NCBI RefSeq assembly: GCF_000002985.6
Contig: NC_003282.8
Coordinates: 9,920,001-9,984,000 of the forward strand
Source: Caenorhabditis elegans
Taxonomy: Eukaryota > Nematoda > Chromadorea > Rhabditida > Rhabditidae
Direction of reading: 5' to 3'
DNA length: 64,000 nucleotides
Each line of letters starts with the position of its first letter. Positions within the stretch are counted from its first letter, which is position 1. A program made the position numbers and the translations under genes. Positions 1-64,000 of the stretch are shown in pieces. The notes under the pieces were generated by a model. That model did no database searches, had not been told where the DNA came from, and worked only from the letters and a program-made list of their open reading frames with translations.

Positions 1-336
1 AATGTGATAAATTGCACAAACTGGCGCCCCACCGAGATGTAGGTTCCTGAGACAATTGATGGGTTTTTGGGACGAGTGAGGCGAGAATTTGAACAACAAG
101 ACACATTTACATGCCGACGGGCAAATTTTGAAACAAAGAGAATTGGTAACGGGTGGAAGAATAAAGAGGGAAAAGTGAACTGAATTAAAATGGGAATTTG
201 TATAAAACTACCAATGGTAGGGATTATGACAGCTAGGAGATTCTAGGACATTTTTAAATTTAAAATTTGATTTTACATTATTTTGGCAATTTGTGGTATA
301 ACGATCATAAAGGTTAATATTAAACGTTTTTAACAG
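1..336. other. Non-coding left edge, probably intron
   Basis: No exon is supported here. A TTTTTAACAG acceptor at the right end leads into the first visible exon of the plus-strand gene starting at 337, so this stretch is most simply an intron of that gene, whose 5' part lies outside the window. Confidence 0.5.
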
Positions 337-1537
337 ATTGGATCTAATCTTCTCGGTAGTTTGGTTCAGACCTCCACCGCACTTTGTGTGCTAGATCTGA
401 AGAATGTGAGAAAGGTGACAGAGTGCGGTAGAAATCTGAAACAAAATGCTTGCTATATCTTTCAAAATTACTCAAAAGCTCCTTTTTTTTACATTTCTAA
501 CTCTCTAGTAAATTTTCAATTTGTTTCGAGGTCTTGATGCGTTCTCCGTTGTCCCCATCTCGGTATTCTGCAGCCCCCATGAAAATTTATTGCCTTTGTT
601 CGATTCACAAGACTGAATGGGAATTTGAGCCACCGCACATTTACCGGAACTCTCAACAAGATGTACATGTCAATATGTTTCAGCATTCCTGATCAAGTGA
701 TGACTTCATCATCTGCCACGTCATCATATGAAGATGTTTCAGTAAACGAATCTCAGATGGCTGGACCAAATGTGGGTGATGAGGAGGAAGAAATTATGGA
801 AGAAGAAGTTGAGGAAGATGAGAATGTTGAGGTAAATAACGGAAAAAGTTCTGAAATTAAAATGAATCTGTTTTTAAGATCGAAGACGATACATCGTCAG
901 CATCATCGTCAATTGACACGGATACTTGTGATGCAATGGCTTCATTCATTCATTTTATTGGAAATGACGCATTTCCCCATGTAAGACTAACAAAACCTGT
1001 GTAGACATCATTTAACCAAAAATATATGTTATTGAATCGTTTTTCATCTGAATATCCTAGTAGTAGTCGTGTGAATTTAGTTTTTATTCTGTAATGTTGG
1101 TTTTATTTCATACTTCATAACTGTTCAAAATATGTCCGAAAGATCTACCAGAACTCAAAAATTTCAGACTAAAACTGTATTTCCGTTGTTCAATAGAAAA
1201 CAACAAATCTTTATAATAACCTAACAAAATAGTAGTAAGTTTATCTAACCCAAAACCATACTTACCATTCCAGGATGAGCTCATTTCTCTTCTGTCCGTG
1301 GTCACAAATCTCTTCACCTACTTCTCAACTCGTCCACATGTTCAAACACATCTTCAGATGACTATCATCCAGCCGACATCTCAGCCATTAGTTCAACAAG
1401 TCCAATTTGTTACCTCAAACCTGTCAATAATATCTGACTATATCCGACAGACTCCTGATATGCAGCTTCTCCCACTTGCAGTAAATCAGGAGGCAATGCT
1501 TGAAAAGCTTGTAGATCACATTGATCAACTTGTTTGA
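337..1537 (+). CDS. 3' part of an unidentified gene with an acidic segment
   Basis: I do not recognise the product. Five exons join in frame: 337-414, 531-562, 684-831, 879-980 and 1,274-1,537, each bounded by GT..AG. The encoded C-terminal part (about 207 residues) opens with a hydrophobic and basic stretch (IGSNLLGSLVQT), then a Ser-rich segment, a strongly acidic run (DEEEEIMEEEVEEDENVE), a second Ser/Thr/Asp-rich segment, and a helical-looking tail ending DHIDQLV. The acidic region and lack of a signal sequence would suit a nuclear or cytoplasmic protein, but this is inference. The 5' end is missing. The weakest junction is the second exon (32 nt, phase 2). An AATAAA lies 406 nt past the stop (1,944-1,949). 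Confidence 0.6.
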
Positions 1538-2050
1538 ATATTTCAAGATACTCTGTAGCTGTTTAAATTCTCCTTTTTTGTGTTTAAAATCCCCTTCATC
1601 CAAACCCCAGTGAAAAAAACGATTATTTTTCTGTGTACTTTGGTATCCTGAACCCCTTGATTTGTTCACAATTATGTGAAGCTTTACTACCATCAGTCGA
1701 TGTTCCATTTTTCAAAATGTTCTTTCAATGCCTCCCACTTATCCCTTTCCGATGATGGTCTCTGTGCTTTATTTAGATCTACCGTTATTAATATTTATTA
1801 TTTTTCGGTTTTTTAATGTCTTCTGTAAGTTATTGTCATCCTTTTCACCTCTTTTTCATGAATATCAAGTAGAATCTTTCAGTTTTCTGTCTTTGTATAC
1901 TTTGCCATTATGTTTTTTCTGCAGATAAAAATCAGAATATCTAAATAAAAATTTATTTTTGTACAAATATATATATTAGATGCAAAAATTCAGAATGAAA
2001 AATAGAAATACAGTGAAATTTGAAAATATACATATTATAATTGAAATTTG
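1538..2050. other. Convergent 3' intergenic region
   Basis: This lies between the stop codons of two convergent genes. It holds the plus-strand poly(A) signal AATAAA at 1,944-1,949 and otherwise only AT-rich sequence. No coding exon is supported. Confidence 0.6.
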
Positions 2051-5000
2051 TTATTCGGAAGCCTTCACTTTTGAACCAGCAGTTTTCAGTGCTTCACCTG
2101 AAATTATTTGGTTCCAATATTTTAAGAGTTGCAAAAGTATAAAATCATACCAGTTTCATCTCTTGCTGAGCTGAAAGTATCGCTAACAAATCCTCCAACT
2201 GCTTTGGCACCATCTACAACAGCACCACCTGCTGCTGCTGCTCCATCAACAACGGCTCCACCGGCAGCCTCTGAAAAACATTTTTCTTACATATGATTCA
2301 CTGAAAAAACACTCACTTGCTCCTCCAGCAACAGCTCCAGCTCCATAGGCAACGTTTTCTCCCACAAATTTTGCTCCGTCAGCGATTCCCGATCCAACTG
2401 CCTCTGAAAATACGTATTTTTAGTATCAAGACCTTGAACTTCTTTCAAATAAATATTTACTTGCTCCACCAACGACAGCTCCTCCAGCAGCAGCAACTCC
2501 ATCAACTACGGCTCCACCAGCAGCTTCTAAAAATATACCTGTTTTTTAAAGCGCTATTTCATAGAATATAATTACTGGCTCCACCAGCTACAGCTCCAGC
2601 GCCTTCCGCAATTTTTTGCCCTACGAATGCAATTCCACTTTCAGTTTTTTCGGCAGCGGCTTTCCCGCCTTCAACTACTGTATCTCCAGCAGCTTCTAAA
2701 ATTTTTTTATACATAAAAAGAGATGCTTGAAATCACATCAAACAACTCTATCGATTCAATGACACACTATCTGGTTAAATTAATTTACGATTTCATAGAT
2801 TTTATAAAACTTTTGATTTTTATCTTTCAAGGTTTCTTCGTGCAAGTTAACAAATATACAAATACAATAAAATGTTAAAAAGAAGCATGCAAACATATTA
2901 GAATTGAACAATCCACACACATCTCGAAAACTAACTTGCTCCATCTGCAACCTTTCCGGCTCCGTGAGCTACATTTTCACCAACAAATCTCATTCCTTCC
3001 ACGGTCTTGTTACCGGCTGTGGCTAAAAAACTTAATGTGCAAACTTAAAATTAAATGAAAATTTTACTGACTTGCTCCTTCGACAGCTGCATCTTTAGCG
3101 GCAACAGCTCCATCGGCAATTGATTGTCCAGCGGATTCTTTAACAAAAAAAATAACCAAATGAATTTAATTTAATTTAATTAAAAATTAATAACTCAAAA
3201 TTAATAACTCAAAAAACGCTCGTTGAAGAATGTTGTAAAAAACTTACTTGCTCCGTCAGCTACCTTTCCTGCTCCATGTGCAACATTTTCTCCGACCCAG
3301 CGAGCTCCAGACTCTGAAGAATATAGATTATTTTGATTACAGTATGTAGTGTTGATAGTACTCACTTGCTCCTTCAACAGTCTGTTCTCCAGCGGATTCT
3401 GAAAACGAATTAATGGTCTCCAGGAAAATCATTTTGAAAACTTACTAGCTCCCTCAACAACAACTCCTGCTCCATGAGCAACATTTTCACCAATCATTCT
3501 CATTCCATCAGAGGCTGTTTGACCGACGGTTTCTGAAAAATTAGATATGCTTTTTTTACTCCAATGAAATATCTTACTTGCTCCATCAACAATAGCTTCT
3601 CCAGCAGTGTTTGCCGAATCTACTGCATAATTTCCAGCAGCTTCTGAAAATCTTTTACGTGTATTTCAAAGGCAATTAATAACTCACTGGCTCCATCTGC
3701 AACCTTTCCTGCTCCATGAGCAACGTTCTCACCGACCATACGCATTCCTTCGTCTGAAATTGAAAATAAAAACTTTAATTTGAAAAAAGAAAACAAAATT
3801 TAATGAATTTTACTAATAATCAACGCTTTTTAAACCCGGAATCATTCGATCAAAGTTTATTGTTTTGATCATCCTTATCAGTTGGAAACTGGATTATCAC
3901 AAAAATGACTCACGATGTGGAAATAACAATACTATACATTATGATAAAAAATTGTTGTTTCAAAAACAATTTAAAAATCACTCACGAGCTCCATGGACAG
4001 CATCTTTTGCTCCTTCGGCAGCAGAATCTTTGACATATTCTGAGAAAAATGTTAATTTTTAGATTAGTAATATCAAGGTTAGTATTACAATATAGAGACA
4101 GAACCAAGTCTGGTTAGAACAGGGGTTTAGATTACTTTTAAATTTTAAATTTTAACATATTTTTAATTCTATCAATGAAATTTCAAGAAAATCGCTTAAT
4201 ATTTGAAACGTATCTGGTAGAGCTACTAATGTTCTTTGCAACTTACTAGCTCCATCAGCGACCTTTCCGGCTCCGTGAGCAACATTCTCTCCGACCCAAC
4301 GACCTCCATCTTTTACAGCGTCATAGCCAGCTTCTGAAATAGTTTATTATGAGCTTGAAACAAAGATTTTCAGTCTTGATAAAACTTAGAATTCAGGTTA
4401 GAAATGTGTTGGGACAATAATTTAACTAAAAACGTATTCCCGATTGTGATAAGAGCTTCTAAAACTAACCAGCTCCTTCAGAAAGTGCATCTCCAGTGGA
4501 TTTTCCAGCTTCATGCATCGATTGAGCCATATTACCTAGAAATTAAAATCAAAAGTAACTGAAAAGTGCAAAAGGTCTCAATTACTTGCTCCCTCGGCAG
4601 CGGCATCATACATCTTTTCAGCTCTGTTCTTAGTGCCTTCAGCAACATCTTCTGAAATTTAAAAAGCGGGTAACTCAACTGACTGAAAGTTATGTATAAC
4701 TCACCTGCTTTGTCAACGGCCGAATCAATTGCTTTTCCAGTTTTTTGTCCAACAGTATCTGAGAAAAATTGAGTTTGAAATAAGAATTAAACTGAATTAG
4801 AAACCTTGATCCGATTTGATCTATTTCACCCTTTAAAAGCTATTTCGATCTAGCTACAGTGTAATAACTAAATAAATAAAGTAAAAAAACAATAAACTTC
4901 ATTCAATGCATACAGAAAAATTTGTACTGATACCTACAAAATATGAGAAAATGTCATGCGAACTCCCTGATCTTCTTTTACTAGAAAAATAGTGAAATCA

Positions 5001-8000
5001 TAATCATGCAGTGATGAAAAACAATTAAAAAACAAAAAATGGAGGAAAAGTGGGTATAAATAGTGAGTAAGGGAAAAGAAGAGAGTGGAGAATATGAAAA
5101 AGAAAAAATAAAGAAAATTCAAACAACTAACTGGATCCTTCCTCTGCAGCTTCTGAAACGACGATTAACTTTTGAAAATTTAGAATGAAAATTTTGGATT
5201 AACATACATATAAGAGTAGAGAAACAGAGTTTTTGGATTAATTTTCTTAAAGTAGTAAACCACAATTACCTAACTGCTAGACTAATTTTCTTAATCAGTA
5301 TTGAAGAAAAATATTTACTATAATAATTGTAAGCAAATACGGTTGGCACAAAATTACCGATTTTCATTTATAAAATTTTCGTGCCTATAATGCAGAAGTC
5401 TTGAAATTTCGAAACGAGATACTAGAGAATTAGTTCTCACGAAATGAGAGAATCTACTGGAACTTCTCTAATATTAAAAATGTATAAAAAGCTACTACTC
5501 GACAATGTAGACTTATATATTAAGTTACAAGGAACGAATGTAACTTAAATTTTAAAAACTAACCAGCAACTTCATGTCCAGCTTCATCAATTCTTTCTCT
5601 CATATCAGCAACTCCATCTCTTCCTTGTTCATATCCATCATGTGCAGCATTGCTCAATGTGTTGCCAGCTTCTCCTATCAATAAATTATTATCAAGAAAT
5701 TATCACAATTTCCAAAACATACTAGCTCTGTCTCCAGTCCAATGAGCTCCTTGTTCCGCAGTTTCGGAAACTTTGTTGGATGCTTCACCTAGGGAAATTT
5801 TAATTGAAAAACATGAATCAATAAACAAAAAACAATAAACAATAAACAAAAATTGAACGAGAATTGAATAAAAACGACGCAGAAAATGGACATGATAACG
5901 ATAACGAGCACTTTTGTAACAGAAAACTAGCGCATTTACTCACTGAATTTCTTCTTTGCTGCCTCGAATTGCTCTTTTATCGCCGATGATACAGTTGCTT
6001 CAAATTAAAATTTGATTCCTTTTTGTTCAATATTTTATAATCTAATTTCTAATAGGGGCACTCAAAATGGATATTTGTTTGAACAATAAACATTCAATTC
6101 TAAACTATCAAACCTTACTCATTATGTATTCCTACCAAACAAATGAATATGTATGTATTTACCTAAATAATAATTACATTCTAATCAACTACACAATCTT
6201 GAAACACCACAGCTGAACCGTTTGACAAACGTCACACAATGAAACTGATAGACACTGCCGCCACGTGGCACACAAATCTCTCACCAATCACATCTCCTGA
6301 TTGTTTCTTTGTCTCATACAAATAGTGGTCAACTTTTCCAGCAGCGTCAACTGAAACGATATTCACTTTTCCGACGCATGGATCCTCTTGCTGTGGTTGT
6401 GGATTGCACGGAGCTGGTCCATTTCCATGGCATTCCACAACAGGGGCACGGAACTCATTGGTTCTTGGGTACTGGGGCTGAGGGGATCTTTGACGGCAAC
6501 CACCACCGTTTCTTTCGGGATATGGTTGTTGGTGTTGGGGTGGGGCCATTGTGTTTGGTGAGTAATATGGTCCTGGAAGGCATCCTCCCGTTTGACGTGG
6601 AGGTTCAGGTTGACGCTGGTAGCATGGAGGTTGGGGTTGTTGTTGTGGTTGAGGTTGTGGCTGACTGTAAGTACATCCACCGCGTTGGGGTTGGGGTTGT
6701 GGGTATTGCTGTTGCTGTGGTTGTGGTGGTTGTGGCTGATTCTCGTAGCCTCTTGGCGATGGAAGACAACCTCCGGTTCTTTGTGGATATGGTTGTGGCT
6801 GTGGCTGAGGTGGTTGAGGTCTTTGGCATGGTGGTGGTTGTGGTTGCTGATATTGTTGACATGGAGGCGGGGGACCCGGTGGGGGAAGGCAATTATTTCT
6901 TGGTGGTGGTGGTCCTGGAGTTGGTTGTGGACGACGATTACGACAACGTTCACGACGACGAGCGTCGGCTTCAGCTCGAGCACGCTCTTCGGCACTCTGC
7001 TGGCGTTTGAGTCTATCGTTTTGAGTTTCTAGTCTAGCTGCTACTCGAAGGGTATGTTTCTCTGCTGTAAACTAGCTGGCTATTTAGGTAAAGAGGTTAT
7101 ATATGTTAGCTGTAGGGTGTTGAAAAGTTCAATGAGATTATACCTCGTTCGGAAAACATTTTTCTACCGATTTTCCGATAATACTCGATTTTGAACTCAA
7201 TTTTACCCCCATTGAACTCTTCATATTAATATCACTATGAATGTCCAAATCCACGCGTATTACAATTAAAGTTCAAAATCTGTCAGTTTCAATAACCATC
7301 ATATCAAACCTAGTTGGGTCACAACAAATTCTCCAGTTGCTGTGTAGACATATGTTTTGACTGGTTGTAGAATGTGAACTGAATATTAGAATTAATTATG
7401 TTAGTAAAAACACACACAAATATTAGATTAGCCGAGTTTTTGTTGGAATACTTTTCCAGTTGGTAAACCCGTGAAACCGAATGATACAGTATGCAATATT
7501 GTAGTATAACAGTAAAAATTGACGTGGGTGAAATAGATATCATTCTATGAAACAGTAAATAAAAAAAAACTAACCGACTGCCTCGGCTCCAGAGTGAGCT
7601 GCTTCTTCAGCATTTCGCCTGACTCGGAGATCCTGAAAATTTTTATTTATCTTTTTAAAATATCATATACTATTGTCGATATTTTCTTATACATATATTC
7701 AAACAAGTTTGTTGCAGCCCAATGAAAGAAACAAAAGCTGTCTAAATTAGAATGTGAATAAAACTTTTTAATGTTTTGAAACAATTATCTAAAGTTTGAT
7801 TGGGTTTTAGATCTACATTTAAATTATGACTACTGTAGTAAGTGGGGTAGAGCAAGGTTTAAAACTACAATGTATAGTTGAACCATCTGTATAGATAGAA
7901 AAACAAAATAGCTCAAATGAGAAACAGAGGATTGCTAAAAATGAGAAATAAAGATAGGCATACATCTATATAGACAGGAAAATTAATAATAAGTTATGAG

Positions 8001-8222
8001 GTAGGTACGTAGGCATAATACATGCCTGCTTGCTATGAAGTAATTGAATTTGTAAGTTTTCGATAGTAAAATATGTTTTCAGGAAATATATTTTGAGAAG
8101 GTGTAATTTATTTAAACTTTAGTATCCGTATTATTGAAAATTCAATTTCTTACCTGTTCTGATACTGGTGCACTGAAGCAGAGTGCGGCGCACAACGAAA
8201 CGAGAATAAAAAGAGTTCGCAT
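2051..8222 (-). CDS. dur-1: LEA-like repeat protein with signal peptide, probably DUR-1
   Basis: Twenty-four exons give 798 residues. Exon 1 (8,154-8,222) starts with a signal peptide (MRTLFILVSLCAALCFSAP). Exon 2 (7,575-7,632) has a dibasic VRRN site. Exon 3 (6,285-7,064) encodes an Arg/Glu-rich coiled-coil-like segment, then a Pro/Gln-rich region with spaced GGC motifs. Twenty small exons follow: 5,944-5,997; 5,723-5,788; 5,564-5,674; 5,132-5,152; 4,705-4,758; 4,586-4,651; 4,470-4,535; 4,247-4,333; 3,986-4,039; 3,688-3,753; 3,578-3,643; 3,446-3,532; 3,366-3,398; 3,248-3,313; 3,072-3,137; 2,936-3,022; 2,576-2,695; 2,461-2,526; 2,317-2,403; 2,151-2,270. The last exon is 2,051-2,097. The small exons encode Ala/Gly/Lys-rich amphipathic repeats (GENVAHGAGKVADGA type), as in group 3 late-embryogenesis-abundant proteins, which protect against desiccation. 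The symbol is recalled from the gene's position near gon-1 and was not checked. Confidence 0.85.
6500..6900. repeat. Low-complexity Pro/Gln-coding repeat inside the LEA-like gene
   Basis: The plus strand reads as runs of GGTTGTGG and related units. On the minus strand these encode PQPQ, PPQPQ and QPQQQ tracts within exon 3 of the LEA-like gene, interrupted at intervals by GGC (for example TGGCLP, RGGCTY, TGGCLP, NGGGCR). The open frames seen here on other strands and frames are by-products of this composition. Confidence 0.8.
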
Positions 8223-8826
8223 TCTATAAAAATTTTAATAAGAATTTTAATAAGTTTTTAATACTTTTATATACAAAGAAATTGTTAAATAGAAGACAAG
8301 AAATCACAAAAAATTTAAAAGAAAATTCATTTCGATTTGGAAAACGAAGAATTTCTAGAATGATCACCTAAAGTTGAAATTAGGTGCGGTATATAAAGGA
8401 GAAGATCGAGCTTTGATGTTTCATTTTTTAAAGTAAGACATCAAATAGCGATTGTATTACAGACTCTGTAAGAACTGAGATTGTTGTTGTCATGCTCACA
8501 AACACCCATCACATTTTCCTCATCAAATCATTTGGAGTAAAGAAGAAGAAAAATGAAAAAGAAGGATGAAAAAGAAACAACTGGCAATCAGGTATTTCAT
8601 CTCTTTCATAGTGGTCTTTTTCTCTTTCTTCTTTGAGTGATACGAGTGTTGTATTGATGCTCCAATTGCCAGAAATTAGAAGATTGATGATCCAATCAAA
8701 CACTTTTGTTTTTGCTCCATTCATGATTTTGCGACAATCACAAATCGTTCAATCTTTTTTTTTCTCAATGAACACGTGATTCTAGAAGGGGTCTTTGAAT
8801 ATTTGGAACATTAAATAAACTTCTAG

Positions 8827-8833
8827 GTAAACA
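8827..8833 (+). promoter_or_regulatory. Candidate DAF-16/FOXO binding element
   Basis: GTAAACA matches the core DAF-16 binding element and lies about 605 bp upstream of the LEA-like gene's ATG. A 7-mer is expected by chance every few kb in AT-rich DNA. Its value rests only on the likely dauer and stress role of the neighbouring gene. Confidence 0.3.
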
Positions 8834-10318
8834 AGAATCAAATTTCATAAATTGTTTTTGATAAAACTGAAAAGATCACATTGTGGGGGCTTCCTTGATT
8901 TGTGAAGCTCAATGATCGTGATGTAAATCTGAATAGGTATTGACAAACAAAACACAGTTTGATCATTGATACGAATGCAATTTGATATCATTATTGTTTT
9001 TCTTTTTCTATGAAATCTCTTGATTATTTTCAGTTAGTTTTTCGAAAACATACGTCTTCATATCAGTCAAAGCTATTCTCTGCATTTATTTACATTTTGA
9101 TCTTTAAAAACTATAAATTGAATATTTAGAATTCTGATAAACTTGGTGATAGTTTTGTAGTCAAAGTGTCACTTTCTCCTTTGACTTTTGGAAACCGTCA
9201 CATTTTGAATGTTAAAAAGTATGACGTCAAGTTTGTTTTTCATTGGTATTTCCGAATGTACAAAAGTCAACTGAGAAGGTGAGACGCTGAAAACTAGTAA
9301 ATCTTATAGCTGAAATGAAAATTGTTTTGATGAAGCTTCAGAAGTAAATTTTAACTATCGAGTTTTACTGTAAGTCTAACAATTTAGATCAACTTTTTTA
9401 GAAGTTGCTAAAATTATAAATGAAAATGAAAAAGAGAACCGAAAAAAGTTGAGTGTGTGTAACAGAAATGAGCGGTCACTACACCTACTGCTCCTGGTAC
9501 CAAATGGCTCCGAGACGTGGAGCTGGGAGCCCCACACAGGCACTGCCATGAGCACCGGATACTCAAGGAATGGCGCCCAATTGAGATGAGAAGAAAAAGG
9601 ATAAAGATGCAAAGTGCAAGTTTTTAGGCAAAAGAGATGATATGGATTAAATGGAAAATTAGAAACGATTTCTGCAGTCGGTGAGTCTATTACACACTAC
9701 AACGAAGAAATCCGTGACATTCAAAAAAAATTGTGTAATTTTTTCTGCTGATTGATTAAGAAATATCAAGATGAAAGGAGCATGAGTCATTGCGGACAAG
9801 GGCAATTTTCAAAATTTTGTTAATTCAAATATACATTTATCTCAAAAAAAGTATATATAATCGAAATGTATATAGACAGTAACCTCATGAACAAATATTT
9901 TCTTTAATAAAACAAAATGTTGTTTTTTTGTAAGTTACGCCCTATGATGTCTGTAAATAATTAAAAAAACAACTTGTATCAATTCTTCATTAAAAATGCC
10001 CCAAAAGTTTTCTTCTAAAAGGAGTGACGTCATGCATTCTATAAAGTTAAATCGCCCGCATGTTCTGGAAATAAAAACTGGAAAAATGATCCTCTGTATG
10101 TATATGTACAGTGAAACTGTAAATTCAATTTTTATACACGTCACCCCGATATTGCATTGTGAATCTTGTCCTTTTTTTGTATTAGAATGAGAGACTTCTT
10201 AAACTCCATTTTGTAAAAATTTGCTTTCCGTCTATAACGGATATCTTGGCGAGACCAACTCAGCAAAATAGCGTGCGCCTTTAAATTATCAGCGTAAAAT
10301 ATTGGAAAAAATATATCG

Positions 10319-10657
10319 CAATTTCGCAAGAGTTTGTCATACGTTTTTAAAGACGCACGGATTTATTCTGATGGATCTCGGAGCGCAAAAAGTTTGTTGT
10401 AGTACTTTTTTAAAATTACAGCTGAATTCTAATTTAATTAAGAATGTGAGTATTTCTTGTTTGTTGGTCTGAAAAAAGAGAAAAGTTAATTTAAAAACAG
10501 ATAAACTTCGCTAAAAAGGAATTTTATTGAAAAATGTAAGCAAAATTACCATGAAAGCAGTTGCAAAAAAACTACCATAAATTTTTTTGCGCCCCGAGAC
10601 CCATCTGAACAAATCCGTGTGCCTTTAAAAAAGCATGCCAAAATCTTGTGAAATTAC
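10319..10657. repeat. Palindromic (MITE-like) inverted-repeat element
   Basis: Two arms of about 90 nt face each other. The left arm reads CAATTTCGCAAG, then TTTTTAAAGACGCACGGATT, then GATCTCGGAGCGCAAAAAG. The right arm, reverse complemented, reads GTAATTTCACAAG, then TTTTTTAAAGGCACACGGAT, then GGTCTCGGGGCGCAAAAAA. The centre is unrelated AT-rich DNA without an ORF, so this is a non-autonomous element. It resembles the palindromic TTTAAA-type repeats common in C. elegans. A related copy is at 59,712-59,908. Confidence 0.75.
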
Positions 10658-10989
10658 AATATAAAAAATAAAAAAAATCCTGAAAGTTGAACTCCTTCTC
10701 TCAAAACAAATATTTACTTGAAGCAATCTAAAAATATGAAAAAGTGAAAAACCGACGGAACGGAACATCAATCTGCCAAGCCTTTGAAAATGTATGGAAA
10801 ACGAGATTGAAATCCGGATTGGGCGGGAATCATGCCATTCAAAAAGAGCGAAATTGTTCTATAATTGCTGGTTGTGTAGTCAATATATTATCCGAATTGA
10901 TTTTGAAAAATTCATAAGCAATAAAAAATAACGAAAATGGTTAACAAATAATAACAACATTTGGGTGTAATTTTAAAATATGAAAATGA

Positions 10990-12135
10990 TTAATTTATTT
11001 TAGGAGAGCCCGTGGCAGTATCGGTGGATTCTGTGTCTAATTTTCCAATTTCTTCTAGGCTTTCTGGCTTTTCTTCCACAACTTCCTCTTTCAATTGAGC
11101 ATTCTTCCGTTCTGGAATAATTGAAAGAAGAGCATCTTTCCAGTTTTTGTGAACAGAGTAATGAACCAGAATTTCATAGACTTGATTGATAGTGAGTACC
11201 TGAAATCAGAAGAATATTATGGGACAAAAATATGGAAACCGATTACCCGTCGAGATTTCATGAGAAGATGTTCATCTAAAGGCAATTTTGCATGACCAAA
11301 TCCTTTTTCTTGAGCGATTCGATAGCACAATCCTTTTTGAGAATTATGATCCACAATTCCTCCAATTACATACACTTTCGTATCATCAAGATCGCTCAGG
11401 ACATTTTCAGATTCAGAAGTCAAATAAACTATTTCCTCTGGTTTAAATAAATTTTCCAATTTTTCTTGGTGAAGATGGATGTCTTGATTCAGGTTGTGCT
11501 CATTACCATCATAAATCTCAACAAAACCAATTAAAACACTTGTTGTGCGAAAACAAAATTACTTTTCTCGATGGTCCATCGAACCCCACAACATGAAATT
11601 GAAATGGATCAGGACTGTGTCTGTTCGCAGTATAACACCATCCGATTTGCTGAACTGTACGTTTTTGATCCTTTTCAATCATCAAATCGTCAAATGACAT
11701 GTCCAAAGCAATTCGTTGCTAAAAAGTTGTTTTAGTCTAAGGAAATTGTCAGATTTTACCAGTTGAAAACATTTTTACTGTATGAATGTTCAAAAGTTAA
11801 TGTTAAACAAATTACTGGAATCGTATATTACCTTGCTATTAGACTGAGCCATTGTTCTGAAATCTTTTCGTTTCCTCAACTTTGAAAGATCTCCCGATTC
11901 TTTCAGCGCTGCTCGTTTTTCCTTTTTTCGAATTCTTTCCGCTGCACGTTTGACTAACTTCTTTTCTTCCCATTTCACCTTGTATTTTTGACGTCGCAGT
12001 TGCTTTTTCGACATTCCCTCTGGTACTGCTGGAATATTATAATTCAATACATACTGATGCAACGGAAAACTCACGTTGGTCTTGATTTTGATGCTCCACA
12101 TTATCTTCAAATTTTTCGATTGTTTCCTCCGACAT
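10990..12135 (-). CDS. tRNA (guanine-N1-)-methyltransferase, Trm10 family
   Basis: Trm10/TRMT10A enzymes methylate N1 of the purine at tRNA position 9 using S-adenosylmethionine. Five exons (12,075-12,135; 11,832-12,028; 11,563-11,718; 11,247-11,516; 10,990-11,199) give 297 residues, normal for the family. Visible features are an acidic N-terminus, a long basic region (KKQLRRQKYKVKWEEKK) typical of Trm10, the SPOUT-core segment ALDMSFDDLMIEKD, then YVIGGIVDH, KGLCYRIAQ and AKLPLDEHL, which match the conserved Trm10 GGIVDxN-type and LP[IL]xE motifs. The family usually has Asn where YVIGGIVDH ends in His. It is head to head with NAF1. An AATAAA on the minus strand (10,994-10,999) lies within the last codons, so the 3'UTR may be very short. 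Confidence 0.92.
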
Positions 12136-12352
12136 AATTTTCCACTTAAAGATGCCAAAATGATATTTAGAATATATTTTTTAATGTTTTCAAAAAAAAA
12201 AATGAGAGAAATCAGTGAAATGCAAACATGCTCCAATGACAAACTAACAAACGACACTCCGATTTCGCGTCAAAAATTTTTTCAATTAAAAAATTTATTT
12301 CGTTTTTAGGTTAATTCTTTTATTTACACTCATTGCAAAAATATTATCAAGA
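12136..12352. promoter_or_regulatory. Bidirectional promoter region, Trm10 / NAF1
   Basis: Only 217 bp separate the divergent start codons of the Trm10-family gene and NAF1. Any core promoters must lie here or overlap the 5' ends. An open frame crossing it on the plus strand has no features of a real gene. Confidence 0.6.
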
Positions 12353-13764
12353 ATGGAGGAAGAAACAATTAAAGTCGAAAATCTGGATGATTCAATTGTA
12401 TGTTTTCCTTTTAAATTCCAAAAATATTCCATATTTTAGACTATCGATCGAAATCCTGTGCCACTTGCTTTCTGTGCTCGACCAACACTTCCCGCAAAAA
12501 TTGGAATGAAGACAGAAGATGGAATCGTCGATCAACTTTTGGATCTTGTTGATCCTATCACCGTTGTGAATCCTACTGAAATTCGCCAGGCTCCATCATT
12601 GAAAAGCTTCGGATGCGACACTGAAAGTGAATTTGAGTTTTCTGGAGATGATAGCGATTTCGAAAATATCAACGATTTACGAGCCGGTGCACTTGATTCT
12701 GATGAAGAGTTTGACAGGCTAGTAAAGTTTTCCGCAAAGATTATTGAGAAGACACACAAGTCAGAGTACCCGGATGAAAATGGAAAAAAGCAGCGGAAGC
12801 CAAAAAAGTCACAAAAAACGGTAAGGTTTCATTATTTTGAAATGTTTTTTCGAATGATTAGATTTCTAGCGTAATGTTCACGAGTATGATGATATGCCAC
12901 CACTCGAGAATCTCAGTATTGAATGTAAAGGACAATTGCTGGAATTTGGTTTTGTAAGCAAAGTCGTGGATTGTCAAGGTAAATTGTCAAAAATGTCAAC
13001 CTTATATAAAATGTTAATTGAATTGGTATTTCAGTTGTTATCATTTCAACATGCACAGAAGTTCTCGACTTCGATTCATTTCTTTTCGATCAAAAAGGAA
13101 ATGCGTTGGGACAAATTTATGACATTTTTGGACAAGTCAAAAATCCACAATACGTTATTCGATTCAATTCTTGTGAAGAGGTGAAGCTTTTAGTAGACAA
13201 ATAAAATATATAACAGAAGTTTTATAGGCATCGATGATACCCATTGACATGAAAGTATATTATGCTCCTACAGAAGAACAATTTTCCAAAACTCCATTCA
13301 AAGGACTTAATCTTGCTGCAGCAAATAGGGATGCTATTAAATCCCTAAATCGTCGCATTGATCATCAAGAAGCTGTTGCAAAAGCTGGTGAAACGATGGC
13401 TCAGGTTGGCATCGGTAGTGACGTGGAGTTCAGTGATGATGAAGCGGAGAAAGAATTTAAACGCACCACATGTAAGATATAATTGAAATTTACTTTCAAA
13501 TTCTAGTAATTTTCAGATACCCAACCAGCTAGTCAAATGTCAAGAGGATTCGATTCGAACAGAGGGCGAAAACGAGATCGCCGCGGAGGACAAAAAGTTA
13601 GATTTTCTGCTCAGAATCCACCTGCCAGATCGGATAATCTTGGGCCCATCCCTCAGCAGCCATCTGCGCCACCGCCACCTGCTCGTCCAGCACAATCAAC
13701 CGAATCAAATCCATATGCCGAATTCGGATGTCATTCTGGATTCAACGGACGTTTTGGAATTTAA
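12353..13764 (+). CDS. H/ACA RNP assembly factor NAF1
   Basis: NAF1 binds dyskerin/Cbf5 during assembly of H/ACA snoRNPs and is later replaced by GAR1. Six exons (12,353-12,397; 12,440-12,820; 12,870-12,978; 13,035-13,180; 13,228-13,471; 13,517-13,764) give 390 residues. Order: acidic N-terminal region with DxE-rich stretches (SEFEFSGDDSDFE, DSDEEFDRL), a Lys-rich linker, then the Gar1/Naf1 RNA-binding core beginning HEYDDMPPLE and containing GFVSKVVD, STCTEVLDFDS, GQIYDIFGQVKNPQYVIRF and KVYYAPT. The tail is RG-rich (RGRKRDRRGGQK) then Pro/Gln-rich, as in other NAF1 proteins. It acts in the nucleus and shares its promoter region with the Trm10 gene. The core motifs leave little doubt; GAR1 is excluded by the long acidic N-terminus. 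Confidence 0.92.
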
Positions 13765-13859
13765 TTTTTTGTTAAAATATCGTTACACATTGAATACTTT
13801 GTTGGATATATTGTAACATTTTTTCGTTGTTATTGTTGCACTTTTGGAATTGACGCGTG

Positions 13860-13865
13860 AATAAA
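13860..13865 (+). terminator. Poly(A) signal of NAF1
   Basis: AATAAA lies 95 nt after the NAF1 stop. The next possible trans-splice acceptors are at 13,959 and 14,016, a spacing typical of C. elegans operons (about 100 nt). Confidence 0.6.
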
Positions 13866-14025
13866 CTTCATTTTTACATTTTAAAATCATAAATTGCTAT
13901 AATATCAAAATGACGAATAGTCATACTCACAACGGAAACCGAATTTGGTTCATCTGCAGCTGGGAAAATGGTCCAATTTGTTATGGAATGGCTCTGTGAG
14001 TTCAAATTCTTCGCAGCTGTGAGCT

Positions 14026-14210
14026 ATGCTCTGGAAATCGTATTTTTTCAGTGATCTTATTGGGGGAATTTCTTTGATTGCTTTCTCAGTTCTTCTCGTC
14101 GGAGTCATATTTTTCGGATGGTTTGGAATATTTCCAAAAGTTATTCGAGTAAGCTTCACGAGTAATTCTAATTTTTGTATGTTTTCTTTCAGCGTAAACT
14201 TCACGATTGA
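14026..14210 (+). CDS. Small single-pass membrane protein, possible operon partner of NAF1
   Basis: I do not recognise a family. Two exons (14,026-14,148 and 14,193-14,210, 44-nt intron with GTAAGC..TTTCAG) encode 46 residues. The protein is a short N-terminus (MLWKSYFF), one long membrane helix (LIAFSVLLVGVIFFGWFGIF) and a basic tail (PKVIRRKLHD). A TTCTTCGCAG acceptor ends 9 nt before the ATG, and AATAAA follows at 14,267-14,272. Without the splice the frame runs on to 14,268, giving an 80-residue product. The position about 150 nt after the NAF1 poly(A) signal suggests SL2 trans-splicing in an operon. Alternatives are an upstream start or a non-coding 3' region. Confidence 0.45.
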
Positions 14211-14266
14211 ATTTTATATTTTTATTATAACGTTCAGAAGAAGGCGAGGCTCTATTACTCTATTTT

Positions 14267-14272
14267 AATAAA
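14267..14272 (+). terminator. Poly(A) signal after the small membrane-protein ORF
   Basis: AATAAA lies 57 nt after the spliced stop. It supports a transcript ending here, separate from that of NAF1. Confidence 0.5.
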
Positions 14273-15066
14273 ATATTTGAATTGACTAAAGTTTAATAAA
14301 TATTATGCAGTGCTATGAAAAACTTGTGGGTAAAGTGGAATAGAGAAAAAAAGAGAAAAGAAAGGAACGGCAGGAAGAAGCTGGCTGAAAATTAGAATAT
14401 CTAAAAAAAACAATTAATAAAAAAAGATTAACTGGAAGAAGGAAAGCAGCGGGTGGGTTGGAAAAGTGAAAAAAGGAAAGGCAGTATAATAGGAAAACAA
14501 GGATTTTTGAAACATAGAAAACAAGGAAAGCAAAAAAAGAAAACAACTGGAAATAAGGAAAGATTTAAAGCTCAGGCTATAATGAGTATGTAATTGAACT
14601 GAACAAATTAAAAAATAAAAACAAAAAAGATTCTCCTGCGATAAGACTAAATTACTTAGCGAAGTTAGGACAGGAGCAAACATCGATCAGGAAAATCAAA
14701 CTTCAGCGATTCGCAAAATTGATGGATATACATATCGAGAAATTTTAAACAGTTTCCGCTTCTTTTTTGTTCAGAAACTTTGTTCAAGAATGTCTAAATT
14801 GCCCCCATATATCTCACAATTCAGCGAATTTCAATATTTGATTAGAAAAAAAGGCGCAGTCAAAAGTACCGTAACCTTTGATCATGAAACATTTTCAAGG
14901 AACATACTATGTAGAAAACCTAGTGTTAGGTGATTGAGGGAATGACAATAAATTCGAAGTAATGCTATTAAAAACTAAAAAAAAGAAAAGAATCAAAAAC
15001 TTGAAATAAGAGACCAGAGAAGTAGAGATTCATACGAGATTTTGACACTTTTAGGTATCGAAAAAA
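14273..15066. other. Non-coding 3' flank of gon-1
   Basis: Purine-rich, A-rich sequence between the small plus-strand ORF and the gon-1 stop codon. It should contain the gon-1 3'UTR. I found no clear minus-strand AATAAA and no coding exon. Confidence 0.5.
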
Positions 15067-18000
15067 TTAATCCATGTCACCAGAGAAACCATCATCATCC
15101 AATTCATCATCAATGTGTCCACCATTTTTCACATGATTTAATAATTTTGTATTAACTTCAAAGATTAGTCCTTTGTACCGCTCAGGAGAGCATTTTCCAC
15201 AAAAACCACCACAGTGACCAATAACTTTTGCATTGTTCTTAAAATAGAATAGATTTTGAACAAATTAAGGTTTTCAAAAACTCACATAAAAACGATCGAT
15301 TCGAGAGGATGTTCGATGACCTTGATCCTCCCAATTCAGATCGTCAACTAATTTCAGACCAGCAGATTTTAAATCAATTGAGAATATTCCCTGTGGACAA
15401 TCTTTCATACTGTAGCAATCACCGGCAGTACCATATGGCACATGAACACCATATTCTCGTTTTGCAAATGTATAATCCGCCACTGAAAGTTTCAATTTCT
15501 GTATACGGGTATTAAATTGTTGATAAATAATTCAGATTAATCAGATCATATAAATTCAAGTACAGTATAAATTACTTACGATGGAACTTTCTATTCAACA
15601 AATCTATTCGAACTTTATTGAATCTCGTCAATCCAGCACTTGCATCGCCGTCTTCTGAACAATGGCATGAATCATTACGATCACCATTAAATGGGCAAGT
15701 ATGAGGGTATATTAATCTGGAATCGCAATTACAGAAATTTGTAAATCTACTGAAATAAACTAACTTTTTTCCATAAACCTCTGCAAAATTGGTTCTTGGA
15801 TTAACGTTCAAATAAGCTTTAGGAATGGTTGAATTCATTCGATGACAATAAATTTCAATAGTGAATCCGTCAAGAAGAATAGTGTAATTTCCATCTTTAG
15901 CCTTAACATTCTGAGATTTAAGCTCCTGACAAGTTGACGGAAGGCCTGAAAAGTTTACAATATTCTATGTTCGAGTCAATTTAAAACTTACAATTTCTTT
16001 CAAAACAATATTGAGTTCGACGTGGTTTCTTTGTGGTACACTTGACTCGTTCAACTCGACGACCATCATTGGCCACACACTTGACACGTCGACGTCGAAT
16101 ACCTTGACCGCAATTTTTCGAGCATTCACCCCATGGTCCGAAACTCCATTTGAATTCCGAATCGCATGGGTTAAGTTCGCACGTTTGAGATTCATTTGGT
16201 TTTGGGAAAAGTTCACATTTCTCTTTTGGTACAGCTGGTTCATCTTCGAGCATAAATATAATTGGAATGGTTGAGTTAAAATTAATCTTTCTACGACATC
16301 TGACTTCTCGTGTCTGTACTCCTTCTCCACATGACTTTGAACACTAAACATATCAATTTATATATTCACTTAGTTCTAGAAAACAACACCGTTTGCCAAT
16401 CTCCTGGCACCCACTCATATGGACAATTTGATGTATCGCACTCTCTGATCGAAGTTGGTGCACGAGCCAATTCACACATTCGTGGAGCTGCTCGTTTACC
16501 AGAAGTGCTTATACAGTGCACCCGACGAGTTTGCTTTTGTCCTCGAGCACACTCATCTTTGCACTGAAAGAATATATGTTGTGAGATTTAAACAATTTAT
16601 TTTAATGTGTGGGAAAAAGTGTGGACTGGATAGCATTTCTAAAGGATCACCAATACGATAATATTTCATTTTCTTACCAAATCCATTTGAAAACGAATGA
16701 TGGACTCTGAACATGTTTTTAAAAGCATACATATTTTGAGAGATTTGGGGGTTTTCTTCAGTCAGCAAAAACCGTTGAAAATGGTTGGTAATTGTGTAAT
16801 AGCTGAGCCCTAATAGGTTTCAATAGGATAATCATAGTAATGGCCTACAAGTAAATAATTATTCAAATTGGTCATATCAGGCTTCCAATTAGCAGCCAGT
16901 CATGATTATTTCTAGACAAAAATATATAAATTAAATCCGCTTTCATATTTAAAATTTAAAAGCCTTTTAAAATTTAAAAGCCAGCTACTACACAAATACC
17001 AACAAAATCAAAAACAACTAAAATCACAACTCTCACCTTGCTCCATGGAGTAACATTCCATCTATAAGCTGGACAAGCCACTGGGAAACAGTTGGCAACA
17101 GAGTTGAGCTTAGTTTTTGGATTGCACTCCGAATCAGACACCAAATTCTTGCGACCACGATAACATTGAACTTCACGACGTCTGATTCCTCTGCCACAGG
17201 TGACAGAACACTGTAAATTGATTATTGAAAAATTGAAGTAGCTTGAGAAAAATGTTATCTTTATCTTACCGAACTCCAAGTAGTAGTCTTCCATCTCGGG
17301 CAATGTTTAGTACGACAACGAACTTCTTCAACTGGTTTCTTCGTTTGATCACATTCTGTACTTGCCACTGTCACATTTAATGATGGATTTACACATTCGA
17401 CAACTCTTCGTTTCGTTCCACGACCGCATTTTGCAGAACACTAAATACTTGAATGTGTGAAATATGGAAAATTAAATCGGAAAATTTACAATTTGGAACT
17501 ACGCATTTGAAAATTTCGCGTTTTACAGGCTAATCTCCGTTTTTGAATCTACTCGAAATATGAAACACATTAAATCAGAGAATCATCGCCCAATTTTAAC
17601 CAATCTACGGAAGTGGATGGAGCTGATTGGTAATGCAGTTCTCTTTTTGGAGATAGTTAAAAAGTGGAGTTCAGTCAGAGTTAGACAAGATTCAAAAGTT
17701 GGATTTTTTTAATTTTATCCTAACTATGTTGTTTCTGTATTGTAGACATTTTCGAGTGTTCTAAAGCAAAGTACTACTCCAGAAAATTACAATAAAAAGT
17801 TAATTATTAGCAGTTTGTAAGAGACACTAAATCTATACGAGACTACCACACCAACAATGCTTCTATACTAGACATATAAATTCTAACAGTTCCACTACAC
17901 ATTGTTCATGCATTTCTAATTCTAAGTAACACTTAAACTGATTCTAGACACATTTAGCAACAAAATAACCGTGATTCTGAAATTAATTTGCCTTACCTAT

Positions 18001-18143
18001 ATCACAACTTTTGTGAACAGACAGCACAATGAGCAACATGCAACACGTAGAAAAAACAATAACAACGGCCAAATAGACAATAGACACATTTATTAATTGA
18101 TTTTCAGATGCTTGTGTGGATGAAAGGCAAAGATCATAAGAAC

Positions 18144-18215
<72 letters not shown>

Positions 18216-21200
18216 CAACTGAAATCTGGCATTCTTTTGAGAAAGAAAACATAGGGTTTTTGGTTTTTGACTTCTTTGAAGTAGCAGTGAAATTTGAAAT
18301 TAAATTGTTGCAATTTGAAAAATATAATACCCGTTTTCTATGAAAAAAACGAAGAACGACAATTGAAAAAAGCGAAGAAAACATGCAAAAAAAGACATGG
18401 TACATGGCACATAAACGACGACACATAAAAATGGACAATAGGATCTTAGACCTTATTCACTTGATACGTGTAATAGTTATTACGATAGTATGTTTTTGGC
18501 CGATTCCTCCGCGTCTTCTTTCGACGACGTGGAGGTGGAGGCAAAAGCGAAGTAGTTGTGGAAGAATAAGAATTATGATTATCATGATTATTATTCAAAT
18601 TAACTCTATTGTTACGTACCGCGCTCCATGCAGACGTTTGCCAGGAGACGACGGGTGGAAGGATAGGAAGCGAAGAAGCGGAAGCGGAAGACGTCGTATT
18701 TGAATTCGAAGATGATAATGATGTCATTGATGCTGATGATGTTTTGTTGTGATAATGAGATCGGCATGGAGGCATTTCACAATCTCTTTGTTCGCGAGGC
18801 TTAATCTCTGAGCACTCGATATCGTCTTGTTTACGACCGGAAAGCACGTCTTCACACCAGATTTTGCGGCGTTGAACTCCCCCGCCACACGATACAGAAC
18901 ACTGGAATTATTATTAGAAGCTTCAATGATGTTCTAAGAACTTACGTGAGTCCATGGAGATATCTGCCAAGAATTATTTGTGAGTGGTGGACATAGTTCT
19001 TCATTGCATTTATCAAACATCTTTGGTTTTCTGGTTTCATCGCAAGAAGACGAAGTGCAAGATACACTGCGACGACGCCATCCCCCACCACAAGAAGCAG
19101 AGCACTGAACAATCGTACATTAGTAAATTCTAAATCTGAAAATTATATATCCCACTTTTGACCAATCTCCAATAATCCAGGATCCAATATGTTCTTCTCC
19201 CTTTGGACAGGGTTCAAGTCGGCAATTTCTTGCACTTGTTGGTCTCTTTTGCACATCACAATCAACATCTTTCAAAATCGTCCGACCACCGTCTTCCGCA
19301 CTGACGCATGTAACATTTCTACTTTGTTGAACATGAGTTCCACAAGTAGCTGGACACTCTTCCCATTCCGCCATTTTCCAGTATGAACAATCACGAAGGC
19401 GACAATTTCTTGTTGATACTTCCTTATCCAAATGATTGCAATACTCATCAGGAAGATCACGAACATGATCTCGGCACTTGAGAAGACGACGTTGAGTACC
19501 ATTACCACAAGTTGCTGAACAGGCTGTCCATGGTCCGGTTGCCCATCGGATTGGTGGTACGTCGGCTTGAAGTTTTTGAAGTACTCTGGGCCCATCACAA
19601 GTATCTTTTTCACAAGTCTTTTTTAGGCGTGGACGAGTATTCTGAAATGATATTTTCGTTCAAGATTAAAAGCAAACTGAAACGTACTCGATCACAAAAA
19701 TATTCATCAACAATAGTTCCTTCAGATCCACGAGTACACGAAACACTTCTAGTCTGAATTCCTGATCCACAAGTGACTGAGCAAGGGGACCAATGACTTG
19801 GTTTCCAAGATGTACATGGCAGAAGATGGCAAGTTTGACTAGTTTCTGGCATTTTGGTATCTCCACAAAAAGAAGCATCAACAGATTGTTCGCGGTATAT
19901 GCATTCGGTTGTACGTTCCCGATGACCGATTCCACAAGATACAGAACACTGAAACGTATTTATGGTATTGACAACAGCAATTCTGGAGTATTTGAATAAA
20001 CTTACAGCACTCCAATCAGTATTTCTCCAAAATGGGCAAGTGCCTAAATTACATGTCTGATGAGAAGCAGGCCGATCAGATGCAGTACCACAAAGTGACA
20101 TATCGACTTCAGTTCCATTTCCAGAAACACATGAAACTCTTCTTGACGACCATCCATCCTCACAAGAAACACTACACTGAGACCATTCTCCAAGTTTATA
20201 TTTTGGACATGATTCTCTATGACATGGTTTTGTAATTATCTTTTCCATTTTAAGGCAACGATGTTCCGGTAGTACTGATCTATGACGATCGGTACAATTA
20301 GCGTCTCGATACTGTACACCATCTCCACACTTAGCTGAGCAGTCAGACCAGACTCCGAACTGCCACCAAGTACAAGCATGTTCATTACAATGTTCTTGTG
20401 TCTGTGCTGGACCACATCTGGATGTATGTGTTTCCCGATCGGCTGCATCCAAACATTGAGCATGACGCATTTTGACTCCACCATCACAACTTCGAGAGCA
20501 CTCTGACCAATGCCCATAAACCCATCTTGGACATGGAATTCTGTTACATTCCCGTTCTGTCGCCTCTTTCTGTTCTCTGCCGCACAATGACTCATCAACT
20601 CGACGATTCGAATCATCAACGCAATATGACTTCCGATGCATTTTTCCATTCGATCCGCAAGTTTCAGAACATGAAGTCCATTCTCCATAGTTCCATTTTC
20701 TTCCAGAGCAGTCAATGTAACAACTGGCAATATCGGATGGTTTTGAATTACGATCACATAGATGTTCGGATGCTGGAGTTTGACGATCACCCTCCATTTT
20801 TACGCAAGAAACTCGTTGACGTTTCTGTCCAGATCCACATTTGGCACTACAACTAGACACATCTTCAGTGATCCATCTGTAAATATAAAAATTTATTATA
20901 GAAATCTAATGAAAATATGTAGTTTACCTTGTAGAACAATCTATATTGCACATTCGTGTTGCTTGTTTTGGTTTGAGAACATTTTGACAATTTCTATCAT
21001 GACTTTGACGATGAGTCGACATGTCCAGACACATTAATTTTTGCGATTGCTGTCCACGACAGGCTCTATCACATTCTGTCCAAGTATCCGTAACTCTCCA
21101 CAAATACAATGCACTGGATATTGGCCGAATTACAGCATTTGGAACAGCCGCAGTCATGTACTCATATGAGATGTCGGGTGGATGACTACCAACAGAAAGA

Positions 21201-24200
21201 ACATGAACATAAATGTCACTTCTAATCGGACCAGTTCCATTTATCCGTTCAATAATTGCATCAGAACCAGAATATTCGAGAACAGTGTCTTGGAATGCAA
21301 TTTGTTGGCGAGCCAGTGATACTTGGAAATGACCGTTAAGTAGGAATTCACCATTGGCGGCACGGAGAGCTGAAGGTTAAAATAAAGATTTTCATGGGTA
21401 TTGATAACACAAGGGTGAGTGATGAAAAAAGTAAATGTTCCAAAAACACTTTGTATAGAAACTCACAAAGATAATTGTCATCTTCTTTCATATTATTATA
21501 TCCTTTCTGCCGGATATCAATATTTGCAGAACCAGCTGGAATCTTCATTACTTCGTTATAACCAAAGGTTCCTTGCTCATTAAATGTTCCTTTGACAACC
21601 TTACAGGAAGAATCATCCCCACCGCAAACACCACATTTGTCTCTTCGGAGAGTTGAATGAAGTTGATGATCACAGCCTGAAAATCCACTTATTTTCAATT
21701 TTCTTTTGAAATCAGATCAATGTTACCTGCTGGCATACAAGCTCCAGCTACACAAATATCGTCTCCATTTCTATCACATGGTGTTCCATCAACAACTTTA
21801 TCTCGAAGCAGATAGAACGCTGCAGATCCACTGAGCCGACAATACAGCTTGCAACGTTCATTTGGTGCAACATTCGCATATTTTGGAACCCAGTGAGTAT
21901 TCGTTGAAGCGACACCTTGGATTCCAATATCTTTATTGTTGAATTCAGAACATTGAACTTCACGGTATGGTTGAGTATCCCATGGGCATTCTTGTGTATT
22001 ACATGACCGATAACGTTCTCGTTGACCAACACAGTACTTTCCACCATTTCGAGGTCTAAAGTAATATGGGAAAATGTCATTTTAATATTGATAGGAAAGC
22101 TTAGCCAGTGTGGCCTAAAAGCTGGAAGTTTTTTTAAAGATGCGTTTTCTATCAATTTAAGATAACCGGCTACTTCAGGTGATTCTATAAATTTTATAAA
22201 GCTTGGAAGCTAGGTAAATCTGAAAAGCCTTAAACTATCTCGAAGCGGCCCGAAAGCCCAGAAAAGCAGAGACGGACAAACATTTAAGAGTGATCAGAAG
22301 CACTCCATACCTTGATGTTACATTTGATTTTAGTGTTTCCACCTCGTTTTCACTTCTGAACTCGCCGATTGAAAATATTTTGATTGAATATATTATTTGC
22401 TTTCAGACTATTTGATATCATTTCGTTTGGCAGTTTAACTCACTTTGGGCTGTCACAATCTCTTAATCCTTTTTGAACACCACCACCACAAGTACGACTG
22501 CATTCTCCCCATGATCGCCAGTCACCCCATTGTCCGTCAATTTTGGTAAGGGATTCGGGGGCTAGACGAACACAGGCTCCATGATGACAGAACTAAATAT
22601 CCAAGTTTTTATGAGTTTCTTTTGTGATTAATTTCTGAGATACTCACCATGCTTCTTGATTCGTCACAAGGAGTTCCGTCGGCCCATGGCATATGCTGAG
22701 TTCGACAGCCCATCTGGCTTCCGTAGAATGTTGCACACCAAAGACGGCGGCATGTCGGCTGTAAAATATCAATGTTTCATCTTAAAGAATATATTTAGGC
22801 AAACTAACCATATAAGGGCACAACTCAGAAGCTGGTCCAAATACAAACTTGCACTGTTGATGAGCATCGTATTTCTTTCCTGGTTCATCACGTACAAAGA
22901 CATCCTCGTAGTAACGACGTTCGACCGGCTGATCGAATAGACATTGAGTTTGACCTCGATTATTTCTGACAAATTGACAATTAAATAGAATCAAAATTTT
23001 AATAGCTATCTTACTCGAGGAATCGTTCGAGCATTCCAGCTGAACATGGCGACCAACTCCATGGATGAGTGTTATATTCCAACGTTGGTGCCATTATGTG
23101 GAAGTTGTTCTGAAACTGCGTTTTATCAAATTTAGTGCTTTGGAACTTGCAAACCTTATTAACCGGCATGTAGGTAGAGCATTTTCGTTCGTCATCATGA
23201 GGAATCGAAAACACATGACCCAATTCATGAGCAATTGTGAATGCAGCACTCAATCCATTGTCTTCTATGATTGCACAACTTTTTTGCATATCACACATTG
23301 TTCCAAGTTCAGCAAGTCCAAGTGTATCGCATTTTCCTTGTGATCGACAAATATCTTTACGCGTCAAAAGGATTGCAACGTCATGATGTTGGACACTCGA
23401 ATCATCTGGATCATTGTAATACTGCTGCCATCTACAGAAATCTTGAAGTGTTTGTTGAGCGTTCTGAGTGATTCGTGGTCCAGCGTTTTCCGTTTTCAAA
23501 ACGATCAACTTGACAACAACGACATTGATAGATGCACGAAGGGATTGGTGACGATAGATGGAGGCAACTGTGGAGAAGAGAGTGAGAACGTAGTCTTCAA
23601 GAGATCTTCCGTGATATTCGTACATTTTTGTATCCGCCACCACAAGGACTTCAACATAGTGATCCCAAGAGTTGGCAGCTCTTCGGGATCTTGCTTTGCG
23701 TTCTATAATTAAATCCTTTTGTTTCATAAAATTATTTAAACATTTTTTTACTGTATCCTTCCTATTAATCTTGCACCCCAGAGCTCCACTTTGACCTATC
23801 TTTGTTGTCATTGACTCTATCAAAAACTGTTCAACTATGAAAATGGGGATGCAAGACTAATAAAAGGTATTGGTAACTGGTTCCAGTAGAGCTTTTTTTA
23901 CTATCTGTTTCATTGATTCAATTTTCAGATGTTTATATAACCATCTTAACCGTTCAAATCTCATAACATAGAACAGCCTGGCAGCCCGTGAAAAGGTGCT
24001 GAAATCCCAGTAATTTCAATGGCATTCGACCACACACAAGTGATCCATTATCCTTTGCTCTTTTACTTCGTTAACTACCATTAGCTATAGGGGACCCACG
24101 AGCAAAATTCTATAGTTTCTGTGTGTGTTAGGGTGTTTTAATGGGCTATTACACAACACCCGATGGGATCAGCAGAATCTGAGATCTTTTGGGAACCGGA

Positions 24201-25775
24201 AAAAAATATTGTGATAACTTCTCTTTTTTCTACATTTTTTACAGAACTAGCAGGTAAACTTTCAGATTGAAATCTCGAAAAATGCATCCGCCTACTCAAA
24301 AAGTCGTTTTTAAAATGATTGTTTCTTTGTGTTTGTCCTCTTTTTCCCGGACGTACGCAACACAAAACCGCTTGCGCGAGGATGTACACAAAACGTACGT
24401 TCTGCGCAATCTTTTCCCTGCAGCTCTCTCTCTCTCACTTTTTCTACTCCATAAATCAGTTCTCTGTCTGTCTCCCACCACCTAAATCATCATCAGCATC
24501 ATCACAGTCCCCCCACCAAGTTCTTGTGTCTTCTCTGACCTTTACACGTCGACTAGGGAAAAGCTCTCAAGCAGACACTCGAGCGCCAGTTGAAAAAAAT
24601 AGTGTGTCCAAATGAGCAGTTTCGAATTTGAACCGTTTGTTCTTGTTCTGACATAAACCCAAAAAAACGAACTAGGCGGCAAAAGAGATCTGGATAATCT
24701 AAAGAATCTAGACAAATTTCAGAAGTTCTTACCAATAACATCTTCCCACTGATCTTGCCACGTGGCAACCGTCGTCTCCGTCTCGTTGACACTGGTCGAG
24801 TTAAGATGGTCAAACGATTTGAAGTGCATTGGATCGAACTTTCGGACGAGATGTTGCCTATGGCGACTTGCTCCGTCGTGCTCTAGATGTTTAAAGTGTC
24901 AGAGAAAGTGATTACAAAGTTTCTACCTGTTCCGTTTCCACTAATAATTGGCTCAACCGTATGGATTCCGCTGGGTAGTGCAAGCATTCCGTACTGAAAA
25001 AGGCTTTTATTCACCAAAATTCGAACTTATACAAACCAATCCGTCTTCCGAGTCGCATAAATTGACGATGCTGTGCTGATGTACACCTTTAACGTGTGCA
25101 CGGTAGATACAATCGGGATCTGTTCGAGACATTCCACCTCTAACCTCCTCCTCCGAGTCCAAATATAAGACCATCGGCGCGAAATTTGAATTGGAAAAGT
25201 GGGGAACACTTCTGGAATTGAAAATTAATACGACTGTTATAATAAAATTGAAATCTCATACTTGTTATGTGAGTCCGGTATTTGATTCCATCTGTGCAAA
25301 TGAACGATGTAGACGGCATCATCTGATCGTAATCGTAAGTGACAAGCATGTCCACAGTCTCTGGCAACTCCTTGGAGTCGACGTCGCCGATCTGTTGACG
25401 TGACATCACGTTTTCCACGACGTCCATAAGAATCTCTTCGGACGATGTGATGGCTGTCGATGACGTGTATACCGGCGTCTTGACGCCATCGACTGTGATG
25501 CACTGGCACACCTGAAACTTAGAACATTATTTCACTTCAAAACTTTTTGGATTGTTACCTGAGTACTTGGCCCTGGAGAACAGCACATCTGATGAGAATT
25601 CTGAGATCGTGCCACTCCCTGCTGAAAGGAACATTTGGTTAAAAACAAAAGCTGATAAATTAAAATAATTAGATAAAAACGAACATTGCAACGCATAAAC
25701 GAGGCAGACGACGAGGAGTATGAGAGCGGCGACGACGGGCTGCAGCAGATGGAATGAGCCGCCGATGGAGCGCAT
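15067..25775 (-). CDS. gon-1: GON-1, secreted ADAMTS metalloprotease with GON domain
   Basis: GON-1 remodels basement membrane during gonad morphogenesis and is an ADAMTS9/20 orthologue. Twenty-seven coding exons give 2,150 residues: 25,685-25,775; 25,559-25,621; 25,262-25,511; 25,037-25,211; 24,927-24,993; 24,733-24,882; 23,155-23,702; 23,015-23,109; 22,809-22,965; 22,648-22,758; 22,444-22,592; 21,727-22,055; 21,467-21,676; 20,928-21,369; 20,006-20,876; 19,688-19,948; 19,156-19,641; 18,946-19,104; 18,620-18,901; 17,270-17,440; 17,037-17,210; 16,390-16,563; 15,992-16,343; 15,765-15,945; 15,580-15,716; 15,286-15,482; 15,067-15,237. Order: hydrophobic signal anchor, prodomain, furin-type RSRR, catalytic domain with [13 protein letters not shown] and Met-turn IMAP, disintegrin-like region, first TSP1 ([17 protein letters not shown]), Cys-rich and spacer regions, 17 more TSP1 modules, and the C-terminal GON domain. 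The zinc site and Met-turn are intact. Confidence 0.98.
18146..18212. repeat. (GA)n microsatellite in a gon-1 intron
   Basis: An uninterrupted AG dinucleotide tract of about 67 bp sits in the 1,179-nt gon-1 intron 17,441-18,619. On the coding strand it is a CT tract, which explains a spurious Leu-Ser repeat frame. Confidence 0.95.
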
Positions 25776-28700
25776 ACCAACAGCTCCGTGATGATGATTA
25801 TGATTGTGTGGAGAGCAGCAAAGAAAAAAGAGATGGAAAGAAGCAGAAGCTCCGATAAAGTTCGTCCGTCTCTTCTGAAACCTTCCAAAAACTACCTGCT
25901 CGAGGTGAAGGGAAGTCGTCTGATTGAACTGCTACTGCTTCTGATCTTTTGATAATCTCCCGAGTTTGTGTTTTCGTTTAGTCGAATTAAAATTGTAGAT
26001 TGTGGAATGAGCACTTGCAATAGGGAACAGAGCATCACAGACTGAAAAATTAAAAATTATCTAGAATGCAAGCAATTTTTAAATTTGTTTTAAAATCACT
26101 TATTCTGACGCCATCTTCTTTTCCGATTTGCGCAGAATAAATAAAAACTTGACTGTAATATTGGGAAAATTTCGAAAAAAAACACCGTTAAGTCTGAGCC
26201 CACCTTTCGCCTTTTTTTGTTGACGAAAAAAACCAAACAAGCTTTAAATTCATAAAATTCCCAATTTTAAAAACATCTAAAGTCAATTCCTCCCAATAAT
26301 GCATTTGTATATGAACAAAAGTCTGTTGACCATAAGTCGTTATATTACTACAAGCAATTGGTCATCAACAAACCTCATAAAAATCAGTTTTGAACGGGAG
26401 CAATTTATATAAACTCTGTGTGCTCTTTTGCTCTTTTTCTTATTTCTTAGTTGTCTTCTAGTTCCGCCACCACTTTCGCTGCTCTTGACGAAATCTGTAA
26501 ATTGTTCGTCATTTTTGATTTATAAGATTTGTTTGGCTCTCGGTAGGAGCTCTCAAGCTGCTAATAGTCCTATAGTAAAGTACTAAAAACACAAAGAAGC
26601 AGATGAAGGTGTCATAAAACACTGATAAGAATCATCATGATTAGGTTGGTGCAGAGAAAAGAAGAAGAAGAAAAAGGAGATTTAGAGAAGAGAAACAAGA
26701 ATAAAAATGCAAAAATAAAAAAAATAGTAATAACAATGAACGCAGAGTCTTCCATGTTGGAGAAGGAACAGGACCCATGTTGATGTGTATCTGAGGGGAT
26801 CCAATGTGTAGTGATGGTAGTAAACACTTGAGAGGGAACTTCCACCCCCGACTAGATGATTGGAAGCAATTGATGATAGATGTAGAGCCAAAGAATTGGG
26901 ACCTACTAATGATCTAGTCAAGATTCTTCTGATAAGAGAAAAAGACAAGGAAGAACATGAAAATGACTGGTGATTGAAAAATAAAACGGTTTATGAAGTC
27001 GGGGTGTACTAAAGATGCAAGGTCTCTTGTGACGTATTTTTTCTTCCAGGCACGTTCGCGTTATTCACGATTTTATGCAAACAAGGTAAGGAGTGTTTTG
27101 AATTTTGAATATAAAAATTTAAAAGAAATTAAAGTTAGACATTTGAAAAATTAGACACCCTCATGGGAAAAATTATAGGGCGAGGAGAGGCGGTGAGAGG
27201 CGCCCTAATTTCTGCTCGGTCGGGTAGAATGTCTAATCTAAATCCTACCTCATGTTTGGCTCCTTCTTAAATCAAAAGCTTAAGGTCATCTCTGAAACGT
27301 GCAGTTGACAAGTTCAATGGTAAGAACAGGGAGCAAGCATTTACAACAAAAAAGTAAACAAAAATTGCATTTGTCGCAGTTCAAAATGGAACAACTCACT
27401 CCCACTCGAGAACGTTTTGAAGGGGAGAGGAAGAAGAGGAAAATCATCACACAGGCACATGGAACTTCTGGGACACAAAACAATACAAACTGGGTGCCGT
27501 GAATCTCAGTACACACACACAAAAATCAAAAAAGACGGAAATTAGGAGCAGATGTGGTAAAGGGTGGTTCAATGCTGATGGGAGAGAGAGGGAGAAACTT
27601 CAAAAAAAGAAGTTTAGATTTATGTTGGCTATTTCAATCCTAAATTTATCTAAACAATTCTAAAAATGCTGGTTTTGGAAGGTTATCTGGTAATGGTGAA
27701 GTTTTATAAACAAAACAAGACAAACAATTCTTGAGATCTTAAAAATCTTAGCGACTACAACAATATTTAGGTATTTTTTAATGGAAAAAAGTATTGATTG
27801 TTGACTTGGGAAATTGAACAGCAATTTTTTGTACTTTTAAATCAGTTATATTTTAACTTTTTAGAGCACATTTCGTAGACAAAAGGGAAAACGATTGGTC
27901 CAACATGTGAAGATGATGATGTCAACAAGTTTTGGATCGGAGCCAAAAAAGAAACAAAACATTCATACCATGATGGGAAACAAGAGGTGCAGCAACAACT
28001 TTTATCAATATTTTGTTTATGTTTTGATTATTTTTCTGGCACCCAGCCAGTAATTCTTTTCCGTAGAGTTGACCTAGAAAATGTTGGAGGCGGAGTCTTA
28101 GGATCAAGAGACGCAGACTATCAAAGTAAAATGAGTAAAAGGAAGTGATATAAACTTAGGAAACGGAGGAAAAAAGGACGATGATAAGAGATTGAAGACT
28201 TGGAAGAGTGTGCTCTTTGCGGGAGAGCATATTCTTTTGAGAAAAATGGGACCTAGGGGCAACTGACGCAATTGAAACATGGTCGAGCGGTCGGCGGGAA
28301 GACAAAAAGTGAAGAAGGATGGGCAAGAAGAAGCAAGAGAAATGGCACCCACCGTGGAACATGATCATGATGATTGAGAGTGAAAATTGGAAATCTCGAA
28401 CTTTTTTGCAACGGCGCGTTTTGGAAAACTAACAAAGTTGACCAAAAAATTATTTTACATGTATACCGGGATGTCTAAGAATTGTAAAATTGAGTGATCC
28501 TTTCTGTGACATAATTTAAAGCAATTTATTTTGGTTATTTCTAAGCGCCTTTTTATACTAGCATGTTATATTGTTAATTTTATTATCTAAACTGCCGTTC
28601 TTCCTATATTTATTATTGCACCCCCTTTGTTCATTCTGACAGACTATACCTCGATTAATCATAAAAATGTCACAAAAGAATAAAAACAACTAAAATTAAG

Positions 28701-29323
28701 AAAATACAAGAAATTTATCAATTGCCAAAAATTCGGCCAATCGGAAAAATGCTTGGTTGCCAATTTGTCAAAAATTTAGTCAATTGGAATTTGTCGATTT
28801 TCCGAAATGATATGAAAGTTTGAATGATGCAGCTAATTTTGCAGTTTAAGTTTACATTTTCAAGTTTACTGTAATTTTTCCAAAATATGAAGAAGAGTTT
28901 TACGAAATTAAAAGATAATAAAAAAGCAATGCAAACATAGCTATGAAATCTGATCCCGACTAAGTTTGATGGACATAGGATTAATAATATTAGTCTAACT
29001 TTCTATAGAACACTAAATAAATACATTCACTCTCGAAACTCTCCCTTTTCTGCCATCAACTACCGTACTCACTTTTGACTCAATGACCCGCAACTGTCAA
29101 GATGAGTTAGTTTCAAGATTCTCTGAAACAGCAATAATCTAACAAGAGAAACTGAAAAAATAGAGTAAAACTAATAATAATACCACATAAATTGACATGC
29201 ATGATAGATGATTTTCCGGTTTTCAACAAGAAAAACAACAATTTCCGAGAAATCCTCATAGTTTTTGGTAAGAAAAAATAAATTGATAGTGATACGGTAT
29301 GACTATTACTTCTAAAGACTTAC

Positions 29324-29681
29324 CTGATTAGAAACGTGTAGTAATTGAAGAAGAAAAGTTGAATTTGAGAAGTTGAATCGAGTTTACGATGTCTGAAAAA
29401 AACATAGATATTATGGTAAGATCAAGCATAGAAAAAATGGAAAAATACAAGAAAATAGAGACTAGAGATTGCATAGGTTTTGCGGTGGCGAAACCGCACA
29501 CATTTTTGTCTGTGTTATCTCTAATTTTACGCTCTCGGTGTTCTCTATTTACTGTCCAGAAGAATGAAGAATATGGGGGAAAAGTGCGCGGGAAAATTGA
29601 GAGACCGAGTGATGAGAGCCGCAGTTTTGCAAAACTTTTTCGGGCAATAATCCGCCGGCGAGTACTACGAGAAGCACACAC
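29324..29681 (-). other. Probable distal 5' exon of gon-1 with a 117-codon upstream ORF
   Basis: The minus strand has a perfect 5' splice site CAG|GTAAGT with the exon edge at 29,324. An open frame of 117 codons (29,328-29,681, starting MCASRSTRRR) ends with TAA just before this donor. Joined to the acceptor near 25,876 it would form a gon-1 leader. Whether the frame is translated is unknown. The 5' limit given is only the start of that frame. Confidence 0.35.
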
Positions 29682-32600
29682 ACATACGAAAACTGTTGAG
29701 TTAAAACCTAAAAAATTGTTTCGACATATTTAATTTTCGAACTAAAGTTTAGAGGGTCTGTGCGTGCATTTTTGAATTTTCCAAACAACTTTCAGTTTTG
29801 CGGAAGAAAATTACAGCGATTTTTTCGAATATTTCTGAAAACAACACTATTGCGTATCAAAAATTTTTCGATTTGCCAAAATTCAGACTAAGTTTTGGTG
29901 GTTTTGGTTTGCAAACATTTAAAAGAACTCAAAAAACATTTTTAGATGTTCGAAACCGTACAATTGTAGGATACAAATAGCTACAGAACAATTAGAATAT
30001 AAAATAGAGTTGTCAAACATGTTTAACTAATACAAAAACACAGAAACTTTGAAACTCGAAATTTTTATATCAAAATTGAAAAAGCTTGTAAAATTTAAAT
30101 ATGGATACAGTACAAACAATATAATCATAGATCAAATAGTTCATTTATTTATATATCTTGGCAAATCAAATCGTATCCCTTACCCACTCATATTCGATGA
30201 GTCTACAATTAAATCAGTTGTTTTTTCATCCTCCCGGACTATTAGTTTAACTTCCACTTGAACAAGGGCAAAGAGTACATTAGGAAGAGTTTATGATGAC
30301 AGGAAAAAAGCTATGTAAAATGACCTCTTTGGATTGAAAAAGCGAACGAATTGAGGTTTAGGACCCCCGGAAAATGAAGAATTCGTGGCCTCGAGAATAG
30401 CAAATTGGCGGAATTAATTATCCGTAAGAGTGTGAATTGGAAACAACCGGGACGAATGGATTACTGAATCAAAAATGAAAGAAAGAAGAGATGAAAATAC
30501 GTGTGAATCGGATGAAATGTGATGATTTTAGAATAACCTAAATGCAACAAAACGACGTAAAGACGCGGAAGAACAGGAATGATCAAGGGGTACATCTTAT
30601 AGGGGAAAAATGCACTTTTTGTGCTCCAAATGTGAGAGATAATCAGGTAGGAAGAGACGTAGAATAGGAACAGGAAACGGTAACGATAGTGCGCAGGTGC
30701 TTGATTTCTGTGCTTTTGCATGTGTTCCGATGGAATTTTTGGAACTTTTCAAGGGGTTTCGGAAAGGGTTCGAGATTTCGCATGTGAGCTTTGGAAGAAT
30801 TTTGGAAGAACTTTCAGGATAACATCGCTCAAGCTTGTTTGTTAGATTTCAGACTTCAAAGTATATACCGATTATTGAAACATTTTAATCGTTTCTTACT
30901 ATTAGTAAAGTTTAATCACAGTTTGAAAAAAAAATCACAATTTTTTCAATTATTTAGACCAAACTAATTATGGTACAGAAAATAACTTGCAACCCGGGTA
31001 TTTCATTCTAATTTTTTTCATTTGGAACCACTAGTTTTTGAAATAGAAACTCGTTAGGATTCTTCACATATTATCATAACTATCAGTATTTTGTTGCACA
31101 TCAGATCTAAGTTCAGTCTAATTAGAATCGCAAATTTGACCATCACACTTTAAAACAAATTTACTTAGGCACAGGGCATCCTTCTAACTTTTTTGTCCCC
31201 GACAAAATGATGACAAAAATGACGTGAGGAATCAAGGAGAAAAAGGAAAAGAACAGGAAGCGAAAAGTAGGAGAAGCTCTTGATTTCTGTGCTCATTCCT
31301 TGTTCGGATGAGCTCACTGTTTGCAACATTGGCGTTGGTGCGCGGGAATCGCCATTGCCGAACTTTTTCAAGAGACAGAGAGAGAGAGAAAGAGAAGGAA
31401 AACGTTCCGATTTTTAAAATGGAAAAAAATGAAAGAGGAAGATGATGAAAAAATGAACTCTGCGTGACATTTGTTAATATGGAAAAAGCATGATTACTTC
31501 AAAATTGTACACTAATCCCCACAGCACACATTTTGAAGACTTTTTTACAAAAACAATGGTTTAAGCAAGCTTTAAAAAATTGATAGTATCCTTAATGCTT
31601 AATCATATCCAAGTTTAGTTTTAAGTTTTGATTTCAAAAATTTCTACATCAAAAAATCATACTTAGTGATTATATGCAAAACAATTTTTAAATTCAAGGA
31701 CATATTTTTGATTTTTGGAAGGATGATAACTTTTTTGTGATTCCGAAAAAGATTAAAGTAGGTTTAAAACCTCTGACCTTCTACAGAAAAAACATTACCT
31801 CTATGAATTTTTTTTCATCTCGTTCAGAACTTGTCTCGGGTCAAGCCATGAAGACATGAGATAGGGTGTAAAACGTTCCGAAGAGAGGTTTATGACTATT
31901 ATTGTAGTTGAAGAGAAAAATGATATCTCAATGGATTTCATACAGATGGTCGGATTTCATTCATAAAATATCATAAGAAAAGGTACGTTTATGACTGTCT
32001 AGGTCAACTGGTTTTAGGTTTCTTGGAATTGTTTCAAACATTTTTAGGAAATATTTTCTTGCAAATATCTACTAAATTGAAGTTTGTTATTGTTTTTGAC
32101 ATATTGTAGATTTTAGAGAAGAATCACTCAGAGCAAAAATGTTGGGAAAACGTGAGAAAAATCCAAGAGACAAAAGAATGGTCTTACTATTAGTAGATCA
32201 AAAAACCAGACCAATTATTCATATTCCTACTATTCAATATATATTCAAAAATGAGCAAACCAAGAAATTGCACCTAATTTATCATCCCACATATATTCCG
32301 ACGAAACATTCGCTCTACCTTCTTTTTTTCTGTCTAGGAATTATAAAGGGCCATAATTATAATTTCAGTCAAGGTTTTGGAAAATTGTTCGACTAACCAT
32401 TATGAAAGTTAAAAACCAATCAGTCAAAACACACAATAGGAATATAAAATTCGTAGAAGAAAAGCTTTTTTTTTGGTCGAAAGCAAAATCAAATTCTGGA
32501 ACTGCGACTTTTTTAGTGCAATTATCCATTCAACGCAAGTTGTCTTTCAAAATTTAAATTCCAGAAGAGTTATAACAAAACAGACAGGTGTACAAGTAAA

Positions 32601-35600
32601 AGAAAAATACAAGTTTTATCGTAAAAACTGATACGAATCTAGATACACCTGTTAAAAAAGGCTTTCTCGAAACCCAGATGCCGTACGAAGTAAGCAGCAG
32701 CCAACTAAACATTTTGAGTAAACATATGGCAAGTGTTTTGGCGCAAATTGTAAAGATTTTCCGTGTGGGTAACTAGAATTTGAAACTGTAAGTATGACGA
32801 CTTAACCACACAAAATCAAATTTCAAAAGATCTTAAAATGTTCGAACTTTCAAAACTTTTAAGCTCTCTCGCATCTACCGTAGTCTTCTAATAACAACAG
32901 TCGTAAGAGAAAGCTCAAAATTTTTCAAACTTTTTCTGAATGACAGAATCAGTTGTATACAAAAAAAACCCCCAAAATGCGAGCCCCATGAACCTGACAA
33001 CCAGACAAGTCGAAATTGTAAAATCGTATAGATCTTGGTTCACGACATGAAGAGCACCGCGGGGGCACACGAGAGCAACTACTGCAAGCGCTCCTGAAGA
33101 GAAGAAACATCTTTTTTCCAGGACCACTGGCCAGTAGTGCTCCCCCAGATCACTTTCTTTTTTCTTGCTTCATCTGATTTGTGTCTGCGTCGTCTGATCT
33201 CTTTAGAACCTATCCTTCTTCTTCTTCTTTTTGATACTTCGACATCAGAACAACATCGACATGTATCATCTTTTCTCTTTTTTTTTTGTTATCTATTCAT
33301 TCATTCACTTTTCATTTAGTTTGATTAATAGGTGACATGAACTCTTGTCACTTTTCAATTTCAACTTCTTAAATCTTAAACTCACAGTGATTCCAGATAT
33401 GAGCAACTCCAATGAGGTGTTGAGTAGAAACCTAAATATAACATTTTGGATGTTTTGATAATGTTGGAACAAATAAATTGAAACAAACAAGACTTGAAAT
33501 AGAGACAACGTGCAGAATAATGTCTACCAGCTGGTTTCAGTGGCATATTGTACCACGAACGTCCGACAGAACGAATAACATAAAGATCAAGAAAAACTGT
33601 TTGGGAGCAGACAAACAATCAGAACACAGTTTTGTTGAGGGGACCAAATCATAATTAATGACTAAATTTTAACGAAGAAAGTGCTCGAAAAGAACAGAAT
33701 TTAGAAGTTGATGAACAATATTTTTACTTTTAGATTAACAATTATGCTTTACAAATGACATCCAATCTAAAGCATCTGGTAATCTGAAATTTGTCAAAAC
33801 AGCTTTCAAGACTAGTTTCAAATTTGTCGATTCAATGGATCAAGTGTGTAATTGATCCAATAAAAAAGAGTATAAAGTGAGAAGGAAGAAAGTGTGAAAA
33901 AAGAAGAACGTGAAACGTGCAGAAGATACGAAATGAGTTTGAAGACTGCACTTTTCGAGCCTCGATGGTCAGTCACTTGGTCAGTTGCGAAAAAGCTGTG
34001 AAAATGATACATTGTGTCGGCTCTCGTAGAGAAGAAAGCCACATGGTCAGGATGACTCCAACTGGGATATTCAGTTGTAAAGAACACAATTGATATTTTT
34101 GCATCTTTTTTAACTAGTTTTTACAATATGAGAAATTGTTCTGTGCGAAAAATATGACTTCTTCCTTGTTGCCGAAGTGTATTTCCCTGGAAATTCCAGT
34201 AAATACCTAATGTAAAAAATCTCAGCAGAATGTGTTCTTACATTTTGTTGTAATAATAATGTATTAAAATTGCATTAATTAAAAATTTCTTCAAAATGTT
34301 CCTACGTCTTCTATGCACATTATTTAGGTCACAGTTTCATGGAGCACAAAACACCTGCCGACGCCTCTAAAATAGTTATAACTGCGCATGAAATCAGGTA
34401 GAAAAAACTACAAAATAACCAATACAAATTGAGTAGGGCGATGGAGAGGTGGGCGGTTGGAGAGGCGGGCAACAAGCGTCCTCATGACGCCTTGTTCATT
34501 TAGAATGTGTTTGCTTTGAATTACATACAAGTTTCTAAAATTTAACTTACAAAATTTAAAAAAAGTCACAACAATAATAAAAGTTGTGGCAATGAAATGT
34601 TTTAAAAATCTAAATATTGAGTTTTAAATAAATGATTTTTGAAAATTCACAAAGAAATGTTACAATCTGTGAATGAAGACGAACAATGAAAAAGTGAGGA
34701 ACGGACGCGGATATTACACATTCAGTCACACAATAAACGTTCGGACACTACCACACATTTCTCTCATCATTTTTTTCCAAAGTTTATTCTAAAGTTCAAT
34801 ATTTTAGTTTGATTATTTTGGACACTATTCTTAAAATTAATGTATAATAGTTTAGAAAATATTTTGAAACATGAAACTTTTTTGTTGATAAAATAGTGCC
34901 AAACATCCTTATGTTACGCAGTTATCCAACCACATTTTTCTCATTTTTCCACCAAAAAACACTGAAATGGTCCATAAAACCTATTCAAATGGATATGAGA
35001 ATATTACTTTTTTGACATGAAATTTTCAATGATGTAATGTAAAACAAAGAAAAATATTGCGGGAAAAATTGAACGGCGTATTGCAAAAATCGGTGTGCGG
35101 AGGAGGAGAAGGAAAAGGAAGAGCAGGAGAAGCGGACCGAAGAATTCAGAAGCTTTTAAAATAAGAACGGCGACTTTCAGACAAACAATGGACTGTTGTA
35201 TAAAAATAAAGCGGAGGCGGTAGAGAGTCAAAGCTTTCAGAAATGTATTAGAATAGGTTTCACTACCTGTTGTTGAACTCAAAAAGGTGTGAAAAAGTGA
35301 AAGTTTGTCTGAAGTTTATGACGGGAAGTGTCCATCAAATAACTTTCAAAATTTGACTTATCAGTGAGAAAAACACGTCATTTTGGAACGTTAAAATGGG
35401 TGGCACCGCAAAATGTTCACAATGTGAAGTGAATTACGTAATAAAATCAGTTTTATTAAGCTTATTAAACTAACCCTTCCGGACTATTTGTGGAATGAAA
35501 CAATTGGGGGGGTTTTTTTTTCCAATTTTCGATTTTTTTTTGAATTTATAATTACCGGAACAAAAATATCTTTAAATTATTAAGATTTGAGTGATGTTTG

Positions 35601-35746
35601 AAATTTTGAACCTGCAAAACATAAGCACAAAATAATGGAGTTTTTGTTTTAAAATATCAATAGGTGTTTTTTCACAGAACTTTAAACAACAAATACTCAT
35701 AATTTGAATGAAAACAGTAGATCCCACAATATTTTGAAAACTTATC

Positions 35747-35770
35747 TATATATATATATATATATATATA
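35747..35770. repeat. (TA)n microsatellite
   Basis: Twelve uninterrupted TA units in the region upstream of gon-1. No associated gene is seen. Confidence 0.9.
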
Positions 35771-38700
35771 ATTACGAAAAAAAAACAAAAAGAAAAAAAC
35801 AAATAATTTGTCAGTTGATAATTTTTAGATATGAGTTGCCAAAATTGGGCAATATGGTGAAGAAATACGGTAGTTCGTCGCACTGTCAGACTAATTTTCA
35901 AGTGTTCCTAGTGGAATGAAACTAACAGAAGCTATACGGTATATAATATTAGGAACACAATTAAAACGAACAGCGGAAGAAAAGATCTAGTGGTCACTTC
36001 CGATTTCTCAGCTGACTTTTGAATGGGCACCTATCATCATCTCACTTGTTTATTTGAACAGTCTCGACTTTTTCCAATTGTTGGCTTCTAGTTCAAGAAA
36101 CGAAAAAAAGAGCAATAACGGAACAGAAAATTCAGAAAGTGGAAGAGAAATATGAGAAAATGATGATGATAATAATAATAAGTTAGAAGAGGGTTATCGA
36201 TGAGGAACGGAAACGTTATCTCTGATCGCCATCTCATTATTATTATGAGACACAAAGATGTAAGTTATGGTATCTTTGAAAGAAAAGAAAACAGGAAATT
36301 ATACAGAACACACACAATTTCGGAGATTTCATTCGAAGAACCTAACCCAATTTGAACTCACTCCCACTTCCTCTTGTCTATAAAACAGTCAATCACAGGA
36401 ACAGGTGTCTGTCTTTTCAAAATGTATACGTTTTCCGAATAATGACACACAATATCACAGACAAAATGATCAATGAGGTTGCAGAAAAGAATGCAAAAAA
36501 ATATAGAAAGAGAGGGTGAACAGGAGATAGAGAATCAAAATTTGCATAGATAAATATGCAATAGAAAATAACAATTTTTGAACAACAAAGAAATAATTTA
36601 GTGGCATATAATATAGCGATGGAACTTGCAAATTTTTAGAATTATCATATAAAAATAACAATGTTTCTATATTTTATGCCCTATAAGTCTTGCAGTATTT
36701 CTTAAATTTAACAGTTCATTTCTTGGTAATCTTTATTTTTATCAAGAAGTGTTCAGGAAATTTTAGGACATCAAATTTTTATTTATTTTCTAAATCTACT
36801 TTTATCAAAATTTTAGAGGTCTAGTACACATCTACCCAAAAAGAAGACTTTGGAGCTCTCAAAAACCACCTAGTGTATGGTAAAGTACATGAGAAGTGAC
36901 GTGTCTTTGGGCAGCTGGCCATCTTTGTCGATATGCGGGTGATGGTGTTTCTGTGAGCAGTAACAGGAAATTCTGGACACCTGCTAGGGTGTCAAACCAA
37001 ATTTATTTCAACCCATTCTTGCTTCAAAAAACCCCCAACTAAATTATTCAAATTCTCGTAATTTAATGAATCACTCAGTAACTGTAACGTTTTTTTTTTC
37101 AGAGACAATGATCGAAAGTTAACAAAAAAAACTGAGGATTAAACGTTATTTGGTATCTACAGCTGACATTGGAACATATCAAAAAGTGGTAAGTGAAAGT
37201 GAAACGAAAAGTGCAACATTTGAAATTGAGAGTAGAAAAGATCATTGAAGCAGAAATATGGAAGTGAATTGAAAGCCGTGGCGCCAAAACGACGGTCAGG
37301 CGCCATTGAGAAAATTAATGAGAGTTCGGAAGGTTGAAACAACACAAAGACAACGTGAAAAATTAGTTTGGAGAAGATAAAAAATGTCTGGAGATGGACG
37401 ATTTCTTAGTTAGCTGAGAATAGTTTACATTGATTTTCGGGAAAACGCAGAATGTTAGAAAAATGGAAACATGTCTAGACTTCAGATAAATTTGTAGAAT
37501 TTATATTTGTAGCAAAAGCACACTAACAAAGGTTACAAAGCTATTAGGAAAAATACGGAATGTATTTTTGAAAATTTTTGATTTCTCTAAAATAATAACA
37601 CCATTAATTTGCTATATTTGCTATATATGCTATATAGTATGTTCGCATTACTGAGCACAAAACTTGGAAAAAGTTTAAAAAAAAAGGAAACTTGTTTTCT
37701 GGAGAAATCATTAAAAACAGTACAATTTCAGACAGAAATAAATCTTTCAGTGAAAGCTTTTTTTTGAGTAAGACTAAGTATGCACTCACAACTTTTCTGA
37801 GTGTTCCAAAAATGTTTAAAGAAAATACTAGTAAAAATGAGCATTTCGAAAAGCAATATATCATACAACTACACAAACATTTCAATTAAAGGAATCAATT
37901 TTATAATAGTTCTAGGCAATCCCACTTTTAGATTCAATTTTCTAGCACAGGGAGCATTGGAAGATATAAAAACATAAAGATAAAGGTGATAAAAGATCCA
38001 TTAAACACATCATATCTATCAAACCATCACTTCCATCAAATCCACAGATTTATCACAAATCAGTGTGTGACAAATATACCGTAATATTAAGTTCAAATGG
38101 TGGAAAAGACGCAGACAAAGCTTTTGCATAAATACTAAATAATTGAAAGAAACGCAGAGAATGTAAGAGAAAAATATACAATATGTGTATTATCAACCAT
38201 CAACAGTTTTTGATTAAAACCATGGAGAAGCGATATACAGGAGCAAATTAGGAGACGCAGATTGAGAAAAAATGAGAAAATAATGAAAGTACGGAAGGGT
38301 TATTGTACAATAAGACAGGTAGCATCTCTCAAAGAACCTATTGTCAAGCAGTTTAAACATTCAACAACGTTCATTTATTTTTTAGCCTTCATTATGATAT
38401 CTCATTGGTTCTATAATTGGATTTTTTAAATTCAGATTTCTCATTCATGTACAAGTAAAGTTGTTAATTGGTTATTATGCCCAAAGTTTAATTATTTGAG
38501 CGCAGAAAATTTGAATGGAAATTTCAGAAAACTGATTCATGCTAACTTCAAAAAATCCTGAATAAATACCAATTCTTTTCCAAGTATGATTCTCGAGCCT
38601 GTTTACGTGCCTGCCTACGGTCTATTTTCTAATTTTTTTAATGATAAAATTTTAGAGTAGATCTTCAAAAATCTTCCTTAAAAAATCTCCAAAAAAATCA

Positions 38701-41700
38701 AGTTCAGGAAAACTAAAGTACTCCAATAAAATACTCTTATGCAAAAACCCCCCATTCATTTTGCAGAAAAAGACAAACAAGAATTAAAGATAAAAAGTTA
38801 TGATAGACAGGAAGCTGATTTATTAGATCAATGAATCGACTTTTAGTTTTTCTTGAACTCTAATTTGAAATAGTATTCGAATGAGAAAATTGAAAATATA
38901 CAAAGATCAAAAGTTATAATTGAAAATCAACAAATTGATAGTGTTTGTATAGGATTAAATTAAAATGTGCGGTACATGAGACAGTAGTAGTAGTAGCCAT
39001 AGTACGTATTGGTGGCTCCACTCGGCTACTGATAATTTCCTTTTTTACTGATAATTTGATGTCATTTCGTAATTTTATTTGTGTTTCCAAAAATTGTGGG
39101 CGTGGTTTATGAATTGGTCAAGACATGAATTAAAGGAATTGTAAAGTAAAGAAGAAAATGACAGAGGAGAAATTATTTTCGTTTGCTTTGGAAATTGCAA
39201 AATAAATTAGATTATTAAAGATAATAGTTACGGTTTAAAATAAATAGGTGATAAAAAAATATCCAAAAGTTCAAGTCCTAAGAATCTTGCTATTTTGCAA
39301 AAAAAAAGCATGAGCTTTTGGCCTAAAAATGGCGGACAGCTGTCGGGACACTATCCAAGAATTCGTGATAAACGGGTGAAGCACCGTCTCTTATCATCAT
39401 GCCATTTTTCGAATTTTAAACTCAGACTTTGATAAAGAAAATTAAAAAGAGAGAGTGTGAGAAATAAGAGTACACATGGAAAATGCAAGATTTGAATTTG
39501 TTTCCAATTTTTAAAATGTATTTAAAAGAGTTACCGTTCCATTTTTGATTAGCTTTATAAGTGGAAAAATCGTTTTTGGATTATTTTTTGAGGAATATTT
39601 TTGAATGCGCTTTCAATTTTCCTATAAAAAACTTTGTGTTCACTTTTTTATCCCGTTTTTATTTTTATTTTTACAACTTTCAAATTTTTATGAATGTTTT
39701 ATTGTAAAATCATAAAAAGGTGCGAAACATCTAAATTGCCTGGATTGCATTTAAAAGTGCATTAGCAGAAATGTATTCCTATGGAATGTTTTTTGTGCAA
39801 CGAGATCCAGAAGCTCGAAAAACATCCAAATTTCTTCCAAGAAAGTTGATGTTCCAAAAATAAAAAAGATTTTAGCCCAATCAACTAAAAAAAAACTCTC
39901 GTTTTTTTCATATTTCACATTTTCTGGTCACTTTGAAGGAAACACTAATCCCAAACTGAGAACCGAACATGGATTAAACCATCCCATTTACTATTTCTTG
40001 TTGTCTTCAAAAAGTCTTAGAATTGTGCAAAAAATAGAATGTTTCGAAATATTGCGGTTTTCGTTAAAACCTTTTTTGAGTAGATTGAGGGTCCATTAGA
40101 ATTCCCAAGAGAACTTGATGACCTTCATCATCAAAATTAGTGGTCATTGAATGTTTGATCAGACAAAAATGGAAATGACTGAATCGGAAAGAGCAAGAAA
40201 ATCGAAAAAAAAAGTATTTGGAAATTCTGGAAAACTTTTTAAAATTTAAGAAGGGCAACGATAAGAAACAGGAAATTAGGGATTTTTTAGTGATGGAGAA
40301 GTACGTGATAAGGTTAAGGTGGAACACTAGTGCACACGTTTTGAATACACTACGTGTTTTTATTTATGGTAGAATATAGCACTTAAAGAACGTTTTTAAT
40401 ACAAACTGAAATAAAAATACGGAAATGTAATTTTTTTTTTTGAAAGAATCCGCCTGAAACTGAATTTTCACATCAAACGGTAGTGATTCTCTTTATGCGT
40501 TGGGTGATATGTATTTACGCTGTCTTAAAGTTTTCGACTATAATTTAAGTAATATGTTTGTCAAAAATCATCATGGTGCTGTGTCCTATGTAGCCTTTTC
40601 TACACTTGAAAAATGATAATTTTTATTTGAAAATGGTATTTAAATTCAAGTAGAAAGTTATTTAGTCTTGTGTGCCAAGCAATAAACACATAGTCTATTA
40701 GGCAATAAAAAGTCAGCTACTGTTTGATTTAAAAACTTAGACTACTGGTGTGCCTGTGCAAGTTACTCCCGTAGTACGGATACAGAGTGAAAACTAGTGA
40801 TTGTACTTTAGATCGGCTGATAGTGAATTTACAGAGAAATAATTATAAAACTTAAAATTTTTAGCAGCTCAGTCTTCAGGCTGCACAGCCATATTGTTAC
40901 ACTTGGAGTTACAAATTCTGCAAACCATCTAGGATTGAATGCAAAAACTCTGAAAGTCACATCAAGAAATTCCAACAAAAAACACATTAGATGCCAACTC
41001 ATTGAATTGCATTGATTCCCAAGAGAAATAGTAGTAAAAGTGACCCCTATCCATTCCTCCGTTACATACAAATATACACACAAAAAAGAGTGTAGACCTC
41101 TTCCTTCTAACCCAACCAACACACAACAATATCGTTCCCTTTTATCTCTAATTCTCTGCGTCTCCATAAGCTTTGAGAGCTCTTCGGAGCATCTTGTGCT
41201 TGCTCCTTGTACGGCGGTACAGTTTCCTCCCTCTGCTCCCTTATGTGTGTTTAGGTGTTGTTTGAACAAATAAGTTTTTGGCCATCCACCTCCTTCTCAA
41301 AACCTTTTTCTTATGCTTCTTCTTGTTTTGTGCACATTTTGGCTCTTGCTTGTCTGCTCGAGCCATAGACAAGGCGGCGACATTTTTGAAAAAATTATAT
41401 TAGTACTGTTATATAGTACTTAATACAACGATCACAACAACAACACAACGAAATGAAAACATGAGATCAAAAGACAAATTGTTAGGAGGAGTTGGAGTTT
41501 CTACAATCATGAAATGTTTATCTAGTTATTATAAAACTGAAATTGCTCATAAAATTGTGATACCATGAAGACCGAAAAACTCTATGCAACTGCATACTGC
41601 ACATACTTACAACCTTTATTCTGACTTGAATTTCAGTTTTTGGTGTTTGCAGTTATTCTATTTTGTTTAAAAGAAAATTCAATTAGGAAATAAGCAATAA

Positions 41701-44303
41701 ATTTTGGCATGTATTTCGATAGAAGGCACGTGTAAATGCCACCCGGAAATTAGAAAAAATAAGATTTCTCAAACTGAAAATGATTGTGAATTGAAAATTT
41801 AAGAGAATCATTGCAAAAGTACACAAATGAATCATTTTTCAGATTGAACAGGAAAGTGCAGAAATATCAGATTACCGTCCCAACAGAAACCGGAAATAAC
41901 ACTTTTCAGGTAAAGAATTATACAGAAATCGTAATAAATTTAAAACAAAAGAGAGTTATGACACATTGCAGAACGGTCTCTGTGGAAAATAGGAGGAGGT
42001 GCTGCAAAAACTCCTTAGACATGGTCATACTTACAAAAAAAACAGAGTTTAACTAAAAATTAAATTAAGTGAGAAAATGAAGAAAATGGAGGTCTTTCGC
42101 GGATTCATTTTACTTCTTCTTTTTTCCACTTTTCGTTGCAAGCTTTGGTTTAAAAGTTTCGCAAACAAATAAACAATGAACATTGTGTTGAGAAGACAAG
42201 CCAAGTGAAAGGAAACCATTGAGAGCAAAAACAACAATCAATTGAAATAAAGAGTAAAGTTTATTGAATATACTGATATGTGAATACTGGAAAAATAATT
42301 AGTCTCTATAATTGGTACCGCCTGGAAGATTCATTTCTGATTCCCTTGTGTCTTTGACCAAAACTTTATTTTTTTCAGTTCAAAATTACAAAAAATAAAT
42401 ACTCATCTTCATCGATTCAGTGGTGTTTTAAACTCCTACGTTTTTCTTTTACAATAAAGGTAATGTAAACGTTCCGAGCGTGTAGTTTTCTCTGAAAATT
42501 TTTTAAAAATAACAACTTTATGGTATTTTTCTTAAAGTCTTAAACTGAAACCGAAACATTTTTGATAGGAAAACTATTTTAACATTTTGGGAACTCGGCA
42601 AAAGCTCTGCAGGCTTGCCGAACAACTCTCATTTGAAAGTAATAAATATGAAAATAAATTATCGAAGTTTTTTTTTTTGATATTTTATGAATACGGCTCT
42701 TGGTAGTTTTTGACGAGAAAATTACATGTTGCATAAATTTCAAGAGTTATAACTCATGGAGACCCTAATTTCTGGTTTCACTAGAAAATCAAAAAATCAA
42801 GCGTTTGAGCAGAAGACTGTAGGAAGAGCACACGTCATAAAAATTAGGGGATCAACGATCCGAAACGGGGAATTGAAATACGATATGCGATGAGTTTTGG
42901 TTCGAACCGGCTTTGTCCCAAAAAACAACAGAACGATGGTCTCAGGCTCACTTGACTCATCTCGGTGGGAACAATTTTTATTTGTTTTTATTCCGTACGC
43001 ACAGAAACTTTTTTTGAGGTATTTTTGATCGTGGGTGGGTGGAATGGTAGCACCCAATTTCAAATAGTGTTTGATTTGAAGAGACAATGAAAGAAACAAG
43101 TGGGAGATAATGGAAATGACGTGATGAAATGGAACGGAGGAAAACTGGTATAAATATCGTTGACTATCAAAACTACAATAATACTAATGGAGAAAAGTTC
43201 AGGATTCTTGAAGATTTTACATTATGATAGTTGGGATTTACTGGTTTCAAGTTCAAATGTCAAACATCTGGAAGAAAAACGTATAAGATTACATCAAAAT
43301 AAAACTAAAATTTGAAGGATAAAGTAAAACAGCATAATATAGTGTTTTACATCTCATGTAGGAAACGAACAAAATCTTTGAACACCTAGATAACTTCAAA
43401 CGGAAGTTGGGTGAAGAAAAGAATAGGGGCCAGAATAGAAGGTCATTTTGACAAAGTGAACAGACAAAGACATTCCTAACTCGGAGGTATTCCAAAAACT
43501 GTTCCAATATTGAAGAATGACACTATTTGATTTTATATCATAACATTATTAATCACATGGCTTTTTTCTTAGGAAATTTATATCGCAAAATAAAAAGTGG
43601 CCTTGATGAGTCATTCATTCAAAACATGCCTAAAAACCTTCATAATTAATTATAAAAATGCTGATACTTGAGGACCCGTTTTTTTATATTTATAAACAGT
43701 TGTTTTCTTTATTCCGTTCTCACTTTGAGTTTTTTTCTGAAAATACTAAAAAAATTAACAAAGTTCGGCGTTTTTTGTCGATAATTCCATCTGATTATTT
43801 TCGGTTTTTTTACCTAATTATCAAATATTTTAGCCAGAGTGAAATTTATTATCTTATTAATATGTTTTTCAATTTGTTTTGGTATTATTCTGTTGAAGGA
43901 ACATGTTGCATTTTAAATCTGTTGTTAATACAGCGGCCACATGTTTAGAACTTTATAACCTCGTTTAAACATAAATTGTATGCCATATTTATTGCAAGTA
44001 CTACATGAGTTTGAAACAGTATCAGATACTATATTTTAAACAAAAATACACATTTTCCCCGCTATGAGAGATTCTGATACATTGGTTTCCAATTTTTTTA
44101 AAAACTTGAAATTCCTCAAGTCTCCCACTGAATTACAGATTTCTGTTCTAGATACCTCCAAAGACACCTAGATTCGACTTCGGCATCTTCCTCATTTTTA
44201 TCTTCAGTTTCATCTTTTGTCTAATTTTCCGTACATTTCTTTGCATCCTTACCATCTCTCCCTCTCTCACTCACTCTTCTTGTTCACTAAATCTCAATTC
44301 AAA

Positions 44304-46630
44304 ATGTTTTCTGCCACGTCATCATCATCATCAATGCCACCTTCTCAGAGCCCATTCGAAAAATTACCACGGCATCAAAATATTCGATATCACGAAAAAT
44401 GCTTCTCAATTCCACTTCATACACTTAACTATTTTCTATGCGTTATTATTTTTTATTTCTTTGTTTTCACTATATTTTATCACGAACGTTATGGTGGAAA
44501 ACCTGAAAATGTTCAAGTTACATCAGCAATTTATGATTCAAATTCAAACGAACTGTCATTAATCTTTCTATTTGATTCTTCAATTCGTCGACGGGAAATA
44601 TTCCTTGGATTTGGTCCAAATGACTCAAAAACATCAAGAAATGAAACTCAAATTGAGCTTAAACCACCACCCGGATTTGTTGATAACTCACAAATTTCAG
44701 TAAGTTTAGGATTTTTTTTCAAAAAAACTTGATATGAAGTGTTGAAAAATTGATAATTGGGCCGGGCTTACATCAGAGTATCTAGTTATCTTGTATTTCA
44801 AATATTAATATTCAAACATTGTAGAGATTCGAAATGCGACAGTACTTCAGTAATTACCACCCACATTTTGACTGTCAAAAAAGTTCCCAAAAATTGTCGA
44901 AAACTTTTATTAGGATGTTTTCTCATTTTGGCACGATTGGAGTGTTTTTTTAACAAATCCCTTTTATGCATCAAATTAATATCTAATTTTTAAATCAATA
45001 ATTTGGATTAATTCAACTTGTTTTATAAGATTTTCTCGCTATTAAATTAGCAAAAAAAAACTATCTTCAAACAATTAGCGTGCTTTAAAACTACTAGGCC
45101 TTTGTTGGCAACGTCTTTTCACATTTTGGCACAAAACTATAAACTATGCTCAGAATTTGGTAATGTTTGAAAATGTTTTGGGCAAGCATATAGTTATTCC
45201 AATTCTAAAGTAAGATTAGTCATCTATTTTCCATTCCATTTTTCCATTTTTCACCTATTTTTTCCATTATTTAACAACCAAGACTGAGCAAACATTTTCC
45301 TGTTTTAATTTTCATATATGAAAAGACATAAGCAAAAGCTGGATCAAAGCTTGGGCAAATCCTATTCAAAGTATTTTCCAACGTTTCCATTCCCTCGTTT
45401 GTAAAGTACAATTGGTAATCTTAAGGCTTAATTAATTATTGTGGGAGATTCATAATGTGAAAACTAAATGTTAAGATTTGGTCATCAATTGAAAAGGAAA
45501 AACCCCAGTCTTTAACTGTGAATGCAGAACATCCAAAGTCATTGCTTTTACGAGATCACACAGGACATCCATATTTAGAAGTAAGTTCAAATCAGAAATC
45601 CCCAATCCATTTTTTCTTGTAGTTACCACTTCAAGAACCATACTCCGATTTTCGCGACATTGTTAGTTGTTTCAGTCCAATTTATGGAGATTTTGAGATG
45701 GTTTTAACAGGTTTAACAAATTAATTTGGTTTCTTTTTTAAAACATTTAATTTTTATAGCTTTAACATCATCCATATCAATGGGATCATTTGTTAGTATA
45801 CCATATGAAGAGCTTACTGGAGAGCTTTACAAGTTTCTACGTGTATTTGAAAAAACGGGACATGTCAGGTTAACTGCATTTCCAATGATACGTCATCAGC
45901 CTCGCTTCGATTCGGAAAATGAAAATTATCATTTGAAAATGATCAAACTTAAAACAGATTTAACGCATTTGCATTGTTGGCTAATGCATAAAAACCGGGC
46001 CAAATTCATGATCTTCCAAAACTCTGCTGAAATTGTTTTACCGATTTCCTCGACGCTGGAAAATCCCAATTACGCCTCTGAATTTACACGAATATTTGAA
46101 ACACCACGAGTTGAAGGATATGATATTTTAGAATATAATGTCAAAATTTCAACGGATAAACGCTTAGGCGACTTTTCGGATTTCTCCATCAGGCAGACAA
46201 TTGAAGCAGCAAAAGCAGAAGAATTAACCGGAAATTCTAAAACATTAATCATGAGAATGGTATCACTTTTTTTCAAAATAATTTACTGTTTCTATTTTGG
46301 CATTTATTTCAGCATTCTCCAACTCCACAGAATCTCTTAAAACGCGGTAAAATGTATCCATTTTTCAAAAATTTCCCATCTCCACCACAAGTTATTCCAA
46401 AGAAAACATTGGACAAATTGGATACAATAACAGAAATAATTGAAGAATCTGATGCATTCTGGACACTTATCAAAGAATGTTCAGAAAATTCGAAATCTTG
46501 GAAATGCTCGTCAAGAAAATGTGTAAGACCATCAGTTAGACATCGATCTCTTCATGGATGGTATTCATATGATATTCATTTTTCTAAATTTTTGAATGTT
46601 GAAAGTTTTTTTTGTTCAGATTTTCAATAA
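44304..46630 (+). CDS. GT92 (DUF23)-like glycosyltransferase, probably degenerate
   Basis: Five exons (44,304-44,699; 45,476-45,580; 45,623-45,710; 45,760-46,259; 46,313-46,630) give 468 residues. Topology is type II: a Ser/Pro-rich cytoplasmic N-terminus, then one membrane helix (YFLCVIIFYFFVFTIFY, residues about 50-70), then a lumenal domain. Family GT92 features are SAIYDSNSNELSL, the core start VSCFSPIYGDFE, then YKFLRVFEKTGHVRLTAFP. The segment RAKFMIFQNSAEIVLP sits where active members have an acidic DxD-like motif (FxDxDDxL). Here the acidic residues are replaced, so the enzyme may be inactive. A frame from 44,217 would add 29 residues, but the ATG at 44,304 fits the topology better. 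The stop overlaps the poly(A) signal; a possible last intron (donor in CATGGATG|GTATTC) would end the protein earlier. Confidence 0.72.
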
Positions 46631-46631
46631 A
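46626..46631 (+). terminator. Poly(A) signal of the GT92-like gene
   Basis: AATAAA overlaps the TAA stop codon (46,628-46,630) of the GT92-like model. Confidence 0.55.
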
Positions 46632-47104
46632 CTTTTAAGAAAAGAATAATTTTAAATTCTATAATTCCTGAATTTCCAACTATGTTTATCATTTCCCAAA
46701 GTACATTCGAAAAAGCTCAATAAGCAAAACGACCACGAAATAACAGTATTAAAAAAAAAGATGTTGTCATTTGAAGTTCTGGAGTGCGATGAAAAGTCTC
46801 TCACCTCGGACTTTCTGTAATTTATTTAGCATACAACATGAATTTGACCAACTCGAAATAAGGTTAAGACTGAAAATTTTTCACAAAAATTGGAACACTT
46901 GCGAAGCGAATTCAAGACTTTTCGAAGTTATTAAACAAGCTTTCAAATTCTCAGTAAAACTGAACGTTTTTTTTATGCTCTCCAAATCATTTTAATATGG
47001 CTGCTCGCGTCGCTGAAGTATTTTCTAGAGTATGTTTAATAAAACTAATATGTAAATGAAAAACCAAAAACTCAGATAAAGAGCATAACTTTTATAACGC
47101 ATTT
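46632..47104. other. Convergent 3' intergenic region
   Basis: Lies between the GT92-like gene and the stop of the SH2 kinase gene. It contains short open frames without splice or start context. Nothing else is supported. Confidence 0.5.
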
Positions 47105-49065
47105 TCAGAACTCTTCAAGCTTTTTCAGATCACTTCTATCAGCAGTATTCTTCTTTTTTCCAAAGACACCAAGAACTGAAAAGGTTGAAGGAGCATCACC
47201 GGAAATAGAGGATGACTGCTTATTGTTCTTCTTTTTCTGAATAAAATCAAATTAAACACCGAAAATATGAAACATATTCACTAACCTGAACAGCTTTCAG
47301 GTTTGATTTATTCTGATTTTCCGCCGCTGATCTGCTCTGACTTTTGAAACCGGGACTTGGAGAGTTACCATTGCGTATGCGAGTTCGAACTGGACGCCGA
47401 TTCTTCTTTCTGAATAAACGAATTATACAAATTTGTATTTGAAAACGGACAACATACACTCCTTCTTCCGCCGAATTGCTCATCGATTTTCTCATTTCTT
47501 GTGTTTTTTCCTGGCGTTCAGGTTCAAAAGGTGGAGCAACTGGTTTGGACATATACGGAAGAATGTTCGAGACTTGAATCTTTTTTGGTTGCTCAATATT
47601 CTCCATTGGAATATGATCGGGAAGTTCAAAGTAGCTGTTGGATCCTGGAGCTTGATCAAATCCTTCGAGAGTTAAAAGTTCACGAACTGCTTCACTCATT
47701 GTGACCCTTTCCTCTTCGGCACCAGCACAGATTCTATACTGAAATTGCTTGTTGTGTTGTTTTACTCAAAAGAATAGTGAACAAAATTTTCTCACCGTAA
47801 TGAATCTGACAATGGCTGGTGGGACGTTAGCTTCAAATGGCATTCGGTATCCGTTCTGAACACGTGGTAAAACCTCAGCAACTTTCATTCCCGGATAAGG
47901 TTCGATTCCATCATGGTACACTTCCCAACACATGACTCCATAAGCGAAAACATCAGTCTTTGGAGTATAGAACCCAGTTCTTGGAACTTCTGGAGCCAAC
48001 CATCTAATAGGAACTCTGAAAAATTTGAAAAGGTTGGAATTTTTGACGTTCTCTAACTTTTTGTGAGGATTCATCCGATAGCTATAGCCTTCTCGTGACA
48101 GTCCAAAGTCGGATATCTTTACTTGTCCATTCCCGTAGAGACAATTTCTGGACGCAATATCGCGATGAATTATTTGAAGTGAATGAAGATATTCAAGACC
48201 AAGACCAGCTTGAAGAACCATCGTATGTTTCTTGGAAATTGGCAATGAACCAATGTTCTTCTTTAGATATGAATCCAAAGCTCCATTGTCAGCCTAAAAT
48301 AATTTACATAAGACATTTTTTCTTAGTAAAATAAAATTAATCAGTTAATTAATTAACATACCAACTCCATTATGACCATCAAAGGTTCCTGTCCTGCAGC
48401 CACACCATAAAAAGTGACGACATTCGGATGTTTGAACTTTCTCATCAATCTGGCTTCGTGCATGATTTCTTTGATCTGCTCTTTTGTCAAAGATTCCAAC
48501 TTTGCCAGCTTGATTGCAGCTTTTTTGACGGTATTTCCTATGCGAATTTCTCCCAATTGAACCTCTCCAAATGCTCCTTCTCCTAATTTCTTGATTAATG
48601 TCACGTCAGAATGTTGCTTTTCCCACGGTTCACGACCAATTGGACGGATGATTACAGTTTCTGGGCCCTAAAAGCAAACAAATGAAAATAAGTTTACTCA
48701 CTTAATTTGTAAGATCACCCCAGCAACAGGTTCTTTAGAACGATGATAGTAATTGAGAAGATCTGCGATACTAGAAAACCATTTTTTATCAACTGCAAAC
48801 TTGTTATTGTGCTCTCGAATTACATAATGACGAATCTGAAATAATATTCTTAAAAATTATGAGCAATCGTTTTACGTACGTCCTCAATTACTCCAACATA
48901 GACAGAGAGAACAAATTTCCTTGGCTCTCCCACTTTTGGATCAGTAAATCGAACTAGAAAATCGCCTCGTTGAGTGAGCAACTGTTTCATATCCTCACGT
49001 GGCAATAAGCCATGGTACCAGGGTTCTTTTGCAAGTACTTGCTCATGAGTACGTGTTTGACTCAT
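47105..49065 (-). CDS. SH2-domain tyrosine kinase, Fer-like nematode class
   Basis: A cytoplasmic tyrosine kinase. Eight exons (48,880-49,065; 48,719-48,835; 48,362-48,667; 48,058-48,293; 47,796-48,015; 47,458-47,738; 47,286-47,409; 47,105-47,236) give 533 residues. Residues about 15-110 are an SH2 domain (EPWYHGLLPRED, phosphotyrosine-binding FLVRF, HYVIREH). The kinase domain spans about 120-385: GEGAFGEV loop, AAIKLAK lysine, HRDIASRNC catalytic loop, DFGLS, PIRWLAPE and DVFAYGVMCWE, all intact. An extended C-terminal tail is basic and Ser-rich, with several KK and NK clusters, ending KKLEEF. No F-BAR domain precedes the SH2, as in the expanded C. elegans Fer-related group, many of which are expressed in the male germline (family knowledge). 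A CAG acceptor ends 5 nt before the ATG, so the start is well placed. Confidence 0.92.
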
Positions 49066-49645
49066 TGCTCTGAAAAGGAACAAATCAGAAGATGAAACAG
49101 GTAAAAAAACAACTCACATTTCTCCTGAAGCGTCTTTCGATATCAATTTTATCTGTCTTCCAGAAGATTCGATTATGAAATGATTGAAAAACCGATCGAT
49201 TGTTCAACATCAACAAGGCAACGTGGATTGTTTTTTTTTGATTTATTTTTGTAATGTCACGGTTCTAAAAATATTATTTGTTAATGATGTATTTGTAATA
49301 GATTTCAAATAATCCAGGAAAATTATGTATTTAATTTACCCTTTGTCAAAAGAAAAGCACGTGAAAATGTTTGAAAAGTCAAATCAAAAAATCTAAATCA
49401 GTTCGTAATATTTTTGTCTAAAAGCAAAGACATCAAATCGTGAGTTTACAATTTTTAAAAGCATTCTTAAATTTTGTTTGGAAAACCGGTTTTTTTTTTG
49501 AGTTTTTGTGAAAGCTCCTTTATTTTAGAATTAAAATAATACTTTTAACATAACACTTCTGTTAATTTTCCAATAAGTTAGTTCCAACGTAATTGAATAA
49601 ATAAGTTAATAAGAAAAAAATTAGAGTCATAAGAAAATACCAAAT
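49066..49645. promoter_or_regulatory. Divergent intergenic region
   Basis: Separates the kinase gene (-) from the next plus-strand gene by 580 bp. A short 5' leader exon of the kinase transcript may lie near 49,117-49,200 (donor at 49,111-49,116), but it adds no coding sequence. No other gene is seen. Confidence 0.4.
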
Positions 49646-51200
49646 ATGGTAGTTCTTATATACGTTTTCTTTGGACTCTTCGCATTGAGTTTTGTTTGCA
49701 CTTTCTGTAGTGTTGTGGGAGTGATAGCTGCAAGAGCATTCAGATGGTACAAGGAAGATATCATGTTATTTAACTTTTTTCGTTAGTCCTTCATTCATTT
49801 TTAAATCACGTCAATAAATAGTTATACTAAAAGCTGTTTGAAACAAATTATCCGTCATGTTTTAGAAACTACATCAGTGAACAAGAAATTAAGAAAATGA
49901 TTCGGAGAGCTCGTTCATGGACCCGTTTGGATCGACACATAAATGGTCTCACGATCTACTACAAACGTCGGGAGGATGACGTGGAAGAGAAAATGGTCAG
50001 AGTTACTTTATTTCCTGATGCAGAAAACTCTATTGATTCATTGTGCTCAGTAAAATCACTTCCCCCAAGATCAGCCTCTTCGAATTCTAAACGTCAATCG
50101 GCTGGCTCGACAGCAAAATCGAAAAATAAAACAAAGTCTGAAAAATCGAAAAAGACGAAATCCCGAGGGGTGCATGTGGCGAAAAAGTGGCGTAAATTCA
50201 AAAAAACAAAGAAAGAATCTGAAACTCGTTTGGACGATGACACAATTCAAACTTTGGATGATTTGAAAACATTGAATTCCACTATTAGGAAGCGTTTCCA
50301 TATTGGAACCACTTGTCCTCATGGTTTAGAAAATTTGAAATCGAAGAGCAGAGCCGACCAACTTTCGTAAGTTTTGAAATTATCATAGTTTTTATGAAAT
50401 TGTGTTACTTTCGATTACAGATCTTCAAAAGATTCTAGATTTTCTTTCAAAACTGGTGAAATATTGGTTAAGAATTTAAATGCTCATTCTGTTAAAGAAT
50501 ACGATTGCCGTGGAATGTAAGACTTCGAAAGTTTTTATTCTGTACAATAAAGTTTTACAGTTCTATGATCAATCCAGTTGCTCAAACTCCTTTCCCAAAT
50601 GCTTGTTCAGTGGAAACTAGACAAAGAGCAAGAGAAAAAATGAAAGCTTTAGCTAAACGAGGAATGGTGATTGATTCAAACCGTTGTTCGATTTTCATAA
50701 AACTTACATTTTAATATTTCTTAGGATTCTAACGATCTTGCCTCGTCCACATCTTCAAAACATTCGACCAAGAAGACTAACACAAGCGACAGCTATTCTG
50801 ATGATATGTCACCTGTCTTTTTGACACGTGTCAGTTCTGATACTCGTTTTCCTGGTGCCACGTCTCCAGCTACTTGTGAAAGAGTTCGTTTAATGCTCAA
50901 AGAATACGCATTGAGAGAACATATAAAAGACTCGGATTATACTGGAAGCCATTCTAAAAATTCGAAAAGCTCAAAGAAGAAGAATACACAAACGGACTCA
51001 AAGAGCACAAAATCCAAGTCTTTAAGTATGAAAACTACGTACTCAGAGAGGTATCTTTTTTACAAATATCGATGTTTTTCACTGACTTTTTTTTCAGTTC
51101 ACAGCTTCGAGACAGTGATTCGTGCAGCGAAGATGAAAGTTGGGATAAGCAAAAATCAAAAAAGGATGTAAAGAAAAAGAAGGGAACAAGGGGAATGTAA
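49646..51200 (+). CDS. Membrane-anchored Ser/Lys-rich protein, unknown function
   Basis: I do not recognise a family. Six exons (49,646-49,764; 49,866-50,366; 50,421-50,516; 50,561-50,666; 50,725-51,050; 51,098-51,200) give 416 residues. An N-terminal hydrophobic helix (residues about 2-32, LIYVFFGLFALSFVCTFCSVVG) is followed by a conserved-looking segment IRRARSWTRLDRHINGLTIYY, long Ser/Lys-rich low-complexity stretches (KSKNKTKSEKSKKTKS and SKNSKSSKKKN), and a basic tail. The product looks like a single-pass anchor with a long disordered cytoplasmic tail. The first intron uses a weak donor (AT|GTTATT), chosen because it alone keeps the frame. The architecture resembles the neighbours at 52,158-52,652 and 52,848-53,984. 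Confidence 0.7.
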
Positions 51201-52157
51201 AGAGAGCTATTGTGATTTTGAAATTATTTCTTGTCTGAATGAAGTTTATCAGTAGGAAGTTATTTTTGAAAACTTGTAAAATGTATATTTTGTATATCAG
51301 GATCATGTTTTCAATGCGTTCTTATCAAACAAAATACAAACTATCGGTTTACGTTTAAAGTGAATATTTGAACTCTGGTCTGATGCGCAATTTTGGTGGA
51401 AAAGAGTTGTTTTCAAAGATACGTATTTTTATTCAAATAATTGCAATTCTATTTTTCCGAGACCTTTACAAGCACGATAGTGTTCGGTTGAAATTACTAG
51501 TTCTCACTTATTAAAGTAAACAATTCCAGTAGTTTTGTTTTAAAGAAAATGGTATTGATTGTAACAGAAAGTCATAGCCAGAAGCCATAAATCTTTTGTA
51601 ATTTGGTAAATAATCTTTGCAACAGAGATGTTTTGTCGTTTGTGAATTACTATTACCAATACGTTAAATTAATAGTTTTACCAACAATTTAGAGCATCTC
51701 ATTATATTGCTGGTGCATCTTTAACTGGTATGCGAACTATATCTTAAAAGTTTTTGAAATCTGCTAAAAACTTGAGAAAACACGCAAAAAGTCCGTTAAA
51801 ATATTAAAACTAATGATGCGGCTTTGTAAAAAAAAATTGCAATACAATTTCTAGACCACTTTTCCAGTCCCACACTCTGCGTCCAAATGAGGCAATACGC
51901 CTGAAATGTGGCCTTGTGCTGCTAACTATAAGAACTGTCAATGAGCAGTAAAAACTGGACCAATTTGCCGAGAACACATAAACCTCAACACAAAAACTAC
52001 AAAAAATGTATTCTACATACAATAAATAATTACAAAAAACATGGATAGGATCTTTAATCCAACAAATCGAATAGCCATTTCAGATCGACGAAGTTATCAG
52101 GGGTATAGTCACGGCAACTATAAATCAAAAATTAATTTAATTAAATCTACTTTCAAG
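51201..52157. other. Non-coding intergenic region
   Basis: AT-rich sequence of 957 bp between convergent genes. I see no exon, repeat or RNA gene. Confidence 0.5.
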
Positions 52158-52652
52158 TTACCGCAAAAGCTCTCCAATTTCCTGTTCCTTCTCACTTGTC
52201 TTGTTCTTATCTGTGACATTTTCTTTTGATTTTGTCGAAGCAATAGGTATTGGCAGCTTGGTATCCCCTGTCTCGGCTAAATCCGTCGATTGAGGAGTCT
52301 ACAAAAATAGCTTTTACGTGATAAAAATGTGGGGTGAACAAACTTGAGGAACTTTTGCAGCTGTAGGAAACATGATGGGAGCCGGTGTCATGGTCATTGG
52401 AGTGACTGGGGTTGGGGTTGTTGGAGTGAGAGTCTTTGAATGTTTCTTCTTTCCATGTCCTTTTCCCTTGTGATGTCTCGATTTATGTTTTTTCGTCTGT
52501 TTTCTTTTGCAACATGTTGTTGGAACATAAAGTAGCACAAACAATGGAGCAGTGAAGAAGAGATGGTAAACAATCAGATTTGTTACGAAATACTCTGAAC
52601 ATTTGAATTTACTCCTTGAATTAATGCAACAAAAATATCACTGACCCAACAT
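52158..52652 (-). CDS. Small membrane protein with basic His/Lys-rich and Thr/Pro-rich tail
   Basis: No recognised family. Three exons (52,646-52,652; 52,344-52,594; 52,158-52,298) give 132 residues. The first coding exon is only 7 nt (ATGTTGG) before a GTCAGT donor. A hydrophobic stretch (YFVTNLIVYHLFFTAPLFV) is followed by CCKRKQTKKHKSRHHKGKGH, then a TPTTPTPVTPMTMTP segment and an acidic-basic end EKEQEIGELLR. It is divergent from the DPNYQTL-repeat gene with a 195-bp gap. The same layout (hydrophobic N-terminus, Cys, Lys cluster, low-complexity tail) occurs in that neighbour. Confidence 0.65.
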
Positions 52653-52847
52653 AATCGAGAGTCTGACTGTAGAGTTTTGCGAAATAGAAGAAATACATTT
52701 TTTTGAATTCGTTTATGATTTAATCTTCTAAATTAAATAAAAGTAATCCACGTAACAGGTCATTCCAATGACGAAATAAAAATTCACCCAAAATCTTTTA
52801 TTTTTAGCATTTCATTTAAACTTTATGGGAATTGAAACCATATCGAA
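52653..52847. promoter_or_regulatory. Bidirectional promoter region of two membrane-protein genes
   Basis: Only 195 bp separate the divergent start codons at 52,652 and 52,848, so the two genes probably share control elements and are co-expressed. No specific site was identified. Confidence 0.45.
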
Positions 52848-53984
52848 ATGGTGACTTTATCGGTAATACTCACGAAGTCACTTCTTTTGGTTGGAATCTT
52901 GTTTGAGGTTAGTTATCTTGAGTGACAAAAAGAAATGGGTTTATTTCATATTTTATATCTTCAGCCACCTTACATTTACATAATTATCATTCAACTTTCC
53001 ACTTTCCTTTTCATTCAATGTGGAAGTAAAAAGAAAAAAGAAAAAAGCGAATCAGAAGACGAAACAGAAGATGAAGACTCAGAAAATCAACGTCGTCGAA
53101 AGAAACGGGCGGCCGATAAAAAGAGAAAAAAGATAAAGGCGGCAAAGGTAGCAGCTCAGAAAAAAGAAGTTGTTTTCATTTAAAAATATTTCCTATTAAC
53201 TTTGTTTGAATTTAAAGGGGCCTGTTGTTCCAAAACCACCAAAAAATCGTGCCGCAATTGCTGAAACGTATGACCCAAATTATCAAACATTAGCTGGGCT
53301 TAACAATGACCTAGTGTTTGGAGAGCAACCCGGAGCAGGTAAAACATTTAAAATAATACCCAGAGTTTAAAATAGATTTAGGTCCTCGAGCCCCGCCGCC
53401 TGGATCCAATCCTGGAATGGTTGGAACCGCAGATCCTAATTACCAAACATTGGCAGGGCTCAACAATGATTTAGTTTTTGGAGGGGGAGGCGGAGGTCCC
53501 GCACCACCGAAGGCTCCAACTGTTGGAGGAAAAGCTGCAACTAATGACCCCAACTATCAGGTTTCTATTGAATCCGTCAGTTTGATTCATAGCTGGGTGT
53601 TTTCAGACACTCGCGGATCTTCACAACGAAGAAATCTTTAAAGAAAAAGGGGCGAAACCTCCTGAGAATGTCGCGAAGGCTGCTACGAACGATCCCAACT
53701 ATCAGGTAGATACTATGATAAAGTGAATTTTCTTATTTGAGATCTTATATTTTCAGACCTTAGCCGGACTCCGCAATGATGAGATTTTCAAGCCAAAAAA
53801 CCCAGCTGCTCCTGTTCAACCTCCAGCTCGCGATGTACAAACTCCATTTATAAATAACAATGATCTCCGTCCAAAACAACCAGTTCAAAAAAATGTAAAA
53901 GCAGGAATGTATGATCCTAACTATCAGACACTCGCCGGTCTCAATCAGGATATTTTTGGAGCTGACAAGAAGAAGAATTACTAG
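52848..53984 (+). CDS. Membrane-anchored protein with five DPNYQTL tyrosine repeats
   Basis: Six exons (52,848-52,907; 52,965-53,168; 53,218-53,338; 53,382-53,560; 53,607-53,705; 53,757-53,984) give 296 residues. Residues 1-45 are hydrophobic, possibly two helices (VILTKSLLLVGILF and YIYIIIIQLSTFLFI), then CGSKKKKEKS and an acidic to basic charged region. From about residue 100 there are five copies of DPNYQTL followed by A[GD]L and an Asp/Asn-Phe end (for example DPNYQTLAGLNNDLVFG), separated by Pro/Gly-rich linkers. Two repeats are split at YQ|TL by introns. Each copy offers a YxxL-type tyrosine, a plausible phosphorylation and SH2 site. The function is unknown; a link to the nearby SH2 kinase is inference. 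An AATAAA follows 19 nt after the stop. Confidence 0.8.
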
Positions 53985-54702
53985 CTCAATCAGTCACTTG
54001 TGAATAAATATTTGGAAACTTAAATATTGTTCAACTAAACATTTTAATGGCTACAGGAAAATTGCATTTGTAAAGGAAATTATAAAATGTTTTTGGAAAA
54101 TTTTGATTGTAAAGGTAAAATCCAAACATGGGTACGCATTTGCAGGGGAATGGCAAGACCTTTTAACATGAAACACCATGAGAAAAAACTATTTAAAGGA
54201 AAATACGAAATATGAATTCCGGTCAAAAAAGAATAGTTTTTTCTTACTTAGCTCAGGTTTTAAGTGAATTGTTTTCGAAAGTTGAGTTCAAAAACTCGAA
54301 TCCTACTTGAAATTACGATATGAAATTTTATAGTGTATTTGTCACTATTTCTATGTAAGTTCTTAGAGAAGTCCCCGAAACCGGGTTAAAAGACTTTGAT
54401 GACTAAGGGCTGATAGAGGTTTTTTCAACACGATTAAGATTACTTCTAGAACAATAAAGTATGAAAAAACTTTGGAACGAACTCTGAAAAGGTAAGAATA
54501 GAATCTCTTCTGAATAAAATTTGTATTTCAAACCAAAGCACAAGAATTATTATCAAAATATTTACGATCATTTGATCCCATTGAGTTCGAAAAGTCATGT
54601 TATCCTCTTTCGGTTTAAATTTTTAATCGGCTTTAGTTTTTTGTTTGAAACCGCCTTTTTTTATTTGAATGGACTGTCACGTTCGGACTGTTGTACTGAA
54701 CT
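53985..54702. other. Non-coding intergenic region with poly(A) signal
   Basis: Contains AATAAA at 54,003-54,008 for the DPNYQTL-repeat gene. The rest is AT-rich, and the 54,521-54,781 open frame is out of phase with the secreted-protein exon it overlaps. Confidence 0.5.
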
Positions 54703-55460
54703 ATGGCTAACATTTGTTTGTTTTCTATATTCCTGGTTCTGTTATCATTTTTCAAAAATGTTGTATGTGAAGATCAAGTAATGGTTCATACTTTTGAATA
54801 TATTTTACACGATTACGCAAAACAATGGATAGTTGAGGTTTCAGATTTTTAGTTGTTTTTTTTTTTAATGCAATCTAACCCTTTTAAGCTTACATATGAA
54901 TTCAATGAACAAAATAATTTGGAAGACTCGAGGAAAACAGTAATGAAGGCAATTGATCAAAACTGGGTGAGTATTAATACATTCTAATTTATTTTATATA
55001 GTATGTTTGAGGCACCTGTGATGGCCATTCCATTTTGCGCGCCTGTTGGGAAACGAGATCCTGTTTTAATGAATCCAATAGAAAAAGTTAAAGAAAATGT
55101 GGAAATATTTGTCAATTATCGTGATGCTCTGAAGACATACTCTGATAAAGTTCTGGAGAAATCAATTAGTTTGGGACTTTTCGAATATTCTGAAATCGAA
55201 AAAGTAACATATCTCAATGGTATTAATATGTATAAATTATATACTTCCAGATTCGCGAACTGTTTTGGGAAGTCGAAATGCGTAGTTCACAAACTTTGGT
55301 GGGATTCAAAAACTTTCAGAAATGCTTTTTTCGAAAAATTGCCGAAAATTATTCATCAGAAGTAGCACAGAAGTTTGAAGATTTATCTGAAGAAGTGATC
55401 GAATCGGATTTTTTTCTAAAAACACAACTGCATAATGAAAATGAATTGATAAAGTTCTGA
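54703..55460 (+). CDS. Small secreted protein, paralogue of the facing gene
   Basis: Unknown function. Four exons (54,703-54,837; 54,889-54,966; 55,012-55,203; 55,251-55,460) give 204 residues. A clear signal peptide (MANICLFSIFLVLLSFF, then NVVCE) starts the protein. Exon 2 encodes LTYEFNEQ..DQNW and the last exon begins IRELFWEVEMRSS. The next gene, on the opposite strand, has the same exon 1 and 2 lengths (135 and 78 nt) and related residues (LTFVVNHQ..NNW; MREVFWQSDRECKS). The third exon uses the TTTGAG acceptor (45-nt intron), because the TATATAG alternative brings a stop. Confidence 0.68.
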
Positions 55461-55495
55461 TTGTAGAATGAAAATATTTTATTTAATGTTCACAA

Positions 55496-56384
55496 TCAAT
55501 AAGTCAAAGTCCAGTTTAAATGTTGAGCTTTTCCATGATAATATCCATAAAACCACTCTGTGAGATGTTCTATTTTAGATCCAACATTTTTATGCGTTTT
55601 CACAAAATCAGCTGACATTCGATTTTTGAAAATTGGCTGAGCAAGAGTAAATTTTGATTTACATTCACGATCAGATTGCCAAAAGACTTCACGCATCTGA
55701 AAATAATACAATTACAAGAAATATTTTTTAAAGTTTCCAAACATCCTATGGGAATCACTTGCACATGTAAGCGTAAAACTGGATGGTTTAGCTCATGATA
55801 GCACAATATATTAGATTGAAAACTACGACTACCACAGAAAGAGACAAGGAATTATGTTAGCCAACTGATAACTAAGATAAAGAGTGCTTACTCTAAAAGT
55901 TTGGAAAAATATTAGGATTCAATAGTTGTTCTGAACATGTATCTTATGTACCACTTCATTGCATCTCGTTGCATTAAAGAATCAGATGCCTGATTTTCAG
56001 CATGTATTCTTTTTGTAAGCTTGTTCTTGCTATCTAACACCGCGTCTTTCGTATTCTGAAATTGTATGAATGATATTTTCCACTTGCCCAGTTGTTCTTT
56101 GTCCAATCCAACATTTCGAATATTGCCAATAATGTTTGATTTTGATGGTTAACCACAAAAGTTAACTGAAAGGTGAAAGTTAAAATGCTGATTAATATTA
56201 CAATATATTTTTGTGCATTCTTGAATAAATTATGCTACAAAAAACATACCTTCCAGACATCAGATTTATTTGCGTAAGGAAAAGATGCACGAAAAGCTGC
56301 TGAAGCAATTTGATCTCGAGCTTCATACCCGAGAAGGCAGAAAAATAGTATGGTGATATAGTTTATAGTTTGCAAATTGGTCAT
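55496..56384 (-). CDS. Small secreted protein, inverted paralogue (possibly a pseudogene)
   Basis: Unknown function. Five exons (56,250-56,384; 56,088-56,165; 55,952-56,055; 55,759-55,828; 55,496-55,696) give 195 residues. The N-terminus is hydrophobic (MTNLQTINYITILFFCLLG), a likely signal peptide. Exons 1 and 2 match the plus-strand paralogue in length and phase. Between exons 2 and 3 the model needs a 32-nt intron with a GC donor (TGG|GCAAGT..TTTCAG). Without it the frame hits a stop within 17 codons, so either this is an ultra-short GC-AG intron or the gene is broken by a frameshift. Its stop is 35 bp from that of the paralogue, and a minus-strand AATAAA (55,478-55,483) lies in that gap's edge. 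Confidence 0.55.
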
Positions 56385-58185
56385 ATCTAACAAATTACAA
56401 CAACATGTTCAAACTTTAAATGCATGGCAATGCAGGAACGCATTCTGTGCGATCAACCTATAGATTAAAGATTATTGGGATGAGTAATAAAGAGTGTGAT
56501 GGGTAAACGTAATCAAAGCGTTGAAATTGTTTAACTTTAGAATCTGAAAATGAAATTATACAAATATCTTCAATGCGGCTATACTCTGAAAAAACAAATA
56601 TAAAAAAATGCCCAATTGTTGTTCTAGTTCGACTATCGATTAAACTGTAATTCAAATTTTATTTATTTAAAAAGATCCTTATTTTTGGAAACTTTCCAAT
56701 TTAAATTTACGTTTACTTCAGATTTGTTAGATTTTCCTTGACCCCTGTTGATAGAATGCTATTAGAGCACTCAACGAGCTTGAATGATCTTCTGTCTTCT
56801 TCAGTGTAAACCACGCGGTATCACTTCAACAGTTGCTCTTCATTTTTCTAAGTTTCTTTTTCCGAAGACAAGTTTTGTAGAGACTTTTCGAAAATTAAAG
56901 AACCAGTCTGCAGGATTTTTAAAGTATGCCTTATCAATTATTAAATAAATCTCAATGTCTAGAACTTCAATTTCAAGGCCATTTTATGATCATTTCATTG
57001 AATTCATCCTCTCATTTTTTGGAACTTTTTGTTCGTTCTGTGATCTAGGTATCAATACAAGAAAATTATACATCCTTTTAGATATAACTAAAATCAAGAC
57101 CGCCCACCAAAGTGCGTTGATTGATAGATTGATAAGAAGAACTGGGAAAAGGAAAAAGAGAATTCCCACTAATAACTGTAAAGTGATAAATGACGAGGTT
57201 GTCCTTGAAATTTGATATTTTAATCTATCGATAATATACCTTTGGAGGTTCAGGAATCAAGAGTTTATCATGAAGAAATTAGTATTTATTATGCAAAAAC
57301 CATATCTTACCAAAAAAGTTATCTACGTGTTAATTTGCTTATTCACGAACTTTGCTAATTAATTACAGAGATAAAACAGTATGTATTATGCTCTTTTTTA
57401 AAGTGAAAAGTTTTATAAAATATTTAAATTAAACCGAGGTTAAAGTATGTAGAACAGTTTTTGATTTACAAAACTCAATTGCTAAACTGTATAGATGAAA
57501 CAAGTTACTTTGATCATTCTAACTGCATCGATTGTAGACAATTTTGTGAAGGCTGAACTACCGTAACCGTTTTTGGATATCTTCAAACGCTGAGACTTGG
57601 ATCTAATAACAAACCTTTCCGCAGGTCCAAAGACGACTGCCTCACCTCCTAACTAAATCTGATTTTCGGTTGTTTTTTGGTTTTAGGGCAATGTGCTGGT
57701 TGTAAACTATATGGCACCATTTCTTTATTTTTACAACTTGGAACCTTTACATCTGCTGTCCAGCAGAAGGCCGGGGAGGTGGGCTCACGGGAAGAAGAGC
57801 TATGAAAAGACAACTGGTGTTGATGCATACACACCTCTGATGAGATACTTTCTCTCTTTTATTTTGTATATTGTTGTTGTTATTCTGTTCAATCAAAATT
57901 GAGAATATCTTGAAGAATATCTTGATTGAAAGCTCATTTTGTTGGATTAGCATTTTTATTAGTAAAATTAAAGTATATGAAACAATATGTATCCCGCAAT
58001 AGCAATTTTATTCCTCAAAATGTTTCTGTAAAATATCACGCCTTCTTCCTAGTTTCCCACTGATCCGTTGTCTTGATCTCCGCCCACTCCCTATTCCACC
58101 GTCGCTTTTTGATATCCATTTATCGGTATAAATAAAACATTTTAGTTGATTCAAATTTAATTTTAATCAAATTTTTTCTGTAGAA
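56385..58185. other. Intergenic region upstream of dhp-2
   Basis: No confident gene. Open frames at 56,955-57,215 and 57,693-57,902 lack start and splice context. A possible short secreted-peptide exon with a signal-like N-terminus (MKQVTLIILTAS) begins at 57,495, and GC-richer sequence lies at 57,600-57,880. A TTTTCTGTAG acceptor 2 nt before the dhp-2 ATG is a likely SL1 site. Confidence 0.4.
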
Positions 58186-60709
58186 ATGTCACTTCTAATC
58201 AAAAATGGAACCATTGTCAATGATGATGCTATCTTCAAATCCGATGTTCTGGTCCTTGATGGAAGGATTGTGTGAGTCCAACTTTGAATCATGCATCTTA
58301 ATGGAAAATTTGAATTTCAGGGAAATCGCTCCATCCATCCAACCAACTCCTGGTCTTGAAGTAGTTGATGCAACGGATCGTCTTGTTATTCCAGGTGGCA
58401 TTGACCCACATACACATATGCAGCTACCATTCATGGGAGAAATTGCAAAGGATGATTTTCATAGGGGAACGGAAGCTGCTGTTGCTGGTGGTACAACTAT
58501 GGTATTTGAAATTAAGAAATAAAAGTTTCCAACTTTTGGTTACAGATTATTGACTTTGTAATTCCAACAAAAGGCGAATCCCTCCTTGTTGCTTACGATC
58601 GTTGGAGAGGGTGGGCTGATCCAAAAGTCGTTTGTGACTATGGATTGTCGATGGCAATTACCAGTTGGGGGCCTGAAATTGCCAAAGAAATGGAAATTGT
58701 TACTGGAGCTGAATATGGTATACCAAGTTCTAGTTTTAGTAGTCCTAGTCTATATCAACTTTTAGGAATCAATTCCTTCAAGTTTTTCCTCGCGTACGCA
58801 GGTGTCTTTATGGTTCGTGACGAAGAATTCTATCAAGGAATGATTCAATGCGCAAAGTTACGTGCATTGGCTCGTGTTCATGCTGAAAACGGATCCGTCA
58901 TTGCGGAACGATGTGAGCATCTTCTTTCTTCTGGTATTACTGGACCAGAAGGACACACTCAATCTCGCCCAGAAGAATTGGAAGCTGAAGCTACTTTCCG
59001 TGCCTGTACTATGGCTTCTCAGGTATTTCGGATTGTGAGATTTAAAATATTCAATGAGAAAATTTCAGGCAAACTGTCCATTGTACGTAGTTCACGTAAT
59101 GTCAAAAGGAGCAGCTGCTGCAATTGCTCATCACAGAAAGAAGGGAGCTGTTGTGTTTGGAGAACCAATTGCTGCAGGACTAGCCACTGATGGAAGTCAC
59201 TATTATAATGAAGATTGGCTTCATGCTGCTCGTTATGTCATGTCTCCTCCACTTTCTCGTGATCCATCAACACCTAGTGCATTGATGAAATTGTTGGCTG
59301 CGTAAGTATAGAATTCTTGGAAGTGTATCAGTGCCGTGCGGCTCTCGGCGCGAGCCGAGAGCCGGCATTTTGGAGCTTTTTCGGCTCTTGGCCGGAGCCA
59401 AGAGCCGAAAAAAATTTCCGACTCGGCGCGCGCCGAGAGCCGACTTTTTTCAAGAGCCGCACAGCACTGAAGTGTATATTTACTACCTCCAAATTAGCCA
59501 AAAATGCGATTTACACCAAAAAGGAAAACGTTTTTATCAAAAAAATTCAACTCAAAATAGCCTTTAAAAAACCGTAAATTGGGCGGCACATACTCTAGAA
59601 CTTGATGGGTAAAAAACTTACGGAAGAAACAGCGCGGATTTTCCGCAGGCACAGATTCAGAGTAAGTCCAGCCCAACTGTCAGATTGCTCGGAATTTTTA
59701 ATTATATTATTGTAATTTCACGATATTTTGACTTGCCCTTCCAAAGACACACGAATGTATTACGATGGGTCTAGGTGCGCAAAAAAGTTTGTGGTAGTCT
59801 TTTATTGTCCATTTTCTACAAAATTCGCTAAAACTAAAATCGTTTTTAGCTAAAAATGAAGTAATCCCGTGTACCTTCAAAGAAGAGGTCGAAATCTCGT
59901 GAAATTACGATAACTCAAACTTTCCTAGCATATTCGGTGGAAATTAGAATAAAATTTTCAAAAGAGACAGTTCACCTTTAAATTTTCAATTAAAACCCCC
60001 AACATTTTGAGACTAAACAATTTTCAGTGGAGAATTGCATCTCACTGCCACCGATAATTGTACATTTGATTGTCAACAAAAGTCTCTTGGTAAAGATGAT
60101 TTCACAAAAATTCCGAATGGAGTAAACGGAGTTGAAGACAGAATGTCAGTTGTTTGGGATAAAGGAGTTCATGCTGGAATCATTGATCCTATGAGATTTG
60201 TGGCAGTCACTTCTACAATGGCTGCTAAGATCTTCAATTGTTACCCACAGAAGGGAAGAATCGCAGTTGGCTCCGACGCGGATATTGTGATTTGGAATGC
60301 GAATGCAACTAGAACTATTTCAAAAGATACACATCATCATGTGAGTTTTAGGTTTTAGTAAATTCAATTTTAATGCAAAAAATTCAAGGCGATTGACTTC
60401 AATATTTTCGAAGGAATGCAAGTACACGGAGTTCCAGAAATCACAATTTCCCGAGGACGTACTGTTTGGGCAAATGGTCAACTGAAAACTGTTCAAGGTT
60501 CAGGACAATTCATTCCTTTGGCTCCAGACTCTCAAATCGTCTTCTCAGCTGTTGACAATCGTAAGAAGGCTATGGAACCTGTGAAAATAGACCGAATTCC
60601 ATATGAGCCATCGGCACTGCAGACACCTGATGCCAATGCGAACATCGTTGTGAAAGCTCCAGTCAGGGCAGCAATTCCTCCAGGAGGAGCTAGCAGCATT
60701 CAGTTTTAA
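58186..60709 (+). CDS. dhp-2: Dihydropyrimidinase DHP-2
   Basis: Dihydropyrimidinase hydrolyses 5,6-dihydrouracil and dihydrothymine in pyrimidine breakdown; the family also includes the CRMP/UNC-33 proteins. Seven exons (58,186-58,271; 58,321-58,501; 58,546-58,717; 58,766-59,022; 59,069-59,301; 60,028-60,340; 60,389-60,709) give 520 residues, the normal length. Catalytic features are present: metal-binding [13 protein letters not shown], the lysine to be carboxylated in NSFKFFLAY, histidines in RVHAENG and YVVHVMSKG, and TATDNCTF near the substrate-binding Asp. These suggest an active enzyme rather than a CRMP-like relative. The C-terminal tail is Pro/Ala-rich. Poly(A) signal at 60,753-60,758. 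The symbol is inferred from chromosome IV context; DHP-1 is the closest alternative. Confidence 0.93.
59329..59469. mobile_element. hAT-like MITE in dhp-2 intron 5
   Basis: A 141-bp element with terminal inverted repeats CAGTGCCGTGCGGCTCT and CAGTGCTGTGCGGCTCT (right end reverse complemented) and an internal GC-rich palindrome. It is flanked by an exact 8-bp direct repeat AAGTGTAT (59,321-59,328 and 59,470-59,477). The CAGTG ends and 8-bp target duplication fit hAT transposons. It has no coding capacity. Confidence 0.85.
59712..59908. repeat. Palindromic element related to the 10.3-kb copy
   Basis: The left end GTAATTTCACGATATTTTGAC and right end GAAATCTCGTGAAATTAC are inverted. The left arm carries GATGGGTCTAGGTGCGCAAAA and GTTTGTGGTAGT, matching the arms of the element at 10,319-10,657. 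It is shorter and more diverged, and lies in the same dhp-2 intron as the hAT-like MITE. Confidence 0.65.
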
Positions 60710-60752
60710 ATCTACTTGTAAATAATTGTTTTTTTTTTATTTTTAAAAATTC

Positions 60753-60758
60753 AATAAA
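60753..60758 (+). terminator. Poly(A) signal of dhp-2
   Basis: AATAAA, 44 nt after the dhp-2 stop. The convergent RRP1 gene ends 85 bp further on. Confidence 0.6.
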
Positions 60759-60842
60759 AAAATCACTTCCAAAAAGTAACAATGCATCAAAAATTGAAAT
60801 TATAACAAAAACATAACAAATCAAGCAACAATGATATTCAGA

Positions 60843-62266
60843 TTAATTTTTCTTTCCTGCTTTTCTTTTCAGGCCGCCGACCATTCTCTTCTTTCCGACT
60901 CCTTTAGCTTTCAAAAGTGGGCGCCCTTTCTTCACTTTAGGAACTGCTGTTTTCTTTCCATTTCCTTTTTTAACTTCAGCGATTTCGTCATCTGGAACAT
61001 CATCTCCGTTCTCCTGCCGTGCAGCTTCGGCAGCCTCACGAGCTCGCTTTTTGATTTGGCTTTAAAAAATTTTTATTTTTAAAGTTTTTACATTTCACGA
61101 TAAATCTAACAATAAATTCGTCAGCTTAATACGCCTATAAGTGTACCTTTTAACTTTTCTGGACGACTTTCTCTCTTGCTTGAAGCTGTTGGCCAACACA
61201 ATGGCCTTCTTCTCGGCTTCTTCATAATCATGTCTTGTCAACCTCTCCTTTGGAACTGGGGTCTCGAAATGTAATGGATCTTGTCCACGAGAACTCTTAT
61301 CGAACTTCTTAACAAGATCATAGATCTTCTTTCTTCTCTTAGCATTTAAATGTTCTTGCTTTCCCACTTCAAATAGCAACGCTCCGATTTCCTTGTAACT
61401 GAATTCAATTCCACCTTGATCCATCTCTTCTCCTTCTTCAACAGCGGTGATCAAATCACTTTTCTGCTGGAGAATAGTTTTGAAAATTTCTTCATAAAGT
61501 GATGTGAACAAATATTCACTGATGTCTTTGTTTCCGAGAAGTTCAATGTATGGCTTGAGACAGGCCGTCACTTGCTTCTTGGTTAATCCTCCGGCTGCAT
61601 CAAGTTCGTCGAGAAGAATCGAGGCAAAATGGAACTTTAGAGCTTCGTTGAAGGACTTATCTGAAAATTAATCGAAATATAATGAGAATAAAATTAACAA
61701 ATCTACTAACCTGTGGAGATAGTAGTTTCCTGGAAAACTTTCCAGTATTCGTCACGGATATCCTTTTTCCATTTTAATTCGGCAAGATGAGTGAAGCAAG
61801 CTCGAACCATACGACGAACTTCCTAAAATACAACGACATTTTAGACGAAGGAATATTACAAATTTACCATCAAGAATTTATCCATGCGCCATCGATCGAT
61901 ATGAGGCCACTCTTTGGAAAGACTTTTCAGAAAGCACGCAACAAAGCGTACTTTTTCTTCCTCCGATGTGAAAATATTAATAAGTCCTCCAATTCTGTCA
62001 GCCAGCTCTTCCTGAAGAATCATTTTGTCTTGCATCCACATCACATAGTGAAGGCCCTTGCATAAGCGCATCAAGTCAGCATCATCGAAATCTGAATATA
62101 AACTTTTAACAATTATATGTAAGTTGGAAAATAACTCACGTTTCTTTGCGGACTGATCACGAATCCAATCGTGAAGAACGCGAAGAGCTCTTTGACGCGT
62201 AGCTGGCTCTCCGCAAGCGAGTTTCTGAGCGAAAACTACTTCGACGCTTGCCAAGTCGACATCCAT
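60843..62266 (-). CDS. Ribosomal RNA processing protein 1 (RRP1/NOP52) homologue
   Basis: RRP1/NOP52 is a nucleolar protein needed for late rRNA processing and large-subunit assembly. Five exons (62,140-62,266; 61,868-62,091; 61,711-61,822; 61,147-61,660; 60,843-61,059) give 397 residues. The NOP52 domain fills the N-terminal two-thirds: FAQKLACGEPATRQRALRVL, GLHYVMWMQDKM, DRWRMDKFLMEVRRMVR, KVFQETTIST, TACLKPYIE and LLFEVGKQEHLNAKRRKKIY. The C-terminus is highly basic (KKRAREAAEAAR, then KVKKGRPLLKAKG and a GLKRKAGKKN end), as expected for a nucleolar protein. The start MDVDLASVEV is the first in-frame ATG. It is convergent with dhp-2 (133 bp between stops). Confidence 0.94.
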
Positions 62267-63404
62267 TATTGGAATTCTAAAAAATAAGTAATATTTGAAC
62301 TGTCTTAAAATAGAAAAGTAACAAATTTTGAAAAATCCATTTGAATAAACTGTATTGGCTTCAACAAGTATTCCAATACTGTTTTTTGAACAGAACCCCG
62401 TTTTTACTTGATTTACGGATGAAAGTAATTGTAAAATGGTGAAAAATTATTTTTATAATTTTTTTACAATGAAAGTTTTATAAAATATTGGAAAATCATT
62501 ACGGAAATACAGAAATTGGAAATAAAAATTGAATGAATAAAAAAAGAATTAGAGGATGCAGTGCACTGGGGCGCACTTGCCTCCTGTGGAGAGAGCATGT
62601 GGGACGTAGAGTCGCAGAGTGAACTTGCCTAACTTTTTGGAAACTGCCAAAGAACATCTTATACATTTTCAAAAAATGTCGGTCTTTGAAAAATTAAATA
62701 ATTTTCATTCGAGAGTTTCGAATCATGTATAAACAGCGATGATGCATGCATGTAAATTATCGGGGAGAGTGCCCGACAACCTCAATAAGGTTTTGAAACT
62801 ATGTTGGTTCAGAAGAACATGCTTCCTAGAAGTGAAATCTTTGAATATATTAAAATTCGGATGAATTCTCAGTGAAACATATTCATATTTTTCGTTATTC
62901 CTCAACACCGAGAATCACTTCTCTCGTCATTCAAATCCCGCTTTTCAGAGTCACAATGAATTGCCGCAATTGTTTTTGCATCAGAAGTAGCTGTCCTCTC
63001 TCTCTCTCTCCCTATTTCTTTCATTCTCTTTTCCTTTTTACGCAACAAGATCGTCCTCTATTTATGCATTTATATCAGAAATGAACACGAAAAGAGAAAT
63101 AGAGAGAAAGACAGTATCTGCTTCTTGGCTTTTCTCCAGCTTATTTTCTCAGAGGATGCAAAAAAGTGGGAGGAGCGTGGTTTTTGTTCAGGAAACGATA
63201 ACATTCGCCTCCCACCATCCTCTTGCCAACCACCAATTCTTTTAAGATTTTCAGTTTCTACTACATATCTCTAATTCTCCAAATTTTAGATGACAATTTT
63301 ATTATTGTTTACTGTATTTTTTGGGTTTATACCCTTTACAGGTATTTTGAATTCTAAAAAAGCAACTAGAATAATCGTTGAAAATTTAAGAAGTTGAAGC
63401 ATGT
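62267..63404. promoter_or_regulatory. Intergenic region upstream of RRP1
   Basis: No protein gene is supported. A GC-rich block stands out at 62,551-62,629 from the AT-rich background. Pyrimidine-rich TCTC runs lie at 62,995-63,010. The rest shows nothing specific. Confidence 0.4.
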
Positions 63405-63486
63405 ATGCCTGGATACGAAGCTGAAAGAGATCGATTAAGGGAACATTTAGGAATTGAATGGATCCAAAATGGACTCTCAAAATCAG
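63405..63486 (+). CDS. Possible first coding exon of a gene running off the window
   Basis: An ATG opens MPGYEAERDRLREHLGIEW, a charged, helical-looking sequence, and reaches a good donor TCAG|GTAGGA after 82 nt (phase 1). No downstream exon was found before the window end. No family is recognised, and it could be a chance open frame. Confidence 0.3.
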
Positions 63487-64000
63487 GTAGGATTTTTGAA
63501 AAGGCTGTACTTTTTGGTATGTCGTTAGCTCAAGAAAACATGAATTTAGGCGATAGTGAATCCTGTGTTTATTTTCAGAAATTTCAAATTTCAAAGGGTA
63601 AATAAATAAGTACAATCGTGGCGAGGCGCAATTAGAAAATAAGTGTGTGCCTTTAAATTTACGTTTTACTAATTTACGATAGATATATGAGAAAGTTAAC
63701 TGTGGTTGAGATGAGAAACAAATTGGAGCTTTTCTATGTGTTTCTCTGTTTTAGTTGTGCGGAAATTGGTTTGGATTTTTAAGCCTATCCCAGCTTAAAT
63801 TTAAAACTAAGACTTCTATAGTACCTGCCTGCTTTAGAGCAGCCAGCCTACTAAATCATAAAACCAAAAAAAATCACGAAGACTTTGCCAACTTCTAATG
63901 TTTTTGTCCTACTTTTGTAGCAAGTTCAATAGACACGAGTAAAACAGTCAAAGGAAAATTCCAAGTAGGCACAAGTTAAGGCACAAGGCAGGCATAGGTG
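63487..64000. other. Right edge, no supported feature
   Basis: Contains GTGTGCCTTTAAATTTACG near 63,646, which resembles part of the palindromic element arms, and an AGGCA-rich end of a kind common in C. elegans intergenic DNA. No coding sequence is supported. Confidence 0.35.

Follow-up and report, generated by a model that had tools for sequence, protein, structure and literature searches.

Exon structure and the length rule

A gene on the minus strand of a 64,000 nt stretch of Caenorhabditis elegans DNA (contig NC_003282.8, positions 9,920,001 to 9,984,000; hereafter the window, whose own numbering is used below) raises the question of why the lengths of its exons should follow so closely the repeat of the protein that they encode. 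Twenty minus-strand exons between 5997 and 2151 were excised and translated; each lies between an AG and a GT, and all 20 are symmetric, of phase 1-1. The positions, lengths and phases given in the original prediction were all reproduced exactly. Lengths are set by the protein repeat, an 11-residue unit with the approximate consensus KAAGxxVVDGA (K-A-A-G-x-x-V-V-D/E-G-A), and 19 of the 20 exons measure 33n or 33n+21 nt, the sole exception being exon 3 (111 nt). The commonest length is 66 nt (eight exons), followed by 87 nt (four), 54 nt (three) and 120 nt (two), with 33, 21 and 111 nt occurring once each; just four lengths (22, 29, 18 and 11 codons) account for 16 of the 20. The exons are listed 5' to 3', followed by the other features of the locus.

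5944..5997, minus strand: repeat exon 1, 54 nt (18 aa), weak acceptor TTTGAAG
5723..5788, minus strand: repeat exon 2, 66 nt (22 aa), read by eye
5564..5674, minus strand: repeat exon 3, 111 nt (37 aa), the exception, read by eye
5132..5152, minus strand: repeat exon 4, 21 nt (7 aa)
4705..4758, minus strand: repeat exon 5, 54 nt (18 aa)
4586..4651, minus strand: repeat exon 6, 66 nt (22 aa)
4470..4535, minus strand: repeat exon 7, 66 nt (22 aa)
4247..4333, minus strand: repeat exon 8, 87 nt (29 aa), GENV class (RWVGENVAHGAGKVADGA)
3986..4039, minus strand: repeat exon 9, 54 nt (18 aa), spacer class
3688..3753, minus strand: repeat exon 10, 66 nt (22 aa), GENV class, lacking 7 residues relative to the 29-aa exons of that class
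3578..3643, minus strand: repeat exon 11, 66 nt (22 aa), spacer class
3446..3532, minus strand: repeat exon 12, 87 nt (29 aa), GENV class
3366..3398, minus strand: repeat exon 13, 33 nt, one 11-residue unit (KSAGEQTVEGA)
3248..3313, minus strand: repeat exon 14, 66 nt (22 aa), GENV class
3072..3137, minus strand: repeat exon 15, 66 nt (22 aa), spacer class
2936..3022, minus strand: repeat exon 16, 87 nt (29 aa), GENV class
2576..2695, minus strand: repeat exon 17, 120 nt (40 aa), an 11-aa unit then a 29-aa GENV-like unit
2461..2526, minus strand: repeat exon 18, 66 nt (22 aa), spacer class
2317..2403, minus strand: repeat exon 19, 87 nt (29 aa), GENV class
2151..2270, minus strand: repeat exon 20, 120 nt (40 aa), a 22-aa spacer-like unit and an 18-aa tail
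2051..2097, minus strand: last exon with stop (GEALKTAGSKVKASE*), end counted from the sequence
7575..7632, minus strand: candidate upstream exon, phase 0 to 1 (DLRVRRNAEEAAHSGAEAV), in-frame join to exon 1, putative linkage
8154..8222, minus strand: candidate first coding exon, signal-peptide-like (MRTLFILVSLCAALCFSAPVSEQ), read by eye
6232..7064, minus strand: Pro/Gln-rich open exon with stop, also with phase-1 entry

When joined, the repeat exons form an open frame of 481 codons that continues into the last exon and its stop. None of the 190 possible joins of an exon to a later exon gives a stop codon, and with all exons in phase 1-1 the expectation that any could be skipped without a frameshift holds. 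On paper, exons could be dropped or added with both the reading frame and the sided surface of the helix undisturbed, and the idea that they represent structural units, modules of 11 and 7 residues, is supported.

A rule of this kind could be created by the choice of boundaries if the exon ends of the gene model were wrong. The acceptor of exon 1 is weak, another AG lies three bases inside the exon in seven of the 20, exons 2 and 3 fall below the cut of the mechanical candidate list (score of 10 or more), and for some exons longer read-through candidates score equally or better (3643-3446 scores 13 in that list, against 12 for 3643-3578). We nevertheless regard such an artefact as very improbable: every junction is AG/GT, the mechanical list contains 18 of the 20 exons, the joined frame is without a stop, and the helix coherence across junctions described below is a check independent of how the ends were chosen.

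Chance, kinship and descent of the exons

If the exons were independent and symmetric, the probability that at least 19 of 20 fit would be 1.4e-13, a value that overstates significance because the exons are duplicates and their lengths are not independent. Counting each distinct length once, six of seven fit (P = 2.1e-4, or 2.1e-3 once the post hoc choice of the second class is allowed for). At the observed helix angle, 98.75 degrees per residue, a helix-phase test on the distinct lengths gave P = 2e-5 (2 draws in 100,000); with the textbook 100 degrees it gave P = 9e-4. With a tolerance of 29 degrees from whole turns, fixed by the 7-codon exon, seven lengths between 7 and 40 codons qualify; six of them occur in the gene, 33 being the one absent. 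Taken alone, the seven distinct lengths are still non-random.

The exons are closely similar and fall into two mostly alternating classes, GENV and spacer, supporting the proposed origin by exon duplication. The last 18 codons of exons 8, 10, 14 and 16 share 17-18 of 18 residues, and 36 of 69 fourfold sites (summed) are identical, where about 35% would be expected from base composition, so that the protein was conserved as silent sites drifted. No clear pair was found among 171 intron comparisons (best z 3.8), so that duplication is read from the exons only. Introns with no clear mutual similarity would also be expected if they had been inserted later, singly, at the same A|AA lysine codon of an older repeat array, and half of the exons (10 of 20) do begin within a lysine codon, with the intron falling behind the first base of that codon. 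That history would require some 19 independent hits in the same phase, and the alternating two-exon pattern is better matched by block duplication; moreover, lysine unit starts inside exons 17 and 20 have no intron, which intron loss would also explain. We consider later insertion improbable.

The kinship of the exons leads to a further alternative, namely that the rule is a by-product of descent, a few ancestral exons of 11, 22 and 29 codons having been copied with no selection on register. The strong relatedness of exons in two mostly alternating classes and the four shared lengths are in its favor, and unequal crossing-over between 11-residue units would itself be expected to yield 11-codon steps. 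However, homologous exons also differ by 7 codons (29 versus 22) and by 4 (22 versus 18), which 11-codon slippage does not produce, the distinct lengths alone beat chance at either helix angle, and a lea-1-like gene that is also built of repeats breaks the rule in four of its six measured exons. We therefore think descent alone a possible but rather unlikely explanation.

Helix register

Over the joined 481 residues the hydrophobicity has its peak at 98.75 degrees per residue (3.65 residues per turn), with a power of 70.8 as against a maximum of 11.8 in 300 residue shuffles. An unbroken amphipathic register had been anticipated, and the one found is near-unbroken, a single pattern running the length of the protein. 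With neutral random spacers of 0-10 residues between exons, none of 2000 constructs reached 70.8 (maximum 45.1); this test was significant only in the scan that let the angle vary, and at fixed angles of 98.18 and 100 degrees it was not, fractions of 0.177 and 0.43 reaching the observed value. Helix phase at the exon starts had a resultant of 0.943, which 0 of 5000 random partitions reached (maximum 0.668). When the exon lengths were permuted along the unchanged protein, the mean resultant was still 0.854, with 69 of 2000 permutations at or above the real value, and the lengths alone thus carry much of the phase effect.

Register was mostly kept when exons were shuffled or skipped. The mean power of 2000 exon-order shuffles was 61.8 (lowest 29.9), and 500 random subsets of 10 exons had a mean coherence of 0.95 (minimum 0.87). 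Exon 3, at 37 codons, departs from the register by about 54 degrees (taking 98.75 degrees per residue), the 7-residue exon 4 has an outlying helix phase, and a length change of 4 residues costs 35 degrees of register. Exon 17 was predicted from its single sequence to form one helix (residues 3-36 of 39 folded, mean pLDDT 86.5); in two of the five structure models mean pLDDT was below 60.

Proposed origin of the rule

The explanation that we favor, at a probability of roughly 60%, is that the gene was assembled from tandem-duplicated helix modules of 11 and 7 residues, kept frame-neutral and nearly register-neutral. The protein would be one long amphipathic helix of 11-residue units, with 7-residue units (R-F/W/M-V-G-E-N-V) placed between some of them, and the gene may have grown by tandem exon duplication, at least partly as two-exon blocks (GENV plus spacer). 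Length changes would have been retained mainly at near-whole turns (about 4, 7 or 11 residues), since others would rotate the apolar face away, and the resulting exons would be neutral to the reading frame and nearly so to the helix register. Being only weakly apolar, the helix might be disordered in water and fold onto membranes or drying proteins in dauers. The exon structure, coherence, phase neutrality and paralogue contrast were observed directly; selection on register, surface binding, secretion and the name of the gene are what we infer. Part of the phase agreement is plain inheritance because the exons are relatives, and the independent length changes are few, perhaps three to five as judged by eye.

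Exons are usually judged by reading frame only, and here nearly every one also preserves the turn of the helix. Register neutrality is a second neutrality, easily computed and searchable genome-wide, and in dur-1, the very probable identity of this gene, it would offer a simple test of whether length variants for protection against drying are made on purpose.

Identity of the gene and its LEA label

Elimination of the alternatives makes it very probable that the gene is dur-1 (cosmid name F25H8.5), which is associated with dauers and desiccation. Two LEA-type genes have been reported in C. elegans, and dur-1 is one of them. Of 13 rows returned by a protein search of the genome, nine were at the repeat-exon locus and four at a lea-1-like locus, the latter with a best E value of 0.29, which is not significant. 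Identification as lea-1, prompted by the LEA likeness, was rejected since the lea-1-like locus lies on another contig (C5), and identification of the neighbor as K08H10.2 was rejected on finding an ADAMTS-like gene upstream. The gene itself is already known; no description of its exon-length rule was found, and the available portions of the dur-1 literature make no mention of one. The word 'exon' occurs 0 times in the paper that reports dur-1 as needed for or induced by drying (PMC3853187) and seven times in PMC8670023, where the occurrences shown concern lea-1.

Assignment to group 3 LEA stood in part. The joined protein does contain 11-residue repeats with helix periodicity, but a Pfam search of its 496 aa gave no LEA_4 match at E<=5, and the label comes from the available text of PMC8670023 and PMC7649794 rather than from Pfam; in its excerpted text PMC6652013 recognizes just one LEA gene in C. 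elegans and considers dur-1 separately. A control lea-1-like exon matched LEA_4 at E 4.2e-10 (39.8 bits, itself under the curated cut-off of 51.1). Searching the genome with LEA_4 gave no match, an uninformative result because the controls stayed silent too. The GRAVY value is -0.90 in exons 1-7 and +0.03 in exons 8-20. Like the dur-1 candidate, lea-1 is LEA-type with a near-11/3 helix periodicity, and many isoforms are predicted for it (PMC8670023, in part). The lea-1-like gene, the only paralogue found, differs in having phase 0 exons of up to 1341 nt, and two of its six measured exons fit 11n or 11n+7 codons, so that quantisation is not a general property of LEA-type genes.

Upstream exons, secretion and splicing

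The exon at 8154-8222 was read by eye as encoding a signal peptide, and its connection to the repeat exons is putative. Together with a reported chondroitin site, this candidate suggests that at least one form enters the secretory pathway or is extracellular. In the portion available of PMC8418075, DUR-1 isoform b (Q7JLY2) is listed as the chondroitin core protein CPG-13, with site 368. That site would match the ESG serine of exon 17 given 44 skipped residues, a weak fit too permissive to count since contiguous exon blocks offer 22 different length sums up to 100. Expression of dur-1 is described as almost exclusively in body wall muscle (PMC8773926, in part), which bears neither for nor against secretion. 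The Pro/Gln-rich exon at 6232-7064, for which Pfam gave no match at E<=1, may be spliced to the same 5' exons as an alternative last exon, or may belong to a separate gene. Scanning the minus strand from 6000 to 20000 for further LEA-like exons by splice score and composition yielded 12 candidates, none convincing; the scan was non-exhaustive, as the exon at 7575-7632 was unlisted and found by eye.

An addition to the favored origin, already raised in the original prediction, is that exon skipping might produce helices of different lengths with the same face, and in this way set the strength of surface coating. The phase 1-1 exons with their stop-free joins and the register kept by random subsets are consistent with this, isoforms A, B and C of DUR-1 are named in the available literature, and binding of human Plin4 to lipid droplets rises with helix length (PMC5889406, in part). 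The 44-residue skip at site 368, which many block sums could fit, lends it little weight, and we put the idea forward as tentative. It is a doubtful further step that dur-1 encodes a splice-tunable, secreted amphipathic helix whose length and surface binding vary in steps of about two to three turns while its face stays continuous, and that similar genes with register-neutral exons may exist.

Comparison with other repeat-encoding genes

The nearest precedents are the 54-nt exons of collagen, the micro-exon genes (MEGs) of schistosomes and the phasing of exons in dystrophin. The Gly-X-Y unit of collagen corresponds to 9 nt and collagen exons begin on whole codons, whereas all 20 exons here are in phase 1, and the repeat gene has no Gly-X-Y, its units being 11 or 7 residues of alpha-helix. 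As described in the available part of PMC4838654, the collagen triple-helix genes (exons of 54, 45 and 36 nt) are similar in having lengths quantised by a structural repeat and symmetric exons that expanded through duplication. Runs of short symmetric exons giving splice-variant proteins are also found in the schistosome MEGs, whose products are mostly secreted and in some cases have amphipathic helices (PMC5825161); MEG coding regions lie mostly in symmetric exons of 6-36 bp, a feature that the repeat gene lacks, only two of its 20 repeat exons being no longer than 36 nt. The excerpts of that paper mention no helix-turn rule. Exon deletions in the human dystrophin rod likewise keep or break helix register as well as frame (PMC3748829, in part). 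Dystrophin, however, consists of heptad three-helix bundles with boundaries in mid-helix, and its register is kept mainly with paired exon loss, unlike the repeat gene, where nearly every single exon can go.

Sequence matches in the PDB at E<=1 were all to alpha-synuclein (24 of 24, best E 0.02). The best Pfam matches were Apolipoprotein (E 1.3e-4, 22.1 bits against a cut-off of 90) and ApoLp-III (E 0.026, 15.1 against 36.3), with perilipin and synuclein families absent among the four Pfam matches listed. Because the Pfam matches are far under their cut-offs and the PDB matches are weak, we regard this as a likeness of kind rather than shown kinship. Perilipin 4, alpha-synuclein and the exchangeable apolipoproteins have in common with the repeat gene 11-residue repeats, a slightly stretched helix and weak hydrophobicity (PMC5889406, in part). 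The same source describes Plin4 as 29 33-mer units without insertions or deletions, whereas in the repeat gene the 11-residue units are interrupted by units of 7 residues.

Exon structure and the length rule

The 20 repeat exons of the LEA-like gene were cut out and translated from the minus strand between window positions 5997 and 2151 (contig C4:9920001-9984000 of the 100.3-Mb, 7-contig genome). From 5' to 3' they measure 54, 66, 111, 21, 54, 66, 66, 87, 54, 66, 66, 87, 33, 66, 66, 87, 120, 66, 87 and 120 nt. AG and GT flank all 20, the phase is 1-1 throughout, and the spliced frame is open. The original prediction, that 19 of the 20 lengths are 33n or 33n+21 nt (11n or 11n+7 codons) and that every exon is symmetric, was reproduced on re-cutting; exon 3 is the exception in length. 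A mechanical list of phase-1 exon candidates scoring at least 10 contained 18 of the exons, while exons 2 and 3 fell below that cut and were identified by eye; certain longer read-through candidates in the list equal or outscore the chosen exons. The exon 1 acceptor, TTTGAAG, is weak. Seven of the 20 exons (3, 4, 6, 8, 11, 17 and 18) have a second AG three bases into their 5' end, and splicing at this inner AG, if used, would cost one residue and put the helix out of register.

Taking the exons as independent gives P = 1.4e-13 for the length rule, a figure that should not be used because the exons are duplicates of one another. When distinct lengths are counted once and assumed to be independent, although 40 codons resembles 11 + 29, six of seven fit (P = 2.1e-4, or 2.1e-3 if the second length class is treated as a post hoc choice), and their mean deviation from whole turns is 21 degrees versus 88 for all lengths 7-40 at 98.75 degrees, the angle measured on the protein (P = 2e-5, 2/100,000 draws; P = 9e-4 at 100 degrees).

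Gene identity

By elimination, the gene is very probably dur-1, one of the two genes of LEA type reported in C. elegans, whose cosmid name we take to be F25H8.5. A protein search of the C. elegans genome at E<=10 returned 13 rows, nine at the dur-1 locus and four weak ones (best E 0.29) on contig C5, at a locus bearing KASDAWDKTKDKAGD-type repeats that is presumably lea-1. The name LEA-like holds for the 11-residue repeat with helix periodicity and not for Pfam LEA_4, which did not match the spliced dur-1 protein at E<=5. The top Pfam matches were Apolipoprotein (E 1.3e-4) and ApoLp-III (E 0.026), both far below cut-off; as a control, a lea-1-like exon matched LEA_4 at 4e-10, likewise under cut-off. 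At E<=1 the PDB gave 24 sequence matches, all of them to alpha-synuclein (best E 0.02) and mostly spanning the last part of exon 16 through exon 19; these we read as a likeness of kind. In the passages seen, one source counts a single LEA gene and sets dur-1 apart from it (PMC6652013), another reports extreme drying sensitivity of dur-1 mutants and DUR-1 in dauers but not in L3 larvae (PMC3853187), and a third reports a rise of DUR-1 during starvation (PMC4587315).

Helix modules and register

The repeat unit approximates KAAGxxVVDGA, and exon 13 (KSAGEQTVEGA) consists of a single one. Exons of 29 residues, read by eye, parse as 11 + 7 + 11, the seven being R-F/W/M-V-G-E-N-V, so that the proposed 11- and 7-codon structural units are recognizable in the protein. 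An unbroken amphipathic register had also been proposed, and the hydrophobicity of the spliced 481 residues bears out a near-unbroken one: it has a single sharp maximum, of power 70.8, at 98.75 degrees or 3.65 residues per turn, versus a top value of 11.8 in 300 residue shuffles. The resultant, which measures how far exon starts share one helix phase, was 0.943 compared with a maximum of 0.668 in 5000 random partitions; the same lengths permuted along the protein gave a mean of 0.854, with 69/2000 at or above the real value. Random spacers of 0-10 residues at the exon joins abolished coherence (0/2000 matched the real value, maximum 45.1), and at a fixed helix angle the loss in this spacer test was not significant. 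Power was largely preserved when exon order was shuffled (n = 2000; mean 61.8, minimum 29.9), and random ten-exon subsets (n = 500) had a mean coherence of 0.95 and a minimum of 0.87. Exon 17 modelled alone was predicted to be helical from residue 3 to residue 36 of 39, with a mean pLDDT of 86.5; of the five models made, two scored below 60.

Probable origin by exon duplication

From exon 8 onward, two classes assigned by eye, GENV exons (8, 10, 12, 14, 16 and 19, plus the end of 17) and spacer exons (9, 11, 13, 15, 18 and 20), follow each other in largely alternating order. This alternation suggests that the gene grew by duplication of two-exon blocks, in agreement with the predicted growth by exon duplication. 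Within a class, lengths differ by 7 (29 or 22), 11 (22 or 11) or 4 (22 or 18) codons; by arithmetic, steps of 4, 7 and 11 are those that rotate the helix least at 98.75 degrees among steps of up to 11 residues (35, -29 and 6 degrees). At the 3' ends of exons 8, 10, 14 and 16, 17-18 of 18 residues are identical and 36/69 fourfold sites are (summed), which argues against a recent duplication and indicates that the protein sequence has been conserved. No clear intron similarity was found among 171 pairs (best z 3.8).

None of the 190 joins of an exon to a later exon produces a stop. The last base is A in 15 exons, G in four, C in one and T in none, so no junction codon can be a stop; the residue at the join is K in 108/190 and E in 36/190. 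This anatomy leaves dur-1 well prepared for the proposed, still hypothetical splicing into many helix lengths.

The lea-1-like paralogue and a proposed mechanism

In the only paralogue found, the lea-1-like locus, six of the exons could be bounded and were measured. They are in phase 0 and span 261 (from an uncertain start), 189, 113, 124, 447 and 22 codons, and only the last two lengths are 11n or 11n+7. The power fraction is 0.148-0.186 in the four longer exons that were tested there versus 0.147 in dur-1. Since the lea-1-like protein is equally periodic with two of six exons fitting, exon quantisation is not a consequence of helix periodicity by itself. Three of these exons (189, 113 and 124 codons; contig C5, ~10021534-10023048) have near-identical starts (NKAxDAYN) and similar ends, suggesting exon duplication at this locus too, without the 11n rule.

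Most likely, dur-1 is a run of helix modules in which plain exon duplication would form the base layer and selection for a continuous apolar face would hold the exon lengths. In the sources seen in part, a longer 11-mer helix in human Plin4 binds lipid droplets better (PMC5889406), and quantised or register-aware exons occur, in forms other than that of dur-1, in collagen (PMC4838654), schistosome micro-exon genes (PMC5825161) and dystrophin (PMC3748829). Among the listings and passages of open-licence PMC papers searched, none describing the exon-length rule for dur-1 was found.

Flanking exons and neighboring features

Exons and candidate exons outside the repeat run are as follows.

8154-8222, minus strand: candidate first exon, signal-peptide-like (by eye), upstream of the repeat exons
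7575-7632, minus strand: candidate short exon with AHSGAE, phase 1 end, in frame with exon 1
6232-7064, minus strand: Pro/Gln-rich open exon with stop, 270-odd residues, phase 1 entry like the LEA exons, no start codon near its beginning
2051-2097, minus strand: terminal exon with stop, downstream of exon 20

The two candidate 5' exons could head dur-1, which would make it a secreted protein. The short exon is also in frame with the Pro/Gln-rich exon, which may be an alternative terminal exon behind a shared signal-peptide-like exon. In the parts of two reviews seen, DUR-1 isoform b is listed as the chondroitin core protein CPG-13 (PMC11632948, PMC8418075), with its site at 368 (PMC8418075). 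If the candidate 5' exons are included, the ESG serine in exon 17 would fall at position 412, and a skip of 44 residues would bring it to 368; the agreement is a hint only, because many exon combinations give such sums.

Elsewhere in the window, at ~16000-23900 on the minus strand, lies an ADAMTS-like gene with a metalloprotease ORF and many thrombospondin-type repeats, which we take to be the neighbor gene gon-1. A long two-base tandem repeat in its region (~18100-18250) translates as RERERE or SLSLSL.
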